A stretch of DNA of 64,000 nt from a bacterium. GTDB taxonomy: Bacteria; Sysuimicrobiota; Sysuimicrobiia; Sysuimicrobiales; Segetimicrobiaceae. Shown here one piece after another: positions 1 to 64,000 of this stretch. Position 1 is the first letter of the stretch. Each line of letters opens with the position of its first letter. The position numbers were made by a program, and so were the translations under genes. Location: positions 1-64,000 of the forward strand of contig DASSJF010000082.1 of the NCBI GenBank assembly GCA_035691305.1, given 5' to 3'. The notes under the pieces were generated by a model. The model was not told the DNA's origin. It did not search any database and was given only the letters and a program-made list of their open reading frames with translations.

Positions 1-128
1 AGGGCCCGGCTTGGATCCTCACCGTGATGAGGGAAACGCCGAAGTCGACGGACAGGTTCCCGTCCCCAGGCCTTTTCCCCCGATTTGTCCGTCCTCATGC
101 CGCGCCGCCCGATCCGTTTGTGAAATGA

Positions 129-156
129 GGCGGCCACCCCTACGCGGGTGGCCGCC
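129..156 (-). terminator. Hairpin downstream of the exported-protein gene
   Basis: An 11-bp perfect inverted repeat (GGCGGCCACCC and its complement) with a 6-nt loop lies about 22 bp beyond the stop of the minus-strand gene ending at 179. The T-run after it is weak, so it may be a terminator or an mRNA 3'-end stabiliser. Bases 1-128 to its left show no convincing gene. Confidence 0.55.
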
Positions 157-178
157 TTCCGCCCGGAAGCGCGGCGCG

Positions 179-685
179 TCAGAAATTGATCACGATCGTC
201 GCAGACACGTTCGGGACCGCCGCCGGGACCATGACGACGAGCGCGGATCGCGCGGGGCGCGGACCGTCCTCGTCCTCGTCGTCTTCCTCCCGCAGCCTGA
301 TGAGCCGAATGGTGTTCATCGGAATCATCCCGATGCGGGCGTCCCGCGGGACCGGGACGAGAAACAGGATCTGGTTCCACGCCCGGCGGCCGTCGAGACT
401 GCCGAGCCGCTCCGCTTCGTCCCGGCGCAGCCGGACCGAAGGGTCGAGGAAGGCGAGGTACGCGCCGCGGTCGTTCCGGACGACGGCAAGCGTGTAACAC
501 CGCCTGGCCGGCACCACGACCCGCCCGACGACAATCGGTCGGCGCGGGCAGTAGGGGTTGCCTTCCGCGTATTCGGTGACGCGACGATGTCGGTCGTCTT
601 TCCCGTCGGCGCGCGCCGACACCGGCGCGAGCAGCGACAGCACGAAACCGACCAGCAGCAACAGCGCAAGTCGCGAGTGTCTCAC
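179..685 (-). CDS. Exported protein of unknown function
   Basis: A 168-residue protein with a clear Sec signal peptide: a short basic start (MRHSR), a leucine/valine-rich core and a cleavage region near ARADG at residues 25-28. The mature part has no transmembrane segment and no family I recognise. It has two cysteines (in NPYCPRR and RRCYT) that could form a disulfide, an acidic DDEDED stretch near residue 140, and a hydrophobic C-terminus. It stands alone, reading towards the window edge, with a hairpin after its stop. It is likely a secreted or envelope protein; nothing here gives a more specific role. Confidence 0.6.
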   Translation of the reverse strand: MRHSRLALLLLVGFVLSLLAPVSARADGKDDRHRRVTEYAEGNPYCPRRPIVVGRVVVPARRCYTLAVVRNDRGAYLAFLDPSVRLRRDEAERLGSLDGRRAWNQILFLVPVPRDARIGMIPMNTIRLIRLREEDDEDEDGPRPARSALVVMVPAAVPNVSATIVINF

Positions 686-702
686 GTCATCTCACCCCTT
701 GC

Positions 703-774
703 TTAGTGAACGATCATGTGGCCGGTGGCCCAGAGTACGACGCCGATTACGATCAGCAGTCCCAGCACAACCAC
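703..774 (-). CDS. Very small single-span membrane peptide
   Basis: A 23-residue peptide starting at GTG 774. It is almost entirely one hydrophobic helix (VVLGLLIVIGVVLWATG) followed by HMIVH. The start is chosen because an AGAGAGG Shine-Dalgarno sequence lies 7 nt upstream; an in-frame GTG at 783 would abut that sequence and give 26 residues. The open frame continues upstream to 1017, but that part is arginine-rich and not protein-like. It lies 17 bp upstream of the exported protein and could be cotranscribed with it. The function is unknown. Confidence 0.4.
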   Translation of the reverse strand: MVVLGLLIVIGVVLWATGHMIVH

Positions 775-1058
775 GGCATTCACCTCTCTCGAAAACGACT
801 GATGTCCACCGATCGCTGTGACCATGCCCCGCCGGCGCAGGCGACGGACGGCCGCGGCGCGCTGCCGCTCGATCGAGCGCAGTCGATCGAGCGCGCGGCC
901 GAGCACAGGCGGAGAGATGGCAACGGGGCCGCCCGCGAGGGCGGCGCCTTCCTCGAGCGTTTGCCGCTCCGCCTTCGGGGAGAGGGCTCGGTGCCGGGCG
1001 GGACTCACCAATCGCACCGTCCAATACTGTCAGACCGACGGTCGCCGGGGAGGAAGAC

Positions 1059-1394
1059 ATGCCGAGCCACTTTACGTCCGCCAAAGAGTTGCGGGGCAAA
1101 GAAGTCGCGAAGGGCGTGGTGATGAAGCCCCTGCCCGGCAAGAACGTGATGTTGAACTACGTCGAACTGGCCGAGGGAAGCGAAGTCCCGACCCACAGCC
1201 ACCCGCACGAGCAGGGCGGCATGGTCGTCGAAGGCCGGTTCGAGATGTGGATCGGGGACGAGCGCAAGGTCATGGTGCCGGGTGACATGTACATGATCGC
1301 GGGCGGCGTGCCGCACGGCGGCCGGCCCGTCGGCGGCGCTGCGATCGTGCTCGACGTCTTCTACCCGCTGCGCGAGGACTACCTGAAGCCGTGA
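1059..1394 (+). CDS. Single-domain cupin protein
   Basis: A 111-residue small cupin. Cupin motif 1 is present around residues 38-55 (GSEVPTHSHPHEQGG, the metal-binding H-x-H plus E pattern), and the second motif supplies a histidine in GGVPHGG near residue 86. Proteins of this size bind a metal and act as sugar or oxo-acid isomerases, dioxygenases or sensors, and the sequence does not decide between these. A GGAGGAAG Shine-Dalgarno sequence sits just before the ATG. It precedes the decarboxylase pair by about 250 bp, so a shared pathway is possible but unproven. Confidence 0.85.
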   Translation: MPSHFTSAKELRGKEVAKGVVMKPLPGKNVMLNYVELAEGSEVPTHSHPHEQGGMVVEGRFEMWIGDERKVMVPGDMYMIAGGVPHGGRPVGGAAIVLDVFYPLREDYLKP

Positions 1395-1444
1395 TCGTTG
1401 GATCTGCGGGCGCTAGGCGACTCCGTGGTTTGCAGGCGACATCG

Positions 1445-1519
1445 TCACTTCGCCCAATCCTGCCACTTGAGGCCCTTTACTCGCGAGAACTCCGTTACGT
1501 TGGCCGTGACCAGGGTCAT
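1445..1519 (-). pseudogene. C-terminal relic of a VapC-type PIN toxin
   Basis: Reading the minus strand, 24 codons ending in TGA give MTLVTANVTEFSRVKGLKWQ followed by DWAK. This matches the usual end of VapC/PIN ribonucleases, in which LVT-N is the last strand of the fold and the tail ends in a GL-x-x-DW pattern. The preceding bases encode a matching RGL in a different frame, so the relic appears frameshifted, and the catalytic acidic residues and any antitoxin are gone. It is a gene fossil, not a functional toxin. The rest of 1395-1644 shows nothing else. Confidence 0.55.
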
Positions 1520-1644
1520 TCGAGGCCGCGTGTCAAGCGGCGAACGAACGGCGAAAGCGAGATCCTCGGGTTGTTCGCCGCGAAAGAAAAGCGGCCGGCG
1601 GTCGCGAACTCCACGGATGCGGCGGCGTGGGGGCGGAGGCGAGA

Positions 1645-2157
1645 GTGCCGGTTTCTCAAAAGAACTCTCAGGTGATCTACGACGCGCTGAAAGCGTGCGG
1701 CATCGGCCTGGTGTCCGCGCTTCCCGAGACCTGGCTCGTTCACCTCATCCGAATGGCGGAGGACGACCCCGAGATGGTCCTCGTCCGTCTCGCCAAGGAA
1801 GAGGAAGGCACCGGCCTCTCGGCGGGTGCGCACCTGGCGGGCGCGAAATCGGCGATGCTGATGCAGAACCACGGCTTCCTGCAGAGCGTAAACGGGATCG
1901 TGTCGCTCGCGCGGCTCTACCGGATTCCCCTGCTCATGCTCATCAGCTACCGGGGCGAGTTGGGCGAGCGCGACCCGTGGCAGACGGAAGGCGGCGGGGT
2001 AACCGAGCCCGTGCTGCAGGCCCTCGACATTCCCTACGAACGGCTGGAGAATCCGGCCCACGCAGGGCATCTGATCAAGAAGGCGCAGATGCTCGCCGAA
2101 TCGTCGCTCAAGCCCGTCGCGCTTCTCTTGTGCCGAGACCTGATGTGGGAAGAGTGA
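1645..2157 (+). CDS. Sulfopyruvate/phosphonopyruvate decarboxylase-like, alpha (ThDP PYR domain)
   Basis: A 170-residue protein matching the alpha (pyrimidine-binding) half of two-subunit ThDP decarboxylases such as sulfopyruvate decarboxylase ComD. Diagnostic features are the catalytic-Glu segment KEEEGTGLSAGAHLAG near residue 55, NHGFLQSVNG, and YRIPLLMLISYRGELGE near residue 95. The partner subunit follows 26 bp downstream. Such pairs decarboxylate a 2-oxo acid (3-sulfopyruvate, phosphonopyruvate or a related compound) to the aldehyde. GTG 1645 is preferred over GTG 1627 because GGAGG lies 6 nt before it. The substrate is not fixed by the sequence. Confidence 0.85.
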   Translation: MPVSQKNSQVIYDALKACGIGLVSALPETWLVHLIRMAEDDPEMVLVRLAKEEEGTGLSAGAHLAGAKSAMLMQNHGFLQSVNGIVSLARLYRIPLLMLISYRGELGERDPWQTEGGGVTEPVLQALDIPYERLENPAHAGHLIKKAQMLAESSLKPVALLLCRDLMWEE

Positions 2158-2183
2158 CGGCGCCCGCCCAACCCGGAGAAAAA

Positions 2184-2762
2184 ATGCTCCGCATCGACGC
2201 GCTGCGGGCGATCTATCCCGGCCTGGAGCGGTGCGTCGTGGTCACGATCATGGGCGCCGTTTCGGCAGAACTGCAGTCCCTAGGTCACCGGCCCGGATTC
2301 TTCTACCTGCTCCACTCCATGGGACTGGCGTCGTCCATGGGGCTCGCCATTGCGCTCGTTCGTCCGGAGCTGCAGGTGGTCGTGCTGGACGGCGACGGCT
2401 CGATCCTCATGAATCTTGGGTCTCTCACGACGATGGCGCGCTACCGTCCGCGCAACCTTGTCCACGTTGTGTTCGACAACGAGAGCCTCCTCTCGGTCGG
2501 CGGGTTCCCCACGGCGACCGCCACGGGGAGCGACATTGCGGGGATGGCGGCGGCGGCGGGCGTTCCTCGGACGGCGACCGTGCGAACGATCCCCGAGTTC
2601 ACCGCCGCCTTCGGCGGGGCCCTGCGGGCCAAAGAACTGACGACGCTGGTGGCCAAAGTGGCGGCGAAGGGACCGCCGGTGTACTTGACCGATCTGCCGA
2701 TGCTCGAGAATCGCTTTCAGTTTCAGCGGCACCTGAGGAGCCTACGCGCCGGCCAGAAGTGA
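2184..2762 (+). CDS. Sulfopyruvate/phosphonopyruvate decarboxylase-like, beta (ThDP PP domain)
   Basis: A 192-residue pyrophosphate-binding half of the ThDP enzyme. The ThDP/Mg motif GDGSILMNLGSL lies near residues 78-89 and is followed by the expected NLVHVVFDNES strand and a GGFPTAT loop. HSMGLASSMGLAIAL before it matches ComE-type subunits. The ATG at 2184 has a GGAG upstream; an alternative GTG at 2154 would overlap the alpha stop. With the alpha subunit it should form a cytosolic heteromer. A cyclase-family hydrolase follows 59 bp later, probably in the same transcript. Confidence 0.85.
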   Translation: MLRIDALRAIYPGLERCVVVTIMGAVSAELQSLGHRPGFFYLLHSMGLASSMGLAIALVRPELQVVVLDGDGSILMNLGSLTTMARYRPRNLVHVVFDNESLLSVGGFPTATATGSDIAGMAAAAGVPRTATVRTIPEFTAAFGGALRAKELTTLVAKVAAKGPPVYLTDLPMLENRFQFQRHLRSLRAGQK

Positions 2763-2821
2763 ACGCGGGCGGCGGACACGCGGGACACCGCCGGGCGGCC
2801 GGGCGGAAAGGGGCAGGGACG

Positions 2822-3601
2822 ATGGCGAGCGCGTTGACCCAGTTGGTGCAGGAGCTCAAAGGAGGGCGGATCAAGGTCGTAGATCTGTCGCAGCCCCTCG
2901 GACCGGAGACGCCGGTCATTGGGCTGCCGCCCATCTTCGCCCCGTCGCCGGCGTTTTCGATGGAAGTGATCTCCCGGTACGACCAACGCGGGCCGGCCTG
3001 GTATTGGAACACCCTCCACCTGGGTGAGCATACCGGCACTCACTTCGATGCGCCCGTCCACTGGGTCACGGGAAAGGACCTCCCCGGCAACGCCTGCGAT
3101 ACGATTCCCGCCGGTCGCTTCGTCGGTCCGGCCGTCGTGCTCGACGTCACGGACGACGTCGCGCGCAATCACGACTTCCTGCTGATGCCTGAACATGTGG
3201 CGGCATGGGAGGGACGCCACGGGCGCATTCCCGCGGCGTCGTGGGTGCTGCTGCGCACCGGTTGGAGCCGCCGCCAGGATCCCAAGGAGTTTCTCAACGT
3301 GCAGCACGACGGCCCGCACGCCCCCGGCTTTCACAAGACCACATCGCAGTTGCTCGCCCGAGACCGGGACGTTCTCGGCGTGGGCGTCGAGACGGTCGGC
3401 ACCGACGCCGGCCAGGCCGGAACGTTCGATCCGCCGTTTCCCAACCACACGATCATGCACGGCGCCGGGAAGTTCGGATTGACGAGCCTGTGCAATCTCG
3501 ATCAGCTCCCGGCGACCGGCGCGGTAGTCATCGCCGCCCCGCTGAAGATCGTCGACGGCAGCGGGAGCCCCGTCCGGGTCCTCGCGCTCGTACCGGCCTG
3601 A
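2822..3601 (+). CDS. Cyclase-family metal hydrolase (kynurenine formamidase-like)
   Basis: A 259-residue member of the cyclase/KynB family (PF04199). The signature HTGTHFDAPVHW near residue 80 supplies the metal-binding H-x-G-T-H-x-D-x-P-x-H set, and later His residues (PNHTIMHG) fit the C-terminal part of the site. Known members hydrolyse formylkynurenine, isatin or similar amides, or act as polyketide cyclases. No kynurenine gene lies nearby, so the formamidase role is not supported here. Its position after the ThDP decarboxylase suggests it acts on an upstream or parallel intermediate. Confidence 0.85.
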   Translation: MASALTQLVQELKGGRIKVVDLSQPLGPETPVIGLPPIFAPSPAFSMEVISRYDQRGPAWYWNTLHLGEHTGTHFDAPVHWVTGKDLPGNACDTIPAGRFVGPAVVLDVTDDVARNHDFLLMPEHVAAWEGRHGRIPAASWVLLRTGWSRRQDPKEFLNVQHDGPHAPGFHKTTSQLLARDRDVLGVGVETVGTDAGQAGTFDPPFPNHTIMHGAGKFGLTSLCNLDQLPATGAVVIAAPLKIVDGSGSPVRVLALVPA

Positions 3602-3675
3602 ACAGCGTACTGTCGTCAATGCGAATGCGGTGGACCTCCAAGGGTCCGAAGCCGGATCGCGCAAGTCGTCGCCCG

Positions 3676-5142
3676 CTAGTCTGTCGGCGGAGCGATCGCT
3701 GGACTCGCGGACGTCCGGCCTGGGAGCAGTGACAGGCCGGTAGACAGCAGACACAGGACGATCGTCGCGGCGTACACGGCGTGAATCCCCTGGATCAGCG
3801 TGTCTGGGGTGATACGGCCTGCGTCCGCGCCGGGCACGCCTCCGGACGCGGCCCGTCCGAGCCGCGACTGGAGGATCGTCGCGGCGAGCGTCAGCCCCGC
3901 GATCATGCCGGTGCTGCGCATCATCGCGAGCACGCCGCCGGCCACGCCCTGCTTGTCGCGCGGCGCGCTGTTCATGATCACGGCGTCGTTCGGCGCGATG
4001 AAGAGGCCCATCCCAAAGTCCATCACGACCATGGCCAGGGCGAGCGACCAGTACCCGTGGGCCGGCGACACCAGCGTGAAGAGGATCCCGCCAAGGGTGG
4101 CGACCGCCATCCCCAGCGGGGCCAGCACGTGCGAACCGACCCGGTCGGAAAGCGGCCCGCCGAGGAGCGAGCCGGCGGCCAGCGCGGCGGGCATCGGCGT
4201 CATCGCGATTCCGACGGCGCCAAGCTTGTAGTGCAGCACCTGCTGGAGGTAGAACGGGATCACGAACGCGACGGTGAACGAGGCGGCGTAGGCGCATACC
4301 TTGGCCGTGTTGGCGCCCGCGAACGCGCGGCTGTGGAACAGCGAGAGGTCCAGCATCGGCGGGCGCACCCGCCGCTCGATCGCGAGAAACACCCCGAGCA
4401 GCACGGTGCCGGCGGCGATGAGTCCGTCGACCGCCGTGGCCGTCCACCCCAGCACCGGCCCGAGGCTTGCGCCCAGCAGTAGCATGCCCAGCCCCAGCCC
4501 GAACGTCACGGCGCCGGCCACGTCGAATCGCTGTTCCCGCCCGCGCCCCTCGAGCGGAGGCAGCGACCGCCGCGCCAGCAGCATCGCGCCGATCGCGACC
4601 GGTACATTGATATAGAACATCATCCGCCACGAGAACGTCTGGATCAGCACCCCGCCAACGACCGGACCGACGACGAGCGCCACCGACACGGCGGTCTCGA
4701 GGATGCCGAGCGCGGTCCCCATCCGGGCGCCGCCCACCGTGTGGGAGAGAATGGCGACGCTGTTGGCGACGAGCATCGCGGAGCCGACCGCCTGCAGCAC
4801 CCGAAACGCAATCAGCGGCCCGACGCCGGGCGCCGCCCCGCAGAGGACCGAGCCGGCGAGAAACACCGCGAACCCCGCGACGTAGATGCGCTTGTGACCG
4901 ACCATGTCGGAAAGACGGCCGAAGATCGCGACCAGGCTCGACGACGTCAAGAGGTAGGCGACGCCGACCCACTGGACGAGCGAGACCGGGACGTGGAACG
5001 TCGCCGTGAACGTAGGGTAGGCGACGAGGACGATGCTGCCGTCGAGCGCGCCCATGAACGTGCCGAGGCAGACCGTCAGGATCACGGGCCACGGCAGCCC
5101 GCGCGGCGCCGCGTCGCGCGGGCTCGCCTGAGTGTGCCGCAC
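3676..5142 (-). CDS. MFS drug/metabolite exporter, DHA2 (14-TM) family
   Basis: A 488-residue membrane protein with the 14-helix EmrB/QacA layout. MFS motif A is GRLSDMVGHKRIY near residue 77. The exporter motif C region (GPVVGGVLIQTFSWRMMFYI) lies near residue 155. A second half follows with RDKQGVAGGV around residue 390. The family exports drugs and anionic metabolites by proton antiport. Its start lies 3 bp after the stop of the FAD oxidoreductase gene, so the two are almost certainly cotranscribed, and the substrate may relate to that enzyme. Confidence 0.9.
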   Translation of the reverse strand: MRHTQASPRDAAPRGLPWPVILTVCLGTFMGALDGSIVLVAYPTFTATFHVPVSLVQWVGVAYLLTSSSLVAIFGRLSDMVGHKRIYVAGFAVFLAGSVLCGAAPGVGPLIAFRVLQAVGSAMLVANSVAILSHTVGGARMGTALGILETAVSVALVVGPVVGGVLIQTFSWRMMFYINVPVAIGAMLLARRSLPPLEGRGREQRFDVAGAVTFGLGLGMLLLGASLGPVLGWTATAVDGLIAAGTVLLGVFLAIERRVRPPMLDLSLFHSRAFAGANTAKVCAYAASFTVAFVIPFYLQQVLHYKLGAVGIAMTPMPAALAAGSLLGGPLSDRVGSHVLAPLGMAVATLGGILFTLVSPAHGYWSLALAMVVMDFGMGLFIAPNDAVIMNSAPRDKQGVAGGVLAMMRSTGMIAGLTLAATILQSRLGRAASGGVPGADAGRITPDTLIQGIHAVYAATIVLCLLSTGLSLLPGRTSASPAIAPPTD

Positions 5143-5145
5143 CGG

Positions 5146-7086
5146 CTACAGGCCCGGCCGGTTCGTCTCGATGATTCGCCGGACGACCCCGGCGAGCCGC
5201 ACCGCGAGGTGCGCCCGGGTCACGGGATCGGTGAGCGCGGGGTTCAGCAGGTCGGTCGCGTCGGGCAGCGCGTCGGTGAGCGCCTGGGTCGCGGCGTTGC
5301 TCGACATCGGGGTGAGCGCGTCGCCCAACGAGAGGCGCAGGGTCTCGCTCACCGGCGACGCCCGGCCGCCTGCGGCCTGGACGATGGCGGCCACCGCGCC
5401 GATCGTGCGTTTCGCGTCGAACCGGCTGACCGGCTCGTCCGGCCGGAACGACAGCGAATCGTCTGCGCCCGGCCAGACGTTCGTGACCGCCAGCAGCTGC
5501 GTCGCGAAGAACGCCGGGTGGCCGAGCGGGACGTCGTCGTACCAGTAGAGCGGCACGCCTTGGTCGAGTGCCAGAACTTGGAGACGCTGGACGAGCCGCG
5601 GATCGTCGTGGACCTCCTGCGGCGTGCGCCCCGTGCGCAGGCAGACCGCGGCGAGGACCGCCGCGGCTTCGCCGACCGCCCACTCCACCGGGTGGAGGCG
5701 GTAGGCGCCGTTCGTGAGGTGCGTCGTGCCGATGTTCTTGGCGGCGGCCAGCAGATTGGCGGTCCGCTGCGGGATCAGGGCGCCGAGCGGAATCTGGAAC
5801 GGCCGGGTCGGCAGGCTCACGGTGTTCACGCTGCAGCCGTGCAGGTCGATCGGGTAGAGGCCCACGCCGGCCGACGCGGCGACGGCCGCGGCGCGCGCGC
5901 CGCGCTGCGCGGAGGCGGTGATGTCCTGTTCGCGGATCAGGACGAGCGCCCGCAGGCGCCGTCCTTCGCGGATGTACGGCATCTGCGACACGCCGTCTAC
6001 GCTGCCCATCACGTCCGGGCGGGGCCGCAGCTCCGGGTAGCCGGCGCCGCCGTCGTCGCGGGGGGCTTCGGTCTGCAGCCAGTATAGGAACCCCAGGCTC
6101 AGATTGCGCGCGTCGCGGTAGATCGCTGCCAGCCCGAGCGCCGTCTTGTCGATCGGCGCCGGGCCGCGGTAGTCGTTGCTCGTCCAGTTGATGATACTGA
6201 CGTCGTTGGGGATGCGCGCGTCCTCGAAGTTCGCGGCGTCGAGCGCGCGGCGGTAGGTCCAGAACGCGCCGTGCGTCCCTTCCGCCTTTCCGAACATCCG
6301 GTAGACCGGCGCGACCGGGTCGGCGGTCTTGTAGGTGAACGAGTAGGGCTGCGCCGTCTTGTTCGTGTCGTAGCCGTCCGGCTTCGGGATCGTGTTGTCT
6401 TCGCCGGGCCGCCACTCCACCGCGAACGGGAACGTCAGAAACTGGAGGCAGGCGGGGTCCGCCGTCGCGGGGGCCGACGGTTCACCGGTCTCGGCCTGCG
6501 ACTCGGCGCCGATCGCGTACGGCGTCGCGGTGAGCGGCAGCAGGTCGCCGAGGTCGGTCGCGTCGAGCACGAACCGCGCCCTGAACCGGATGAGCGCGCC
6601 GCTCTCGCTCTGGCGCGTCAGCACCGATCGCACCTGACCGCTGAAGACCTCCGCGGCGATCGCGCGCGTGTGATAGAAGACCTGCAGCGCCCCGGAGTTG
6701 TGCACCGAGGCCATCATCGCCTCGAGCACGACCGCCGCGGCGCGCGGTTCGAACGACAGCGAGCTGACCCAGGCGTTGCCGGGGTTGAGCGGGCCGCCGA
6801 ACCGCGCCGCGGGCGACAGCCGGTAGGCGCCGCGGTAGTAGGCGCGGATCCCGTTGCGCAGCTCATAGTACGCCGCGGTGCCGCCGAAGGTCTCGATGTA
6901 CTGGTGCTCGTCGAAGGCCGAGACGCCCTGGGTCGTGACCTGCCCGCCCGGCCACGACGCCTCTTCGGTGAGGCACACGCGCAGGCCGAGCCGTGCGGCC
7001 CGCAGCGCCGCGGCGACGCCGCCGAGGCCCGCGCCGCAGACGAGCACGTCACACGAGATGTCGGCAACGCGGTCGGTCGGCTGCAT
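5146..7086 (-). CDS. FAD-dependent oxidoreductase (PF12831-like)
   Basis: A 646-residue flavoprotein. The N-terminal dinucleotide fold is VLVCGAGLGGVAAALRAARL (residues 14-33), followed by GGQVTTQGVSAFDEHQ and a central FVLDATDLGDLLPL that contacts FAD. The length and motifs fit the FAD-dependent oxidoreductases often called hydrogenase- or xanthan-lyase-associated, whose substrates are mostly unknown. The last 120 residues (from about SFRPDEPVSRFD) form an accessory helical region. No signal peptide is seen, so it is cytosolic. It is transcribed first, with the MFS exporter directly behind it. Confidence 0.8.
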   Translation of the reverse strand: MQPTDRVADISCDVLVCGAGLGGVAAALRAARLGLRVCLTEEASWPGGQVTTQGVSAFDEHQYIETFGGTAAYYELRNGIRAYYRGAYRLSPAARFGGPLNPGNAWVSSLSFEPRAAAVVLEAMMASVHNSGALQVFYHTRAIAAEVFSGQVRSVLTRQSESGALIRFRARFVLDATDLGDLLPLTATPYAIGAESQAETGEPSAPATADPACLQFLTFPFAVEWRPGEDNTIPKPDGYDTNKTAQPYSFTYKTADPVAPVYRMFGKAEGTHGAFWTYRRALDAANFEDARIPNDVSIINWTSNDYRGPAPIDKTALGLAAIYRDARNLSLGFLYWLQTEAPRDDGGAGYPELRPRPDVMGSVDGVSQMPYIREGRRLRALVLIREQDITASAQRGARAAAVAASAGVGLYPIDLHGCSVNTVSLPTRPFQIPLGALIPQRTANLLAAAKNIGTTHLTNGAYRLHPVEWAVGEAAAVLAAVCLRTGRTPQEVHDDPRLVQRLQVLALDQGVPLYWYDDVPLGHPAFFATQLLAVTNVWPGADDSLSFRPDEPVSRFDAKRTIGAVAAIVQAAGGRASPVSETLRLSLGDALTPMSSNAATQALTDALPDATDLLNPALTDPVTRAHLAVRLAGVVRRIIETNRPGL

Positions 7087-7104
7087 TCCGCGGTCCGGGC
7101 GGGG

Positions 7105-8559
7105 CTACGAGATGTTGATGGAGATCGACTTGACCTCCGTGTACTCGTGCATGCCGTGCCGTCCGCCCTCGCGGCCGAGGCCGCTTTCCTTGACGCCGCC
7201 GAACGGGATCTCGTGGGTGTAGCCGGTCGCGTCGTTGACGCAGACCAGGCCGTACTCGAGCGCCTCGCTCACGCGGACGACGCGCGCGAGGTCCCGCGAC
7301 GAGAGGTAGGCGGCGAGGCCGAAGGTCGTGTTGTTGGCGCGTTCGATGACTTCCGCCTCGGTGTCGAACGGCAGGATCGGCGCCACCGGCCCGAACGTCT
7401 CGTCCTTCGAGACGCGCATCTCCTCGCGGACGTCGGTGAGGACCGTGGGCGCGTAGAAGAAGCCGCGCTTGAACGCCCCGTCGGTGAGCCGGCGCGCGCC
7501 GGCGAGCGGCTTGGCGCCTTCGCCGATCGCGTCCCGGACCATCGCTTCGACCTTCTCCAGGGTCTCGGCGTTGATGAGCGGGCCGACCTGCACGCCCGGC
7601 TCCGTGCCCGGGCCCACCTTGATCGCCTGCACCGCATCCACGAACTTCGCGAGGAACCGGTCGGCGATGCTGCGCTGCACGTACAGCCGGTTCGCGCAGA
7701 TGCACGACTGGCCGCCGACCCGAAAGTACTTGATCGCGACCGCGTTCTGCACCGCGCGGTCGAGGTCGGCGTCCTCGAAGACGATGAACGGGGCGTTGCC
7801 GCCGAGCTCGAACGTGAGCCGCTTCAGCTGATCGGCGGCGCCGCGCATGAGCGCCTTGCCGATCTCCGTCGAGCCCGTGAAGGCGATCTTTCGCACGCGG
7901 TGGTCCGAGAGGAGCACGTCGGCGATCGGGGCCGCGCGCCGGCCGACGACGACGTTGAAGACGCCGGGCGGCAGGCCCGCCTCCTCGAAGGCGCGGGCGA
8001 TCTCGATCGCGGTGAGCGGCGTCTCCTTGGCCGGCTTCAGCACGACGGTGCACCCGGCCGCGAGCGCCGGCGCGATCTTCCGCAGCACCATGGTGGCGGG
8101 GAAGTTCCACGGCGTGATCGCGCCGACGACCCCGAGAGGCTGGCGGACGACCCACAGGCGCTTGTGCGGGACCGGCGGCGGCACGATCTCGCCGTAGACC
8201 CGGCGGGCCTCTTCCGCGAACCATGGGAGGTACTGGATCGCAAACGAGACCTCGCCGCGCGCTTCCGCGACGGGCTTGCCGTTCTCTTCGGTGACGAGAC
8301 GCGCCAGCGCGTCCACCCGGCTCGTGAGGATGTCGCGAGCCTTCAATAGAATGGCGCCGCGCTCGAGCGCCGTTTTGGCGGCCCACGCCGGAAACGCCCG
8401 GGCGGCCGCGTCGACGGCGGCGCGGGCCTCCGCGGCGCTCCCGTCGGCCACGGTGGCGATCGGTTCGGCCGTGGCGGGGTTCATGACCTCGAACCCTCCG
8501 CGTCCGTTGCCGTTCACCCAGCGCCCGTCGATGAACAGCGGATACTCCTTGACGGTCAT
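7105..8559 (-). CDS. Aldehyde dehydrogenase, succinate-semialdehyde dehydrogenase-like
   Basis: A 484-residue NAD(P) aldehyde dehydrogenase. Catalytic Cys286 is in GGQSCICANR and general-base Glu251 in FELGGN; Asn152 (PWNF) and Lys175 (KPAKETP) complete the site. GQSCICANRLYVQ with a second Cys two residues on is typical of GabD-type succinate-semialdehyde dehydrogenases, but sulfoacetaldehyde or other semialdehyde oxidases look alike. ATG 8559 is chosen because GGAGG lies 7 nt upstream. It is divergent from a class III aminotransferase, a common arrangement for an amine-to-acid pathway. The downstream neighbour is the FAD oxidoreductase. Confidence 0.9.
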   Translation of the reverse strand: MTVKEYPLFIDGRWVNGNGRGGFEVMNPATAEPIATVADGSAAEARAAVDAAARAFPAWAAKTALERGAILLKARDILTSRVDALARLVTEENGKPVAEARGEVSFAIQYLPWFAEEARRVYGEIVPPPVPHKRLWVVRQPLGVVGAITPWNFPATMVLRKIAPALAAGCTVVLKPAKETPLTAIEIARAFEEAGLPPGVFNVVVGRRAAPIADVLLSDHRVRKIAFTGSTEIGKALMRGAADQLKRLTFELGGNAPFIVFEDADLDRAVQNAVAIKYFRVGGQSCICANRLYVQRSIADRFLAKFVDAVQAIKVGPGTEPGVQVGPLINAETLEKVEAMVRDAIGEGAKPLAGARRLTDGAFKRGFFYAPTVLTDVREEMRVSKDETFGPVAPILPFDTEAEVIERANNTTFGLAAYLSSRDLARVVRVSEALEYGLVCVNDATGYTHEIPFGGVKESGLGREGGRHGMHEYTEVKSISINIS

Positions 8560-8641
8560 CTCCACGCCTCCTTGCGATCCCGCGGGTGTCCGGACCATTG
8601 TCTGCGGGTCCGAGTGCTTCCTGCCTAGAAGGATTCAGCCG

Positions 8642-9985
8642 ATGCCCGCGCAGCCGCCGTCCCCGCCGTCCGTCTGGTATCAGGGGCAGGTCCAGGCCGC
8701 GCTCGCGCGCCGGGGCGGACCGTTGCGCCTCGTGCGCGGCGAGGGCACGCACGTCTGGGACGCGGACGGCCGCCGTTACCTCGACGCGCGCTCGGGATTG
8801 TGGGCCGCGCTCGTCGGGTACGGGCGGGGCGAGATCATTGACGCGATCGCGGAGCAGCTTCGCACGCTCTCGTTCGCGCCGCTCACCGACGCGGCGTCGC
8901 CGCTTGTCGAGACGCTCGCCGAACGGCTCAAGTCGGTGTTGCCCGGGGACCTCGAGAGCATCGTGCCCGTGCCGACCGGGTCGGAGGCCGTCGACACCGC
9001 GCTCAAGTTCGCGCGGCTGTTCCACAGCGCGGGAGGCACCGGCCGGCGGCGGGTGATCATCAGCCGCGAGTACTCCGCCCACGGCAGCACGTACGCGGGC
9101 TCGTCGCTCAGCGACCCGGACCGCGGGCTGCTGCGCGGGATGGGCGCGCCGATCGCCGGGATTCGGTTCGTGCACGCCCCGTACCGCTACCGCTGTCCCC
9201 ACTGCGCCCGGCTCGACGCCTGCACGCTCGCCTGCGCGGACGAAGTGGAGCGCGCGATCGAGGACGCCGGCCCGGACCGTGTGGCCGCGGTGTTCGCGGA
9301 GCCGGTGCCGGGGCCCGGCGGCGTGCTGGTGCCGCCGCCGGCGTACTGGCCGAGGCTGCGCGAGATCTGCGACCGCCACGGCGTGCTCCTCGTGGCCGAC
9401 GAGGTGGTGACGGGGTTCGGGCGGACGGGCCGCTGGTTTGCGTGCGAGCACTGGCAGGTGACGCCGGACCTCATGATCCTCGGCAAAGGCATGACCGGCG
9501 GCTACCACACCCTGGCGGCGGTCGCGCTGCGCCGGCACGTCGCCGAGCGCCTGGCGCGCCGGCTGGTGCCGCACGGATTCACCTACAGCGGCCATCCCGC
9601 CGCGTGCGCGGCGGCGCTGGCGTGTCTCCGGGTCATCGAGGAGGAGGGGCTCGTGGAGCGTGCGGCGTCGCTCGGACGGCGTCTCGTGGACGGGCTGTCC
9701 ATGCGCCTGCGGGATTGCCCGATCGCGGGCGAGGTGCGGGGAATGGGCCTCATGGCCGCGGTCGAATTGGTGGAAGACCGGACGACGCGTGCGCCGCTGC
9801 CGTTGGGCGTGCGGGGCATCGATCGGCTGGACCGCGAGCTGCGGCACCGCGGCATGCTGTGCTTCGCCGACAATCCCGTGATCGCCGCGCCGCCGCTGAC
9901 GATCACCGATCAAGACGCGGATGAGATCGCCGACGCGGTCGCGGCCGCGGTGACGGCGCTGGCCGCCTCGCGGCGCCGCGCCTGA
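8642..9985 (+). CDS. Class III aminotransferase (omega-amino acid:pyruvate type)
   Basis: A 447-residue PLP enzyme of the class III (subgroup II) aminotransferases. VADEVVTGFGRTGRW supplies the Asp that binds the pyridine nitrogen, and Lys282 in ILGKGMTGGY forms the Schiff base. PTGSEAVDTALKFAR near residue 113 is the phosphate-binding region. A cysteine-rich insert (CPHCARLDACTLAC, near residue 185) is also present in some family members. Substrates include GABA, beta-alanine, taurine and polyamines. Being divergent from the semialdehyde dehydrogenase, it probably makes that enzyme's substrate. Confidence 0.88.
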   Translation: MPAQPPSPPSVWYQGQVQAALARRGGPLRLVRGEGTHVWDADGRRYLDARSGLWAALVGYGRGEIIDAIAEQLRTLSFAPLTDAASPLVETLAERLKSVLPGDLESIVPVPTGSEAVDTALKFARLFHSAGGTGRRRVIISREYSAHGSTYAGSSLSDPDRGLLRGMGAPIAGIRFVHAPYRYRCPHCARLDACTLACADEVERAIEDAGPDRVAAVFAEPVPGPGGVLVPPPAYWPRLREICDRHGVLLVADEVVTGFGRTGRWFACEHWQVTPDLMILGKGMTGGYHTLAAVALRRHVAERLARRLVPHGFTYSGHPAACAAALACLRVIEEEGLVERAASLGRRLVDGLSMRLRDCPIAGEVRGMGLMAAVELVEDRTTRAPLPLGVRGIDRLDRELRHRGMLCFADNPVIAAPPLTITDQDADEIADAVAAAVTALAASRRRA

Positions 9986-10038
9986 GCCCACCCGCTCACA
10001 CGGGTCGCCGGCCGCGGAAGTCGATGGGAGGGACGGGG

Positions 10039-10818
10039 ATGGCTGCGCCGCTCGTGACGGTCGAATCGCGCGACGGCATCGTGACGCTCACGATGCGGCG
10101 TCCGGAAGTACTGAACGCGCTCAGCAGCGCGCTGTGCCGGGAGTTGGTAGCGGCGCTCGAGGCGGTGGGGCGGGACCCGGCGGCCCGCGTGCTGGTGCTG
10201 ACCGGCGAAGGGCGCGCGTTCAGCGCGGGCGCCGACCTCAAGGAAAGGGCGGGGGCCGCGGAAGCGCAGATCTGGCGCCACAACCGCGCGATTTTCCAGC
10301 TGCCGCTCGCGCTCGAGGCGCTGCCGGTTCCGTCGATCGCCGCGATCAACGGGCTCGCGGTCGGCGGCGGGTGCGAGGTCGCGCTCGGTTGCGACCTGCG
10401 CTGGGCGGCCGACACCGCCGAACTCGGCTGCCCCGAGGTCACGCGCGGCATCATCCCCGCCGCGGGCGGGACCCAGCGGCTCGCCCGGTTGATCGGGCCG
10501 GCGCGCGCGATGCACCTCGTGCTGACCGGCCGCCGGATCACGGCAGCGGAGGCCCACCGGCTCGGCCTCGTCGACGCGGTCGTGCCCGCGTCGGAGCTCG
10601 CCCCGGCCGTCGCCGAAACGGCGCGCGCGATCGCGGCCAACGCGCCGCTGGCGGTGCGGGCGGCGCGGCAGGCGATCCGCTACGGCCTCACCCATCCGTT
10701 CGAGGACGGGCTGAAGCTCGAAGGGGAGCTCCAGCGGATGCTCTACGCGAGCGACGACTGCCGCGAAGGCATCGCCGCGTTCAACGAACGGCGCGCGCCG
10801 CGCTGGACGGGACGCTAG
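10039..10818 (+). CDS. Enoyl-CoA hydratase/isomerase family protein
   Basis: A 259-residue crotonase. The oxyanion-hole segments are FSAGADL near residue 60 and NGLAVGGGCEVALGCD near residue 108. Both acid/base glutamates of true hydratases are present: the E of GGGCE and the E of CPEVTRG. The rest (AAGGTQRLARLIG, TGRRITAAEA) is also typical. It likely hydrates a trans-2-enoyl-CoA. GGAGGG lies 6 nt before ATG 10039, which decides this start over ATG 10024. It follows the aminotransferase by about 50 bp and may be in its operon. Confidence 0.92.
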   Translation: MAAPLVTVESRDGIVTLTMRRPEVLNALSSALCRELVAALEAVGRDPAARVLVLTGEGRAFSAGADLKERAGAAEAQIWRHNRAIFQLPLALEALPVPSIAAINGLAVGGGCEVALGCDLRWAADTAELGCPEVTRGIIPAAGGTQRLARLIGPARAMHLVLTGRRITAAEAHRLGLVDAVVPASELAPAVAETARAIAANAPLAVRAARQAIRYGLTHPFEDGLKLEGELQRMLYASDDCREGIAAFNERRAPRWTGR

Positions 10819-10821
10819 CGG

Positions 10822-11256
10822 TCAGATGCTGCCGAGGACGGACCCCAGGACGAGCATTCCGAGCACGAGCGACGCGAAAATCACGTAGGTCCACTCGCGG
10901 TGCCGCGCAAAGAACCCGAGCGATACCACTACGCTGAGGACCGGCGTGGCCATGAGCGTAAGCAGCCCGATGTCGGTGACCGCCCCCGGCACGTGCGCGT
11001 TGTTGCGGAGGTCGTCGAGCAGCTCGCGCAGGCTGGCCGGGTTCTCGCCGGAGCCGAGGATCGCGTCGCGGGACCCGAACAGCACGAAGCCGAGGCCGCG
11101 GCGGTGCGCGAAGAGGCCCACCCCGAGGAGGACGATCGCCGCGGAGACGAGCACCCCGGCCCGGAGGATGACGCCGAGCGCCCGGGCGGTGGGGCTCGTC
11201 TCGTCGAGCGGCATCTCGGACGCCGCCGGCCGCGGGGCGCTAGACTCCGAGTCCAC
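10822..11256 (-). CDS. DUF1634 membrane protein
   Basis: A 144-residue protein with three predicted membrane helices, at roughly residues 30-50, 95-115 and 120-143. Its pattern (LGVILRAGVLVSAAIVLLGV, then TDIGLLTLMATPVLSVVVS) matches DUF1634. This family is nearly always encoded beside a TauE/SafE permease, as here: the two genes overlap by 17 bp. Its role is unknown; a subunit or accessory of the permease is the usual inference. It is convergent with the enoyl-CoA hydratase gene, with 3 bp between stops. Confidence 0.88.
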   Translation of the reverse strand: MDSESSAPRPAASEMPLDETSPTARALGVILRAGVLVSAAIVLLGVGLFAHRRGLGFVLFGSRDAILGSGENPASLRELLDDLRNNAHVPGAVTDIGLLTLMATPVLSVVVSLGFFARHREWTYVIFASLVLGMLVLGSVLGSI

Positions 11257-12064
11257 GGAGGATCATCTCCACGGCGATCACCGCGAGCACGGGAACGAAG
11301 AGCTTCCGCAGCGTCGTGTTTCTGAGCCGTTCCATCACGTGGGTGCCCCCCCACGCGCCGGCGAGCACCCCGAGGGCGACCGGCGCCGCGACGAGCGGGT
11401 GGATGTCGCCGCGGGCGAAGTACACGCCCGCGCTCGCAGACGCGGTGACGCCGATCATGAAGTTGCTCGTGGCGGTCGACACCTTCATCGGCAGCCGCAT
11501 GATCACGTCGAGCGCCAGCACCTTGAAGAGGCCGCTGCCGATGCCGAGCAGGCCCGACATGAGCCCCGCCACGTACATCATCAGACCGCCGGGGACCACC
11601 GCGGTCGCCGTGTAGGCGATGCGCCGCTCGAGGACATGATCGTGGTAGTCGCCGTGGAATCGCAGGCGGCTGGCGAGCGGATCGAACGGCACCTCGCCGG
11701 GCAGTTCGAGCCGGACGCGGCCGAGCAGCGCGATCGTCGAGTAGGCCAGCAGGAGACCGAAGATGACGTACAGGACCCGGACCGGTACGAGGCCCGCGAT
11801 GAACGCGCCGGAGACCGCGCCGACCGTCGTCGCCACCTCGAGGCCGATCGCGATCCTCAAATTTGCGAGCCCGCCCCGGACGTAGGCGGCCGCCGCTCCG
11901 CTGCTCGTCGCGATCACGGAGACGATGCTGGCCCCGATCGCGTAGCGAATCGGGAGACCGACCAACAGCGTGAGCGCCGGAACGATGATGATGCCGCCGC
12001 CGAGTCCGAGGAGCGCGCCGAGCACGCCCGCGAACATCGACAGGACCAGAATCTCGACGAACAC
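11240..12064 (-). CDS. TauE/SafE (TSUP) family permease, putative sulfite/organoanion exporter
   Basis: A 274-residue polytopic protein of the TSUP family. The family repeat GGGIIIVPALTLL occurs near residue 22 and its second copy (GSGLFKVLALDVIM) near residue 180. Each half begins with the characteristic glycine-rich helix. Relatives export sulfite, sulfoacetate or other organic anions, or import thiosulfate. It is the first gene of a two-gene unit with DUF1634. Proximity to a sulfopyruvate-decarboxylase-like enzyme makes a sulfonate link attractive, but the two gene sets are about 8 kb apart. Confidence 0.88.
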   Translation of the reverse strand: MFVEILVLSMFAGVLGALLGLGGGIIIVPALTLLVGLPIRYAIGASIVSVIATSSGAAAAYVRGGLANLRIAIGLEVATTVGAVSGAFIAGLVPVRVLYVIFGLLLAYSTIALLGRVRLELPGEVPFDPLASRLRFHGDYHDHVLERRIAYTATAVVPGGLMMYVAGLMSGLLGIGSGLFKVLALDVIMRLPMKVSTATSNFMIGVTASASAGVYFARGDIHPLVAAPVALGVLAGAWGGTHVMERLRNTTLRKLFVPVLAVIAVEMILRGLGV

Positions 12065-12154
12065 CCCCTGGGGTTCGAGCGCGCACGTCGAGTGCTCCTG
12101 CCGGGGACGGCGGGAGCGGGCGTTACCATCGACGGTTTCAACGCCGGTGCTTCA

Positions 12155-13195
12155 TCACCGTGCCTCCCCGTTCGCGCGGGTCGGCCCGAACAGCGTCCCG
12201 CGAAGGCTCGACTCGATCCGACCGTGGTGCCGCTCGTACAGCGCGCCGCCGTAGATGACGGCGAGCCCGAGCGCCGTCAGAGCGAACGGGAACATTACCG
12301 AGTCCTTGAACACCACGTAGGCCAGGCGCGCGAGGTACACGTAGACTCCGATCGCGCCGAAGACGAGGAACACGCGCCGCTGCAGAAGCACCGCGGTGAA
12401 CATCAACGCCAGGTTGACCGCGCCGTATGCCGCCCACGACGCTTCCGTGCGCATCAGCACCGTGAGGCCGCTCGCAAACGAGAGCAGGCCGAAGAGGTAT
12501 CCCCACCGTGCATAATCTTCAGGGCTCCTCCGGTTGACAAGGCCCGAGAGGACCAGCATGACCAGGCCCACGCCGACCGACACCCACAGCCTCTCGTCCC
12601 AGGCGGCTTCCCACCCGACGTTCGGACGTCCAAGAAGCACCGGAGCCAGATCCATTGACATGTACCAGAAGGCAAACGCAACGGGGAACGTCAGAAACGG
12701 AAAGCGGACGAACCGGAGCGCTACGAGACCGGCTGCGATGGTGCCGATTTCCATAAGAAGCCAGCTGCCCTTGATCCACTCGTGGTAACCGGCGTAGGCG
12801 CTCGGGTCTCCCTGCGGCCAGATGCCGGTCATCCGCTCCAAGCCGTAGATCGCGAGAGGCACCATCCAGACCGCCAGCGTCATGAGCAACCCGCCCGGCA
12901 CTCGATAGGAGCTTTTCTGCCAGAGCCGGTACCCGGCGGTAGCAAAACAGGCGGCGTAGGTCGTCGCGATGAGAAGAATGCCGCGGCCGCCGAAGCGCTC
13001 CCACGCGGTCGTCATGAACCAACCCATCGCGGCCATCACAACGAGCGCGCCCAGATAGTACGCGACGGTGGGCACGTCGAAGCGCGCGGACCGGTCCTGA
13101 CGGCTCTCCAGCGTCTCCCAGAGGGCCTCGGTCTGTTCGTACGAGACCCCGGCGTTCGCGGCAGCCTGGACCACATCGCGTTTGACGACATTCAC
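12155..13195 (-). CDS. DUF2157-like polytopic membrane protein
   Basis: A 346-residue integral membrane protein. A short soluble N-terminus (residues 1-38, with AGVSYEQTEALWETL) precedes about ten hydrophobic helices beginning with PTVAYYLGALVVMAAMGWF. The layout resembles DUF2157-type proteins, where a small N-terminal helical domain precedes many spans. No transport or catalytic motif is visible. It is divergent from the first acyltransferase gene across a 130-bp gap. The function is unknown. Confidence 0.7.
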   Translation of the reverse strand: MNVVKRDVVQAAANAGVSYEQTEALWETLESRQDRSARFDVPTVAYYLGALVVMAAMGWFMTTAWERFGGRGILLIATTYAACFATAGYRLWQKSSYRVPGGLLMTLAVWMVPLAIYGLERMTGIWPQGDPSAYAGYHEWIKGSWLLMEIGTIAAGLVALRFVRFPFLTFPVAFAFWYMSMDLAPVLLGRPNVGWEAAWDERLWVSVGVGLVMLVLSGLVNRRSPEDYARWGYLFGLLSFASGLTVLMRTEASWAAYGAVNLALMFTAVLLQRRVFLVFGAIGVYVYLARLAYVVFKDSVMFPFALTALGLAVIYGGALYERHHGRIESSLRGTLFGPTRANGEAR

Positions 13196-13326
13196 GTCCG
13201 TCCCCCCTGGTCTGCAGTCTTACGCGTCTCGAACGGTACCAGCGCGCCGCGTCGCCCGCATCGGCCGAAGGGCCCACCGGGAGTACGACGCGGTGACTAA
13301 GGGAGCGGGGGAGGCGCGAACGTGTG

Positions 13327-13947
13327 ATGGGCGGATACTCGGCGGTCCGGTGGCTCTTCCGGACGATTCTCAGATTCGGGTTCGGACTGACGGTCATTGG
13401 CGGGCAGCACATTCCCCCAAGGGGCCCGCTCGTTCTTGCCGCGAACCACAGAAGCGACATCGACCCTGTGGTCGTGGCGGCGGCCGTGCCGCGGCGCTGC
13501 ACGTTCCTGACCGCGGCCGAACTGCTCACGAGGCCTGTCCTAGGGAGGCTGATCCGCCCGTTCCGGGTCATCCCGATCAGACGCGGGCAGTTCGACCGCC
13601 GCGCGATCGAGGAGTGCCTGACACGCCTCGAGCACGGCGAGGCGCTCGTGATCTTCCCCGAGGGCACGATCAGCGCCGAGGGACGCCTCCTACCCGCCCA
13701 GGACGGCATGGCATTTGTCGCCGCCCGCGCCCGCGTTCCGATCCTTCCGATGGGGATCTCGGGGACGCGCCAAGTCTGGCCGTCGGGAGCAAGGTGGCCC
13801 CGCCGGGGGACGGTCACGGTTCGCGTCGGCGAGCCGATCGTCCCCGAGGCGGCGCCGTCCAGACGCGAGCAATCGGCGCTCACCGCGCGCGTGATGGAGG
13901 TGATCAGGCGCCTCGCGGATCGAGAGCGCTTCCCCTGTCGCGGGTGA
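13327..13947 (+). CDS. PlsC-family 1-acyl-glycerol-3-phosphate acyltransferase (copy 1)
   Basis: A 206-residue membrane-associated acyltransferase. The catalytic HX4D motif is NHRSDID (His41, Asp46), the acceptor-binding block is GLI/IRPFRVIPIRRG near residue 80, and FPEGT is at residues 110-114. The family transfers acyl groups from acyl-CoA or acyl-ACP to lysophosphatidate or related acceptors. A closely similar paralogue begins 1.3 kb downstream (same IRPFRV, LTARVM and AAAVPRRCTFL blocks), so this is a recent tandem duplication. A GTG sits directly before the chosen ATG. Confidence 0.9.
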   Translation: MGGYSAVRWLFRTILRFGFGLTVIGGQHIPPRGPLVLAANHRSDIDPVVVAAAVPRRCTFLTAAELLTRPVLGRLIRPFRVIPIRRGQFDRRAIEECLTRLEHGEALVIFPEGTISAEGRLLPAQDGMAFVAARARVPILPMGISGTRQVWPSGARWPRRGTVTVRVGEPIVPEAAPSRREQSALTARVMEVIRRLADRERFPCRG

Positions 13948-14100
13948 TCATGGTCCAACGAATCCGGATGACCGCCCGGTCTCCACGCGCAAGACATTCC
14001 GCGCGTACCGAACCGCCGGCGCCGCCCGGCCGGCTCCCGGCGCGGCGAGACACCCGCCTAACATCGTGAGAACGGTCACCGCGGCGACATGGGTGTGCAT
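13948..14100 (-). CDS. Possible small lipoprotein (antisense-side small ORF)
   Basis: A 50-codon frame starting at ATG 14100. It has an N-terminal hydrophobic stretch ending in LTMLGGCLAAP, which resembles a lipobox with Cys at about residue 19, then a short basic tail. The Shine-Dalgarno is weak (GGGG about 8 nt upstream) and its stop abuts the end of the acyltransferase gene. No homologue is known to me. It could be chance in GC-rich DNA. Confidence 0.3.
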   Translation of the reverse strand: MHTHVAAVTVLTMLGGCLAAPGAGRAAPAVRYARNVLRVETGRSSGFVGP

Positions 14101-14102
14101 CG

Positions 14103-14321
14103 CTATCGCCCCTGCCCGGTCAGCGCGCGGTCTTTGCTCGGTTGGCTCGGTCCTCTGAACAGGAGAGCCCAAAGGTTGCGCAGGAGACAGAGGGCCCCTC
14201 CATCACCGCGGCGCCGGTCGGGCTGCCCGGCCGCGTGCAACAGCCGTTCCCGCGCCGCTTCGGCCCGGGCCTCCGCAATCTTCTCCCGAACTAGGGTTTC
14301 AAGGAAGAAGTAAGTTTCCAC
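14103..14321 (-). CDS. Small helical protein of unknown function
   Basis: A 72-residue frame starting at GTG 14321, giving METYFFLETLVREKIAEARA and then further Ala/Glu/Arg helix. GGGGGT sits 7 nt upstream. The helical segment LVREKIAEARAEAARERLL is amphipathic, and a hydrophobic patch (LCLLRNLWALLF) follows near residue 52. The pattern recalls many short uncharacterised actinobacterial-type proteins. It lies 19 bp after the 39-residue membrane peptide on the same strand, so the two may be cotranscribed. Confidence 0.45.
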   Translation of the reverse strand: METYFFLETLVREKIAEARAEAARERLLHAAGQPDRRRGDGGALCLLRNLWALLFRGPSQPSKDRALTGQGR

Positions 14322-14340
14322 CTCGGCACCCCCGTTTGAG

Positions 14341-14460
14341 CTACTGAAAGACGACGGACAGCGCGTAGCGCCAGACAACGAACGCCGCCACTACGCAGAT
14401 CAGCGTGATCGTGACGCCTAGGACCGCTTCCACCGCTCGTTCCGGGCCGCGGATGTCCAT
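14341..14460 (-). CDS. 39-residue single-span membrane peptide
   Basis: Starting at ATG 14460, this frame encodes MDIRGPERAVEAVLGVTITL followed by ICVVAAFVVW and a short RYALSVVFQ tail. The profile is a cytosolic lead, one transmembrane helix and a short outside end. A very strong Shine-Dalgarno (GGGAGGAG) sits 6 nt before the start, which supports real translation. It is first in a minus-strand row of small frames wedged between two acyltransferase genes. The role is unknown; single-span peptides of this size often bind membrane enzymes or transporters. Confidence 0.6.
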   Translation of the reverse strand: MDIRGPERAVEAVLGVTITLICVVAAFVVWRYALSVVFQ

Positions 14461-14655
14461 CGGTCACTCCTCCCGTTGATCGCCCTCGGCTGGAGGATAA
14501 CCGGGGCGCGCGAAGCCGGCATCGGTCTTTGGACCCAACGGCTCGGGCGCCGGGACGGTGCTCCTCGGCTGGGCCTTTGGGCCGATGCCGGCGGTCCGGT
14601 GCGTACGGTACCGTCGGGTCAGGCCATCGGAACTCCTTAGCGGGCGGGGTGGGCC

Positions 14656-15312
14656 ATGGACGGTTACGCGGCGTTCCAGTGGATCGTCAAGGGAACCCTG
14701 AGGCTCGGCTTCGGTCTCCAGGTCAGGGACGTGGGGCGCATCCCGGGGGACGGTCCCGTGATTCTCGCCGCCAACCACGGAAGCCAAATCGATCCTCTCG
14801 TGATGGCGGCGGCCGTGCCGCGGCGCTGCACGTTCCTCGCCGCGGCGGAGCTGCTTACAATGCCCGTCCTGGGCGCGCTGATCCGTCCGTTCCGGGTGGT
14901 TCCGGTCAGGCGCGGACGGTTCGACCGCGGTGCGATCGAGGAGTGCCTCGCGCGTCTCGATCGCGGCGACGCGCTTGTGATTTTTCCGGAAGGTAAGATC
15001 AGCACCGACGGCCGCCTGCAGCGTCCCCGCGACGGTCTCGCGTTCCTTGCCGGCCGAGCCCGGGTCCCGATCGTCCCGGTGGGAATCGGCGGGACCTACG
15101 ACGTGTGGCCGCTCGGGACGAGAATGCCCCGCCCGGGAAGGATTACCGTTTGCGTCGGCGAGGCGATCGTCCCGGCGGAGGCGCCGGCACGGCGCCAGCA
15201 ATCGGCGCTGACCGCGCGCGTGATGCAGGCGATCACACGCTTGACGGGCGCGCCGGATACGGAGAGTCCGATCCCGCTCGGTCTGTGTCCCTCGGGTCTG
15301 GGCAAGAGGTGA
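14656..15312 (+). CDS. PlsC-family acyltransferase (copy 2)
   Basis: A 218-residue paralogue of the acyltransferase at 13327. The HX4D motif is NHGSQID (His41, Asp46) with identical spacing to copy 1, followed by LIRPFRVVPVRRG and FPEGK near residue 110. In most family members the last motif reads FPEGT or FPEGS; here Lys replaces the hydroxyl residue, which may shift acceptor choice. The tail after residue 205 (PIPLGLCPSGLGKR) is unrelated to copy 1. It heads a + strand run with the ligase relic, an MFS gene, a hydrolase and a third acyltransferase. Confidence 0.9.
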   Translation: MDGYAAFQWIVKGTLRLGFGLQVRDVGRIPGDGPVILAANHGSQIDPLVMAAAVPRRCTFLAAAELLTMPVLGALIRPFRVVPVRRGRFDRGAIEECLARLDRGDALVIFPEGKISTDGRLQRPRDGLAFLAGRARVPIVPVGIGGTYDVWPLGTRMPRPGRITVCVGEAIVPAEAPARRQQSALTARVMQAITRLTGAPDTESPIPLGLCPSGLGKR

Positions 15313-15317
15313 TACCG

Positions 15318-15389
15318 ATGGACCGGCCCTGGCTTCGGCACTACGACGCCGGGGTTCCCGAGATGGCGCGGAGCGGGGAGGAGGAATAG
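15318..15389 (+). pseudogene. N-terminal fragment resembling a long-chain acyl-CoA ligase
   Basis: A 23-codon frame reading MDRPWLRHYDAGVPEMARSG then EEE. The segment PWLRHYDAGVP is the near-invariant opening of many long-chain fatty-acid CoA ligases (P-W-L-x-H-Y-D-x-G-V-P). The adenylation domain that should follow is absent, and the frame stops 2 bp before the MFS start. It appears to be the 5' relic of a deleted fadD-like gene. Its remaining use may be translational coupling: its GGGGAGGAGG end is the ribosome-binding site of the next gene. Confidence 0.45.
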
Positions 15390-15391
15390 CC

Positions 15392-16639
15392 GTGGACCCG
15401 CAGCCGGGCCGGCCGCTTCCGCTCGCTCAACTCCTCTGGCTTGGCGTCTTCTGGTTTGCGGTCAGCTTCGTCTGGGGCGCGCTGCTTACGGTGGTCGTGC
15501 CCGCGGAGCTTCTCCGGTTCGTTCCCGAGCCACAGAAGGGGCTGTACCTTGGGCTGCTCTTCGCGGGCGGCGCCGTCGTCGCGATGATCGTGTCGCCCGT
15601 CGTCGGCGCGTTGAGCGACCGCTCCACACTTCCCATGGGGCGCCGGCGGCCGTTTGTCGCGGCCGGCGCGCTGCTCGCGGTGCCCGGGCTTCTCGGCATG
15701 CGGTACGCACCGACCTATCTCGCGTTCGCTGCCGCACTGCTCTGGGTTCAACTGACGGTCAACGCCGCCGGGAGTGCCTTCAACGGTCTGATTCCAGACA
15801 AGGTCCCTGCTTTCCAGCGCGGGGCGATGTCGGGGGTAATGGGCGGCATGATGATGGGCGGCACGATCGCGGCCGCGCTGCTGTCGGGCCGCCTGGTCGG
15901 CGCCGGCCTGACCGGTGCCGTCTACTCGATCGTCGCCGGCGTCCTCCTCGCGGCCGCGGTTGCGATCGTCTGGAAGGTTGAAGAGACACCGCTGCGGTGC
16001 GCTCCGCGTCTCGCGCTGCCTGCATTTCTCAGATCCTTTTGGGTCGATCCGGCCCGCTACCCCGACTTCGCCTGGCTATTCGCGACGCGGGGACTGGTCA
16101 TGCTCGGATTCTACACGGTCATCACCTTCCTCCAGTTTTTCGTCCGCGATACCTTGCACCTCTCCCGCCTCCACGCAGCGCAGGCGACGGGGACCCTCAG
16201 CGCGGTCGTCATCGCCTCGGGGGCGCTGGTCGCGATCGCCGCCGGGCCGGCATCGGATCTGATCGGCCGCAAGGGAATCGTCTCGACGGCCGGGATGTTC
16301 CTGGCGTTCACGGTCCTGGGTTTGCTCTTTCAGCCGCCGTACCAGACGCTGCTGTGGATCGGCGTGCTGTTCGGTATCGGCTATGGCGCGTACGCGAGTG
16401 TCGACTGGGCGCTTGCGATCGACGTTCTCCCGTCGGGCCGTTCGGCCGCGAAGGATCTCGGGATTTGGGGCATCGCGAACACACTGCCCCAGGTGCTCGC
16501 GCCCGCCATCGCCGGGCCGCTGCTCGACGTCTTCAACCGGACGGGGCCCAACCTTGGGTATTCGGTCATCTTCTTGCTGGCTGTGGTCGAAGTCGCGCTC
16601 GGCTCGGTCTTCGTTTGGAAAATCAAGGGCGCGCGATAG
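15392..16639 (+). CDS. MFS transporter, 12-TM, sugar/SLC45-like
   Basis: A 415-residue major facilitator with 12 predicted helices. The motif A loop is GALSDRSTLPMGRRRPF near residue 71 and its second-half copy is GPASDLIGRKGI near residue 290. The long GRRRPF loop and the later ASVDWALAIDVLPSGRSAAKDLG segment resemble SLC45/MFS_2-like sugar or lipid-precursor transporters rather than drug exporters. It starts at GTG with a GGGGAGGAGG ribosome-binding site provided by the ligase relic. It lies within a lipid-enzyme cluster, so a lipid-related substrate is possible. Confidence 0.85.
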   Translation: MDPQPGRPLPLAQLLWLGVFWFAVSFVWGALLTVVVPAELLRFVPEPQKGLYLGLLFAGGAVVAMIVSPVVGALSDRSTLPMGRRRPFVAAGALLAVPGLLGMRYAPTYLAFAAALLWVQLTVNAAGSAFNGLIPDKVPAFQRGAMSGVMGGMMMGGTIAAALLSGRLVGAGLTGAVYSIVAGVLLAAAVAIVWKVEETPLRCAPRLALPAFLRSFWVDPARYPDFAWLFATRGLVMLGFYTVITFLQFFVRDTLHLSRLHAAQATGTLSAVVIASGALVAIAAGPASDLIGRKGIVSTAGMFLAFTVLGLLFQPPYQTLLWIGVLFGIGYGAYASVDWALAIDVLPSGRSAAKDLGIWGIANTLPQVLAPAIAGPLLDVFNRTGPNLGYSVIFLLAVVEVALGSVFVWKIKGAR

Positions 16640-16647
16640 AGCCGTCG

Positions 16648-17475
16648 ATGCGGGCACTGCTCACGTCCACATTTCGCACTCGTACGCTCGCGTGGCTCAC
16701 ACAGAGACCGTGGATTCCGGACACACGGCTCCGGTCGGTGGAGTTCGAGAGCGCAGATGGGATCAGGCTGACCGGATGGTACGGCGATCGGCCCGGGGCC
16801 GCCGCGACGATCATCCTCTGCCACGGCGTGCCCGGAGATAAGCGCGACATGGCCGGTCTGGCCGGCGCGCTCATCGACGCGGGGTTCGCCGTGCTCGCGT
16901 TCGATTTCCGGAATTGGGGAGAGAGCGCGCGCACGGCGGTCACCCTCGGGCACCGAGAACTTCAGGACATCCTGGGGGCTGTGGTACTCGTGGAGCGCCT
17001 CGCCGGACCGCGGCGCCGGATCGGAATCGTGGGGCTCTCGATGGGCGCCGCCGCGGCGATCCTCGCCGCCGCCCGGAGCCCGGCGATCAAAGCGGTCGTC
17101 GCCGACAGCAGCTACGCGAGGCTCGACCACGCCGCCGAGCGGGTGGCGCGCCGCCTCGGCGGGCCGCTCGCGGTCTTGGCGTGGCGCCGAGCCCGGCGGG
17201 TCGGCGAGCGCCTGATTGGTGTGCCGCTGGCGTCGGTCGCGCCCGTCGAGGCGATCGCCGCGATCAGTCCACGTCCGGTTCTGATCATCCACGGGAAGCG
17301 GGACCGGCTGACCGACGTCGGGGACGCCCACGCCCTATACCGCGCGTGCGGCGAGCCCAAGGCGCTCTGGGTCGTCGAACGGGCCGGGCACGCCCGCACG
17401 CGCCGCGTAGGTATCGAGGAATACCACCGGCGCGTCATCGGTTTCTTTGAGGAGCACTTGTCAGCGTCGGCGTGA
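16648..17475 (+). CDS. Alpha/beta-fold hydrolase
   Basis: A 275-residue serine hydrolase. The oxyanion strand is CHGVPGDKRD near residue 57, the nucleophile elbow is GLSMG with Ser131, an acid candidate is the Asp in GKRDRLTDVGD, and the catalytic His is in RAGHAR near residue 250. The layout matches the BEM46/YfhR-like hydrolases with a membrane-near N-terminus. It starts 8 bp after the MFS stop and its TGA overlaps the GTG of the next acyltransferase, so these genes form one translationally coupled operon. The substrate may be a (lyso)lipid ester. Confidence 0.85.
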   Translation: MRALLTSTFRTRTLAWLTQRPWIPDTRLRSVEFESADGIRLTGWYGDRPGAAATIILCHGVPGDKRDMAGLAGALIDAGFAVLAFDFRNWGESARTAVTLGHRELQDILGAVVLVERLAGPRRRIGIVGLSMGAAAAILAAARSPAIKAVVADSSYARLDHAAERVARRLGGPLAVLAWRRARRVGERLIGVPLASVAPVEAIAAISPRPVLIIHGKRDRLTDVGDAHALYRACGEPKALWVVERAGHARTRRVGIEEYHRRVIGFFEEHLSASA

Positions 17476-18161
17476 AAAAGGTGGAATGCGCCGTGCAGCC
17501 GCCGCCCTCGATCACGGAATTTCGGCCGGCCAAGCTCAGCCGGACGTTCACGAGGCTGATGCGGCTGGTGAACCGATCTTACGCGATGCCGCGGGCGCGC
17601 CTCTCGTGCGAGACGCGGGACGCCGAGCGGCTGCGAAGCCTGCCGCCGGGCGTGCTGATCGCTCTCAACCACTCGGATTTCGCCGACGCCATGGTGGTGA
17701 CGGAGCTCGATCTCCTGATCTTTCCCGAGGGCGAGGTATATCTGCTCAACGACGTGGTGATGCCGTTCAAACCGGGTGTCGCGATGCTCGCGCTCGATAT
17801 GGCAAGCGAGCACCGCCGGGAAGGGCGCGCGGAGCGGCCGGTCGTGATCGTCCCGGTCGCGATCAAGTACCGATATCTCGACGACGTGTTGCCCGTACTG
17901 GGCCGGTTGGCGGCGGAGCTCAAGACGGTGTACTTCGGAGATCGCCGGACCGGCCCGCTTTACGACCGCATCTACGCGCTCGGCGTCGAACTGCTCGGCC
18001 GCCAGGAGCGGGAGTGGGGCCTCCGCCCGGATCCCGCCTGGGACCTGTACCACCGCGTCCACGATGCGCGCGGCACCCGCAAAGAGACCGTCCTGCGGCT
18101 CACGCGGGACCTGCGGATCGCTATCCAGGCCATGGTCGACGCCGCGGGCGCCCAGGTATGA
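17472..18161 (+). CDS. PlsC-like acyltransferase with an internal deletion
   Basis: A 229-residue protein containing acyltransferase motif I (NHSDFAD: His67, Asp72) and the motif III block FPEGEVYLLND at residues 84-94. The next block, PFKPGVAMLALDMA, is also intact. In the two neighbouring PlsC proteins, 69 residues separate the catalytic His from FPEG; here the interval is 17. About 50 residues, including the usual acceptor-binding R-x-x-R block, are therefore missing in frame. The long C-terminal part (from about residue 115) is typical of the FPEGEVY subfamily. It is probably inactive or altered. GTG 17472 overlaps the hydrolase stop. Confidence 0.75.
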   Translation: MKKVECAVQPPPSITEFRPAKLSRTFTRLMRLVNRSYAMPRARLSCETRDAERLRSLPPGVLIALNHSDFADAMVVTELDLLIFPEGEVYLLNDVVMPFKPGVAMLALDMASEHRREGRAERPVVIVPVAIKYRYLDDVLPVLGRLAAELKTVYFGDRRTGPLYDRIYALGVELLGRQEREWGLRPDPAWDLYHRVHDARGTRKETVLRLTRDLRIAIQAMVDAAGAQV

Positions 18162-18233
18162 GCCGCGGGGGCTCGCGCCCGGTGCGGCGCACCGCCTACC
18201 TCGTGGCGTTCGTCCTGCCGGCCGGAGCGGAGA

Positions 18234-18914
18234 TCAGCGCGCTTCGATGTGCCGCCCGAGACCCAGGCGCGAGGCCAGGATCGCCGCTTCCGTCCGGTGG
18301 TTGACCCGCAGTTTTGAGAGAATGTTGCTGATGTGATGCTTGACGGTCTTTTCCGCGATCGCGAGGCGCGCCGCGATGTCCTGGTTGCGAAGGCCGCACG
18401 CCAGTAGGTCCAGCACCTCGCGCTCGCGCGCCGTGAGCTCCGAGAACCGCTGCTCCCGCTCCGGGTCGCGTTCCGTGACGCGCGTGAACTCGCGGATGAC
18501 CCGGCCCACGAGACCGGGGTGCAGGATCCCCTCGCCGTCGTGCACCGCGCGCACCGCGCGGACGATCTCGTCCGGAGCGGCGTCCTTGAGGAGATACCCG
18601 CGGGCCCCCGCCTGCAGCGCGCGAAAGACGCGGTCGTCATCGGCGTAGATGGTGAGAATGACCACTTTGATGTTGGGCGCCCGCTCCGCAAGGCGCCGGG
18701 TCGCCGCGATGCCGTCGCAGCGCGGCATCCCGATGTCCATCAGGACGACGCCGGCCTGCCGCGCCACCGCAAGCTCCACCGCCTCATCGCCGTCGGCGGC
18801 CTCGCCCACGATCTCAACGCCGTCCGTCATCGCGAGCAGGTTCGCGAGGGTGTGCCGCAAGACGCTGTCATCGTCGGCAACGAGCAGCCGAACTTTCGAT
18901 GGAGCCTCGCTCAC
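18234..18914 (-). CDS. NarL/FixJ-family response regulator
   Basis: A 226-residue two-component regulator. The receiver domain (residues 8-125) has the acidic pocket VADDD, phosphoacceptor Asp60 in LMDIGMP, the Thr/Ser position in ILTIYAD, and Lys in LLKDAAP. A LuxR-type helix-turn-helix occupies residues 160-220 (LTAREREVLDLLACG, then KTVKHHISNILSKL). It starts inside the end of the histidine kinase gene (4-bp ATGA overlap), so the pair is translationally coupled and surely cognate. The targets are not identifiable. Confidence 0.95.
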   Translation of the reverse strand: MSEAPSKVRLLVADDDSVLRHTLANLLAMTDGVEIVGEAADGDEAVELAVARQAGVVLMDIGMPRCDGIAATRRLAERAPNIKVVILTIYADDDRVFRALQAGARGYLLKDAAPDEIVRAVRAVHDGEGILHPGLVGRVIREFTRVTERDPEREQRFSELTAREREVLDLLACGLRNQDIAARLAIAEKTVKHHISNILSKLRVNHRTEAAILASRLGLGRHIEAR

Positions 18915-20083
18915 GCCATCCTCTCGCGCGGCCGCGGCGCGGCACGCAGGGGGAGCGAGAAGGTGACCGTGGTGCCGCCCGCCGGCCTCGAGGCAATATC
19001 CAGGGTGCCGCCGAGCTCCGCGGCGCGCTCGTGAATGTGGTCGAGCCCAAACCCGCGTCGGCCGCCGTCACCGGCGGCGTCAAAGCCGACGCCGTCGTCT
19101 TGCACGCTGCACGTCAAGGTCCCGGCGGTGTGATCGAGGGTCACCGCCACGCGGCGGGCACGGGCATGCCGCGCGACGTTCGTGAGCGTCTCCTGGAGGA
19201 TGCGCCGAAACGCAAACTCCGACGCGGGTGACAACGGAATCGCCGCGTCGCGGCTGCGGACCTCGGTTGCGATCTCGGTGCGAGTGGACAGCGCGGCGAG
19301 GTATTGTCGCGCAGCGGCTACCGCGTCTCCCGCCGACGGCCCTGGGGACCGGAGCCCGAGGACAAGCAGCCGGATCTCATCCAGACCCTGCCGGAACAGA
19401 CGCTTCACGTCAGGCAGAAGTGCCTGGGCGCGTTGCGGATCCGTGGGCAGCAGGCGTTCGACCAGTTCCACGGACTGCGCCCCCGCGGCCAGGATGTGCC
19501 CCACGCCGTCGTGGATCTCCCGCGCAAGCCGGCCGCGCTCCTCCTCGAGGAGCAGTTGCTCGCGTAGGTGCGCGACCTCCCGTCCGTGCGTGGCCTCCCG
19601 CCACGCGATCCACCCGGCGCCCACGCCGGCAACAAGCATGAAGAACAGTCGGTAGCCGACGACCCAGGTCTCGTCAAAGTTGGCGGGTCGGGTCGCGAGC
19701 AGATAGCCGAGGACGATCCAGCCGCTCAGCGCCACCACGAGCCAGAAGTCGAGGGTCACCGCGGCTTCGCCGAAGACGAAGAAGTAAGCCAGGTAGAAAT
19801 CGTCCCGGATGCCGCCGAGCATCCGGACCACCACGGCGACGATTGCCGCGTCGATGAAAACAAACAGGTACTCGGCCCACATCGGGACCTCGCGCCGCAG
19901 CACGATCGCGGTGCGCGCCGCAAGGTACAGCGCCGACCCTCCCGCTAGCTCGTAGAGGTAGAGGGGCCAGGGACCGAGCAGTGTCCGCCACAACGCAAGG
20001 CCGACGAGGAACACCCAGTCCAGCAAGGTGACAGCCCGCTGCCGGTGCATCCACATTCCCGCCGGGCGCGTCTGGTCGGCCAT
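18911..20083 (-). CDS. Sensor histidine kinase, HisKA_3 (NarX/DesK) type
   Basis: A 390-residue membrane sensor kinase. About five or six transmembrane helices span residues 15-165, with very short loops and no extracellular domain, so it probably senses the membrane itself or a small diffusible signal. A coiled linker leads to the HisKA_3 phosphoacceptor in LAREIHDGVGHIL, then the ATPase domain with N-box ETLTNVARHARA, DDGVGFD and GFGLDHIHERA. Translation could begin further upstream at 20209, but that extension is charged and unlike a kinase. It is operonic with the response regulator. Confidence 0.93.
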   Translation of the reverse strand: MADQTRPAGMWMHRQRAVTLLDWVFLVGLALWRTLLGPWPLYLYELAGGSALYLAARTAIVLRREVPMWAEYLFVFIDAAIVAVVVRMLGGIRDDFYLAYFFVFGEAAVTLDFWLVVALSGWIVLGYLLATRPANFDETWVVGYRLFFMLVAGVGAGWIAWREATHGREVAHLREQLLLEEERGRLAREIHDGVGHILAAGAQSVELVERLLPTDPQRAQALLPDVKRLFRQGLDEIRLLVLGLRSPGPSAGDAVAAARQYLAALSTRTEIATEVRSRDAAIPLSPASEFAFRRILQETLTNVARHARARRVAVTLDHTAGTLTCSVQDDGVGFDAAGDGGRRGFGLDHIHERAAELGGTLDIASRPAGGTTVTFSLPLRAAPRPRERMA

Positions 20084-20211
20084 CCGGAACGGCGTTTTCG
20101 ACGGCCCGGCCGGACCCTCCCGTGGGCCCTTCGACCGATGTGCATTCCGGCCGTCCCTTCTATCGTCGGAGACGGAACAAGGTTGGACGTCGGGCTTCGG
20201 GGGCGGCACCG

Positions 20212-20418
20212 ATGCTAGCGAGCGCGCCGGCCGATCGGCATTCCTCGGTTCTCGCGGGTGTCTTGTGGCTGGCGGGCCTTATGGCGCTTTACTTTATTCT
20301 CGGCCACCTCTTCATGGTTTGGGACGGCTCGTTCGCCTCGTTGGGCGACCCGTCGGGCGCGCCCGACTCGGTGACGGCGTGTCCATACCCGTTCTGCGGG
20401 ACTTGGTTCCCGCGGTAG
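20212..20418 (+). CDS. Small membrane protein
   Basis: A 68-residue protein with one strong transmembrane helix (VLAGVLWLAGLMALYFILGH, residues 13-32). A polar, probably external, C-terminus with two cysteines (TACPYPFCGTW) could form a disulfide. It is divergent from the kinase gene and 89 bp ahead of the CDP-alcohol phosphotransferase. I recognise no family; the frame is likely real because the hydrophobic segment is long and well bounded. Confidence 0.5.
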   Translation: MLASAPADRHSSVLAGVLWLAGLMALYFILGHLFMVWDGSFASLGDPSGAPDSVTACPYPFCGTWFPR

Positions 20419-20507
20419 CGCCTTCTTATGTCCCTCGCGCGCCGGCAGCTGAGCAAGGGCGCAAGAGCAACCCCGGCCGCGATCCGGCGACGCCTCCTGC
20501 GGGAGGC

Positions 20508-21143
20508 ATGGTGAGCAAGGCGCCCGCCGAGCGCAGGCTCTCCGTGGCGAATCCGCCGCTCACGCTTGCCGATGCAGTCACGGGCTGCCGACTCGTGCTG
20601 TTGCCATTCCTCGTCTATGCGCTCGCACAACGGCTGGCGGGGCTCGGAGCGGGACTGCTGGCCGCCGTGATTGTCAGCGATCTCATTGACGGTCGGATCG
20701 CCCGCTTGATGCCGCGGGTCCGCAACTTCGGCGGGGCATTCGACAGCGCAATCGATTTTGTGGTCATCTACGTCCTGTTCACGGTGTTGTTCATTATCGG
20801 GCTCCTACCTTGGTGGAAATGGGCCGTCATACTGGTGACAGGCCTGCTCATGGCGGTCACGCAAACCCTGTATGCGGTCTCGGCGGGAGACATTGTATTC
20901 GCCCCAACCGTCACCGCCAAGCTGGTTGGACAGATTCAGTATGCTTACTTGCTGCTTCTGACCGCCCGTAGGTTCTGGCTGACCGGCGAATGGGTGCAGG
21001 TTACCGACCACGCAATCTTCGTGCTCTTGGCTCTTGCGATTGCGGTGAACACACGACGGCAGACGATCCTTCTTTTCAATCATGTAAGGGCGCGCGCATT
21101 GCGGTTAGGCCGGACAGCGCACGTGCCTTCTGACAACATCTAG
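20508..21143 (+). CDS. CDP-alcohol phosphatidyltransferase family protein
   Basis: A 211-residue integral membrane enzyme. The full CDP-alcohol phosphotransferase signature is present: Asp58, Asp61, Gly62, Ala65, Arg66, Gly75, Asp79 and Asp83 (DLIDGRIAR, then GGAFDSAID). It transfers a phosphatidyl group from CDP-diacylglycerol, or another CDP-alcohol, to an alcohol such as glycerol phosphate or inositol; the acceptor is not determined. GGGAGG lies just before ATG 20508, and GTG 20511 is an equally good start. Its 3' end is 22 bp from the tRNA-Glu CCA end. GC is lower here than in the flanks. Confidence 0.88.
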   Translation: MVSKAPAERRLSVANPPLTLADAVTGCRLVLLPFLVYALAQRLAGLGAGLLAAVIVSDLIDGRIARLMPRVRNFGGAFDSAIDFVVIYVLFTVLFIIGLLPWWKWAVILVTGLLMAVTQTLYAVSAGDIVFAPTVTAKLVGQIQYAYLLLLTARRFWLTGEWVQVTDHAIFVLLALAIAVNTRRQTILLFNHVRARALRLGRTAHVPSDNI

Positions 21144-21165
21144 CAGCCGGGTGCAGTCAAACGCA

Positions 21166-21243
21166 TGGTGCCCCGAGCGGGATTCGAACCCGCGTTACCG
21201 GCTTGAAGGGCCGATGTCCTAGGCCGACCTAGACGATCGGGGC
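21166..21243 (-). tRNA. tRNA-Glu (anticodon TTC) with encoded CCA
   Basis: A full cloverleaf can be drawn. The acceptor stem GCCCCGA/TCGGGGC has 7 pairs. The D arm is GTCT...AGGAC, the anticodon stem TCGGC/GCCGG has a 7-nt loop CCTTCAA, and the T arm GCGGG/CCCGC has loop TTCGAAT. The 3' CCA is encoded. TTC reads Glu codons. The base before the anticodon (position 33) is C where nearly all tRNAs have U; this was checked on both strands. The tRNA is otherwise normal. Confidence 0.95.
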
Positions 21244-21527
21244 CGGATTCACAGTAGCACATGCGGGCCGCCGCCGCCTAGTTTCCGGCCGCGGCCTTCC
21301 ACAGCCCGCGGCGCCCGCATAGAACGGCGACCTCTCAGTAAATCCCTGAATTTAGCCTTGGGGAAGCGTGTCGTTGTCCGGCATCCCATCCTGGGAAAAG
21401 AACGGACACCGGCACGGGAAAATTGACCCGAACACCTGATCGACGCCTGCCGACCTCGCCCGGAACATTCGGCTCCTCGCCATCGTTTGGCCGGGTACAT
21501 TTTGGCACCGAGTCAAGCGGAGGACAT

Positions 21528-22142
21528 ATGTCGCGCAAGACACGGACGCGCACCGTGCGCCTGAGGCGCCCTGCGGTGGGCGGCATTCATCTCGTTCGCT
21601 CGGGAAAGCGGGCCGCCCGCCTCACGCGGCTCCCGAGACGCTCCTACGTGATTCGCGAGAAGTACCTACGCCGCTTCCGGACGCTGGCCCGACAGCTCAC
21701 GGACATCCCCCTGAGCCCCGATACGACGTTCGACGGTCTGCTCAACATGGGGGACGACGGGAACGAGATCTGGGTCGAAGCCGGGCTGCCGAGGCCGGAG
21801 AAGCAATTCACGATCCTCCACGAGTTGGTCCACGCACGGCGGCAGCGGGCTGGGGAGGACCTCGACGACGACGTCCTAGAGGAGCAGATCGTGGAACTGG
21901 AGGCAGTCGCCCGCGCGAGCCGGCGGCTGCTCAGCCGGATGTCGTCGGGCATGCTGCTCTCCCTGCTGCACGACTACCTGACCCGTCGCGGCCTGGACGA
22001 TCCTAACACTTGGACGGGCCTCCGGCGCGTGTACACTCGGATCGGCCAGTTGATTTCCGGCCGGACGAGTCCGCGGCGCGCGGCGCCGGTCCCGCAGGTG
22101 GCGCATCGTCGGCCGGCCCGCAGGCGGCACACGGCCGGTTAG
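21528..22142 (+). CDS. Small HExxH zinc-metalloprotease-like protein
   Basis: A 204-residue basic protein with HELVH at residues 98-102, the zinc-binding and catalytic motif of gluzincin-type peptidases. Glutamates in DDDVLEEQIVELEA about 20 residues later could supply the third ligand, as in ImmA/IrrE-type (M78) proteins. The first 40 and last 30 residues are arginine-rich and probably disordered. No signal peptide is seen. ATG 21528 has GGAGGA upstream. Bases 21244-21527 between it and the tRNA hold nothing I can support. The function is uncertain; a regulatory protease is one possibility. Confidence 0.65.
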   Translation: MSRKTRTRTVRLRRPAVGGIHLVRSGKRAARLTRLPRRSYVIREKYLRRFRTLARQLTDIPLSPDTTFDGLLNMGDDGNEIWVEAGLPRPEKQFTILHELVHARRQRAGEDLDDDVLEEQIVELEAVARASRRLLSRMSSGMLLSLLHDYLTRRGLDDPNTWTGLRRVYTRIGQLISGRTSPRRAAPVPQVAHRRPARRRHTAG

Positions 22143-22217
22143 TATCAGGCCGGCCGCCGGGAGGCCGGCGACCGGGGTACCGTTCGGGGTTCTGCGCTGC
22201 CGTTAGGCCACGCCATC

Positions 22218-24809
22218 CTACCGGTCTTGGGGCGCGTTCTCCGTGGACGGCGCGCCGGGACGCGGCGGAACCGGCGGCGGCGGCTCGGGCGGCGGAGTGC
22301 CGGGCGGAGGCGGTTCGGGCGGGCCGGGCGGCGGTCCCGGCGGCGGTGGCGTCGCGGGTCCGCCCTGCATGATAATCGTTTCGCGCACCTCGCGGCGGTC
22401 CCCGAATTTCTGGAGCCGCTGCGCCAGATCCGCGAGCCGGCGCTGGACCCGGCCGTTGATCGTGCCGGCCGGATAGTTGCCGTCCTTGTCCGGCGTCCCG
22501 GCCGGGACGCCGGTCAGGATCTCGATCCCGTCGTCGATCGTCCGTGCGGTCCAGACGTGGAATCGGCCTTCGCGCACCGCGTCCACCACCTCGGCGCGCA
22601 GCATCAGGTTGCGGACGTTCTGGTGCGGGATGATGACGCCCTGGCGGCCGGTCAGGCCGCGCGCCTTGCACGTCAGGTAGAAGCCCTCGATCTTTTCGTT
22701 CACGCCGCCGATCGGCTGGATCTCGCCTCGCTGGTTCACAGAGCCGGTCGTGGCGATGCCCTGGCTGATCGGGGCGCCGGCGAGTTCGCTCAGCAGCGCG
22801 TAGAGCTCGGTCGAGCTTGCGCTGTCGCCGTCGACCTCGGAGTACAGCTGCTCGAAGGCGAGCGAGGCGGAGAGGCTGAGGGGCGCCTGCTGCGCGAACC
22901 GGCTGGCGAAGAACGACGAGAGGACGAAGACGCCCTTGCTGTGGATCCGCCCGGACATCTGCGTCTCCCGCTCGATGTTGACGACGCCCCGCGAGCCGAC
23001 GTACACGCGGGCGGTGATCCGGCTCGGCTGCCCGAACGCATAGTCCCCCAGTTGGAGCACCGCGAGCCCGTTGATCTGGCCGGCCACCGCGCCGTCCGTG
23101 TCGACGAGGATCTGGCCGTTCTCGATCGCCTCGCGGATCTTCTCCTCGATCAGGTTGCTGCGATGCGCCTTCTGTTCCACAGCCCGCTTCACGTCTTCCC
23201 GCGTGACGATGTCCCGGCCGGCCTTCTTGGCCCAGGCCGCCGCCTCGAAGACGATTTCCGTGACCTCGTTGAAGCGTGTGCTCAATTTGCCCTGCTCGCC
23301 CGCGACGCGGGTGCCGTGGTCGATCACCTCGGCCACCGCCTGGGCGTCGAACTCGCAGACCCCGCAGCGCCGGGCGATGCCGGTGATCACGCGCGCGTAC
23401 TCGCGCATCGTCTCGGGCGTGCGCTCGACCACGACGTCGAAGTCCGCCCGGATCTTGAACAGCTGCTCGAAGTCTTCGTCGAGCGCGTACAGCAGGTGGT
23501 AGAGATCGGGGGTCCCGACGAGGATGACCTTGATGTTGACCGGGATCGGGTCGGGGCGCAGGGTCGCCGTCGGCAAGGCGCCGGCGGCCTCCCCAAGCGA
23601 CTCGATCCGGATTTCGCCGCCGCGCAGCGCTCGCTTGAGGCCCTCGTAGGCGAACGGGCTCGTCAGCACGTCGCGGACGAGCAGGATGAGGTAGCCGCCG
23701 TTCGCGAGGTGCAGCGCCCCCGGCTTGATCATGCTGAGGTCCGTGACGAGGGCCCCGAACTCGACGCGCAGCTCCGCCCGGCCGACGAGATTGTAATACG
23801 TGGGGTTCGTCTCGACGATCACGGGCGCGCCCTTCGTGTCCGCGTGGTCGACGAGCAGGTTGACCTGGTAGCGCGCGACCGGGTCCCGCCGCGGCATGCC
23901 GGGCAACTCCGGGGGGCGCTGGCCCTCGTCGTCGCCGGTTTGCGTGATCTCGGCGAGATGGTCGAGCATGTCCTGCTTGGCGGCGTCGAAGAACGCGAGC
24001 ACCCGCGGGTGGTCCGCGTACTGCTCGCGGAGCCGTTGGATCGGCGCGTCGATCATGTATTGGGCCGTCTGCCGCTCGAGGTCGCGGAGTGCTTCGCGGC
24101 CCTCCCGTTCGAGCGCCCGCACCTGCCGCAGCGCCTCGGTCACGGAATCGCCGAGTTCGGTCGTGCGCTGCTGCAGCTTCGTCCGGTCGGCCTCCGGCAG
24201 TTGGTTGAACACCTCTTCCGGCACCGGCTTGCCCTGCAGATCGACCGGCACCGTCGCGATGCCCGTCGGGGTGCGCTGCAGCATGAGGCCCTTGCCGCGG
24301 GCCTCGGTCTCGAGGTTCTCCCAGATCTGGCCGACCCGCTGCTCGTAGCGCTTCACGACGTCGGCGCGCCGGCGTTCGTACAGTTCGCTCGTGAACGCCT
24401 GGCGGAGGCCTTCCCGGATCTCGACGAGCAGTTCCCGTACGTCGTGCTGGAACTTGCGGCCGAGTCCGGGCGGCAGCATGATCGCGATTGGCTGGCTCGG
24501 GGAGGCGAAGTTGCGGACGTAGCACCAGTCCGGCGGGACGCGCCCCTCCTTCGCGGCGTCCTGGACGGCCGTGCGCGCGAAGGTCATGCGTCCCGTGCCG
24601 GACGGCCCGCTGATGAAAATGTTGTAGCCCGGCTGGTCGATGCGCATGCCGAAGTCGAGCGCCTGCACCGCGCGCGGCTGGCCTACCAGCCGCGGACTCA
24701 CGTCCGACTGCAGTTCGGCGGTGGTCTTGAAGCCGAGACTCGCGGCGTCGCAGGTGCGGCGGAGCGCGTCCGGGCCGAGTCGCCGGCTGTCATCGAGTGG
24801 AGCTGACAT
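22218..24809 (-). CDS. Lon-related protease (LonC/AAA_32 type)
   Basis: An 863-residue protein with an AAA-like N-terminal region, a long coiled middle (residues 130-270) and a C-terminal Lon protease domain. The Ser-Lys dyad is Ser663 (DGDSASSTE) and Lys706 (GVNEKIEG), 43 residues apart as in classical Lon. The P-loop reads GPSGTGRMT (residues 68-76), with Arg in the Lys position, as in the AAA_32 subfamily, so ATPase activity is doubtful. The last 50 residues are an extreme proline/glycine-rich tail. It is divergent from the secretion operon. Confidence 0.9.
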   Translation of the reverse strand: MSAPLDDSRRLGPDALRRTCDAASLGFKTTAELQSDVSPRLVGQPRAVQALDFGMRIDQPGYNIFISGPSGTGRMTFARTAVQDAAKEGRVPPDWCYVRNFASPSQPIAIMLPPGLGRKFQHDVRELLVEIREGLRQAFTSELYERRRADVVKRYEQRVGQIWENLETEARGKGLMLQRTPTGIATVPVDLQGKPVPEEVFNQLPEADRTKLQQRTTELGDSVTEALRQVRALEREGREALRDLERQTAQYMIDAPIQRLREQYADHPRVLAFFDAAKQDMLDHLAEITQTGDDEGQRPPELPGMPRRDPVARYQVNLLVDHADTKGAPVIVETNPTYYNLVGRAELRVEFGALVTDLSMIKPGALHLANGGYLILLVRDVLTSPFAYEGLKRALRGGEIRIESLGEAAGALPTATLRPDPIPVNIKVILVGTPDLYHLLYALDEDFEQLFKIRADFDVVVERTPETMREYARVITGIARRCGVCEFDAQAVAEVIDHGTRVAGEQGKLSTRFNEVTEIVFEAAAWAKKAGRDIVTREDVKRAVEQKAHRSNLIEEKIREAIENGQILVDTDGAVAGQINGLAVLQLGDYAFGQPSRITARVYVGSRGVVNIERETQMSGRIHSKGVFVLSSFFASRFAQQAPLSLSASLAFEQLYSEVDGDSASSTELYALLSELAGAPISQGIATTGSVNQRGEIQPIGGVNEKIEGFYLTCKARGLTGRQGVIIPHQNVRNLMLRAEVVDAVREGRFHVWTARTIDDGIEILTGVPAGTPDKDGNYPAGTINGRVQRRLADLAQRLQKFGDRREVRETIIMQGGPATPPPPGPPPGPPEPPPPGTPPPEPPPPVPPRPGAPSTENAPQDR

Positions 24810-24848
24810 CGCGTTCTTCTCGTTCGTCTAGGAGCAGGCGTTCGCCTC

Positions 24849-24876
24849 TTGACGAAGCCGGCCGCTTCCGTATATT
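24849..24876 (+). promoter_or_regulatory. Sigma-70-like promoter of the secretion operon
   Basis: TTGACG (24849-24854), a 16-bp spacer and TATATT (24871-24876), 56 bp before the first gene of the operon. GTATAT starts in the -10 region and its complement ATATAC ends about 25 bp further on, making an AT-rich inverted repeat (24870-24901) that could bind a repressor. Confidence 0.6.
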
Positions 24877-24931
24877 GATATTTGTACATTGAAACATATA
24901 CACATCCGCGCCCGTCTTGGAGAAGCCCGAC

Positions 24932-26251
24932 ATGGAAATTACGCTCGGCTCCGAGTCAGCCGCCCGCATCCGCGCGGTCTTGGGCGACGACATTGATCTC
25001 TCGCCGGCCGCGGTGCCCCGGGCCCTCGCGCGTCTCGCGGAAGAATCGCCCGCGCTCTATTCAGAAATCCTCGACACGCTTTCGGGGTCAGACGTCCGGC
25101 TCGACAGCGAGCGGACCCTGCACCGCCGTCATCGCCGCAATGCACTCCGGCGCGTGTTGTTCGGCTGGGGTGAGTACGAGAGCGAAGCGGGCGACCGGCT
25201 TGTAGCCAAACGCCGCGTCGCAGCCGCGGTGCCGCTCGCACTCGCCGTCGTAATGCTCGCGACGGCGGGAATCTCCTCGCTGCTCCATCGGCCGACTCGC
25301 CTGCCGGCGGGAAGCGCGCCCTTTCCCGTGACGCAGCCGGCTGGTCTGTCCTTGCGCACCGGACGATCCACGATTGGCCCTCGGTCGGCACGCGAGGGTC
25401 CGTGGTGGCCGCCCGCGTCCGGACACACGGTATTGGCCGCTGCCGCAAAATTTCCGGTGGCGGCTCGCGCGACCCCACAGTTGCCGCCGGTTCCGCCGCT
25501 CGCACTGCAGGGGCCCGGCGGATTCGCATTCGCCGGCGCGCCACTGCCACCGTCGATCGTCTTCAACCGCGCGCCGGCCGACGCGGAGCCGGGCGGTTCG
25601 GCCGTGCGTCGCTCTCCCGTTGTTTATGCCCGTGATGCGACCGGGGACACCGCTCCATCGCCGGAGCCGCGTTCGGCACCGGCGGCACCGCGCGCCTTGC
25701 TCGGTCCTCCAACGCTGAAGGTTGGCGATCGAATCGCCGCGCGGCTCGTGACGGCGGTGATCGTCGCGGCCGACGTCCCGCCCGTGCCCGTGGTCGCCCA
25801 GGGCGGCGACGGCTCAACCTGGCTCGGCTACGCCGGGCTTCAGTCCGATCGCCGGGTTCACATCTCTTTTCGCGCGGTCGATCACGCGGGTGCCAGCTCC
25901 GAGGTCGGCCTGCCGCTCGCGGGGATCAACGGGGTGGCGCTCGATCCCGAAAGCATGTCGCCGGGCCTGCCAGGCCGAGCCGTGATTCGGCCGGGCGCGA
26001 CCGTCGTCGCCTCGATTACGGCTGTTGCGCAGGCCGCGTCCGAGTACGTTCAGGCGGTCGCGCGCGCCGCTCAATTTACGGTGTCCGACGGTGGGACGCA
26101 GATTACCGTAGGTGGACCCGCGCCCGGATGGACGTACGCGGCGTCACACTTCGCCGACATGCTCAACTCGCAGACGGCACGTATCGCAATCGAAACATTC
26201 GAAGTGGGACCGGGCGCGCCGTGCCTCATTCTGATCACCGGAGCTCCTTGA
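24932..26251 (+). CDS. VirB10/TrbI-like membrane protein of the secretion operon
   Basis: A 439-residue protein. It has a soluble N-terminus (residues 1-95), one transmembrane helix (about 96-118, VPLALAVVMLATAGISSLL), a 120-residue proline-rich stretch, and a folded C-terminal domain from about LKVGDRIAARLVTAVI (residue 265). The order inside/helix/proline-rich/beta domain and the G-x-x-I-x-A-x-L-x-T-x-I opening match VirB10/TrbI, but similarity is remote. VirB10 normally spans the envelope and senses ATPase activity. ATG 24932 with GGAG upstream is preferred over TTG 24917. It is the first gene of the operon. Confidence 0.6.
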   Translation: MEITLGSESAARIRAVLGDDIDLSPAAVPRALARLAEESPALYSEILDTLSGSDVRLDSERTLHRRHRRNALRRVLFGWGEYESEAGDRLVAKRRVAAAVPLALAVVMLATAGISSLLHRPTRLPAGSAPFPVTQPAGLSLRTGRSTIGPRSAREGPWWPPASGHTVLAAAAKFPVAARATPQLPPVPPLALQGPGGFAFAGAPLPPSIVFNRAPADAEPGGSAVRRSPVVYARDATGDTAPSPEPRSAPAAPRALLGPPTLKVGDRIAARLVTAVIVAADVPPVPVVAQGGDGSTWLGYAGLQSDRRVHISFRAVDHAGASSEVGLPLAGINGVALDPESMSPGLPGRAVIRPGATVVASITAVAQAASEYVQAVARAAQFTVSDGGTQITVGGPAPGWTYAASHFADMLNSQTARIAIETFEVGPGAPCLILITGAP

Positions 26252-26253
26252 AA

Positions 26254-26553
26254 ATGCGAGCTGTAACGAGCGCTCTGACAGCCGTGATCGTCCTGTCCGG
26301 GACGACACGCGTTTACGCTCAGACGCCCGGCGCCGGCGGTGATCTCTTTGCACCGCTCACCAATCTCTTCAACCAGGCGGCCCTGAGTCTGTCGGGAGCG
26401 TTCGGGCTGGCTTATGCGACGGCGGCGCTGCTCGTCGCCGGCGCGGTGATCATTGCCGATCATCGTAACGGCATCCGGAACGCCCTGTGGGTGATCATCG
26501 GTTCCGTAGTATTGTTCTTCGGCGGGCAGATTATTCGGATGATCCACGGGTAG
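26254..26553 (+). CDS. VirB2/TrbC-like pilin subunit
   Basis: A 99-residue protein with a signal peptide (cleavage near VYAQT, residue 22) and two hydrophobic helices (about residues 48-68 and 74-95) joined by a short charged loop, DHRNG. This is the hallmark of VirB2/TrbC pilins and of pilin-like inner-membrane subunits. It starts 2 bp after the VirB10-like stop and is followed by the VirB3-like gene, the conserved order in conjugation operons. Whether a pilus is built is unknown. Confidence 0.75.
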   Translation: MRAVTSALTAVIVLSGTTRVYAQTPGAGGDLFAPLTNLFNQAALSLSGAFGLAYATAALLVAGAVIIADHRNGIRNALWVIIGSVVLFFGGQIIRMIHG

Positions 26554-26570
26554 GGTCGAGGAGGTACGTT

Positions 26571-26891
26571 GTGCTGCCCCGACATGCCGTGTACCGCAAG
26601 CTGGATGCTCCTGTCACGTTCCTCGGAGTGGAGCTCGAAGACTGGTTCGGGCTCGGCGTGGCGTTCGTGGTGTTGTCCCGGGTGAGTGATCTGCTTGTCG
26701 GACAGGCACTCGGATGGCCTCGTGCCGAGGCCGGGGTGTCCGCGTGCGCCACGGGACTGGTTTTCGCCGCCTGGCGTGGCGTCCGCGAGCGAGCGCCTCG
26801 GCATTTCCTGCGACACTTCCTGGAGTTTGTCGGTGAGCCCGCTTCGTACGAGCTCGTGGCCGATCGGGACGTCAATCCGTACGTCGGTTGA
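26571..26891 (+). CDS. VirB3/TrbD-like membrane protein
   Basis: A 106-residue protein. Its opening, LPRHAVYRKLDAPVTFLGVE, matches the VirB3/TrbD start, where a short R/L-D-x-P-x-x-F-x-G segment leads into one or two membrane helices (residues 26-70). It starts at GTG 26571 behind GAGGAGG. In known systems VirB3 binds VirB4 at the membrane, and here the VirB4-like gene begins 6 bp after its stop. Confidence 0.75.
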   Translation: MLPRHAVYRKLDAPVTFLGVELEDWFGLGVAFVVLSRVSDLLVGQALGWPRAEAGVSACATGLVFAAWRGVRERAPRHFLRHFLEFVGEPASYELVADRDVNPYVG

Positions 26892-26897
26892 CGACTG

Positions 26898-29384
26898 ATG
26901 TGGCCGTTTGAACCGCCCGGAAATCTGACGCGTGAGCTGCCGTACTGGACCATCCGGGACGGCGCCGTCGTGCTTCGTGACGGTAGCTACCGGTTGGGGT
27001 TCGAGCTCAGGCTTCCGGGAACGGAATTGTGGGATGCTGCGCAGCTCGCCCGTAGCAACGACCAGCTTCGAACTTTGTTCAATGCAGCGGTCCCGGAAGG
27101 TGAATGTCTCCGCGTACTGCTCGAAGTGCACGACGATTGCCGCGAGGTGCTTCACGCCCATGCCCAAGTTCCCGCGCGCCCGCAGCAGGAGCGTGTGTTG
27201 GAGCTCCACCGACGCCGGACGGCTGCGCTCGCCGCCGAGCACGATGCCGGCCGCTTCGCGAACTACCGGCTCGTACTGGACCTGTCGTATCATCCTCCGC
27301 GGCGTGCGCGGCGCTGGTGGACGTCGGTGGACGCCGAGACCTACCGGATCCACCAAGTCGAGCTGCACGCGCTTCGGGAAGTAATGACGACACACTGCGC
27401 GCGCTGCGGGTTTAGCGCCTGCCCGCTCGATGATGGCGGACTCTCCGCCGTGATTTGGCGGTTCTTCAACCCCGGCCGAAAGAGGCGGGATAGAGCGCCG
27501 TCGGCCCCGGTAGACATCTCGCTCGAAATCCCCCGGCGGCTCCTGCAAACGGAGCCGTCGTTTGGCCGCGGCTCCCTGCGAACGGCGCTGGTGCGATCCG
27601 ACCTCCACCGTCGATGGGATTTCTTGTGGATGGACGGGTGTGCCCACGCGGTCGTCGCGATGGACGTCCTGCCCGATCGACCCACGACGCCGAACCTCAT
27701 CGCCCCGTTGCTCGAACTGCCCGGCTCCTACTGGCTCATTGTGGAAGCTTGGAACGACCGGCGGTCCGAGCAACTGAAGCGCCTCGAGTTGAAGAGCCGC
27801 TTGAGCCGTCAGGCAGTGCTCGCTCAGGACGGCGGAGATTCGAATGCGCGAGCCGTCGAGCAGCAGGTGGCCGGGGCTCTGGACGTGATGCAGCTGACCG
27901 GCGAGCGCGTGATGCGGGTCGGCGCGGCAGTCGTAGTCCAGGAACCGAGCCCCGAGCGGACGCGTGAGGCCGCCCGCCGGGCCCTTGACGCGTTCCGACA
28001 AATTCCCGGCGTGGACGCGCGCATTGAATCGGTCGCGCTTCGACGACAGTTCTTTCAACTGGCGCCCTTCAGCGGACTGCCCAACGAACGGTTGCTTCGC
28101 ATGCTGACAAGCAACGCCGCCGATTTCTTCCCATGCGCAGCGCCCTGGCGCGGAGCCGAACGCCCGGTGTGTCTGTTCACGACCCGCGCGCATAGTCTCG
28201 TTGCGCTCGATCCGTTCGACCCGCGCCTTCCGTCGTGGAACGCCGTCGTGGTCGGCGAGTCCGGAGGCGGCAAAACTCACTTTGCCCTCGCCTGGCTGTC
28301 TCGCCTGTTGGTGCTCGAGCCCGTCGTGTTCATCGTGGACAAGGGCGGCGCCTACCGGACCTTTTGCCACGTGTACGGCGGCCAGCACGTGCATATCGAT
28401 CCGGGCGCAGACGTGTCGATCAATCCGTTCGCGCTGCTGCCCGGAGAAACCGAACCCGATCCCGCGCATCTCGGGCTACTCCGGGCGCTGATCGCGCTGA
28501 TGGTTGCGGAGCCCGGCGAGGCGCCGGGGCGCAGGGAAATGGCACTGATCGACGACGCGATCCGGCAGGCGTACGCGCGTGCCGGCGGCGCGCCGGTCTT
28601 TCTTCATGATGTGTGCCACACGCTGCGGACATTCGAGCAGGCGGGCGCACGGGGGGCGGGGACCGACGATTGGCGTACGGCGGCGGACCTTGCCGGGCGC
28701 TTGGATCTGTGGATCCACGATGGCGTGTACGGGCGTCTGCTCGACCGGCCGTCCACGATGGATTTGCGGGCCGATATCGTCTGCTTCGACACCGAGGGCC
28801 TCGATGAACAATACCCGGAACTCGCGCCGATTGTCGCGCTGCTCGCGAACCATCTGATCTATCAGCGCGTGCGTTCCGACCGCGGCCGTCTCAAGTATGT
28901 CGTGAGCGATGAAACATGGGCGTCGTTGCTCAACCGGGTCGCGGCGGAGTCCCTCGTCGGGATGTTTCGCCGGTTTCGGAAATTTGGTGCCGGGATTATG
29001 GCCATCAGCCAAAGACTGGGTGACTTCGAGAACGAACACGCGCGCGGGATTTTGGAGAACGCGCCGCTCAAGGTGCTGACGCGAGCGGCCGATATCGACC
29101 GCGTGGCGCCGCTTCTCAATCTCAACGACCAACACCGGATGCTGTGGAAAAGTCTCACGCAGCGGCCCGGTGTGCTCAACGAAGTGCTCGTGCTCCTCGA
29201 CCTACTGGAGGGGCGGGAGGGCGGCGTCGTCGTTCTGCGCGAGATTCCCGAAGACTATCTGATCGGCACGACGACCGCGGCCGAATGCCTCGAGCGCGAC
29301 CGCCTCGCTGCGAAAATCGGCGCATGGCCGGCCATTGACGAGCTGGCGCGTCGGCGGAGGGAACGATGTGGATCCGTAGGATGA
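26898..29384 (+). CDS. VirB4/TrbE-family ATPase
   Basis: An 828-residue motor ATPase. Walker A is GESGGGKT (Lys459) and Walker B YVVSDETW (Asp671-Glu672). Both sit in the C-terminal FtsK/HerA-like half, which also has the expected VFIVDKGGAYR and MAISQRLGDFEN segments. The N-terminal half (residues 1-430) is the CagE/TrbE/VirB4 domain. All catalytic features are intact, so the machine should be energised. VirB4 is the universal ATPase of type IV secretion. Its 3' end overlaps the next gene by 19 bp. Confidence 0.92.
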   Translation: MWPFEPPGNLTRELPYWTIRDGAVVLRDGSYRLGFELRLPGTELWDAAQLARSNDQLRTLFNAAVPEGECLRVLLEVHDDCREVLHAHAQVPARPQQERVLELHRRRTAALAAEHDAGRFANYRLVLDLSYHPPRRARRWWTSVDAETYRIHQVELHALREVMTTHCARCGFSACPLDDGGLSAVIWRFFNPGRKRRDRAPSAPVDISLEIPRRLLQTEPSFGRGSLRTALVRSDLHRRWDFLWMDGCAHAVVAMDVLPDRPTTPNLIAPLLELPGSYWLIVEAWNDRRSEQLKRLELKSRLSRQAVLAQDGGDSNARAVEQQVAGALDVMQLTGERVMRVGAAVVVQEPSPERTREAARRALDAFRQIPGVDARIESVALRRQFFQLAPFSGLPNERLLRMLTSNAADFFPCAAPWRGAERPVCLFTTRAHSLVALDPFDPRLPSWNAVVVGESGGGKTHFALAWLSRLLVLEPVVFIVDKGGAYRTFCHVYGGQHVHIDPGADVSINPFALLPGETEPDPAHLGLLRALIALMVAEPGEAPGRREMALIDDAIRQAYARAGGAPVFLHDVCHTLRTFEQAGARGAGTDDWRTAADLAGRLDLWIHDGVYGRLLDRPSTMDLRADIVCFDTEGLDEQYPELAPIVALLANHLIYQRVRSDRGRLKYVVSDETWASLLNRVAAESLVGMFRRFRKFGAGIMAISQRLGDFENEHARGILENAPLKVLTRAADIDRVAPLLNLNDQHRMLWKSLTQRPGVLNEVLVLLDLLEGREGGVVVLREIPEDYLIGTTTAAECLERDRLAAKIGAWPAIDELARRRRERCGSVG

Positions 29385-30367
29385 GCCGGGTGCTGCGGGT
29401 TTGTGCCATCGCGGCCGGCCTGGCCGGTTTTCCGTTGCTCTGCACGTTCGGCGCGGCGGCTCAGATTGCCCCACCGCCATTTCTTCCGTGGCCCCCGGCG
29501 ATTCCGGACCCCGCCGGACCTGCGTGGCCCGGATCTGCTCCGTCCGGGGGCGCGATCGGCCCGGCCGCCGCGATCGCGCTCGGAGACGTTATCGCGGTCG
29601 TGCAGGCCGGCGTAGACAAACTCCGTCAGTTCATGGAGTCGCTGCGCGAAACCGCAGCCGCGGCCCTGGCGCAAATCGTGCTACCGCTTCCGATCGGGGT
29701 CCCTGGGCCCGTCGCGCCCGCCGACGTGCTGACACAACTGGCGGGCCTGCCCGACGCGTGGCGTTCGATCATTGCCGGCGCGTTGGCGAAACTCCGGCCG
29801 CTCGATCTAGCGGATGCGGCCCAGACCCGGCGTCGACGGGACATCGCCGGCAGCCCTCAACTGTCCCACGAGGCCGTTACGATCGCGGCGGCGGACCAGC
29901 AGCTCATCGCCGGTGCCGCCCAACAGGAGATCGCCGCCGCCTCCACGCAGGCGCTTGCCTCAGCGGCCGCCGGCGACACCTCGCTGCCTCTCGCGGTCGC
30001 GGCGGCGCAGAGCGCGGCGGATATGCTGGCATCCGGCGCCCGAGATCTCCCCAGTTCGCGCGCCGGCATCGAGTTGCTCGTGGCGGGCGCGGGCGCCGGT
30101 CTGCGAGATCAGGCGGCCCTCACGACCGCCCTCGCGGACCGCCTTGTCGGCCTCATGCAGCAGTCCGCCCAATTGAGCAGCCAGATCGGCGGCCTCGCCT
30201 CGGCGACGGGGCTCTTCACCGAGCGTGCGCTCGAGCGGGATCGAGACGCTCTCGACGCCCGTCTCGGACTCGCGGACGCCGCCCGCGGCGGCACCGATTT
30301 CCTGCGGCAACTGCTTCTCGGGGCGGGCGAGCCGGCCGATGAGATTCGGATCGGGCCGCTGTACTGA
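29366..30367 (+). CDS. Exported helical protein, VirB5/TrbJ-like by position
   Basis: A 333-residue protein with a signal peptide (MWIRRMSRVLRVCAIAAGLA, cleavage near GAAAQIA). A proline-rich segment follows, then a long alanine/glutamine-rich helical region (residues 180-310) with heptad-like spacing. It has no enzymatic motif. TrbJ and VirB5 proteins have the same signal peptide plus helical design and often lie between VirB4 and VirB6, as here. Sequence identity is too low to be sure. It starts within the end of the VirB4 gene with AGGG upstream. Confidence 0.55.
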   Translation: MWIRRMSRVLRVCAIAAGLAGFPLLCTFGAAAQIAPPPFLPWPPAIPDPAGPAWPGSAPSGGAIGPAAAIALGDVIAVVQAGVDKLRQFMESLRETAAAALAQIVLPLPIGVPGPVAPADVLTQLAGLPDAWRSIIAGALAKLRPLDLADAAQTRRRRDIAGSPQLSHEAVTIAAADQQLIAGAAQQEIAAASTQALASAAAGDTSLPLAVAAAQSAADMLASGARDLPSSRAGIELLVAGAGAGLRDQAALTTALADRLVGLMQQSAQLSSQIGGLASATGLFTERALERDRDALDARLGLADAARGGTDFLRQLLLGAGEPADEIRIGPLY

Positions 30368-30376
30368 GCGCTGCCG

Positions 30377-31420
30377 GTGACCGGCCTCGAGCACGGCATC
30401 GCAGACGTCTTTGCGTCGTTTGACGCCTGGTTGGTCACGACCGGCGCGACCGCGTCTATCATGCGGCTGGCCTGGGCTGTGCTGTCGGTCGTCTGGCTCG
30501 CCCACATCGCGGTCTCCACGAGGCCGGGCCGCGAGCCCGACTTAGTCGGCGCGTTTGCGCGCTTGCTGCTGGTGGGAGGGTTGCTCTCGGGAATCGGCGG
30601 GTTGACCCGCGCGATTCTTCTCGGCTTCGAAACGTTTCGGAGCGCCGGTGCGGCCGTCCTGGACGGCCTCATCGGGCAGACGTGGAGTCAATTTGTGCAG
30701 AGTACGCTGATTCCCCAGTTCGGTCAGATGCTCCGCGTATCGTCGGCGTGGTTCGTCTATCCGTGGGCCATCGCCGTGCTGGTCGCCGGCGCGGGATTGG
30801 GCGTCGTGCTCTTTGGGATCGGCACCGCGGTGTATCTGGCCATTCTTTTTTTCGCGCATCTCACGCTGCTCGTGGCTCTGTTCCTTGCCCCCGTGGCGAT
30901 CGCGCTCCTGGCCGCTCCCTCGACGCAACGATGGACGGCCCGGTGGGCGCTGATCGTCGTGCGGGTGGGGCTCGTGGTATTCTGCGTGCGGCTGGTACAC
31001 GCCGCGGCACTGTACCTCGCTGTCATTGTACCCTTTCGCGAGGTCGCCGCCGCTCTTCCAACCGATCCGCAGAGCGGCACGGGACTCGCCGGCTTTGGCG
31101 CGATCTTGTGGCGGCTCGCCGTGCTCCTGTTCCTCATGCTCGTCGGTACGGTGATCGGGGTATACGCAATGCTTCGCGTCGAACGGCTCGTTGCCCAGTT
31201 TGTCGACAGTCCCTCGTTCGGGCAGTCCGTGCTGGCCGGGCCGATGTGGGCCCGCGGTCAGATTGCCGTGGCGTACGCGCGCGCCGCCCGCGGCGTGCCC
31301 GAGGCAAGCGTCGGCGCGGGGGCGGGGGGGTTCCTCGAGCAGCGCGCAGCGGCGGATCAGGGGGCTGGTGGTGCGCAGGACGCCGCGGCGCTGCGCGGCA
31401 GTCGCCGGCCGTGGCAGTGA
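30377..31420 (+). CDS. VirB6/TrbL-like polytopic channel protein
   Basis: A 347-residue membrane protein with about six helices between residues 25 and 265 (for example VLVAGAGLGVVLFGIGTAVY and LAILFFAHLTLLVALFLAPV). A Gly/Ala-rich polar C-terminal tail of about 70 residues follows. The helices before a central loop followed by the LFLAPVAIALL segment resemble VirB6/TrbL, the inner-membrane channel of type IV systems. Position after VirB4- and VirB5-like genes supports this. It starts at GTG 30377; its TGA overlaps the GTG of the next gene. Confidence 0.72.
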   Translation: MTGLEHGIADVFASFDAWLVTTGATASIMRLAWAVLSVVWLAHIAVSTRPGREPDLVGAFARLLLVGGLLSGIGGLTRAILLGFETFRSAGAAVLDGLIGQTWSQFVQSTLIPQFGQMLRVSSAWFVYPWAIAVLVAGAGLGVVLFGIGTAVYLAILFFAHLTLLVALFLAPVAIALLAAPSTQRWTARWALIVVRVGLVVFCVRLVHAAALYLAVIVPFREVAAALPTDPQSGTGLAGFGAILWRLAVLLFLMLVGTVIGVYAMLRVERLVAQFVDSPSFGQSVLAGPMWARGQIAVAYARAARGVPEASVGAGAGGFLEQRAAADQGAGGAQDAAALRGSRRPWQ

Positions 31421-32007
31421 AGCGGCGCGCGAGCCGGTGGCGGGTGGTTCTCGGAACAGCGATCGTGGCGTGGTTGGTGTGGACGCCCGTTTCCGCCCGC
31501 GGGCAGTTGATCCCGGCCGGCTTCAGCGCGGCTGTCCTGTCGTTTGTCGACGCCGCGGCCGGACGGGTCGAAGTCGTCCGCCACTGGCCCGACGCTCCGG
31601 TGGATGTCAGCGTGTATCCCTACGTCCCGTACTTCTGGAGCGGCTGTCCGGGGGTCGGTGCGGTCATGATTCTTGTGACGGCACCGGGCCGCATCGATCA
31701 CGGCTCCTCGGTCGTACCGGACGATCCGATCGCGGTCGCGGCGGGCAACCGCCTGGCGGAAGCCGTCCGGCGTGGGTCGATGGGGCCGGTCGATACGCCG
31801 GAGCTCCGGCAGGTCGTTTCGGGCCTTCGCGCTCCGGGAGATCCTATCTTTGAAGCCGCGAAGTCGCTCGCTCCCGCCATTGCCGATCTGAGGACTTATG
31901 AACGGCGCGGGTACGCCGTCTTCGCCTTCGTCGTGTGGCAGGGCTGGCGGTGCGGCGTGGTCGTTCGTGCCGTTCCTGAAGGATACGGCATCCCTTTCGT
32001 CCGCTGA
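31417..32007 (+). CDS. Exported protein of unknown function inside the secretion operon
   Basis: A 196-residue protein with an N-terminal signal anchor or signal peptide (WRVVLGTAIVAWLVWTPVSA, cleavage near SARGQ). The mature domain of about 165 residues has two cysteines (WSGCPGVG and WRCGVV) and a beta-rich C-terminus. It matches no VirB class I can name. Its start overlaps the VirB6-like stop by 3 bp, and the coupling protein follows 1 bp after its own stop, so it is fully embedded and is probably a structural part of the apparatus. It could stand in for VirB8 or VirB9; that is conjecture. Confidence 0.6.
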   Translation: MKRRASRWRVVLGTAIVAWLVWTPVSARGQLIPAGFSAAVLSFVDAAAGRVEVVRHWPDAPVDVSVYPYVPYFWSGCPGVGAVMILVTAPGRIDHGSSVVPDDPIAVAAGNRLAEAVRRGSMGPVDTPELRQVVSGLRAPGDPIFEAAKSLAPAIADLRTYERRGYAVFAFVVWQGWRCGVVVRAVPEGYGIPFVR

Positions 32008-32008
32008 G

Positions 32009-33895
32009 ATGTCGGTCCGTTCATCCGCTTCACGAGACGCCCGTTTTGCGCGACGTCGCGAACTCTGCCGGCGCCTTCGGCCGTCCCTGACGGCGTGGTT
32101 CCCGCTGGGTTACCTTCCTCCGTGGCCGGCGGCCCTCGCCTGGTGGCGCCGGTTCTCGCGATCCGCGGCGCCGGCGTGCCTGCGCGGTCCTCGCCTGTGT
32201 CTGCCCGCCGCGGATCTCGCAAGACACGTCTTGATCACTGGACTTACCGGCGCCCACAAGACGACCGCGGTCATACTGCCGGCGCTTGCGGATGCGGCGG
32301 CGGCGGGTGTGTCGGCCGTGGCTTTTGATCTCAAGTACGGCGAACGCGACAGCCTCGCCGGCGCGATTCCGGAGTGGTGGCGCCACGGCCGCGCCGTGCT
32401 CGTCTACGCTCCGCTGGACGGCGCCTCCCTGCGGTGGAATCCGCTCGGCGCATGCCGCTCGATGGGCGACGCCTATGCGCTTGCGGTGCACCTCTTTCCC
32501 GACGATGCTCGGGAAACGGCGGACTTCGGTTATTGGACGGGCGCCGAGCGGCACGTCTGCGCGGCGCTCGTTTGGGGCGTGGTGACGGACGGCGGCGCGC
32601 CCTCCATCGCGCGCCTGCGTGCGCTTGCCGAGGCCGGCCCGGACGCGGTCGTCGCGTATCTCCGCCGGCATCCGCGCGCAGGAGAGATCAACGCGCGCCT
32701 CGGTGCCTATGGCGCCATGCTGCCGAAAGACCGGGCGGGCATCCTGCAGGGAATCGCAGCCCGCCTGGAGCCGTGGGCTGACGAACGTGTTGCTTTGTCC
32801 ACCGCGGATCCCGGCGACAATCAGGCGCCGGACGCGATTTCACTCGCGCGGCTGCGCCGCGAGCCGACACTGCTGCTGATCGGGGTGCCGCAGGCCGCCC
32901 TCTTACGGCTCCGTCCCGTTTGTCAGCTCTTCATGCGGATGCTCGCCGCGGAGATGCTGCAGCCGCGCGGGGGTGACGAGACGGTTCCGGTGGTGTACGT
33001 CCTCGAAGAGCTGCCGGCGTGGGGTCCGCTGCCCGGTCTGGCGGACCATTTGGCGACGTTCCGGAGCCGCGACGTGGCCATTGTCGCGACGGTGCAGAGC
33101 GAGGCTCAGGGCGAAGCCGTCTATGGGGCAAGCGGCTGGGCGGCGATCTCGGCCAATTTCGTTACGAAGATCTACTTGTCGTCATTGGCGGATCCGGACG
33201 CGGAACGCTTGAGCCACGCCCTCGGCACGACAACGGTTGCGCGGACGTCGCACAGTCGGGTCTGGGGTGGAAACGGCCGTCGGGACGCCGCGCAGACGCA
33301 CCTGGTGGAGGTACCGCTCAGCAAGCCTGAGGACCTTCAAGGCATCGACACGGCGGAGGATGAGATCTTGCTGCGGTGCTCCCGTCTGCCGCCGGCGCGC
33401 TTGTGGTGTCCGCCGTTTCACGCGCGTTTCCCGTACGCGGGGCTGATTCCGGAGATCGCCCCGTCGACCGTGGAGATTGCGATCAGGCATCGGCTCCGGT
33501 CGTCGGGCGACGCGCTCACAGCGTCGCCCAAGGGAGCGATGCCGGCTCCCGTCGAGGCGGGCGGCGCTGTTCTTCCTGTGGTTGCGGCTGACGATGCCGA
33601 CACTCTGAACGGTTTCGTCCGAGCTCTCCTGGGCAGCGACCGCGATGGCCCCGATCCTCATGTTGTGTGTCGCGGAGATCGCGCGGTTGAGGTGCGGGTC
33701 CAACCCGCGGTGGCTTTTCGGTTGTTGGGCGGGCGCGAGAGAGCGCCGGCGGTTGTGCACCGATGGGTAGCCCTTCGGTGGGTGCGACGCGTGCAGCCGC
33801 TCTTTGTGCTCGAGCGACGCGCGGTGGAGGCGTTGGAGCCGCAGCTACTGCGCCGCCTTGTCACTCACATGGGCCGGCACACGCGGTTGACCTGA
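32009..33895 (+). CDS. VirD4/TraG-like coupling ATPase
   Basis: A 628-residue protein with coupling-protein hallmarks. The P-loop region is GLTGAHKT (residues 78-85, Lys84), followed by FDLKYGERDSLAG, RWNPLG, GYWTGAERHVCAAL and a Walker B-like VVYVLEELP near residue 330. The segment TVQSEAQGEAVYG is the TraG/VirD4 sensor region. His replaces the second glycine of the P-loop. Unlike VirD4 it has little N-terminal membrane region: one weak hydrophobic stretch near residues 35-45. The last 150 residues look like a separate domain. In known systems the coupling protein selects DNA or protein substrates. Confidence 0.85.
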   Translation: MSVRSSASRDARFARRRELCRRLRPSLTAWFPLGYLPPWPAALAWWRRFSRSAAPACLRGPRLCLPAADLARHVLITGLTGAHKTTAVILPALADAAAAGVSAVAFDLKYGERDSLAGAIPEWWRHGRAVLVYAPLDGASLRWNPLGACRSMGDAYALAVHLFPDDARETADFGYWTGAERHVCAALVWGVVTDGGAPSIARLRALAEAGPDAVVAYLRRHPRAGEINARLGAYGAMLPKDRAGILQGIAARLEPWADERVALSTADPGDNQAPDAISLARLRREPTLLLIGVPQAALLRLRPVCQLFMRMLAAEMLQPRGGDETVPVVYVLEELPAWGPLPGLADHLATFRSRDVAIVATVQSEAQGEAVYGASGWAAISANFVTKIYLSSLADPDAERLSHALGTTTVARTSHSRVWGGNGRRDAAQTHLVEVPLSKPEDLQGIDTAEDEILLRCSRLPPARLWCPPFHARFPYAGLIPEIAPSTVEIAIRHRLRSSGDALTASPKGAMPAPVEAGGAVLPVVAADDADTLNGFVRALLGSDRDGPDPHVVCRGDRAVEVRVQPAVAFRLLGGRERAPAVVHRWVALRWVRRVQPLFVLERRAVEALEPQLLRRLVTHMGRHTRLT

Positions 33896-33940
33896 GTGCG
33901 GTCGAGCGCGATAAGATCACATGCGCAGGAGCACACGGCG

Positions 33941-34186
33941 ATGGCGGCGGACGCTTGGGAACTTAGAACCGCTCGTCTCGACGGCGCGTGCGAGCAGGTC
34001 GATCGACGTCTCGGTGCGTTGGAGACACGGCTCGGCTTCGTCGAGAACCGCATCACCGTGCTGGATCAACGAATGAACGCGGGTTTCGCCCAGGTTCGCG
34101 CCGAGATGCGGAGCCAGTTCTTTTGGCTGCTCGGCGTGATGTTCTCCGGGTTCCTGGCGTTGGGGCTCAACTTGATCACGCACTAG
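33941..34186 (+). CDS. Small coiled-coil protein with C-terminal membrane anchor
   Basis: An 81-residue protein. Residues 8-55 form a regular heptad coiled coil (CEQVDRRLGALETRLGFVEN, then RITVLDQRMNAGFAQVRAEM), followed by a single transmembrane helix, FFWLLGVMFSGFLALGLNLI, at the C-terminus. This tail-anchored design occurs in phage holin-like or XhlA-type proteins and in small membrane scaffolds. It follows the coupling-protein gene by 45 bp on the same strand and may be the last gene of the operon. Confidence 0.65.
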   Translation: MAADAWELRTARLDGACEQVDRRLGALETRLGFVENRITVLDQRMNAGFAQVRAEMRSQFFWLLGVMFSGFLALGLNLITH

Positions 34187-34258
34187 GCGTCCCGACCCCG
34201 GCGGACCGCGTCCCGGCAATCGCAAGGCGCCCGTTCCCGCCGCCGCGAACATCGTGGT

Positions 34259-36562
34259 GTGGATGTTGCCCGCGTCCTTGCCGACGTCCGCCGCGACCCT
34301 CGCTATCGCGATCAGATCGTGCACGAGGAGGCGTTTGCGGCCCGATCCGCGCGGTACGCGGAGCCGGCGCGGCCGCTTTCCGCGCCGCTCGCCGATGCAC
34401 TGAGCCGGCGCGGCGTGACGCGGCTCTTCACGCACCAGGCGGCGGCGCTCGACACGATCCGCGACGGCGAGTCGGTCATCGTCACGACCAGCACGGCGAG
34501 CGGCAAGACGCTCTGCTACCTGCTGCCTGTGCTCGAGGAGCTCGTCCGCGACCCCGACGCCCGGGCGCTCTTCATCTATCCGACCAAGGCGCTCGCCCAG
34601 GACCAGGCGGACGCGATCGGCGAGTTTGCGTCGCTGCTCCCCGGTTTGATCTACGGGACCTATGACGGCGATACGCCGGCGGAGGAACGCCGGCGCCTGC
34701 GCCAGGCCGGCCGCGTGCTCCTGACCAATCCCGACATGCTGCACGTCGGGATCCTCCCGCAGCACTTCCGGTGGTGGCGGCCGTTTCTCAAGTCGCTGCG
34801 GTACGTCGTGCTCGACGACATGCACGTCTACCGCGGCGTCTTCGGCAGCCACGTCGGGCTCGTGCTGCGCCGCTTGTGGCGGACCTGCCGGGTGCACGGG
34901 TCCGCGCCGCAGGTCATCTGCACCTCGGCGACGATCGCGAACCCGCAGGAGTTCGGGAGCCGGCTCACCGGCCGGCCCCTGCGGCTCGTGGACGACGACG
35001 GAGCACCGCGCGGGCCTCGCCGGTTCGTGCTCTGGAACCCGCCGGTCGTTGCGCGCCGCGAAATGCGGCGGCGCAGCCCGTACTCGGAAGCGGCGTGGCT
35101 GCTCGCGTCGCTCGTCCGCCGGTCCGCCCGCACCATCGTGTTCACGAAGGCGCGGAAAATCACCGAGCTGGTCTACAAGTACGCGACCGATGCGCTCTCG
35201 GACGCGCCGGCGCTCGCCTCGCAGTTGAGCCCGTATCGCGCGGGGTACCTGGCGAAGGACCGACGCGCGATCGAGCAGCGGCTCTTTCGCGGCGAACTCC
35301 TCGGGGTGGTGAGCACGAGCGCCCTCGAGTTGGGGATCGACGTCGGCGCCCTCGACGCGGCGGTGCTGGTCGGGTACCCGGGGACGATGGCAAGCGTCTG
35401 GCAGCGCACCGGGAGGGCGGGGCGGGGGACAGAGGCCTCCCTCTCGGTGCTCATCGGACTCGAAGATGCGCTGGACCAATATCTCATGCGGCGCCCGGCC
35501 TACTTTTTCGGGCGGCCGGTCGAGCACGCGACGGTCGACCCGGACAACCCCTACATCCTCGCGGCCCACCTTCGCTGCGCCGCGGCGGAGCTCGCGCTCG
35601 ACGTGAGGGACGAGGCGTTGTTCGGGCCGCGGATGGCGGAGGTGGCGAGGGCGCTCGAGGGACTGGGGGAGCTTGTCCGCCGGCGGGAGAAGTGGCATCC
35701 GCGGACGCGCGCCTACCCGGCGCGCCAGGTCGACATCCGCGCGGCGTCCGGCGATGCCTACCGGATCGTGGAAGCCGAGTCCCGCCGGCTGCTCGGGACC
35801 GTGGACTCGTCGCGCGCGTTCGAGCAGGTGCACCCCGGGGCGATCTATCTGCACCAGGGTGAAGCATACCGCGTGCTGCGGTTGGACTTCGAGACGCACC
35901 ACGCGCTGGTCGAGCGCGACGACGGCGGCTACTACACCGAGGCGCGGGTGCTCACGGATCTCACGATCACAGGCGAGCGGGCCTCCCGGCCGCTCGGCTC
36001 ATCCGGCGTGACGGCCTGTTTCGGGGACGTCTGCGTCACGCAGCAGGTCATCGAATACCGTCGCAAGCAGCTGGCGAGCGAGACGGTGCTCGGCGTTCAT
36101 CCGCTCGAGATGCCGGAGGAGGAGCTGCGCACGACCGCGCTCTGGCTGGTGCTCCCGCCCGCCGTCGCGGCGGGCGTCGGGGACCGGGGGCTCGATCTCG
36201 CGGGCGGGATCCACGCCGTCGAACACGCCGCGATCGGGATCCTGCCGCTCTTTGCGATGTGCGACCGGTGGGACATCGGCGGGGTGAGTTACCCCGTGCA
36301 CCCCGAGACCGGCCGGGCGACGATCTTCATTTACGACGGGTATCCGGGCGGCGTCGGCGTGACGGAGAAGGGCTACGACCTGCTGGACGGCCTGCTCGCC
36401 CGGACGCTCGAGGTGATCGAGTCGTGTCCGTGCGAAGCCGGGTGTCCCTCCTGCATCCAGTCCCCGAAGTGCGGCAACCTGAACGAGCCGCTCGACAAAG
36501 CGGCGGCCGTGCACCTGCTTCGAGGGCTTCTCCGCGAGGCCGCTCCACCCGCGACACGATAA
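34259..36562 (+). CDS. DEAH-like helicase with DUF1998 zinc domain (MrfA/Hrq1/YprA family)
   Basis: A 767-residue superfamily 2 helicase. Motif I is TSTASGKT (residues 77-84), with YPTKALAQDQ after it and a helicase C domain (STSALELGID, QRTGRAGRG). The DUF1998 tail carries Cys723, Cys725, Cys729, Cys732 and Cys738. This is the domain order of MrfA, which repairs mitomycin-type DNA damage with its partner nuclease MrfB. Motif II reads DDMH (186-189), where relatives have DE-x-H. No MrfB-like gene is adjacent. It starts at GTG 34259, matching the usual family start ahead of VHEEAF. Confidence 0.9.
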   Translation: MDVARVLADVRRDPRYRDQIVHEEAFAARSARYAEPARPLSAPLADALSRRGVTRLFTHQAAALDTIRDGESVIVTTSTASGKTLCYLLPVLEELVRDPDARALFIYPTKALAQDQADAIGEFASLLPGLIYGTYDGDTPAEERRRLRQAGRVLLTNPDMLHVGILPQHFRWWRPFLKSLRYVVLDDMHVYRGVFGSHVGLVLRRLWRTCRVHGSAPQVICTSATIANPQEFGSRLTGRPLRLVDDDGAPRGPRRFVLWNPPVVARREMRRRSPYSEAAWLLASLVRRSARTIVFTKARKITELVYKYATDALSDAPALASQLSPYRAGYLAKDRRAIEQRLFRGELLGVVSTSALELGIDVGALDAAVLVGYPGTMASVWQRTGRAGRGTEASLSVLIGLEDALDQYLMRRPAYFFGRPVEHATVDPDNPYILAAHLRCAAAELALDVRDEALFGPRMAEVARALEGLGELVRRREKWHPRTRAYPARQVDIRAASGDAYRIVEAESRRLLGTVDSSRAFEQVHPGAIYLHQGEAYRVLRLDFETHHALVERDDGGYYTEARVLTDLTITGERASRPLGSSGVTACFGDVCVTQQVIEYRRKQLASETVLGVHPLEMPEEELRTTALWLVLPPAVAAGVGDRGLDLAGGIHAVEHAAIGILPLFAMCDRWDIGGVSYPVHPETGRATIFIYDGYPGGVGVTEKGYDLLDGLLARTLEVIESCPCEAGCPSCIQSPKCGNLNEPLDKAAAVHLLRGLLREAAPPATR

Positions 36563-36779
36563 GCGCGTCACAAACTGGGCGCCTTTCCGGTCTTACAGAT
36601 CGAGATCGGAACGGGAGGCGCACCGTGCGTCGGTCTACGCATGTTGTCGTGCTCGGCGGCTGTGCTCGTGCGGCGCGCGGACGGGACGCCCGCCGCCGTG
36701 GCGCGCGAGGGAGATCCACGCGGCCGCGGCGACGGTGACGAGCCCCGGTCCGGCCACCGCCGCGTTCGCGCGCGCCGCG

Positions 36780-37484
36780 TTAGCGGTACTCGTCGCGCCG
36801 GCGCACCCAGAACTGGGCGAAGGCGTGTCCCTGCTCGTCGCGGCCTTTCGGCACCAGGTCGAGGTAATTGTACGCGGTGTTCAGGATGTCGATCCCACGG
36901 GCGTACGCGGAGTAGGTATGATAGAGTGTCTTGCCCTCCTTGTAGAAGACGCTGACGCCCTCGCGGTCGGAGATTCCCGGGTTCTGCATCGTGTAGTTGT
37001 ACAGGGCGCGCTTGCGGGCCAGTTCCTCGGGGTGGAACGAGACCCCGAAGTCGTAGTTGAAGTCCGTCCCGGCCGACGACAGCCACTTGAAGGACCAGCC
37101 CATCCGCTTTTCGTAGTTCGCGAGCTTGGGGTAGGGCGCGCGCGAGATCGCGACCAGCGTCACGTCCCGGTGCGCCAGATGAATCACCTGGTCGTCGAAG
37201 TTGTCGGCCCAGAACGAGCAGTTGGGGCATCCCGCGTCCCACTCCGGCAGGAACATGAAGTGGTAGACGACGAGCTGGCGCCGCCCGGCAAAGAGCTGCG
37301 GCAGCGTCTCGCTGCCGTCCCGCCCTTCGAAGACGTACGGCTTGTCCACGCGTTCCCAGGGCAGGTTGCGGCGGTCGCGGCTCAGCCGGTCGCGCACGCG
37401 GGTGAACGCTTTCTCCTTGGCCAGGAACTTCCGCCGCGCCTCCAGCCATTTCTCGTGCGATACGACTTTATGGTGGTCCGGCAT
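36780..37484 (-). CDS. DUF899 family thioredoxin-like protein
   Basis: A 234-residue protein of the DUF899 family. The domain has a thioredoxin-like fold with LVVYHFMFLPEWDAGCPNCS near residue 70, where CPNC stands in the redox position. The opening (VSHEKWLEARRKFLAKEKAF) and the ending (DYLDLVPKGRDE-like) are also typical. The biochemical role is unknown; redox or dehalogenase-like activities have been guessed. It is cytosolic. The 217 bp between its stop and the helicase gene contain only short, weak frames that I do not call. Confidence 0.9.
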   Translation of the reverse strand: MPDHHKVVSHEKWLEARRKFLAKEKAFTRVRDRLSRDRRNLPWERVDKPYVFEGRDGSETLPQLFAGRRQLVVYHFMFLPEWDAGCPNCSFWADNFDDQVIHLAHRDVTLVAISRAPYPKLANYEKRMGWSFKWLSSAGTDFNYDFGVSFHPEELARKRALYNYTMQNPGISDREGVSVFYKEGKTLYHTYSAYARGIDILNTAYNYLDLVPKGRDEQGHAFAQFWVRRRDEYR

Positions 37485-37613
37485 GGTCGACCCCCTTGGT
37501 GCGTCGGGTAGGCTCCCCGGCGAGCGCCCTCTAGGTCCAGACGCGGGGCGAGGTGGGGCGCACCCTTCGAGTCCGGTGCGCCCCGATTCGTTCCGCGGAG
37601 CCGCGGGCCGGGC

Positions 37614-38063
37614 TCACCGCCGCTCGGCGCGCTCGCGAATCCGCCCGGCGATAAACGCCCAGCCCTTGTTCATGCCATCCTGGTGATCCGCGCTGATCCG
37701 CCCGATCGCCCGGTGGAGGAGCGTTAGCCGCGTGCGGCCGCCTTCCTCCGCGAGCCGGTACTGTACGTGGGACACCGCGGGATACGACATGAAGAGCGGT
37801 CCCGTAATCTCCAGCAGCGCCGGCGGCTTGATCACCTGAACGTGTCCCCAGAAGTGGCCGCTCTGCCTGCCGAGGTCGCGGTACCACCGCCCGCCGGGCC
37901 AGGCCTCGAGGACCATCGGCATCGACTGTCCGGGGCCCAGCTCGCTGCCGGGGCCCAGCTGTTCGAGCAGCGCCTCCCACACGGTCGCGATGGGCGCTGC
38001 GATCTCTTCCGTTTTCGTGATCTCGACGGTCTGTACCGCGGACTCTTGCGTGGTCGTCGCCAT
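37614..38063 (-). CDS. AHSA1/SRPBCC-domain protein
   Basis: A 149-residue START-like fold protein (AHSA1/ActA-type). It begins ITKTEEIAAPIATVWEALLE, with the typical W-x-A-L helix, and continues through GGRWYRDL and GHFWGHVQVIKPPALLEITG. Family members bind small hydrophobic ligands. Genes of this type are frequently paired with an ArsR repressor, exactly as here: its ATG directly follows the ArsR stop. It is probably the output gene of that repressor and is translated from the same transcript. Confidence 0.9.
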   Translation of the reverse strand: MATTTQESAVQTVEITKTEEIAAPIATVWEALLEQLGPGSELGPGQSMPMVLEAWPGGRWYRDLGRQSGHFWGHVQVIKPPALLEITGPLFMSYPAVSHVQYRLAEEGGRTRLTLLHRAIGRISADHQDGMNKGWAFIAGRIRERAERR

Positions 38064-38441
38064 TCACTCCGCCTCCTTGTCGTCGGCGCCCGCGCGCCGC
38101 TTGAGTGCCTGCTCCAGGGCTTCACGTTCGGCCCGGGCCTTGATCCGGTCGACCTGGTGCGTCCAGTAACGCTCGAACTCTTGCGCCCAATCGTGCACCG
38201 GCTTGAGCGCCTCCGCGTTCAGCCGGTACAGGCGGAACCGGCCCTGCCGGTGTACGGAGACGATTCCCACCCTCCGGAGCACGCCGAGGTGCTTGGACGC
38301 GGTCGGCTGCGCCATCCGGAGCCGGCCCATCACGTCTCGGACCGTGTGGTGACGTCCGTCGCGGAGCGCGCCGATGATCGCGCGGCGCCGCGGCTCCGCG
38401 ATCGCGTTGAACGCATCCGTCGTCGTCGCCGCCCGTGCCAT
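38064..38441 (-). CDS. ArsR-family winged-helix repressor
   Basis: A 125-residue regulator with an ArsR HTH: FNAIAEPRRRAIIGALRDG, then VRDVMGRLRMAQPTASKHLG and the wing LRRVGIVSVHRQGRFRLYRL. It has no metal-binding cysteines, so it belongs to the non-metal group that pairs with AHSA1 proteins. Transcription probably starts at or within a base or two of its ATG, because the -10 element ends 6 bp before it. It is likely autorepressing through a palindrome in the promoter spacer. Confidence 0.92.
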   Translation of the reverse strand: MARAATTTDAFNAIAEPRRRAIIGALRDGRHHTVRDVMGRLRMAQPTASKHLGVLRRVGIVSVHRQGRFRLYRLNAEALKPVHDWAQEFERYWTHQVDRIKARAEREALEQALKRRAGADDKEAE

Positions 38442-38447
38442 GGCATG

Positions 38448-38477
38448 ATATTACATTCCCATATAGGAATATGTCAA
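38448..38477 (-). promoter_or_regulatory. ArsR promoter with operator palindrome in the spacer
   Basis: On the minus strand a perfect -35 TTGACA (38477-38472) is followed by an 18-bp spacer and TAATAT (38453-38448). The spacer contains ATTCC and GGAAT arms around a 6-bp centre (38455-38470), a typical ArsR operator placement that would block RNA polymerase. The predicted transcript begins at about 38441, the first base of the start codon, so the mRNA would be leaderless. Confidence 0.7.
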
Positions 38478-38519
38478 TACCGAACATGAGACTGCGCCCC
38501 CGGGCGGAGCGGATGGCTG

Positions 38520-40985
38520 CTAGCTGGAGGCCCGCAGCGCGTCGAGGTTGAAGTGGAGGCGCTCGCCGAGCTTCCAGAACAGCGCGACGCGATCGGACGC
38601 GTCGTCGGTATCGCGCAGCGCGTTCATGTGCGCGAGCGCGGCGGCGTGGTAAACGTTCTGCGTCTGCCAGAGATTGGGCGTGACGCCGAGCGCTTCCGCC
38701 AGGTCGAGCAGGCGGTGGATCTGGTCGAGGTCGTCGCCGAGGGGCTGGCGGGGAAGCCGTTCGGCGCGAGTTTCGATCGCGCGGCGGAGGAGCACCTCGG
38801 CCTCGGGCCACTCCCCGACGAGGTCGAAGGCGACCATCTCCTGGGCGATCTCGAAGGCGCGGTCCGACAGCGGCGCCGCCGCCACGGCGCGGAGTTCGTC
38901 GGCCATGCGGCGGATCAGCACTTCCTCGGCGGCCATGCGGAAGGCGGCCGGCAGCGGCACGTCGGAGTCGCGCATCAGCGCGATCAGCGGGCGCGACTGC
39001 TCATAGAGCGAGTCGTACACGCCCTCGAAGCGGCTGAGGCGTTCCTCGACGAGCAGGCCGAGGATCTTGCGGCGTTCCTCCGTGAACAGGTCGCGCAGGC
39101 CGAAGAGCGGACCCCCGAACTGAGCGTCCAGCATGCGCACCGCGGCGCTCGCCCCGTGCTCGACGAGCGCGCCCGCCAGCCCGCTCTTCATTGCCTCGTA
39201 CCACTCCGGCGTCACGCCCGCCCGCACGCCGCACTGCAGGTCGTGGCCGCCGAGGTGCAGCACCGCGTAGCCGGCCGTCGTCGACTCGTCGGTGATCTGC
39301 GACGTGACGGTAACGAGTCCGGTCGTCAGCACGTGGCCGCCGCCGTTCTCCCGCCGCGCGTCGCGCCGGCGCACCGTGAAGCAGAATACCTCTTCGATGT
39401 CCGCGTACTCTGCTTCGAAGAGCGAACTCATCGCGTAGTGCGCGACCACCCTCGGCAGCGTCACGAAGGACGGGCGCACCGCGCGCCGGTAGACCGTCGC
39501 CCCGTCGCGCCATTGGCGGAGGTTGCTCTTGGCCGCGCCGAGCCGCTTCACGAACTCGTCCTCGAATTTGGCGCCGAACTCCTCCGCCAGCTGCAGCGCG
39601 CGTGCCGCGTACTTGATCACCTGGACCGTTTCGATCCCGGAGATGTCGTCGAAGAACCAGCCGCACGACGTGTACATCAGCATCGCGTGCCGCTGCATCT
39701 CCAAGAGGCGCAGGGCGGGGACGCGCCCGCCGTCCCCGGCGTCCGGCCGGCCGTGCTCCGCGAGGAACGCGTCGACGGAATAGGGCGACCGGTCCAGGAC
39801 CACCTCGACGTACGCGTCGCGCGCGCCCCACGGATCCCGGAGATACTTGGGGCCGTGTTCCTCGAACACCGCGGCGAGCCCGTCGCGCAGCCAGTCGAGC
39901 GTCTCGCGCAGCGGCCGCCGCCACTCCTGCGACCACTCCGGGTGGCCGGCGCGGCAGCCGCAGTTCGCGCGCCACCGCTCGACGCCGTGCCCGCACGACC
40001 ACGACGTCGGCTCGGCGATCTGCGCCTCGTGGTCGGGCGGATGGTCGGCCAGCACCTGCGCGTAGTTCACGAGCTGCGCATCGCCCCGCGACTCGATCAC
40101 CTCGAACGCGTAGGTCAGCGCCATCTCCCCGAACGGGTGGTGGTGGCCGTAGGACTCGCCGTCCGTCGCGACGTGCACCAGCTGCGGCCGCGGGTCGTCC
40201 CCCGCGAACGCGCCGAGGAGGCGGTTCGCGAACGCCTCGCCGTTGTCGAGGAGGCCGCCGAAGGCGATGTCGTGGGACGCCGGGCCGTCGTAGAAAAACA
40301 GCGTGATCGCCGCCCCGCTCGGCAGCGCGCAGCGGTAGGGGCGGCGGGGGTCGATCCGGCCGCCGCTTACGTCGATCCAGTCCCCGTCGGGCGGTTTGAT
40401 CCGGACCGCCTGATGCGGCGCGAGAATCGTAAACGCGATGCCGTGCTGCGCGAGCACCTCGAGCGTCTCGGTGTCGACCGCGGTCTCGGGCAGCCACATG
40501 CCGTCGGGCGGGCGGCCGAAGCGGTGCCGGAAATCTGCGATGCCCCAGCGGACCTGTGTCTCCTTGTCCCGCCGGTTGGCGAGCGGCAGGATCATGTGAT
40601 TGTAGACCTGCGCGATGGCGTTGCCGTGCCCGCCGCGCTCCGACGCGCTCACGCGGTCGGCCTCCAGGATCCGCCCGTAGGGTTCCGGCGCCCCGCGCTC
40701 CAGCCACGTGGCGAGCGTCGGGCCGACGTTGAAGCTCAGATGCCGGTAGTTGTTGCGGATCCGGAGGATGCGGCGCTCGGCGTCCAGCACCCGCGAGGCG
40801 CCGTTCGGCGCGTAGCACTCCGCGGTGACCCGGGCGTTCCAGTCGTGATAGGGCCGCGCGGAGTCCTCGACCTCCACGGCCTCGAGCCACGGGTTCTCGC
40901 GCGGCGGTTGGTAGAAGTGCCCGTGGACGCAGATGCGGCGGGCGGGCGGGCCGCCGGCGGCGCCGGCAGGCGAACGGTCGGCCAT
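38520..40985 (-). CDS. GH57-family protein with DUF3536 domain
   Basis: An 821-residue GH57-like glycoside hydrolase. It opens with the family's CVHGHFYQPPRENPWLE and NNYRHLSFNVGPTLATWLE blocks. The catalytic-Glu region WLPETAVD lies near residue 167 and a TDGESYGHHHPF segment near 272. The C-terminal half is the DUF3536 helical region. Such proteins are predicted alpha-glucan-acting enzymes, but none that I know has an assigned reaction. It lies 18 bp after glgC, which follows a GH57 branching enzyme, so a role in storage glucan metabolism is likely. No signal peptide is seen. Confidence 0.88.
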   Translation of the reverse strand: MADRSPAGAAGGPPARRICVHGHFYQPPRENPWLEAVEVEDSARPYHDWNARVTAECYAPNGASRVLDAERRILRIRNNYRHLSFNVGPTLATWLERGAPEPYGRILEADRVSASERGGHGNAIAQVYNHMILPLANRRDKETQVRWGIADFRHRFGRPPDGMWLPETAVDTETLEVLAQHGIAFTILAPHQAVRIKPPDGDWIDVSGGRIDPRRPYRCALPSGAAITLFFYDGPASHDIAFGGLLDNGEAFANRLLGAFAGDDPRPQLVHVATDGESYGHHHPFGEMALTYAFEVIESRGDAQLVNYAQVLADHPPDHEAQIAEPTSWSCGHGVERWRANCGCRAGHPEWSQEWRRPLRETLDWLRDGLAAVFEEHGPKYLRDPWGARDAYVEVVLDRSPYSVDAFLAEHGRPDAGDGGRVPALRLLEMQRHAMLMYTSCGWFFDDISGIETVQVIKYAARALQLAEEFGAKFEDEFVKRLGAAKSNLRQWRDGATVYRRAVRPSFVTLPRVVAHYAMSSLFEAEYADIEEVFCFTVRRRDARRENGGGHVLTTGLVTVTSQITDESTTAGYAVLHLGGHDLQCGVRAGVTPEWYEAMKSGLAGALVEHGASAAVRMLDAQFGGPLFGLRDLFTEERRKILGLLVEERLSRFEGVYDSLYEQSRPLIALMRDSDVPLPAAFRMAAEEVLIRRMADELRAVAAAPLSDRAFEIAQEMVAFDLVGEWPEAEVLLRRAIETRAERLPRQPLGDDLDQIHRLLDLAEALGVTPNLWQTQNVYHAAALAHMNALRDTDDASDRVALFWKLGERLHFNLDALRASS

Positions 40986-41003
40986 GCTCCGGGATCCCGC
41001 GCT

Positions 41004-42248
41004 TCAGCGCGTGACCGGCACGGCTCCCCGTACGCGCGTCGTGCCCCTGGGCACCACCGCGATCCCGGACGGCACGTCGAGCAGTCCCGCCTCGAGGTCG
41101 CGGGCGCGGTCCCACCCGATCGTCCGCTCCGACTCGATCATGTTGAAGCGGTCCACGATCGCGCGCCGCACGCGCGCGGCACTGCCGACGACGGTGTTGT
41201 CCATGATCACGCTGTCCTCGACGACGGCGCCGCGCTCAACGACGACGCCCTGCCCGAGGATCGAGCGGCGCACGGTGCCCCCCGCGATCACCGAGCCTTC
41301 GCCCAGGATCGCGTCCTGCACCTCGCCCGCGATCATCCGCGCCGACGGCCCCTCGAAGGGCGCGGAGAGAATCGGCCACCGCGGGTTGTCGAGGTCGAGC
41401 GCGGGGGTCGCGCCGAGGAGGTCCATGTTCGCCTGCCAGAACGCCTCGATCGTCCCCACGTCACGCCAGTACCCGCGCTCCTCGGTCGGGCGCAGCCCCG
41501 GAATCTCGTTGGCGAGGAAGTTGTAGGCGAAGACCCGCGCGTACGGGTACAGCTCCGGGACGATCGTGCGGCCGAAGTCGTGGTCGGTGCTGCGGCGGGC
41601 GTCCTCCACCAGCACGTCTTCCAGCAGGTCCGTGTTGAAGATGTAGTTGCCCATCGAGGAGAGCGCCTTCGTCGGATCGGCGGCCATCGGCCGCGGCGAG
41701 GCCGGTTTTTCCTCCCAGCCGATCACCCGGCCTTCGTCGTCCGTTTCCACGATGCCGAAGCCCGACGCCTGCTCGACCGGCACGGGGAGCGTGGCGACGG
41801 TGACGTCGGCGCGGCGGGCGAGGTGCGCGTCGACCATCTGCTGCAGGTCCATCCGGTAGATGTGGTCCGCGCCGAAGATCGCGACGAGATCCGGGTCCAC
41901 GTCGCGCACGAGGTTGAGGTTCTGAAACACCGCGTCGGCGGTCCCCCGGTACCACATGTCGCCCCAGCGCATCTGCGGCGGGACGGCGATGATGAACTGC
42001 TCGGGCAAGAGCCCCCCGAACCGCCAGCCGCGCCGGATGTGGTCGATCAGCGACTGGGACTTGTACTGCACCAGAATGTAGACCGAGTAGATCTGCGAGT
42101 TCACGAAGTTGCTGAGCACGAAGTCGATCAGCCGGTACTTGCTGCCGAACGGCACCGCCGGCTTGCTGCGGTCCTTGGTCAGCGGGTGCAGGCGCTCGCC
42201 CCGGCCGCCGGCGAGAACCAGCCCCAGGATCCGGGGCCGGGACGCCAC
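41004..42248 (-). CDS. glgC: Glucose-1-phosphate adenylyltransferase
   Basis: A 414-residue ADP-glucose pyrophosphorylase. The nucleotide-binding signature is LVLAGGRGERLHPLTKDRSK at residues 11-30 (the cut includes the catalytic Arg), with PAVPFGSKYRLIDFVLSN next, GTADAVFQNL near residue 100 and a left-handed beta-helix C-terminus (residues 290-390). It makes ADP-glucose from glucose-1-phosphate and ATP, the committed step of bacterial glycogen synthesis. The gene begins 1 bp after the branching-enzyme stop and precedes the DUF3536 gene, forming a three-gene glucan operon. Confidence 0.96.
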   Translation of the reverse strand: MASRPRILGLVLAGGRGERLHPLTKDRSKPAVPFGSKYRLIDFVLSNFVNSQIYSVYILVQYKSQSLIDHIRRGWRFGGLLPEQFIIAVPPQMRWGDMWYRGTADAVFQNLNLVRDVDPDLVAIFGADHIYRMDLQQMVDAHLARRADVTVATLPVPVEQASGFGIVETDDEGRVIGWEEKPASPRPMAADPTKALSSMGNYIFNTDLLEDVLVEDARRSTDHDFGRTIVPELYPYARVFAYNFLANEIPGLRPTEERGYWRDVGTIEAFWQANMDLLGATPALDLDNPRWPILSAPFEGPSARMIAGEVQDAILGEGSVIAGGTVRRSILGQGVVVERGAVVEDSVIMDNTVVGSAARVRRAIVDRFNMIESERTIGWDRARDLEAGLLDVPSGIAVVPRGTTRVRGAVPVTR

Positions 42249-42249
42249 G

Positions 42250-43968
42250 CTAAGCCTTCGCCAGCGCCGCGGCGGCCTCGATGTGCTCCGCGACGTCTGG
42301 GAAGCAGAAGTCCTGTCCTTCCTTGGTGGTGAGGAACTGCTCTTCGTCCCACGTGAGCGAGCCGCCCTCGCGCACGCGCTTCGCCATCTCGTGGAGGCGC
42401 CGGAAGTCCGCGGCGTGCTCGGCGAACCGCGTCTCGGCGTAGTTGCGCGCCGCCCAGGTCGTGATCAGGAACTGCCAGTCGGACGCCTGCAGGAGCAGCA
42501 GCTCGCGGCCGAGCTGGGCCACGAGCCGCTCGAGCGTCCGGTTGCGCCGCCACCCGGGCGTCTGCGCGAGCGCCCAGAAGTCGTCCTCGGCCTGATAGAT
42601 CATCTCCCAGGTCCACTCGGTGTCTTTGTTCAGCCACACGCGGTGGTCGCCGCCTTCGCCCCACGATCCCTCGAGCAGCGTGATCGCCGGCTGCACCGGG
42701 AACTGGTCGAGGCAGGCCGAGGCGGTCGACGGGGTGAACGCGGCGTCGGCGGCGAGACGCAGCACGTGCTCGAGCCAGGACGGTCCTTCACCCCACCAGT
42801 GCCCGAACAGTTCCGTATCGAACGGCGTGCAGAGGACGGCCGGGGGACCGGACCGGCGGGCGTAGCGATCGAGCACGTCGCTCGCCAGCCGCACGAAGTG
42901 CTCGGCGTGCGCCCGCGCGCGCGCCAGGGCGCGCTCCGGGTGGTACGGCTGCTTCGCCCCGAGGTCCGCCTTCGGGTCGGTCACCCGCCACAGCCGCAGG
43001 CCGCCCGGGAAGTGGCGCTTGTGGAACTCGAGGTACTCCCCGTCGCCGGGGTATCCGGAGTCGCGGCTCCAGACCTGCTGCGTTGTTTCGGGGTCGCGCA
43101 CGAACGCCACCGCGTCGCCCGTGCCGCCGCGCGAAGCGACGTGGCGCGGGACGTAGGGCGAGTGGCCGCCGCGGCGCGTCTGCTGCGGCTCCGGCCCCTG
43201 TACCGCCTTGAGCCGCGGGAAGTAGTCGCCGTAGGCCGAGAGCGCCCGGCCGCCCCGGATCAGGTGGATGTCCGTGAAGAAGTAGGCGAGGTTGTGGGCT
43301 GCCAACAACTCCTCGACGCCGCGCCGGCGGTAGCGCACCCTGCCGTTGTTCGGCCCGGCCGGGGGCGTCCACTCGTACCGCGGGCGGTACGCGCACTCCG
43401 GCAGCCACGCTCCCTTCGGCGCCGCGCCGAAGTGCCGGGTGTGGGTCGCGGCCGCGACCCGGAACTGCAGATCGATGCTCTCGTCCCGGCTCAAGAGCGG
43501 CATGTAGCCGTGGGTCGCGCCGGTCGTGATGAGTTCGACGCTGCCGCGCTCGGCGAGGCGCCGGTAGGCGCCGAGGATGTCGCCGTGCAGTGCGTCGAGG
43601 TCCGCCCGCGCCTGGTTGTATTGCGCCGCCCAGTAGTCGCACAGGGCCGCGAGATGCTCCTCGTGCTGGTCCATGAAGTAGCGGCGCGTGCTGTCACACG
43701 CTTCGAGGCGGTGCGTGAGGAACGCGTCGACCTCTTCGCGGAACGCGTCGCTCGCGAGCTGCTCGCTCAGGATCGGCGAGAAGTTGATGGTGACGCCGGC
43801 GTGCACGTCCTCGGCGGCGAGCCGCCGGAGCGCGGCGAGCAGCGGAAGGTAGCACTCCACCGCGACCTCGCACAGCCAATCGCTGCCGTGCGGCCAACGG
43901 CCGTGGTTGAGAACGAACGGCAGGTGTGTGTGAAGCGTGAAGACCAGGAACGCGTCGGATTTCGCCAT
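42250..43968 (-). CDS. GH57 1,4-alpha-glucan branching enzyme
   Basis: A 572-residue GH57 enzyme with a DUF1957 C-terminal domain. The nucleophile is Glu191 in GAWLPECAYRP and the acid/base Asp384 in CTPFDTELFGHWW, both as in characterised GH57 branching enzymes. The N-terminal HTHLPFVLNHG is also diagnostic. It introduces alpha-1,6 branches into glycogen. ATG 43968 has GAGG 4 nt upstream and is better placed than one 24 bp earlier. First gene of the branching enzyme-glgC-DUF3536 operon; a TGTTACAAT extended -10 element (44101-44093) overlaps the end of the MscS gene. Confidence 0.93.
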   Translation of the reverse strand: MAKSDAFLVFTLHTHLPFVLNHGRWPHGSDWLCEVAVECYLPLLAALRRLAAEDVHAGVTINFSPILSEQLASDAFREEVDAFLTHRLEACDSTRRYFMDQHEEHLAALCDYWAAQYNQARADLDALHGDILGAYRRLAERGSVELITTGATHGYMPLLSRDESIDLQFRVAAATHTRHFGAAPKGAWLPECAYRPRYEWTPPAGPNNGRVRYRRRGVEELLAAHNLAYFFTDIHLIRGGRALSAYGDYFPRLKAVQGPEPQQTRRGGHSPYVPRHVASRGGTGDAVAFVRDPETTQQVWSRDSGYPGDGEYLEFHKRHFPGGLRLWRVTDPKADLGAKQPYHPERALARARAHAEHFVRLASDVLDRYARRSGPPAVLCTPFDTELFGHWWGEGPSWLEHVLRLAADAAFTPSTASACLDQFPVQPAITLLEGSWGEGGDHRVWLNKDTEWTWEMIYQAEDDFWALAQTPGWRRNRTLERLVAQLGRELLLLQASDWQFLITTWAARNYAETRFAEHAADFRRLHEMAKRVREGGSLTWDEEQFLTTKEGQDFCFPDVAEHIEAAAALAKA

Positions 43969-44088
43969 GTACCTCACGGGGATGCGCCGCAACCTTCCGC
44001 ATCGGGGGGGCCCCTACCGGTCCAGAGGATGAGCCGGTTTCCCCGCCGTCCCGCCGCGAACGTCCGCACCTGGTATTATTATCGGCTT

Positions 44089-44910
44089 TTATATTGTAAC
44101 AGAAACCCGCGTGTCGATCTTGATTCCCTGCTCGGCGAGCAGCTCGAGGACCCGCCGCCGCATCGCGGACTCCGCGCCCCACTGCCGGCCCGCCGGCACC
44201 AGGATGGACAGCTGCACGGCGACGCCGGCGTCCTTGAACTCGACGGCGCCGTCCACGGACGGCGCGCCGCGCGCATCGTCGGGATGCGCCGCGGCCCACT
44301 CGCGGCCCGCGGCGGCGAGGATCTCGAGCGCGCGGCCGACGTCGGCGCGATAGGGCAGGGTGACCGTGACGATCGCCCGCCCGAGGCCGCGGCTCAGGTT
44401 GCCGATGCGGGTTACGGCGCCGTTCGGCACGGTGAGGAGCTCGCCGTTGAACTTGCGGATTTGGATCATCCGCAGCGTGATGCGTTCGACCGTGCCCGTG
44501 TCGGCGTCGAGACGCACCACGTCGCCGATTTGCACGACGCCCTCCGAGATCAGGAACAGGCCGGCCAGCACGTCCCGGATCACGTACTGCGCGCCGAACC
44601 CGAGGGCGAGGCTGACCACCCCCGCGCTGGCGAGGATCGCCGTGAGGTTGACGTTGACGACCTGCAGCATGAGGATGAGCGCGGCGAAGCCGATCGTGTA
44701 GCGGACGGCGCTCTCCGCGAGGGGCGCGAACGTGACCGGCCGGCCGGGACGCCGTCCCGCGCGGCGGATCGCGGGACTCACCGCGGCGATGGCGCTCCAG
44801 GCGGCGACCGCGATGATCAGAATGGCGACGGTGTGCTCCACCACGGCGGCCCAGGCGCGGGGGTCGCCCACGTCGCGCGCGATCTGTTGCAGGACGTCGC
44901 CGCCCGACAT
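44089..44910 (-). CDS. MscS-family mechanosensitive channel
   Basis: A 273-residue small-conductance mechanosensitive channel. Transmembrane helices lie at about residues 25-45 and 62-82. The pore helix TM3 (LASAGVVSLALGFGAQYVIR) has the Ala/Gly packing pattern, and the beta domain begins GDVVRLDADTGTVERITLR, followed by VPNGAV. It opens on hypo-osmotic shock and releases small solutes. Its ATG lies 4 bp behind the stop of the glucosyl-3-phosphoglycerate synthase gene, so the osmolyte-making enzyme and this valve share a transcript. Confidence 0.93.
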   Translation of the reverse strand: MSGGDVLQQIARDVGDPRAWAAVVEHTVAILIIAVAAWSAIAAVSPAIRRAGRRPGRPVTFAPLAESAVRYTIGFAALILMLQVVNVNLTAILASAGVVSLALGFGAQYVIRDVLAGLFLISEGVVQIGDVVRLDADTGTVERITLRMIQIRKFNGELLTVPNGAVTRIGNLSRGLGRAIVTVTLPYRADVGRALEILAAAGREWAAAHPDDARGAPSVDGAVEFKDAGVAVQLSILVPAGRQWGAESAMRRRVLELLAEQGIKIDTRVSVTI

Positions 44911-44914
44911 CGCG

Positions 44915-45970
44915 CTAGCCGGCCGCCGGGTGGCCGGCGGGTTCCTGCCGCGCGGAGACCGCGGCCGCGCGCCGCGCGAGATACGCGGGGACGGTCGCAA
45001 TCGGCGGCCGCTCGTGCTCGCGGACTTCCCGCACGTCGAGCGCGGGCGACGGCGAGGAGCGGATGAGTTTCATCGCGGTGTTCATCTGCTCGCGCAGCGC
45101 GTAGCCGGCGCGATCGCCGACGCGCGCCATCACGACCTGGATGATCGCGAACGCCATCAACGACAGTGAGTCGAGCCCACGGTTGCGGTGGGCGCGGGTC
45201 TCGAGGTCGACCTGTCCGATCCGGTCGAGCCCGAATCGCTCCAGGATGTCGATGAGGTGCCCGATCTCGACGCCGTAGCCGGTGAAGAACGGCAGGCGCT
45301 CGAGCAGTTCGCGGCGCCCGGCGTACTCGCCGGCGAGCGGTTGGATCAGGCCCGACAGCTCCGGAAAGAACAGGTTGAGGAGCGGCCGCGCGGTCAGCTC
45401 CGTGACGCGCCCGCCGCCGTCGGCTGCGTGCGACGGCCCCTCGCCGAGCGGCCGCCGGTAGTAGCCCTTGACGTAGGCGATCCGCGGGTCGTGCAGCAGC
45501 GGCCCCACGAGGCCGTAGACGAACTGCGGGTGGATGTTGCGGATGTCGGTGTCGAGCCAGACGATCAGGTCGCCCCGCAGCACGTGCAGGCTTTTCCACA
45601 GCGCCTCGCCTTTGCCATCGAAGGCGCCCGTCTCCGGCAGGATCTCCGCGTGCTGGTGGACCGGCACGCCGAGCCCGCGTGCCACCGCGGCCGTGTGGTC
45701 GGAGGAGCCGCTGTCGATCACCGCGACTTCGTCGAGCAGCGGGACCTCGTCCATCAGCGCGCGGCGGAGCACGGCGATCTCGTCCCCGATCGTGAGCTCT
45801 TCGTTGAGCGCGGGGAGTCCGAGGCTGATCGTCAGGCCCTGGCGGCGCTTCAGCGCCGCCAGGGCCCGGACGTCGCCGAACCTCCGCGCCTGGAACGTAT
45901 TCCGCGCGAACCACGCATCGACGGCGGACCGCCACGGGCACGCCGCCGGGGGCAGGCCGGCGGCCGTCAC
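44915..45970 (-). CDS. gpgS: Glucosyl-3-phosphoglycerate synthase
   Basis: A 351-residue GT81 glycosyltransferase. The GT-A fold shows LGLPALNEELTIG near residue 50, IDSGSSDHT, the metal-binding DTD in VWLDTDIRNIHPQF, and KGYYRRPL near residue 167. It transfers glucose from an NDP-glucose to 3-phosphoglycerate, the first step to glucosylglycerate, a compatible solute, or to methylglucose polysaccharide. The partner phosphatase GpgP is not in the window. GTG 45970 overlaps the stop of the GT4 gene. It is the middle gene of a GT4-GpgS-MscS operon. Confidence 0.93.
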   Translation of the reverse strand: MTAAGLPPAACPWRSAVDAWFARNTFQARRFGDVRALAALKRRQGLTISLGLPALNEELTIGDEIAVLRRALMDEVPLLDEVAVIDSGSSDHTAAVARGLGVPVHQHAEILPETGAFDGKGEALWKSLHVLRGDLIVWLDTDIRNIHPQFVYGLVGPLLHDPRIAYVKGYYRRPLGEGPSHAADGGGRVTELTARPLLNLFFPELSGLIQPLAGEYAGRRELLERLPFFTGYGVEIGHLIDILERFGLDRIGQVDLETRAHRNRGLDSLSLMAFAIIQVVMARVGDRAGYALREQMNTAMKLIRSSPSPALDVREVREHERPPIATVPAYLARRAAAVSARQEPAGHPAAG

Positions 45971-47244
45971 GTCCGCTTCGCCGCGGCGGTCAGCTGCGTG
46001 AGCAGCGGCACGATCCGGTCCCGCATGATGACGTCCCACGTGTAGGCGCCGAGGATGCGCCGCCGGAGCCGGTAGCTGCGGTCGTCCATCAGGCCGTGGA
46101 TGATACGCTGCGCACACGCCGCGGGCGACTCGTCGAGGCCGAAGATCTGCACCGCGTCGCCGCCGATCTCGCGGAACGGCGGAATGTCGCTCACGAACGC
46201 CGGCACGCGGGTAAGGCCGGCCTCGAGCAGCGGCAGCCCGAATCCCTCCTCGCGGCTCGGCAGCAGCAGAGCGTCGGCCACGGCGTAGAGGTCCGCGACC
46301 ACGCGGTCGGTCAGCGCCATCGGTCCGCCGCCCGGGCCGGGTACCTCCCCGCAGAAGACGACCTGTTCCTCCAGGCCGAGCGCGGAGCGCAGCGCGTGCA
46401 GTTCGTCGAGATACCCGCGGTTGCGCGGGTTGTGGGCGCCGAGCGGTCCGGTGATCAAGAGCCGCACCGACAGCTCGCGCCGCACGAGCTCCTCGGCGAC
46501 GCGGAGGGCGTATTCGATCTGCTTGCGCCGCGTGACGCGCACGGGCAGCAGCAGGACGATCTGCTTGTCCCAGAGCCGCAACGTGTCCGCGAGCCACCGG
46601 CCGCCTGGGGATAGGCGTAGAAACGCCGCCGGGTCGACGCCGTTTGGGATCACGTCGATCTGCGACGCGCTGAGCCGCAGCGCCGCGCTGAGCGCCCGCT
46701 GCCGGTCGCGCGAGACGGTGACGTAGGCGGCGCCGGGCAGCGGCGTCGTGAGCAGCCGCCACGGCTGCCCTTGATGCAACTCCTCGCGGTACTGCGGGTT
46801 GGTCCAAGCGAGGTCGTGACACCACCCGACAAACCGGATCGGCGGCCGCCGCGCGGCGATCCGGTGGATCGCCGACGTCAGCGCGAGGTTCTTGTGGAGC
46901 GTGAGCGCGTTGTGGACGACGCAGACCGTGGTGCCGGCCAGCGCGCGCTCGAGGCCGTCCTGGACCTGCGCGGACAGCGCGGCGAACGTGGGCGTCACGC
47001 GGCCCTCGGCCAGCTGTTGGGTGACCGCGAGGACGCGCGGGTGCCGGGAGTCGAGGAGGGGAACGCGCCGCACGCGGACCCGGGCCCCGAGCGGCCCGCC
47101 GCGGCCGACGATCACGCGGACGTCGTGCCCGCGCTCGGCCAGGAGGCGGGCGTGCCGCCCGAGCACCGACTCCACGCCGCCGATGATGGGAGGGCCCGTG
47201 AAGTGCACGAGGGCGATCGCCGCGTGCGGGCTTCGAAGTGGCAT
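45967..47244 (-). CDS. GT4-family glycosyltransferase
   Basis: A 425-residue GT-B glycosyltransferase. The N-terminal acceptor domain opens ALVHFTGPPIIGGVESVLGR. The C-terminal donor domain has the LLPVRVTRRKQIEYAL lysine region and the E-x7-E motif in SREEGFGLPLLEAG. Donor and acceptor are not fixed; since the operon also encodes GpgS, and glgC lies close by, an NDP-glucose-dependent alpha-glucan or glycoside role is plausible. No clear Shine-Dalgarno precedes ATG 47244, so the start is provisional; the open frame continues to 47421. Confidence 0.85.
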   Translation of the reverse strand: MPLRSPHAAIALVHFTGPPIIGGVESVLGRHARLLAERGHDVRVIVGRGGPLGARVRVRRVPLLDSRHPRVLAVTQQLAEGRVTPTFAALSAQVQDGLERALAGTTVCVVHNALTLHKNLALTSAIHRIAARRPPIRFVGWCHDLAWTNPQYREELHQGQPWRLLTTPLPGAAYVTVSRDRQRALSAALRLSASQIDVIPNGVDPAAFLRLSPGGRWLADTLRLWDKQIVLLLPVRVTRRKQIEYALRVAEELVRRELSVRLLITGPLGAHNPRNRGYLDELHALRSALGLEEQVVFCGEVPGPGGGPMALTDRVVADLYAVADALLLPSREEGFGLPLLEAGLTRVPAFVSDIPPFREIGGDAVQIFGLDESPAACAQRIIHGLMDDRSYRLRRRILGAYTWDVIMRDRIVPLLTQLTAAAKRT

Positions 47245-47368
47245 TGTCGGCAATCGTTCGGGTTCACCGCGGGCCCCCCCTGCGGGCGCGGCCGGCGTGG
47301 CGTGCATCACGCCGCGCGCCGGCGCGAACGGGAGGGCGCGCACCGCCGTCTCCGGAAGTAAACCGGCG

Positions 47369-48430
47369 ATGCGACACCTCGACGAGCGGGCGGCCGACGG
47401 GACCGCCGATCCGTCCCGCATGCTCCACCACGTGCTCTCGCTTCCCCAGCAACTCCGCGAGGGGTGGCGGCTCGGCCGCGCCGCGGCACCCGCATCGCTC
47501 GGCAGGCGGCCTTCCCACGTTGTTTTCGCGGGGCTCGGCGGCTCGGCGATCGGCGGGGACCTGCTGGCCTCGGCGCTCGCGCCGGGGCTGCCGTTCCCGG
47601 CCGTGGTCGTCCGCGATGCGCGTCTTCCTTCATATATAGGGCCTCAGTCCCTCGTGGTCGCCTCGAGCTACTCGGGGGAGACGGACGAAACCGTCGAAGC
47701 CGCCGGGTCCGCCCTCGACGCCGGGGCGTCGCTTCTCGCGGTGACCTCGGGCGGCCGGCTCGCCGCGCTCGTGGAGTCGCGCGGGCAAACGGTCGTCCGC
47801 GTGCCGGGCGGATTGCCGCCGCGCGCTGCGCTCGGCTACCTCGTCGGGCCGGTGCTCGCGGCGCTCGAACGGTGGGACGTGTGCCCGCCGTGCGCGGGCG
47901 ACGTCGACGAGACCGCGGGCGTGCTCGAAGAGCTCGGCCGCAACCTGACCCCGGCCGTGCCCGAGGAGCGCAACGCCGCCAAGCGCCTCGCCGGCCGGTT
48001 TCACGGGCGGCTTCCGGTCGTCTACGCGGCGAGCCCCGGCGTCGAGCCCGCGGCGCGCCGCTGGAAGTCACAGTTCAACGAGAACAGCAAGACGGTTGCC
48101 GCATGGAACACCTTTCCCGAACTGGCCCACAACGAGGTGGTGGGGTGGGGCGCCGCGGCGGAGATCGCGGGCCTCCTCGAGATGGTCGTGCTCTTCGCCG
48201 GCACCGAGGACGCACGGACGCGGCGGCTCGTCGAGGCGGCAGCCGAGGCGATGCCGGGCGGTATCGCGGGCGTCCACGAGGTCGCCGGCTGCGGCGAAAG
48301 CCGGCTCGCCCGGCTCTTCTCGCTGGTGCTGATCGGGGATCTCACCAGCGTTTACCTGGCCTACCTCCGCGGGGTGGATCCCACGCCGATCGACGCGATC
48401 ACGGCGCTCAAGCAGCGGATGCGCGGATAG
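47369..48430 (+). CDS. Bifunctional phosphoglucose/phosphomannose isomerase (SIS domain)
   Basis: A 353-residue protein of the Pgi/Pmi SIS family. The first SIS domain has FAGLGGSAIGGDLLA near residue 50, and SSYSGETDETVEA supplies the Ser/Thr phosphate loop. The catalytic Glu/His region FNENSKTVAAWNTFPELAHN lies near residue 235. Such enzymes interconvert fructose-6-phosphate with glucose-6-phosphate and mannose-6-phosphate. It is divergent from the GT4 operon and sits before an ABC ATPase, feeding the same hexose-phosphate pool that GlgC uses. Confidence 0.9.
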   Translation: MRHLDERAADGTADPSRMLHHVLSLPQQLREGWRLGRAAAPASLGRRPSHVVFAGLGGSAIGGDLLASALAPGLPFPAVVVRDARLPSYIGPQSLVVASSYSGETDETVEAAGSALDAGASLLAVTSGGRLAALVESRGQTVVRVPGGLPPRAALGYLVGPVLAALERWDVCPPCAGDVDETAGVLEELGRNLTPAVPEERNAAKRLAGRFHGRLPVVYAASPGVEPAARRWKSQFNENSKTVAAWNTFPELAHNEVVGWGAAAEIAGLLEMVVLFAGTEDARTRRLVEAAAEAMPGGIAGVHEVAGCGESRLARLFSLVLIGDLTSVYLAYLRGVDPTPIDAITALKQRMRG

Positions 48431-48539
48431 CAGGGCAGGTCATCATCCGCGTCGTAGAGACGGAGCGCGCGGAAGAAACTCCCAGGCGCGGCGCCCGCGG
48501 GCGCCGCGCGGAGACTGGTCTTCCGCCGGGAGGCCCGTC

Positions 48540-49634
<1,095 letters not shown>

Positions 49635-49684
49635 GACCTGCCGAAGACCAAGAGGGCGATTCTGCTACCGGCTGCTACCGGCAT

Positions 49685-50308
49685 TCAACGATCACCTTTC
49701 CGCTGCTGATCGTCGCCGAAGAACTCTTCTAGAACCTCGGCTGCGGGGGCGTCTTGGCCGGGCGCCTTGTGCGCGTAGAGGTCCATCGTGATGCCGATGC
49801 GGGCGTGTCCCAGGCGGCGCTGGATAATTTGGGGCGCTACGCTGGCGTTGGCGAGTACGGTGGCCACCGTGTGCCGCAGCCCGTGGAACGGAATACGGGG
49901 AATGCCCGCCGCCTTGGCGACTCGGTCGAGTTCCTCCTGGATGACCTGCGCGTGAAGCGGCTCCCCTGTCGGCGACCGGAACAGTAGCCCGCCCTTGCCC
50001 GTCATCACCTCGCCCAGCGTCACCTGGGCGAACGGCGGGATCGTGATTGTACGTTCACCGGCCCGCGTCTTGAGATAGTCGTCGAACACCCACCCGCCTC
50101 TGATGCGACGAACCTTGCGTCGGACGCGTAGGTGCGGCGGATCGTAGTCCTCCTCACGAACGACGACTTTGTTCGAACCGCCCGCGAGAACCGCCGCGCG
50201 CCCGCTGACATCCGCACGCGCCCAAGCGGCCGCGACGTTGGTTGAGCCGGGGCTGTGTCGAGCGGTTCGACGCACAGGGCGGAAGTTGGGAAAATCGCTG
50301 CGGTGCAC
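49685..50308 (-). pseudogene. 5'-truncated tyrosine recombinase (integrase)
   Basis: The last 150 residues match the catalytic domain of phage-type tyrosine recombinases. They include GGWVFDDYLKTRAGERTITI (beta-hairpin Lys), HGLRHTVATVL (His-x-x-Arg), LGHARIGITMDLYAH (Gly-His and the nucleophile Tyr). The expected start of the domain with the first catalytic Arg, and the whole core-binding domain, are absent: upstream of RVRRKVRR the frame is unlike any integrase. A 207-codon frame remains open from ATG 50308, but without the first Arg it should be inactive. It points at the left repeat, as integrases usually do. Confidence 0.75.
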
Positions 50309-50333
50309 GATACGCGTTGTGGTATGCTCGGTT

Positions 50334-50339
50334 CATAAT
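50334..50339 (+). promoter_or_regulatory. Candidate -10 element of the leader RNA
   Basis: CATAAT matches the -10 consensus in five of six bases and lies about 13 bp before the structured leader, so transcription would begin near 50346. No good -35 is seen at the usual distance. Upstream sequence is the truncated integrase's 5' side. Confidence 0.4.
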
Positions 50340-50351
50340 CGCATAAGAGAG

Positions 50352-50436
50352 ACTATCACGAGCGGCGCGGTAGGCAACGCGCCCGGCAACCTGGTGGCGA
50401 CGCCAAGGTGCCCGGCCTCGATCCTGAGGCGATAGG
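50352..50436 (+). ncRNA. SAM-riboswitch-like leader (S-box core, SAM-IV or variant)
   Basis: The sequence folds as the SAM-I/IV core. P1 pairs CTATC (50353-50357) with GATAG (50431-50435). GAG leads to P2, GGCGCG/CGCGCC (50363-50368 and 50378-50383). The conserved CGGCAACC follows, then P3 (CCTGG pairing with CCAAGG, one bulged A). The conserved AAGGTGC-CCGG comes next, and a P4 hairpin CCTC/GAGG closes before P1. CGGCAACC with GGTGCCCGG is the binding-site signature of SAM-IV-type aptamers. A terminator follows 29 bp later. No methionine gene lies downstream, so its target may have been lost. Confidence 0.55.
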
Positions 50437-50464
50437 CCCGCGAGGGAACCCAAGGGTCGCGCGC

Positions 50465-50488
50465 CCCCTTCCTGCGCGGAGGGGTTTT
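50465..50488 (+). terminator. Intrinsic terminator after the riboswitch-like leader
   Basis: A stem CCCC-T-TCC with GGA-GGGG around a 5-nt loop is directly followed by TTTT and then GCGTTT. The position right behind the aptamer-like fold fits an expression platform that stops transcription when ligand is bound. Confidence 0.6.
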
Positions 50489-50531
50489 GCGTTTCCGCCT
50501 GCTTGTTGATGGCTCCGAGAGCGAGGCGGGT

Positions 50532-50861
50532 ATGCAGGATGACGGACGCGACGAGCGCGGTAGCAGATTGGCGGCGTGGAACGCCTGGATGGACGAGATC
50601 ATCCGGACGGGCCGGGTCGTGGACGTGACCGAGCAGGCGCTGCGCGAGGGGCTAGGTGCGTTCCTGATAACCGGGATGCCGAGGCAGGCCGACCGGAGTC
50701 GGGTAAGGCGCGCTCGACGACTGGGGCGTCGGGGGGATCGTGCTCGCAGGTCGCGGCGGCCGCCGGAGGCGATCGACCACCGAGAGACTGGTGGCGGCCC
50801 CTGCGAGGCGTCTCCCACGGGGGACGCGAACCGGGAGGGGGAGTTCGAGCGCGACCGGTGA
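50532..50861 (+). CDS. Hypothetical protein in the integrative element
   Basis: A frame of about 109 residues from ATG 50532 (an in-frame start at 50487 lies inside the terminator). The first 40 residues (RDERGSRLAAWNAWMDEIIR, then TGRVVDVTEQALREGLGAFL) look like a folded helical segment. From about residue 50 the sequence is arginine- and glycine-rich and probably out-of-frame or disordered. It may be the broken start of the gene once governed by the riboswitch-like leader. I recognise no family. Confidence 0.35.
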   Translation: MQDDGRDERGSRLAAWNAWMDEIIRTGRVVDVTEQALREGLGAFLITGMPRQADRSRVRRARRLGRRGDRARRSRRPPEAIDHRETGGGPCEASPTGDANREGEFERDR

Positions 50862-50914
50862 GGCGACTCCGTTGGGGTCGTTGACCCTACGGGTGCGCGG
50901 GGAAGGGAGACCCT

Positions 50915-51928
50915 ATGATGCCGATCGGCGTGACGAACCGGCAGATCGTGCTGCAGCGTCGGCCCGTCGGGATCCCTGCCGGCGACGACTTCGCGATGGT
51001 CGAGAGCCCGGTCCCCAAGCCGGGCGCCGGCGAGGTGTTGACGCGCGCGTTGTGGCTGTCGCTGGACCCGTACATGCGGGGGCGGATGAGCGACCGGAAG
51101 TCGTACGCGCCCTCCGTACCCCTCGGGGGCGTGATGGTGGCCCGTACCGTGTCCCGGGTCGCCGAGTCCCGCGACCCCGGCTTCAGTCCCGGCGACATCG
51201 TGCTCGGGCCGGGCGGCTGGCAGGACTACGCGGCGCTCCCGGCGGCCAGCCTCCGGAAACTCGACCCGGCGGCGGCCCCGGTGTCGACGGCGCTCGGGGT
51301 GTTGGGGATGCCGGGGATGACCGCTTACGTAGGTCTCCTCGACATCGGGCGGCCACGCGAGGGCGAGACCGTCGTCGTGTCGGCGGCATCGGGCGCGGTG
51401 GGCTCGGTAGTCGGGCAAATCGCCCGGATCAAGGGCTGCCGAGTTGTCGGCGTGGCGGGCGGGGCCGCGAAGTGCCGGTACGTGATCGAGGAGTTGGGGT
51501 TTGACGCGTGTGTGGATCACCGTGCGCCCGGCCTCAGCGGGGCGCTCACCCGGGCGTGTCCGAACGGCGTCGATGTCTACTTCGAGAACGTGGGCGGTGC
51601 CGTTCAAGACGCCGTCTGGCCGCTGCTCAACGATTTCGCTCGCGTGCCGGTGTGCGGGCTGATCGCGCAGTACAACGATGCGGAGCCTCGGCTCGGGCCG
51701 AACCTCTCGTCCGTGCTCACCAAGCGGCTCACTGTGCGCGGGTTCATCGTGTCCGACCACAGCGACCGCTGGGACGCGTTCTATCGTGACGTGTCGGCGT
51801 GGGTCCGGGACGGCTCGATGAAGTATCGGGAGGACGTGGTCGACGGGCTGGAGCGTGCCCCGGAGGCGTTCATCGGGCTTCTGCAGGGTCGCAACTTCGG
51901 TAAACTGCTAGTGCGCGTGAGTGGGTGA
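50915..51928 (+). CDS. NADP-dependent oxidoreductase, MDR superfamily (CurA/prostaglandin-reductase-like)
   Basis: A 337-residue medium-chain reductase of the leukotriene-B4 dehydrogenase/YncB group. It opens NRQIVLQRRPVGIPAGDDFA, continues with LWLSLDPYMRGRM near residue 47, and has the nucleotide-binding SAASGAVGSVVGQIARIKGC near residue 152 and FENVGG near 225. There are no zinc ligands. It reduces alpha,beta-unsaturated ketones or aldehydes with NADPH. ATG 50918 is an alternative start. It is the only intact enzyme in the element, so it may be real cargo or a captured chromosomal gene. Confidence 0.92.
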   Translation: MMPIGVTNRQIVLQRRPVGIPAGDDFAMVESPVPKPGAGEVLTRALWLSLDPYMRGRMSDRKSYAPSVPLGGVMVARTVSRVAESRDPGFSPGDIVLGPGGWQDYAALPAASLRKLDPAAAPVSTALGVLGMPGMTAYVGLLDIGRPREGETVVVSAASGAVGSVVGQIARIKGCRVVGVAGGAAKCRYVIEELGFDACVDHRAPGLSGALTRACPNGVDVYFENVGGAVQDAVWPLLNDFARVPVCGLIAQYNDAEPRLGPNLSSVLTKRLTVRGFIVSDHSDRWDAFYRDVSAWVRDGSMKYREDVVDGLERAPEAFIGLLQGRNFGKLLVRVSG

Positions 51929-52266
51929 CGGCGGAGTCGACGGTTGAGCGGACGGCTTCCTCGTACCGGGCCCGAAGCACTTGGATAGCCATGACGAATA
52001 GGGTTTGGTGCTGGGGGACTGGCGTCGCGATGGTTCGCGTTGGTGTGCTATGGTTTCTTGTCTACCATGTATGGACGAACCAGCAAAGTCTGACCACCTT
52101 GCCCCTCCTGTTGTTGCTATTTCCAGAGGCAATGCTTCTGCCAGGTTCGGTCGTGTGGACCACGCATCTTGCCATGCTGTTCAGTGCGGTTTTAGTGGCG
52201 GGCAGTTTCTTGTGGGTGCTCATATTGTCTTTCGTCACGCGACGAATCGGCCGCAGCCCCATGTAG
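51925..52266 (+). CDS. Small polytopic membrane protein, low GC
   Basis: A 113-residue frame starting at GTG 51925, overlapping the oxidoreductase stop, or more probably at ATG 51991 (91 residues). Three hydrophobic segments are visible: VGVLWFLVYHVW, TLPLLLLLFPEAMLL and LAMLFSAVLVAGSFLWVLIL, with a basic tail RRIGRSPM. I recognise no family. Base composition is about 52% GC, far below the flanking 65-70%, which marks the segment as acquired. Confidence 0.5.
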   Translation: MTAESTVERTASSYRARSTWIAMTNRVWCWGTGVAMVRVGVLWFLVYHVWTNQQSLTTLPLLLLLFPEAMLLPGSVVWTTHLAMLFSAVLVAGSFLWVLILSFVTRRIGRSPM

Positions 52267-52308
52267 TGTGCGAGATTCTACCTTTCTTGGCGCTACACGG
52301 TCGCGCTG

Positions 52309-52584
52309 GTGCCCGCCAAAGGGCCGACGATGGGCAGTGGTGTTCTGGTGTCACGTGGCACGGATTTGTTCGTCGCGACGGCGCATCACGTCACTGAGGT
52401 CCCCGATCCCGACGATCTCCACTGTATTCCCAAGCCGCCCCGGCCGATCAACATGAAAGGAGGCCGATTCAGCGTAATCGAAACGGATCGAAAATCCGTG
52501 AACCACAACGAAAACCTTTCGGCCTCCGCACGGCCCGGGAAGATGCATCTCTTCAACCCGGAGACGCACGCGGCCATTTTGTAG
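52309..52584 (+). pseudogene. Trypsin-like protease fragment fused to the duplicated ATPase 3' end
   Basis: A 91-codon frame. The first 25 residues, with MGSGVLVSRGTDLFVATAHH then V, match the start of trypsin-like peptidases, where the His of TA-x-H is catalytic; the Asp and Ser parts are missing. After a low-complexity link the frame ends GKMHLFNPETHAAIL, the C-terminus of the ABC ATPase, because it runs in frame into the right att-like repeat. It is a chance fusion made by the integration event, not a functional enzyme. Confidence 0.6.
52540..52574 (+). repeat. Right copy of the att-like direct repeat
   Basis: Identical over 35 bp to 49590-49624. It probably keeps the original chromosomal end of the ATPase gene, with a TAG stop instead of TGA and the native downstream region. 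A perfect 7-bp hairpin (ACTACCC/GGGTAGT, 52615-52632) 41 bp further on may be the native terminator. Confidence 0.9.
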
Positions 52585-52709
52585 GGGCCGGCGAAGGTCG
52601 AAGGCGATTCCAAAACTACCCGCCTGGGTAGTGTGACTCCGCGGCCGTCCCGGGTATCGTGTGGGTACGAGGTGACGGCATCCCGATAGACGGGGAAGGG
52701 GTACCGACG

Positions 52710-52913
52710 ATGCAAACGTTTACGTTGATTCGGACGTGGGTGGCGGCCAGAGGGCAACACGTCGGCGAGCGCGGCCAGGCTACCGTCGAGTACGCACTGA
52801 TCATTATGGGCCTGGCGCTCTTCTTGGTCGTAGCAGCTTTTGCCCTGCAACCCGTGCTTGCCAACCCGGTCGCCCGGATCAGTACATGGATCGGCGCACA
52901 GAACGCACCGTAA
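52710..52913 (+). CDS. Flp/Fap-type pilin
   Basis: A 67-residue prepilin. A basic leader ends in GERG, followed by QATVEYALIIMGLALFLVVA: cleavage after Gly puts the conserved Glu at position 5 of the mature protein (QATVE-Y), the Flp signature. The rest is a single helix plus a short tail. Flp pilins build thin bundle-forming fibres or type II-like pseudopili. ATG 52710 is chosen because GGGGAAGGGG lies upstream. A PilB/GspE-type ATPase gene lies 1.3 kb downstream; a processing peptidase is not visible. Confidence 0.8.
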   Translation: MQTFTLIRTWVAARGQHVGERGQATVEYALIIMGLALFLVVAAFALQPVLANPVARISTWIGAQNAP

Positions 52914-52959
52914 CGGCCGCGCGGCGCCGCCTTATAACGACGTCTCCGCTCTAGCGGCC

Positions 52960-53535
52960 TCAACCGACTGACAGATCACGGACAAACCATTCCGCGGTCA
53001 CATCATACTTGTGTGCCACGAGCATCGACCGCTTCCGCATGTCTTTGCGTGCGCAGGTGATGGCCACTTGAACCGCGCCTCGGCGTTTGGCCTCACGGGC
53101 CATCGTATAGAGCAAGGCCATGCCGACGCTGTTCCATAGCGTAGGCGCACCAACGAAGAAATCATCGACGACGCAGGTGAGGCCCCCGGGGTCGTACACG
53201 GCCGGGGGTTGCTGAAGGGTCCCGATGATGACGCCGTTGACGTTGCTGTCCTGCACGTTGACCAGGACGATGGCGCGGTTATCGTGAAGCAGATTCTCCA
53301 TCGCGGGAACGAGTTTTCCGCGCGCATCCGTCGCCTCTCGCCAGAACCTTGAGTGATACTGTCGGTATTCGGTGCGTTTATTCTCGACAAGACTGGCGAT
53401 CTGCGGAATGTCAGTACGTACCGCCACACGCACATGGATCGGGGAGCCCTCGACGGCGGGCTGAGCCGATTCCAAATTCCCCGGAACGAGACGCTCGGCT
53501 GCCATCGTCGTGTGGCGCTCCTTTAGGTGGGCCAC
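52960..53535 (-). CDS. GNAT-like N-acetyltransferase
   Basis: A 191-residue protein with a GNAT-like fold from about residue 33 (HVRVAVRTDIPQIASLVENK). A central beta strand and the CoA-binding region follow: CVVDDFFVGAPTLWNSVGMA, then LLYTMAREAKRRGAVQVAI and the KRSMLVAHKYDVTAEWFVRD ending. The canonical Q/R-x-x-G-x-G/A loop is weak here (WNSVGMALL). The substrate is unknown. The first 32 residues are poorly conserved-looking, and an internal ATG at residue 11 is another possible start. It stands alone on the minus strand between pilin and secretion genes. Confidence 0.6.
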   Translation of the reverse strand: MAHLKERHTTMAAERLVPGNLESAQPAVEGSPIHVRVAVRTDIPQIASLVENKRTEYRQYHSRFWREATDARGKLVPAMENLLHDNRAIVLVNVQDSNVNGVIIGTLQQPPAVYDPGGLTCVVDDFFVGAPTLWNSVGMALLYTMAREAKRRGAVQVAITCARKDMRKRSMLVAHKYDVTAEWFVRDLSVG

Positions 53536-53865
53536 GCTCGGGCGGGCAAAGTCTCCTGTGGTTCTTGCCTCAACCCTAAGTCAAACGTAGCCGAATCTTT
53601 CGCGAATCTCACACGCCGTCATGCCCATTTACCTTCGGGTTTAGCCCCGCTGCCCGGCAACGCAGAGCGACGGACCTGCCTCCGAGGCCGATTCACGACC
53701 ACTCGAAGCGGGCCCCGTTGGCGCCCGGCCAATCTGTCTCGACGGGGGCCGCAGCGCAAGGCAGCCACTAATTTCGTGCGGTCGGTCTGCCGGGAATTGG
53801 ATCGGGGCATACGACATACGTGCCGTCGGTTGGCGTGAAGTATTGACGCCGGAGGTGTAAGCCAA
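53536..53865. other. 330-bp intergenic region without a supported gene
   Basis: Both strands have open frames but none looks like protein. It should hold the divergent promoters of the GNAT-like gene and the DUF6812 gene. The sequence GGAGG at 53854-53858 is the ribosome-binding site of the latter. I see no repeat or structured RNA that I can support. Confidence 0.5.
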
Positions 53866-54240
53866 ATGTCTTCGCCTAAGGTCGAAAAGAAGCTCGTCCC
53901 GGTCGTCATCTATACGTCGACCCACAAGATCGAGGGCCTCTACCACGCATACGACAACGGTGGACGCCTCCTTGACGACCTTAACGAGCAAGGGCGAGAC
54001 TTTGTCCCGCTGACCGAAGTCAGGATGTCGAAATTGTCCAGTCCCGACGGAGAGCGAATCGTCACGAAGTTCCTGGCGGTGAACCGGCTGTCGATTACGC
54101 TGTTCTTCCCCAACCCCAGGGTGGCGGCGACCGAAAGCGGTCCGGGCACTCTTCCGCCGCACGAAACTTCGGGTGCGGGTGCACATCTTATGCAATCGCC
54201 GTTCGTGCCCGATTTGGTGATCAGCACAAAAGATGAATGA
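53866..54240 (+). CDS. DUF6812-like protein
   Basis: A 124-residue soluble protein. KLVPVVIYTSTHKIEGLYHA, then RLLDDLNEQGRDFVPLTEVR, resembles the small DUF6812-type domain, a beta fold whose members read I-x-G-x-x-x-x-(x)-R-L-x-D-x-L-N. The family is of unknown function and often lies near type IV pilus and two-component genes. The gene overlaps the secretion ATPase by 8 bp and is therefore cotranslated with it, so a role in that apparatus is likely. The C-terminal 35 residues are probably disordered. Confidence 0.65.
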   Translation: MSSPKVEKKLVPVVIYTSTHKIEGLYHAYDNGGRLLDDLNEQGRDFVPLTEVRMSKLSSPDGERIVTKFLAVNRLSITLFFPNPRVAATESGPGTLPPHETSGAGAHLMQSPFVPDLVISTKDE

Positions 54241-56074
54241 CCCCAGCGCGGGTCCGATTTCCGCTCGTTCTGCGACGGCATTTGCCGCGGCCACAGCGAC
54301 GGAGGTGGATCGACGTGACCGCACGCTGACCGGGCGCAGGAAACGCGACGAATTTGACCGCTCCATGAAGGCGCTGCGTTCCTTGGCGCTATCCGACGGA
54401 ATCATGCAGCAGGCCCACCAAATTCTCCGGCAGACCGGTCCGCGCCTGACTCGTGCACTCGTGCAGACGGGCGTCCTGAACGAACGCCAGTACGCGAGAG
54501 CCGTCGCCCAGCGGTGGGGGTTGCCCTTCACGGAGCTAGCCGAGTCGCAGGTCGACCTCGAGGCCGCGCGCCTCCTTCCCGTTCATGTCGCGAAGCGGCA
54601 CGAGGTGATCCCGATCGCCCGTGCGCGGGACCGGCTCGTTGTTGCGATGTCTGACCCCACGAACGTGGTGGCCACCGACGATATCCGGCTCCTGACGGGG
54701 CTCGATATCGACATCGTGGTGGCGAGTGTCGAGGACATCGCCCGGGCCCAGAGTCGCTGCCACGGCATTGCCGCCGAGGTCGCGCGATTTCTCAAGACCG
54801 CGTCCCCAGGGTCCGATAAGGCCACCGTCGAGACTTCGCCGCCGGACGACGACGTGACCGTTGAGCGGCTGCGTTCGATGGTGGAGGACGCGCCGGTCGT
54901 CAGTCTCGTGAACCAAGTGGTTCAACAGGCCGTGCAGGCACGCGCGAGCGACATTCACCTTGAACCGGGCGGTCAGGAATTGACGGTGCGCTTCCGTATC
55001 GATGGGCTGCTCCGGGACATCATGACGGCCCCGAAGGCGCTGCAGCCCGCGCTGGCCTCTCGCGTGAAAATCCTGGCCAATCTGGACATCGCTGAACGGC
55101 GCGTCCCGCAGGACGGCCAGATTCACATGCGCGTCGACGGGAAAGGCTACGATTTCCGCGTCAGTACGTTGCCGACCGTCTTCGGTGAAAGCGTCGTCAT
55201 CCGGGTGCTCGAACAATCGGGCACGGCCGTCTCGTTGCGGCAAATCGGCTTCTCCGGTGACATGGCGGCGAGTTGGGATGATCTGATAGCCACGCCGCAC
55301 GGGATGATCGTGGTCACCGGGCCGACCGGCTGCGGCAAGACGACGACGTTGTACGCGTCGTTGGCGCAAATCAACACACGCGAACGGAATATCGTGAGCA
55401 TCGAGGACCCTGTCGAATATCGCATGCCGGGCATTAAGCAGGTGCAGGTCAACCCCAGAGCGGGACTCACGTTTGCCTCGGGCCTACGGAGCATTCTCCG
55501 ACAGGACCCCGACGTGGTGCTGATCGGAGAGATACGGGACCGTGAGACGGCGCAGATCGCGATGCAGGCGGCGATGACCGGCCACCTGGTCCTGACGACC
55601 CTGCATACGAACGACGCCCCCAGCGTGCCGCTCCGCCTTGCAGACATCGGGGTCGAGCCGTTCCTGGTCACGGCATCGCTCGTCGGTGTGCTGGCCCAGC
55701 GGCTCGTTCGGGTGATCTGTCCGGCGTGTAAGGAGGCGTATTCACCGCCGGTTGAAGCCCTGCGTCGATTGCGCCTCGACCCGAGTCAACACAAGACGTT
55801 GCGCCTCTACCGAGGCCGCGGGTGCGAAGAGTGCAGCGGCACGGGGTACCGGGGACGGCTCGGCGTGTTCGAATTGCTGGAGATGAACGACCGGCTTCGC
55901 ACACTTGTGGTGGACAGGGCGTCGGCCAGCCAGGTGCGGGCGGCCGCGCAAGAGTACGGCATGCGGCCGATGTGGCACGACGGGATGCAGAAGGCCCTGC
56001 AGGGTGTCACGACGGTCGAGGAACTGCTGCGCGTCGTGTTCGCGTCCGACTCAGACGGAGAGCCTTTGGTCTGA
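54233..56074 (+). CDS. PilB/GspE-family secretion ATPase
   Basis: A 613-residue assembly ATPase. The N-terminal MshEN/T2SSE_N domain (residues 60-160) has LVQTGVLNERQYARAVAQRW and IPIARARDRLVVAMSDPTN. The motor has Walker A GPTGCGKTTTLYASL near residue 365, an Asp box, and VLIGEIRDRETAQIA near residue 430. A four-Cys zinc site is CPACKEAY...CEECSGTGYRG near 495-545. It should power pilus or pseudopilus extension. Unusually for a locus with an Flp pilin, this is the PilB/GspE rather than TadA branch. PilC, PilT and secretin genes are not in the window. Confidence 0.93.
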   Translation: MNDPSAGPISARSATAFAAATATEVDRRDRTLTGRRKRDEFDRSMKALRSLALSDGIMQQAHQILRQTGPRLTRALVQTGVLNERQYARAVAQRWGLPFTELAESQVDLEAARLLPVHVAKRHEVIPIARARDRLVVAMSDPTNVVATDDIRLLTGLDIDIVVASVEDIARAQSRCHGIAAEVARFLKTASPGSDKATVETSPPDDDVTVERLRSMVEDAPVVSLVNQVVQQAVQARASDIHLEPGGQELTVRFRIDGLLRDIMTAPKALQPALASRVKILANLDIAERRVPQDGQIHMRVDGKGYDFRVSTLPTVFGESVVIRVLEQSGTAVSLRQIGFSGDMAASWDDLIATPHGMIVVTGPTGCGKTTTLYASLAQINTRERNIVSIEDPVEYRMPGIKQVQVNPRAGLTFASGLRSILRQDPDVVLIGEIRDRETAQIAMQAAMTGHLVLTTLHTNDAPSVPLRLADIGVEPFLVTASLVGVLAQRLVRVICPACKEAYSPPVEALRRLRLDPSQHKTLRLYRGRGCEECSGTGYRGRLGVFELLEMNDRLRTLVVDRASASQVRAAAQEYGMRPMWHDGMQKALQGVTTVEELLRVVFASDSDGEPLV

Positions 56075-56106
56075 CGGCCGCTCCGTGGGTCGCCTGCCCG
56101 GGGGCA

Positions 56107-56131
56107 GGGCGGTGCTCCGGGCACTCCGCCC
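56107..56131. terminator. Hairpin between convergent genes
   Basis: GGGCGG pairs with CCGCCC around an inner TGC/GCA stem and a short loop, between the ends of the ATPase gene and the GGDEF gene. It could serve either strand. There is no T-run, so the call is tentative. Confidence 0.35.
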
Positions 56132-56145
56132 GCGCGGATCCGGAG

Positions 56146-57186
56146 TCAGCGTACCAGCCCGAAGAACGCGAACCTGTTCTCGCGCTCGCCGGCGGCATCC
56201 GCCTGGTACATGGCGTGGTCGGCGCGCCGCAGCAGGTCGTCGGGCGCCTCCCCATCGGTGGGAAACAGCGAGATGCCGATCGTGATCGTGACGCCGAGCT
56301 CGCGCGCGGCGACGCGCATCGGCGCGCGGAACGCCGCGAGGAGCCGCTCGGCCGCGCGCGCCGCGTCCTCGGCCGTCCGCACGTCGGACAGCACCGCGCT
56401 GAACTCGTCGCCGCCCCATCGCGCGACGGTATCGCTCTCGCGGATGCGGGCCCGCAGGCGCGACGCGATTTCCACGAGCACGTCGTCGCCGGCGTGGTGG
56501 CCGAGCGTGTCGTTGATCTGCTTGAAGCCGTTCACGTCGATCAGGAACACGGCCACCCGGTGACCGTATCGCCGCGCCCGCGCCAGCGCCTGGCGAAGAC
56601 GGTCGGCGAATAAGACCCGGTTCGGGAGCCCCGTCAGCGCGTCGTGATAGGCCTTGTGCCGGAGCTCGGCGTTGAGCTCCCGCAGCGCCAGCTCGGCCCG
56701 TTTGCGCTCCGTGACGTCGCGCGCGATCGTCGAGGTCGCCGCGAGCGCGCCGGAGGCGTCGTAGATCGGCGAGATCGTCAGGGATACGTCGAGGGACCGG
56801 CCGTCCTTCCGCTGCCAGCGCGTCTCGTGCTGGACGATTCGCTCGCCTCGCGTGAGCCGCCCGAGGAGCCGGGAGGCGTCCTCCGGAGAGCCGGCCGCGA
56901 CCAGGGCGGTAAGCGGCCGGCCGATTGCTTCCGCGGCGGCAAAGCCGTACATCTCCTCCGCGGCCCGGTTCCAGGTGAGAACGACGCCGTCGAGGCTCTG
57001 CGTGAAGATGGCGTCGCTCGATGATTCGACGATCGCCGCGAGGTGGGCGAGCGAGGTGGTCTCTGGCTGCCTGCCGGTCACAGTCGTCGCGGCCGATCCC
57101 CGCGACGGCTGCCGTCTCCCCTTGGCGCCGCTCGCGGGCTGGTCTGTCGATTGCCTTATGCCCACCAAGACGCGGCGTCCGGACAC
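56146..57186 (-). CDS. PAS-GGDEF diguanylate cyclase
   Basis: A 346-residue signalling protein. A PAS domain (residues 48-160) includes ESSSDAIFTQSLDGVVLTWN and the PAC-type ending STIARDVTERKRAE. The GGDEF domain has YHDALTGLPNRVLFADRL, the active loop RWGGDEF, and an inhibitory I-site RESD five residues before it, so both catalysis and feedback control should work. It makes cyclic di-GMP. No membrane segment is present, so the PAS domain senses a cytosolic signal. It is adjacent to pilus-type genes, which c-di-GMP commonly controls. Confidence 0.95.
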   Translation of the reverse strand: MSGRRVLVGIRQSTDQPASGAKGRRQPSRGSAATTVTGRQPETTSLAHLAAIVESSSDAIFTQSLDGVVLTWNRAAEEMYGFAAAEAIGRPLTALVAAGSPEDASRLLGRLTRGERIVQHETRWQRKDGRSLDVSLTISPIYDASGALAATSTIARDVTERKRAELALRELNAELRHKAYHDALTGLPNRVLFADRLRQALARARRYGHRVAVFLIDVNGFKQINDTLGHHAGDDVLVEIASRLRARIRESDTVARWGGDEFSAVLSDVRTAEDAARAAERLLAAFRAPMRVAARELGVTITIGISLFPTDGEAPDDLLRRADHAMYQADAAGERENRFAFFGLVR

Positions 57187-57255
57187 CGTTTCTCTCTCGC
57201 GCGCGCCGGCGGGACCGTCCGTGCGGCGGCGCGTTCCTGACGGCCCCCTGAGAGG

Positions 57256-57696
57256 TTATTGCCCGTTCGGCGGGTTCCGCAGGCTCTCGAGTGCCGCCTC
57301 CACCGTTGGGAACACCGGGATCACGTCCTCGACGGCGACGACGCCGAGAATGCGGCGGATCGTCGGCGGGACCGCGGCCAGCGCGATGCGCCGGCCGGTT
57401 CGCGCGAACTTCGCGTGCGCGTTCAGGAGGGCGTTGATCCCGGTCGAGTCGATGTAGCGGAGTCCGCTCAGGTCGAGCACGACGTGCGCGCCGCCGTCCG
57501 AGGCCCGCTTGAGATAGCCGAGGAACGCGGGGCCGGCGGCCAAATCCAATTCACCCGAGACCGAGAGGATGGCGTTACCGTCGCGCGCGGCGAGCGCGCA
57601 GATCAGCATGTTCGCGGGCCGGTCGTTGAATCCGGCGCCGCCCGCGAGCGCGGGCCCGCCTCCGCCGGGCATTTCGCCCGGCTCGTCACCATTCAT
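57256..57696 (-). CDS. STAS-domain anti-sigma-factor antagonist
   Basis: A 146-residue protein with a disordered glycine-rich N-terminus (to about residue 35) and a STAS domain. NAILSVSGELDLAAGPAFLG leads to VVLDLSGLRYIDSTGINALL, where the Ser of DSTG is the usual phosphorylation site of SpoIIAA-type antagonists. It would bind an anti-sigma kinase in a partner-switching module, but no such kinase or sigma factor is in the window. ATG 57696 follows GGGAGGGG and is preferred to one at 57726. It lies 46 bp behind the slipin gene on the same strand. Confidence 0.9.
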   Translation of the reverse strand: MNGDEPGEMPGGGGPALAGGAGFNDRPANMLICALAARDGNAILSVSGELDLAAGPAFLGYLKRASDGGAHVVLDLSGLRYIDSTGINALLNAHAKFARTGRRIALAAVPPTIRRILGVVAVEDVIPVFPTVEAALESLRNPPNGQ

Positions 57697-57742
57697 ACCC
57701 CTCCCGCCGATTCCTTCACCGGCCAATGACCTAGCCGCTAAG

Positions 57743-58603
57743 TCATCGCCCGCCGCCGTCGCCCTTGGTCGGGGGCGCGACGAACGGCTGGAGGAAGCGC
57801 GCGAACTCCATCGGAAACACGAACTTCGTCGACGCGCTCGACCCGAGCGCCTTGAGAGCGTCGAGGTACTGCAGGCTCATCGTGTTTGTGTCCACGTCCT
57901 TCGCGACGCTGAAGATCTTGTCCAGGGCGAGCGAGAAGCCCTCGGCGCGCAGGATCGCCGCCTGCCGGTCGCCTTCGGCCTTGAGGATCGCCGCCTGCTT
58001 TTCGCCTTCTGCGATCGTGATCGCGGCCTGTTTCTTGCCGTCCGCCTCGGTGACGAGGGCCCGCCGGCTGCGCTCCGCGGACATCTGACGGGTCATCGCC
58101 TCCTGCACGTCCTTCGGCGGGGTGATCTCGCGGATCTCGACCGTCGTCACCTTGACGCCCCATCGCTCGGTGACCTCGTCGAGCTTCGTCCGCAGGATCT
58201 GGTTGATCTGATCGCGTTTGGCCAGCACGTCGTCGAGAATGATGTCGCCGATCACGGCGCGCAGGCCGGTCGTCGCGATGCCCTGCGCCGCGCCGGCGAA
58301 GTTGCCGACCTGGATGACGCTGAGCGACGGGTCGATGACCTTCCAGTAGATGAGGAAGTCGATCGAGATCGGCGCGTTGTCTTTCGTGATGCACGTCTGG
58401 GCCGGGATCTCGAGAAACACCTCGCGGAGATCCACCCACACCGCCTTGTCGACGATCGGGATCAGGAACACGACGCCGGGACCGTGCGGACCGATGCTGC
58501 GGCCGAGCCGAAAGACGACGAGACGCTGGTACTCGCGGACGACCTTGATGCCGTTCCACAGAATGATCGCGAGAATGATGAGAATGCCGAGCGCGATCCC
58601 CAT
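57743..58603 (-). CDS. SPFH/band-7 protein (slipin/QmcA type)
   Basis: A 286-residue membrane-anchored SPFH protein. An N-terminal helix (MGIALGILIILAIILWNGIK) is followed by the stomatin domain with VVREYQRLVVFRLGRSIGPH and DVLAKRDQINQILRTKLDEV. A coiled region carries three AEG-x-(K/R)-QAAI-x-K/R repeats around residues 200-235. It organises membrane microdomains or chaperones membrane proteases. The NfeD-type partner usual for this family is not adjacent. Its neighbours downstream are the STAS gene and upstream the exported DcrB-like protein. Confidence 0.93.
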   Translation of the reverse strand: MGIALGILIILAIILWNGIKVVREYQRLVVFRLGRSIGPHGPGVVFLIPIVDKAVWVDLREVFLEIPAQTCITKDNAPISIDFLIYWKVIDPSLSVIQVGNFAGAAQGIATTGLRAVIGDIILDDVLAKRDQINQILRTKLDEVTERWGVKVTTVEIREITPPKDVQEAMTRQMSAERSRRALVTEADGKKQAAITIAEGEKQAAILKAEGDRQAAILRAEGFSLALDKIFSVAKDVDTNTMSLQYLDALKALGSSASTKFVFPMEFARFLQPFVAPPTKGDGGGR

Positions 58604-58669
58604 AGGCGCACTCCCCCCAGGTCTTCTCGCCGCGACGGTTCGCGCCGCCGCCTTGCCGATCCTGTGGGG

Positions 58670-59227
58670 TTACTGCGGTCCTACCCGGAACGTCTCGATG
58701 ATCTGCGTCATGATCGGCATGTCCTGCATGATGCTGTCGTGGTCGTTGAGCGTGGTGGCGGTGACGACGTAACCGGTCTGTCCGTCCGTCAAAAAGACCT
58801 GCAACTGGTACAGGGTCACGCCGGTATTCGTCTCCCAGGTGAAGTAGCGGTAGTAGGCCGGGCGTCCGCCTACGCTGGCGCCCGATTCCTGCACGACGGT
58901 GTACTTGTGAAACGCGGTCTTCGCCAGCTGTTCGGCCGCCGCGGCGTAGGTCTGGGGCGGCATGGGATTTGGAAGAGGCTCCACCACCACGTTGACCGTC
59001 GGCCGGTGCCCCGCCTTCGCCGGGCCGGCGCCCAGCAGCGCGACCATGCCGTCGATCCTGGTGGCGACGTTCCAATCGACCGGGAAGCTCATCGCGAACC
59101 GTCCGTGGGGATCCGTCACCGACTGCGGCAGCGTGACCTGGGCGTGCACGGTTCGGGCGGTCAGCGCGGCGAGCGTGGCGCACAGCAGCGCCGCAAACCA
59201 GTAGGTTAGCTTGCTTCGCAGGTCCAT
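58670..59227 (-). CDS. Exported DcrB/DUF1795-like protein
   Basis: A 185-residue protein with a signal peptide (LTYWFAALLCATLAALTAR, cleavage near VHAQV). The mature domain begins VTDPHGRFAMSFPVDWNVAT, the opening typical of DcrB/PsbP-like (Mog1-fold) domains, which read D-P-x-x-x-x-F-x-x-P-x-x-W. It ends near QIIETFRVGPQ, also usual. Such proteins are periplasmic or surface lipoprotein-like ligands of unknown activity. It is 66 bp upstream of the slipin gene on the same strand and probably cotranscribed with it. Confidence 0.75.
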   Translation of the reverse strand: MDLRSKLTYWFAALLCATLAALTARTVHAQVTLPQSVTDPHGRFAMSFPVDWNVATRIDGMVALLGAGPAKAGHRPTVNVVVEPLPNPMPPQTYAAAAEQLAKTAFHKYTVVQESGASVGGRPAYYRYFTWETNTGVTLYQLQVFLTDGQTGYVVTATTLNDHDSIMQDMPIMTQIIETFRVGPQ

Positions 59228-59296
59228 GCCGGCCCCCAGACGTGGCGGATACCGGCTGTTATGCCCCCGCGCCGGCCGCTTTAGAAGGGCTCACGC

Positions 59297-60655
59297 TTAG
59301 GCTCTGATCGCGGAGAGGTCCATGCGCCGCTGGACGAAGTTGACGTAGACTTCGCCGCGCCGGAAGAAGGCATTGTCGAGTACCGCGAGGTGGAATGGAA
59401 TGGTCGTCCGGATCCCGCCGACCTCGAACTCGCGCAGCGCGCGCGTCATCCGCGCGATCGATTCGTCGCGGTCGCGACCCCAGGCGATGACCTTGGCGAC
59501 GAGCGAGTCGTAGTGCGGCGGGATCGTATAGCCGGCGAAGGCGTGGGTGTCCACCCGGATGCCGGGGCCGCCCGGCTGGATGAAGGCGGTGATCGGCCCG
59601 GGCGACGGCAGGAAGTCCCGGCCCGGATCCTCGGCGTTGATCCGGCATTCGATCGCGTGGCCGCGCGGCTCGATCTCGCGCGGGATCGTCATGCGCTCGC
59701 CCGCGGCGATGCGGATCTGCTCTTTGACGATGTCCACGTCGGTCACGGCCTCCGTGACCGGGTGCTCGACCTGCACGCGCGTGTTCATCTCCATGAAGTA
59801 GAAGTGCTCGCCCTGGTCGACGAGAAACTCGACGGTTCCGGCATTCGCGTAGCCGACCACCTCGGCCGCGCGCACGGCGGCCCGGGAGAGCGCGCGCCGG
59901 AGGCGCGGCGTGACGCCGGGCGACGGCGCCTCCTCGATCAATTTCTGGTGGCGCCGCTGTACGGAGCAGTCGCGCTCGCCGAGTGAGACGATCGTCCCGC
60001 GCCCGTCGGCGAGGATCTGCATCTCGACGTGCCGGGGCTCTTCGAGGTACTTCTCGACGTACAGCGCGCCGTCGCCGAACGCCGCTTCCGCCTCCGCGTG
60101 CGCGGCCGCGAGCGCGCGGGCCACGTCGTCCGCGCGGTGGACGACGCGCATGCCGCGGCCGCCGCCGCCGGCGGCCGCCTTGATGATCAGCGGGTAGCCG
60201 ATCGCCCGCGCGGTCGCCAGCGCGGCCGCCTCGTCCCGGATCGGGCCGAAGCTTCCCGGGACGACCGGCACGCCGGCCCGGCGCATGATCTCCTTGGCCT
60301 GCGACTTGTTGCCCATCTTCGCGATCGCCTCGGGCGAAGGGCCGATGAACGTGATCTTGCAGTCGCGGCAGATCTCCGCGAAGTGGGCGTTCTCCGCGAG
60401 GAAGCCGTAGCCGGGATGGATCGCGTCGACGTTCAGGAGCTCGGCGGTGCTCATGATGGCGGGGACGTTGAGGTAGCTCTCGCGGCTCGGTGCCGGGCCG
60501 ACGCAGAACGCCTCGTCGGCCATCTGCACGTGCAGCGAGGCGCGGTCCGCGTCGGAGTAGATCGCCACCGTCAGGATGCCGAGATCGTGGCACGCGCGGA
60601 TCACGCGCACGGCGATCTCCCCGCGATTGGCGACCAGCACCTTCTTGAAGAGCAT
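59297..60655 (-). CDS. accC: Biotin carboxylase subunit of acetyl-CoA carboxylase
   Basis: A 452-residue ATP-grasp biotin carboxylase. Its start, LFKKVLVANRGEIAVRVIRA, is followed by the glycine-rich ATP loop KAAAGGGGRGMRVV near residue 160. RDCSVQRRHQKLIEEAP and the active-site EMNTRVQVEHPVTE near residue 290 complete it. It carboxylates biotin on AccB using bicarbonate and ATP. It lies last in the order accD-accA-accB-accC, 9 bp after accB. The length is normal. Confidence 0.97.
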   Translation of the reverse strand: MLFKKVLVANRGEIAVRVIRACHDLGILTVAIYSDADRASLHVQMADEAFCVGPAPSRESYLNVPAIMSTAELLNVDAIHPGYGFLAENAHFAEICRDCKITFIGPSPEAIAKMGNKSQAKEIMRRAGVPVVPGSFGPIRDEAAALATARAIGYPLIIKAAAGGGGRGMRVVHRADDVARALAAAHAEAEAAFGDGALYVEKYLEEPRHVEMQILADGRGTIVSLGERDCSVQRRHQKLIEEAPSPGVTPRLRRALSRAAVRAAEVVGYANAGTVEFLVDQGEHFYFMEMNTRVQVEHPVTEAVTDVDIVKEQIRIAAGERMTIPREIEPRGHAIECRINAEDPGRDFLPSPGPITAFIQPGGPGIRVDTHAFAGYTIPPHYDSLVAKVIAWGRDRDESIARMTRALREFEVGGIRTTIPFHLAVLDNAFFRRGEVYVNFVQRRMDLSAIRA

Positions 60656-60664
60656 CGGGGCGGA

Positions 60665-61141
60665 TCAGGCCCGGGGGTCGACGAGGAACAGCGGCTGCCC
60701 GTACTCGACCGGCGCACCGTTCTCGGCGAGCACGCGCACGACGCGGCCGGCCACTTCGCTCGGGATCTCGTTGAACATCTTCATCGCTTCCAGCACGCAG
60801 ACCGTCTGGCCGGTCTGCACCACGTCGCCCTCGCTGACGAACGGCGGGGCGTCCGGCTTCGGCGCTCGGTAGAACGTGCCCACCATCGGCGCGACGATCG
60901 GGACGTAGCGCCCCGCGCCGTCTCCGGCGGGGCGGCTGCCGTCGGGCGAGGCTCCTGCGGCCTCGGCGCCCGGGTGGGCGGGACCGCCCGCGGACGGCGC
61001 GGCGGCCGTGACCGGGGCCGTCTTCTTCACCTTGACTTTGACGTGCGCGGCTTCCACTTCGAGTTCGGCGATGTCTGCTTCAGCCGCCAGCTGAATGATC
61101 GCGCGAATCTCGTCAAGGTCGATGCGGTCCCGGTCGGCCAT
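60665..61141 (-). CDS. accB: Biotin carboxyl carrier protein
   Basis: A 158-residue BCCP. An N-terminal helical segment (DLDEIRAIIQLAAEADIAEL) precedes an Ala/Pro-rich linker (residues 43-75). The biotinyl domain carries the thumb-containing layout APMVGTFYRAPKPDAPPFVS, with the biotinylated Lys in VLEAMKMFNEI near residue 120. It shuttles carboxybiotin between AccC and AccAD. It starts 1 bp after the accA stop, within the same operon. Confidence 0.97.
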   Translation of the reverse strand: MADRDRIDLDEIRAIIQLAAEADIAELEVEAAHVKVKVKKTAPVTAAAPSAGGPAHPGAEAAGASPDGSRPAGDGAGRYVPIVAPMVGTFYRAPKPDAPPFVSEGDVVQTGQTVCVLEAMKMFNEIPSEVAGRVVRVLAENGAPVEYGQPLFLVDPRA

Positions 61142-61142
61142 C

Positions 61143-62201
61143 TCAGCCCTCTGCCGGCGGACTCGCCGGCGCAGACGTCATTCCGGCGACCGGCGCCGGG
61201 GAGACGTCCATCTCGCGCACGCGGCCGATGCGGCGGAACTTCTCGTAGCGGGCGTGGAGCAGGGCATCGAGGGGCTGCTCGAGCAGGCGTTCGAGGTGGC
61301 GGCGGACCGCGCCGGCCACCGCGTTGACCGCGGCGCCGCGGTTCGCGTGCGCGCCGCCCGGCGGCTCGGGGACGATCTCGTCCACGATGCCGAACGCCTC
61401 GAGGTCCGGTGCGGTGATGCGCAACGCGGCCGCGGCCTCACGGCTGCGCGTGCCGTCGCGCCACAGGATCGCGGCGCAGCCTTCCGGGGAGATCACCGAG
61501 TACACCGCGTGCCGGAGCATCAGCACCGCGTCGCCGACGCCGATCGCCAGGGCGCCCCCGCTGCCGCCCTCGCCGGTGATCACGGTGACGATCGGCGTGC
61601 GCAGCCGCGCCATCTCGAGCAGCGCGTGCGCGATCGCCTCGCTCTGCCCCCGTTCCTCGGCGTCTTTGCCGGGGTAGGCGCCGGGCGTGTCGATCAGCGT
61701 TACGACCGGGAGGCGCAGTTTCTCCGCGAGCTTCATCACGCGGACGGCCTTGCGGTAGCCTTCGGGGTTCGGCATCGCGAAGTTGCGGGCGATGTTCTCG
61801 CGGGTGTCGCGCCCCTTGGCGTGGCCGATCAGCGCCGCGGCACGGCCGCCTTCGGGCATGTCGATCCAGCCGAGCCCGGCGACGATCGCGGGATCGTCGC
61901 GGTGCATGCGGTCGCCGCGCAGTTCGACGAAGTCTCGCGCCAGCGCCGCGACGTAGTCGCCGACTTTGGGGCGTTCCGGATGGCGGGCCAGCTGCACGGT
62001 CTGCCACGGCGACGGATCGCGGGCGATCGCCTCGCGCAGTTCCTGCGCCCGCGCTTCGAGGACGGTAATCTGGGCGTTGAGGTCCATCCGCTGCACGCTC
62101 GTAATCTTGCGGAGCTCCCCGATCTGCCGCTCCACCTCGGCGACTTCGCGCTCGAGGGCCTCGCCCGCGGAGACCGGCGCGTCAGACGCTCGGCTGTTCA
62201 C
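61143..62201 (-). CDS. accA: Acetyl-CoA carboxylase carboxyltransferase alpha subunit
   Basis: A 352-residue carboxyltransferase alpha subunit, slightly longer than the usual 320 because of a C-terminal extension rich in Ala and Pro. The N-terminal coiled region, the GLGWIDMPEGGRAAALIGHA block, the NFAMPNPEGYRKAVRVMKLA segment, the EGGSGGALAIGVGD oxyanion region and the SPEGCAAILWRDGTRSREAA block are all present. Its start overlaps the end of accD by 20 bp, which couples translation of the two halves of the transferase. Confidence 0.96.
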   Translation of the reverse strand: MNSRASDAPVSAGEALEREVAEVERQIGELRKITSVQRMDLNAQITVLEARAQELREAIARDPSPWQTVQLARHPERPKVGDYVAALARDFVELRGDRMHRDDPAIVAGLGWIDMPEGGRAAALIGHAKGRDTRENIARNFAMPNPEGYRKAVRVMKLAEKLRLPVVTLIDTPGAYPGKDAEERGQSEAIAHALLEMARLRTPIVTVITGEGGSGGALAIGVGDAVLMLRHAVYSVISPEGCAAILWRDGTRSREAAAALRITAPDLEAFGIVDEIVPEPPGGAHANRGAAVNAVAGAVRRHLERLLEQPLDALLHARYEKFRRIGRVREMDVSPAPVAGMTSAPASPPAEG

Positions 62202-63102
62202 CGGCAGGAACCTCCTCGGTCGGCCAGGCCGCGCCTCGGGCCGCGTCCGTCCAGGCGGCGTCGACCGGCGCGCCGCACAGACGCAGGAGGCGGCCCAGCG
62301 TGGCGCGGAGCTCGGCGCGCGGGACGATCGCGTCGATCAGGCCGTGCTCGAGCACGAACTCGGACGTCTGAAACCCGTCCGGCAGCTTCTGGCGGATCGT
62401 TTGCTCGATCACGCGCCGCCCGGCGAACCCGATCAAGGCGCCCGGTTCGGCGAGCACGACGTCGCCCTGAAACGCGAACGACGCGGCGACGCCGCCGGTC
62501 GTGGGATCGCAGAGCACCGAGATGAAGGCGACGCCGGCGTCGGCGAGGCGCGCCAGCGCGACGCTGGTCTTCGCCATCTGCATGAGGGACAGCGTCCCCT
62601 CCTGCATGCGCGCGCCCCCGGACGCCGAAAACACGACGAGCGGCGTCCGCGAGTCGGCGGCGCGCTCCGCCGCGCGGGCGATCTTCTCGCCTACGACGGA
62701 CCCCATGCTGCCTCCGAGGAAGGCGAACTCCATCGCCGCGGCGACGAGACCAGCGCCCTCGATCGCGCCGGTGCCGGTCAGCACAGCCTCCGGCATCGAG
62801 GTCCGCCGCTGTGCCTCGTCCACGCGCAGCGGGTAAGGCTTCTCGTCCACGAACGAAAGCGGATCGTCGGGCGCGAGGTGTCCGTCGAATTCGCGAAACG
62901 ACCCCGCGTCCAGCACCAGCGCCAGGCGCTCGGCCGCGGACAGCCGGTGATGGTAGCCGCACCTCGGGCAGACGCGATAGGCGCGCTCCAACTCCCGGCG
63001 GTATACGAGGCCGGTACAGCGGGGACACTTGATCCAGAGGCCCGCGGGGATCTCCCGGCGTCCGGAGGAGGCGACCTTTGGCCGGTTCAGCCAGTTCAGC
63101 AC
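62182..63102 (-). CDS. accD: Acetyl-CoA carboxylase carboxyltransferase beta subunit
   Basis: A 306-residue carboxyltransferase beta subunit. A four-cysteine zinc ribbon (CPRC and CPRCGYHHRL, residues 25-47) binds mRNA and DNA in homologues. It is followed by the FLGGSMGSVVGEKIARAAE block, SGGARMQEGTLSLMQM and GFAGRRVIEQTIRQKLPDGF. It transfers CO2 from carboxybiotin to acetyl-CoA together with AccA. It is the first gene of the operon, about 30 nt downstream of a good promoter. The C-terminal 30 residues are not conserved-looking. Confidence 0.97.
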   Translation of the reverse strand: MLNWLNRPKVASSGRREIPAGLWIKCPRCTGLVYRRELERAYRVCPRCGYHHRLSAAERLALVLDAGSFREFDGHLAPDDPLSFVDEKPYPLRVDEAQRRTSMPEAVLTGTGAIEGAGLVAAAMEFAFLGGSMGSVVGEKIARAAERAADSRTPLVVFSASGGARMQEGTLSLMQMAKTSVALARLADAGVAFISVLCDPTTGGVAASFAFQGDVVLAEPGALIGFAGRRVIEQTIRQKLPDGFQTSEFVLEHGLIDAIVPRAELRATLGRLLRLCGAPVDAAWTDAARGAAWPTEEVPAGEQPSV

Positions 63103-63137
63103 GGCACGGCCCGCCCCGAGGGTTTCGCCACGGCGCG

Positions 63138-63166
63138 ATTATACCGTACGCCCTCCGAGGCGGCAA
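63138..63166 (-). promoter_or_regulatory. Promoter of the acc operon
   Basis: On the minus strand TTGCCG (63166-63161), a 17-bp spacer and a perfect TATAAT (63143-63138). Transcription would begin near 63131, giving a leader of about 29 nt before accD. It faces away from the HtrA promoter 70 bp off. Confidence 0.7.
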
Positions 63167-63207
63167 ACGCGCGCGGGAGCGTGAGGCGGAGGCGCCATCT
63201 TACCGGA

Positions 63208-63216
63208 TGTTATAAT
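63208..63216 (+). promoter_or_regulatory. Extended -10 promoter of the HtrA gene
   Basis: TGTTATAAT is a perfect extended -10 (TGn followed by TATAAT). No clear -35 is seen, which is normal for this class. The start would be near 63223, with the GGAGGG ribosome-binding site at 63237-63242 before ATG 63251. Confidence 0.7.
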
Positions 63217-63250
63217 GGAAACGCCGGGACAGTTAGGGAGGGATACTTCA

Positions 63251-64000
63251 ATGGTTACCGATGCTCCGTCCGCGCCCCGCCGCGGCCGGCTGGGGTATAC
63301 CGCGGCGGTGGTGCTGGCCCTGGCCGCCGTGGTCGTAGGCGCGGGCGTTGGGGGCATGGTGCTTCCCCAATACTTTCATCCGGTCTTCGGGGGGCACCCC
63401 GCGCCGCCGGGCGGTCCGCAGCAGCTGTCCGCGCCGCCGGCCGGACAGGCGCCGGCCGCGAACCCGCCGGCCGCGCAGGCGCCGGCTCTTCCCACGCCGG
63501 TTCCGTCCGTCGGTCTCACGCAGGAAGAGAATACCGTCATCAACGTTGTGAAGCACGTCCGGCCGTCGGTGGTCAACATCGACACCGAAGCGCAGGTCCA
63601 GACGATGTTCGGCGTCTTCCCGCAGCAGGGCGCGGGCTCCGGGGTGATCGTGCGGCCCGACGGCTACATCCTCACCAACAACCATGTGGTGCAGGGCGCG
63701 CAGAAGATCAAGGTGACGCTGCTGAGCGGCAAGGTGTTGGCCGGCAAAATCGTCGGCACGGACCCGATCGCCGACCTCGCCGTGATCAAAGTCGAGTCGG
63801 CGGAGCCGCTGCCCGCCGCGGCCCTCGGCTCGAGCCGCGACCTCCAGGTCGGCCAGATCGCGATCGCGATCGGGAACCCGTTCGGGCTCGGCAGCACGGT
63901 CACGACCGGCGTCATCAGCGCGCTCAACCGCAACATTCAGCTGCCGAACCTGATCGTGGAGAACCTGATCCAGACGTCGGCGTTGATCAACCCCGGCAAC
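63251..64000 (+). CDS. HtrA/DegP-family serine protease (cut by the window end)
   Basis: The first 250 residues of a trypsin-like HtrA protease; the gene continues past the window. An N-terminal signal anchor (GYTAAVVLALAAVVVGAGVG, residues 16-35) is followed by a 45-residue Pro/Ala/Gln-rich linker. The protease domain then begins ENTVINVVKHVRPSVVNIDT. Catalytic His is in LTNNHVV (about residue 140) and Asp in DPIADLAVIK (about residue 174). The window ends at QTSALINPGN, just before the expected GNSGG serine loop. Envelope quality control is the usual role. Confidence 0.95.
   Translation, partial: MVTDAPSAPRRGRLGYTAAVVLALAAVVVGAGVGGMVLPQYFHPVFGGHPAPPGGPQQLSAPPAGQAPAANPPAAQAPALPTPVPSVGLTQEENTVINVVKHVRPSVVNIDTEAQVQTMFGVFPQQGAGSGVIVRPDGYILTNNHVVQGAQKIKVTLLSGKVLAGKIVGTDPIADLAVIKVESAEPLPAAALGSSRDLQVGQIAIAIGNPFGLGSTVTTGVISALNRNIQLPNLIVENLIQTSALINPGN

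Follow-up and report, generated by a model that had tools for sequence, protein, structure and literature searches.

The window, meaning the whole stretch of 64,000 nucleotides that was analyzed, carries a compact operon (locus 1) of eight tightly packed genes on the + strand at 24932-33895, with gene junctions of -19 to +17 bp. A previous sequence-only reading had described it as a type IV secretion system (T4SS)-like operon, driven by one promoter, lying in ordinary chromosomal flanks and lacking a relaxase. This description is supported by the packing, the profile matches and the recurring gene order; a consensus scan predicts a sigma-70-like promoter upstream of g1, and no relaxase was found within the eight genes. 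The neighbors are a LonB-like protease on the left, itself outside the system, and an HRQ1/MrfA-type helicase on the right; both adjoin the operon in relatives too and mark a fixed site. Whether the same gene order exists in related genomes had been left as a check, and it was found again there, which places the operon far beyond chance. A possible ninth, coiled-coil gene (g9) had also been proposed, but it is not conserved: because its only homologue is in genome G002, it falls outside the conserved operon and probably outside the system.

22218-24809, - strand: LonB-like ATP-dependent protease, left flank (PF13654 1.6e-51, PF05362)
24849-24876, + strand: predicted sigma-70-like promoter, TTGACG-16-TATATT (consensus scan, 10/12 matches)
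24932-26251, + strand: g1, VirB10-like, 439 aa (Foldseek of AlphaFold model)
26254-26553, + strand: g2, VirB2/TrbC pilin, 99 aa (PF04956 6.8e-10)
26571-26891, + strand: g3, VirB3/TraL, 106 aa, GTG start (PF07178 via relatives)
26898-29384, + strand: g4, VirB4/TraC ATPase, 828 aa (TIGR02746 4.7e-55)
29366-30367, + strand: g5, VirB5-position exported protein, 333 aa
30377-31420, + strand: g6, VirB6/TrbL membrane protein, 347 aa, GTG start (PF04610 via relatives)
31411-32007, + strand: g7, exported protein, 198 aa, GTG start (no family or fold assigned)
32009-33895, + strand: g8, VirD4-1 coupling protein, 628 aa (PF10412 8.5e-24, PF12696 6e-19)
33896-34186, + strand: g9, small coiled-coil ORF
34259-36562, + strand: HRQ1/MrfA-type DEAD-box helicase, right flank (PF00270, PF09369, PF22982)

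Among the gene names given earlier, VirB10, VirB2, VirB3, VirB4, VirB6 and VirD4 were recovered by profile or fold, and VirB5 by position only. VirB2, VirB4/TraC and VirD4 are recognizable from the window alone, and VirB3 and VirB6 only via relatives, since PF07178 (TraL) was matched in 9 of 13 relatives (best 2.8e-7) and PF04610 (TrbL) in 9 of 12 (best 8.3e-10); VirB2, VirB3 and VirB6 together provide the pilin and inner-membrane parts of a T4SS. The motor ATPase g4 has intact Walker motifs in the motif alignment and is the sole VirB4 of its type in the source genome (G000). By its predicted fold, g1 is the VirB10 scaffold of a T4SS: as the earlier reading had proposed examining, its AlphaFold model was searched with Foldseek, and each of the top four PDB hits belongs to the outer-membrane core of a T4SS (Dot/Icm dome 9ngw, 1.8e-6; X. 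citri core 6gyb_C, 5.3e-6; H. pylori Cag 6x6s, 5.9e-4; 3jqo, 3.5e-3). A g1 homologue also adjoins VirB4 in Thermus.

The exported proteins are less familiar. No family match was obtained for g5 in profile searches, including Pfam, and g5 is conserved in family f1 and in other families. For g7, profile searches gave no family and the poor AlphaFold model (pLDDT 52) gave nothing usable in the fold search; g7 has 26 invariant columns across 15 homologues, including the ICE copy of genome G005, and is a hallmark of this T4SS type. The Walker A motif of g8 is unusual (GLTGAHKTT in the motif alignment); it is degenerate in most VirD4-1 members, and g8 is lost in G004. One alignment contained a supposed g8 homologue from G004, which is actually VirD4-2; the true g8 site there holds an MFS gene.

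Two further conserved loci

The sequence-only reading had suggested that a relaxase might lie elsewhere on the chromosome and that a MOB gene should be looked for beyond the window, and both expectations led to the same place, a second conserved locus on another contig, where a MOBC-family gene stands with its own VirD4, which supports this alternative well. A third conserved locus carries VirB9-like and VirB11-like genes.

G000:C38:70313-74037: locus 2, second SSB, apparent MOBC-type relaxase and VirD4-2
G000:C25:5825-8517: locus 3, RHH protein, VirB9-like protein, SpoIIIAA/VirB11-like ATPase and 84-aa protein

The locus-2 MOBC protein matches PF13814, the MOBC relaxase superfamily (PMC5357655), at 9e-21 in the source genome and above the cut-off in 12 of 12 f1 genomes, and its PD...ExD...K columns are conserved across f1 in the alignment, with SD in G006. 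It is thus an apparent MOBC-type relaxase with predicted nicking activity, and its gene sits in an ordinary chromosomal neighborhood without an integrase. VirD4-2 carries canonical Walker motifs, and nearly all f1 genomes have two VirD4 coupling proteins; a second SSB occurs in all 12, either on the mobC contig or beside a cloverleaf. This covarying 80-nt cloverleaf precedes mobC, with one copy per genome in 10 of the 12, and its region had no match in Rfam. It is a candidate oriT, and it may be an RNA instead. As for other relaxases, PF03432 was found in 0 of 43 genomes (PF03389, PF01076, PF02486 and PF07514 lay outside this search), and a PF08751 relaxase was rejected as the system's own, being only an accessory module at G000:C39.

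Locus 3 alters the earlier picture, in which VirB9 and VirB11 were absent from the window and the exported g7 might meet the VirB8/B9 functions. Its DNA-binding protein has a double ribbon-helix-helix. Its VirB9-like protein matches PF13629 above the cut-off, reaches CagX (0.0011) in G017 only and has a weak Thermus homologue, so that its assignment to VirB9 is weak; profiles of g1, g7 and this protein gave chance-level matches only against PDB sequences. The ATPase has canonical Walker motifs and is of the SpoIIIAA type (PF19568, 1.9e-8; PF00437 just 1.4e-4, in G017), which by its profile matches makes it an analogue rather than a canonical VirB11. In G015 and G017, from two other families, the locus-3 homologues lie directly upstream of g1. 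Because g7 and the VirB9-like gene occur side by side in a single cluster of these relatives, g7 is no stand-in for VirB9. No match to the VirB8 family was found among the operon or locus-3 proteins.

Inheritance in the family

We compared the source genome with its family f1 (12 genomes of uncultured soil bacteria) and with a wider set of 43, all of them draft MAGs. Each of the three loci is present in 11-12 of the 12 f1 genomes at largely fixed sites, and VirB4, at the same site across the family, is 63-84% identical. IQ-TREE trees of the three loci agree with those of chromosomal genes at well-supported forks. All genes of the three loci have dN/dS of 0.03-0.30, indicating purifying selection, and the neighboring genes are similar. 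VirB4, VirD4-2, the VirB11-like ATPase and MOBC keep intact catalytic or Walker motifs, and Omp85, an outer membrane marker, is present in all f1 genomes. The marks of an ICE, a linked integrase and a variable insertion site, were not found: no integrase was seen at the f1 loci and the flanks are constant. These observations support a machine that is vertically inherited and domesticated on the chromosome in the manner of Ced, as the sequence-only reading had offered for an exporter.

That reading had also counted a directly linked relaxase module in relatives against itself. Such linkage does exist, as a MOBC-like gene adjoins the operon in G029 and an ICE is present in G005 (C11), but these are separate, more distant copies at another locus. 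A silent or decaying integrative conjugative element is very improbable here: related ICE-like copies within the order (G005:C11, G029), the loss of g8 in G004 and an assembly break upstream of g2 in G006 would suit it, but one site is kept family-wide at the above VirB4 identity with no adjoining integrase, the trees track the chromosome, and the family-wide purifying selection already contradicts it.

A proposed dispersed conjugation-type machine and its rivals

Taken together, we lean towards a domesticated, vertically inherited conjugation-type T4SS that is complete although its parts are dispersed, that has the operon as its channel and motor, and that probably still moves DNA. Locus 1 would supply VirB10, VirB2, VirB3, VirB4, the VirB5-position protein, VirB6, g7 and VirD4-1; locus 3 the VirB9-like protein, the VirB11-like ATPase, the double RHH protein and the 84-aa protein; and locus 2 the second SSB, the MOBC-type relaxase and VirD4-2. 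MOBC would nick the chromosome, perhaps with help from the RHH protein and perhaps at the cloverleaf before its own gene or close to it. The dedicated SSB would shield the strand while VirD4-2 hands it to the channel driven by VirB4 and VirB11; VirB9/VirB10 would then take it over the outer membrane, and the chromosomal DNA would be released or given to kin. The computation shows the genes, the association of their three loci and their descent, whereas we infer that DNA is the substrate, where it is nicked, which way it travels and what receives it. The degenerate Walker A of VirD4-1, the g8 loss in G004, the weak VirB9, the unrecognized VirB8, a cloverleaf that may be an RNA and a channel in G015 that lacks any VirD4 or PF13814 match count against this arrangement.

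Archaeal Ced and the chromosomal T4SS of Patescibacteria come nearest among known systems, but the present one retains an apparent relaxase. Ced, the crenarchaeal DNA exchange system, is likewise domesticated chromosomal conjugation machinery with a proposed role for cellular DNA (PMC9905601), but it imports DNA in archaea, whereas here a MOBC gene, VirD4, the VirB9-like protein, VirB10 and an outer membrane suggest export from a diderm bacterium. The Patescibacteria T4SS is chromosomal and lineage-wide, with a VirB4 cluster without relaxase (PMC12102498); it is a monoderm MPF-FATA system in which relaxases are rare, in contrast to the TraC-like VirB4, the VirB10 and the MOBC gene in 12/12 genomes here. 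The gonococcal genetic island T4SS is chromosomal with its own relaxase and exports chromosomal ssDNA (PMC12857230), but it is F-like, MOBH and confined to one island, unlike the MOBC system at three fixed loci family-wide. MOBC/VirD4 pairs are known from pAD1 TraX, CloDF13 MobC and streptococcal IMEs, in the last of which MOBC is paired with a VirD4 gene; they share PF13814 and a PD-(D/E)XK-type active site (PMC5357655, PMC12857230), while the present pair is chromosomal and vertically inherited, with no integrase or replicon seen and nicking predicted. Finally, Thermus T4SS plasmids (for example pTthSNM3-3c, NZ_AP025611.1) bear homologues of g1, g3, g4, g8, MOBC, the VirB9-like protein and the SpoIIIAA-type ATPase in one locus, but they are plasmid-borne and in a single piece, with VirB4 only about 32% identical, and no g7 homologue was found on the plasmid.

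Protein secretion is the main rival to DNA transfer. The domesticated T4SS might now export proteins (effectors, anti-neighbor toxins) or build only a surface pilus, the MOBC/VirD4-2 locus being a relic or serving protein coupling, which we regard as rather unlikely. G015 (94% complete) and G017 have the channel and VirB9/VirB11-like genes with no VirD4 or PF13814 match, and since G015 keeps the channel in this way, the channel is able to serve something else; Patescibacteria T4SSs, mostly without relaxase, are thought to be co-opted (PMC12102498), and the unusual Walker A of VirD4-1 points the same way. However, MOBC, VirD4-2 and the second SSB, unneeded for protein export, are kept in all f1 under purifying selection with an intact motif, and no effector gene was seen within the operon. 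Another thought is that the channel is retained chiefly for use by mobilizable elements, for the source genome holds an IME-like element on C15 (a MOBC protein and tyrosine integrase) and a MOBF relaxase with coupling protein on C39, neither with a T4SS seen nearby, and the only VirB4 of its type is the operon's. We give this little credence: the MOBF module is present in just 1 of 43 genomes, too few to account for conservation throughout the family, and no integrase accompanies the conserved MOBC in its ordinary chromosomal setting.

Bacterial conjugation is normally a plasmid and ICE trait. For the dispersed conjugation-type machine, one consequence is practical: relaxase scans restricted to the vicinity of virB4 will miscall such systems as relaxase-less. 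The concrete gene list, with the relaxase, two VirD4s, the VirB11-like SpoIIIAA-type ATPase and the candidate oriT/leader RNA, makes it testable. With an apparent relaxase and other parts at two further chromosomal sites, the family may use its domesticated conjugation machine to transfer its own DNA from cell to cell. More tentatively, the whole family might swap chromosomal DNA as a core trait through the three-locus machine, with MOBC, SSB, VirD4-2 and a cloverleaf origin, as a bacterial counterpart of Ced that has retained export-type processing. A T4SS and a relaxase as family-wide core genes at three sites suggest that bacteria, like archaea with Ced, domesticated conjugation for their own DNA.

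The eight-gene operon in the family

The eight tightly packed genes read from the sequence alone as a type IV secretion system (T4SS)-like operon are borne out on the + strand at 24932-33895 of the window, with a predicted sigma-70-like promoter ahead of them at 24849-24876. Among the window proteins, VirB2, VirB4/TraC and VirD4 (VirD4-1, the eighth product) were identified directly by Pfam and NCBIfam, and the VirB3 and VirB6 families were matched in the majority of relatives. The AlphaFold model of the first product (g1) has T4SS outer-membrane-core proteins as its top four PDB matches, so this predicted fold establishes g1 as VirB10. The fifth product occupies the position of VirB5, yet no family matched it. 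The seventh (g7), an exported protein, has an invariant cysteine, a near-invariant one and, near its C-terminus, a PEGY-IP motif under strong conservation; family and fold searches with it gave no match. No VirB8 was recognised, and the small ORF after the eighth gene, once proposed as a ninth member, is not conserved among relatives.

Of the 12 genomes in the family to which the window belongs (f1), 11 have a VirB4 of the operon type, at 63-84% identity, and the sole genome without it is only 64% complete. A LonB-like protease gene and/or an HRQ1/MrfA-type helicase gene adjoins the operon in all 11 genomes carrying it, both being present in 7 of these within the stretches examined. In G006 the sequence 5' of g2 (VirB2) deviates, with g1 and the protease absent there, which reflects either rearrangement or misassembly. 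In the VirB4 tree the f1 sequences form a single clade with full support, and the operon trees disagree with a six-gene chromosomal tree only at forks that have weak support in the latter. For the closest pair (G007/G009), dN/dS is 0.06-0.30 in operon genes and 0.07-0.17 in neighbouring chromosomal genes. The operon is a core trait of f1, inherited vertically; the evidence, here and for the other loci below, comes entirely from draft MAGs. Elsewhere in the window, GC is lower at 52000-54000 (0.60 versus ~0.69), which may mark a foreign island.

Relaxase, coupling protein and VirB9-/VirB11-like genes

The suspicion that a relaxase is encoded elsewhere in the genome is well supported, and VirB9 and VirB11, not seen in the window, have candidates at a third locus. 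The features in the window's own genome (G000) are as follows.

G000:C38:70313-74037 (locus 2): SSB gene, then a 296-aa PF13814 gene (mobC) with VirD4-2 directly after it
G000:C38:72956-73037 (L071 11457-11538, - strand): cloverleaf of ~80 nt between ssb and mobC, upstream of mobC
G000:C25:5825-8517 (locus 3): 84-aa ORF, double ribbon-helix-helix protein, VirB9-like protein, ATPase

The locus-2 protein matches PF13814 at 9e-21. This Pfam entry represents the MOBC relaxase superfamily (PMC5357655), which has a PD-(D/E)XK active site like that of restriction endonucleases (PMC12857230); the PD...ExD...K columns are conserved in the f1 alignment. PF13814 matches occur in 12/12 f1 genomes, and wherever the contig is long enough the gene adjoins VirD4-2, followed by TatD and M48-protease genes. 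A second SSB gene is likewise present in all f1 genomes and adjoins mobC in most; it lies on the same contig but ~8 kb away in G001 and ~22 kb away in G002, and in G005 and G009 it is found at the end of a contig, next to the cloverleaf. Elsewhere in the order, families f3-f6 mostly have one SSB and f2 mostly two. The VirD4 search found VirD4-2 in every f1 genome, with canonical Walker A and Walker B retained. In most of f1 the Walker A of VirD4-1 (GLTGAHKTT, 32240-32266) carries His where Gly would precede the P-loop Lys; the motif is canonical in G007 and G009, one genus keeping GAGKT, and in G004 an MFS gene stands in place of VirD4-1. Because of this substitution and loss, VirD4-2 is the likelier of the two to act as DNA coupling protein.

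Two further relaxase-like genes were noticed in G000. One region (C39 18-26 kb, L123) encodes a 1075-aa MOBF (TrwC) relaxase, a 538-aa coupling protein and small ribbon-helix-helix-like proteins, and is assigned to an accessory mobilizable element because PF08751 was matched only there among the 43 genomes of the order. The other (C15 0.8-3.5 kb, L106) is a small IME-like element with a 366-aa MOBC-type protein, a helix-turn-helix protein and a tyrosine integrase.

In G017 (f7) and G015 (f5), genes for a VirB9-like protein and a SpoIIIAA-type, VirB11-related ATPase lie directly upstream of g1, and in G017 a gene for a ribbon-helix-helix-like protein comes before them. In f1 this block lies away from the operon, with order and flanking genes common to 11/12 genomes; only in G010, 64% complete, was it not found. 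The ATPase is a second paralogue; almost every genome of the order has a separate, longer copy. The VirB9-like protein matches PF13629 above cut-off in f1 and PF03524 (CagX) at 0.0011 in G017 only, so that its assignment as VirB9 is tentative. Near locus 3 (G000:C25; L095 12101-16999), a caspase-like protein next to a large WD40-repeat ATPase resembles, by eye, a signalling or defence module.

Since Omp85 was found in all f1 genomes, f1 cells are probably diderm, which fits a VirB9/VirB10-type core. The system variant with VirB9-/VirB11-like genes linked to channel genes (G015:C80, L041; G017:C403, L040) occurs in genomes 94% and 72% complete, respectively, that gave no VirD4 or PF13814 match; it is therefore possible that this channel works without DNA coupling.

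The cloverleaf upstream of mobC

The cloverleaf consists of three hairpins and an outer stem, is present in exactly one copy in 10 of the 12 f1 genomes, and was absent from all 31 other genomes of the order when these were searched. Six pairs changed on both sides, and 94% of alignment cells pair, against 39-55% in slid controls; because the alignment holds eight sequences and also served to derive the structure, this support is moderate. Rfam gave no match. The element may be an oriT, a structured ssDNA beside its relaxase, or an RNA leader on the transcript of mobC and virD4-2; since the structure tolerates several G-U pairs, we lean towards the RNA.

A proposed single system at three loci

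Joint conservation, congruent trees and relatives with parts on a single DNA piece argue that the three loci belong together as one system. A Thermus thermophilus plasmid carries homologues of g1, g3 (VirB3), g4 (VirB4), g8, MOBC, the VirB9-like protein and the ATPase within ~16 kb (E-values 7e-4 to 6e-188, set of 32 proteins), and in G029 (f6) a MOBC-like gene adjoins the operon, accompanied by VirD4, an SSB and a DnaG-type zinc finger. A separate ICE-like region in G005 (C11 ~11-45 kb; L046, L107) encodes a tyrosine integrase, VirD4, the ATPase, a g7 homologue, VirB2-, VirB3-, VirB4- and VirB6-like proteins and a short MOBC-like protein under Pfam's cut-off; it looks like a complete ICE whose T4SS is broadly of this type, and its host, an f1 member, has the chromosomal system as well. 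The simplest history would be that such an ICE or a similar plasmid was domesticated in the f1 ancestor and scattered to three sites.

Partial parallels are known. Archaeal Ced is chromosomal conjugation machinery domesticated for cellular DNA (PMC9905601); Patescibacteria have lineage-wide chromosomal T4SSs, mostly without relaxase, and T4SS genes are dispersed in Rickettsia (PMC12102498). In gonococci, a genetic island with a MOBH relaxase secretes chromosomal ssDNA (PMC12857230), whereas the f1 relaxase gene is MOBC-type. Our open-access literature search found no earlier account of a bacterial T4SS that keeps a relaxase and is passed down vertically throughout a family; judged from genome sequences, this is what the f1 system would add to the kinds already known.
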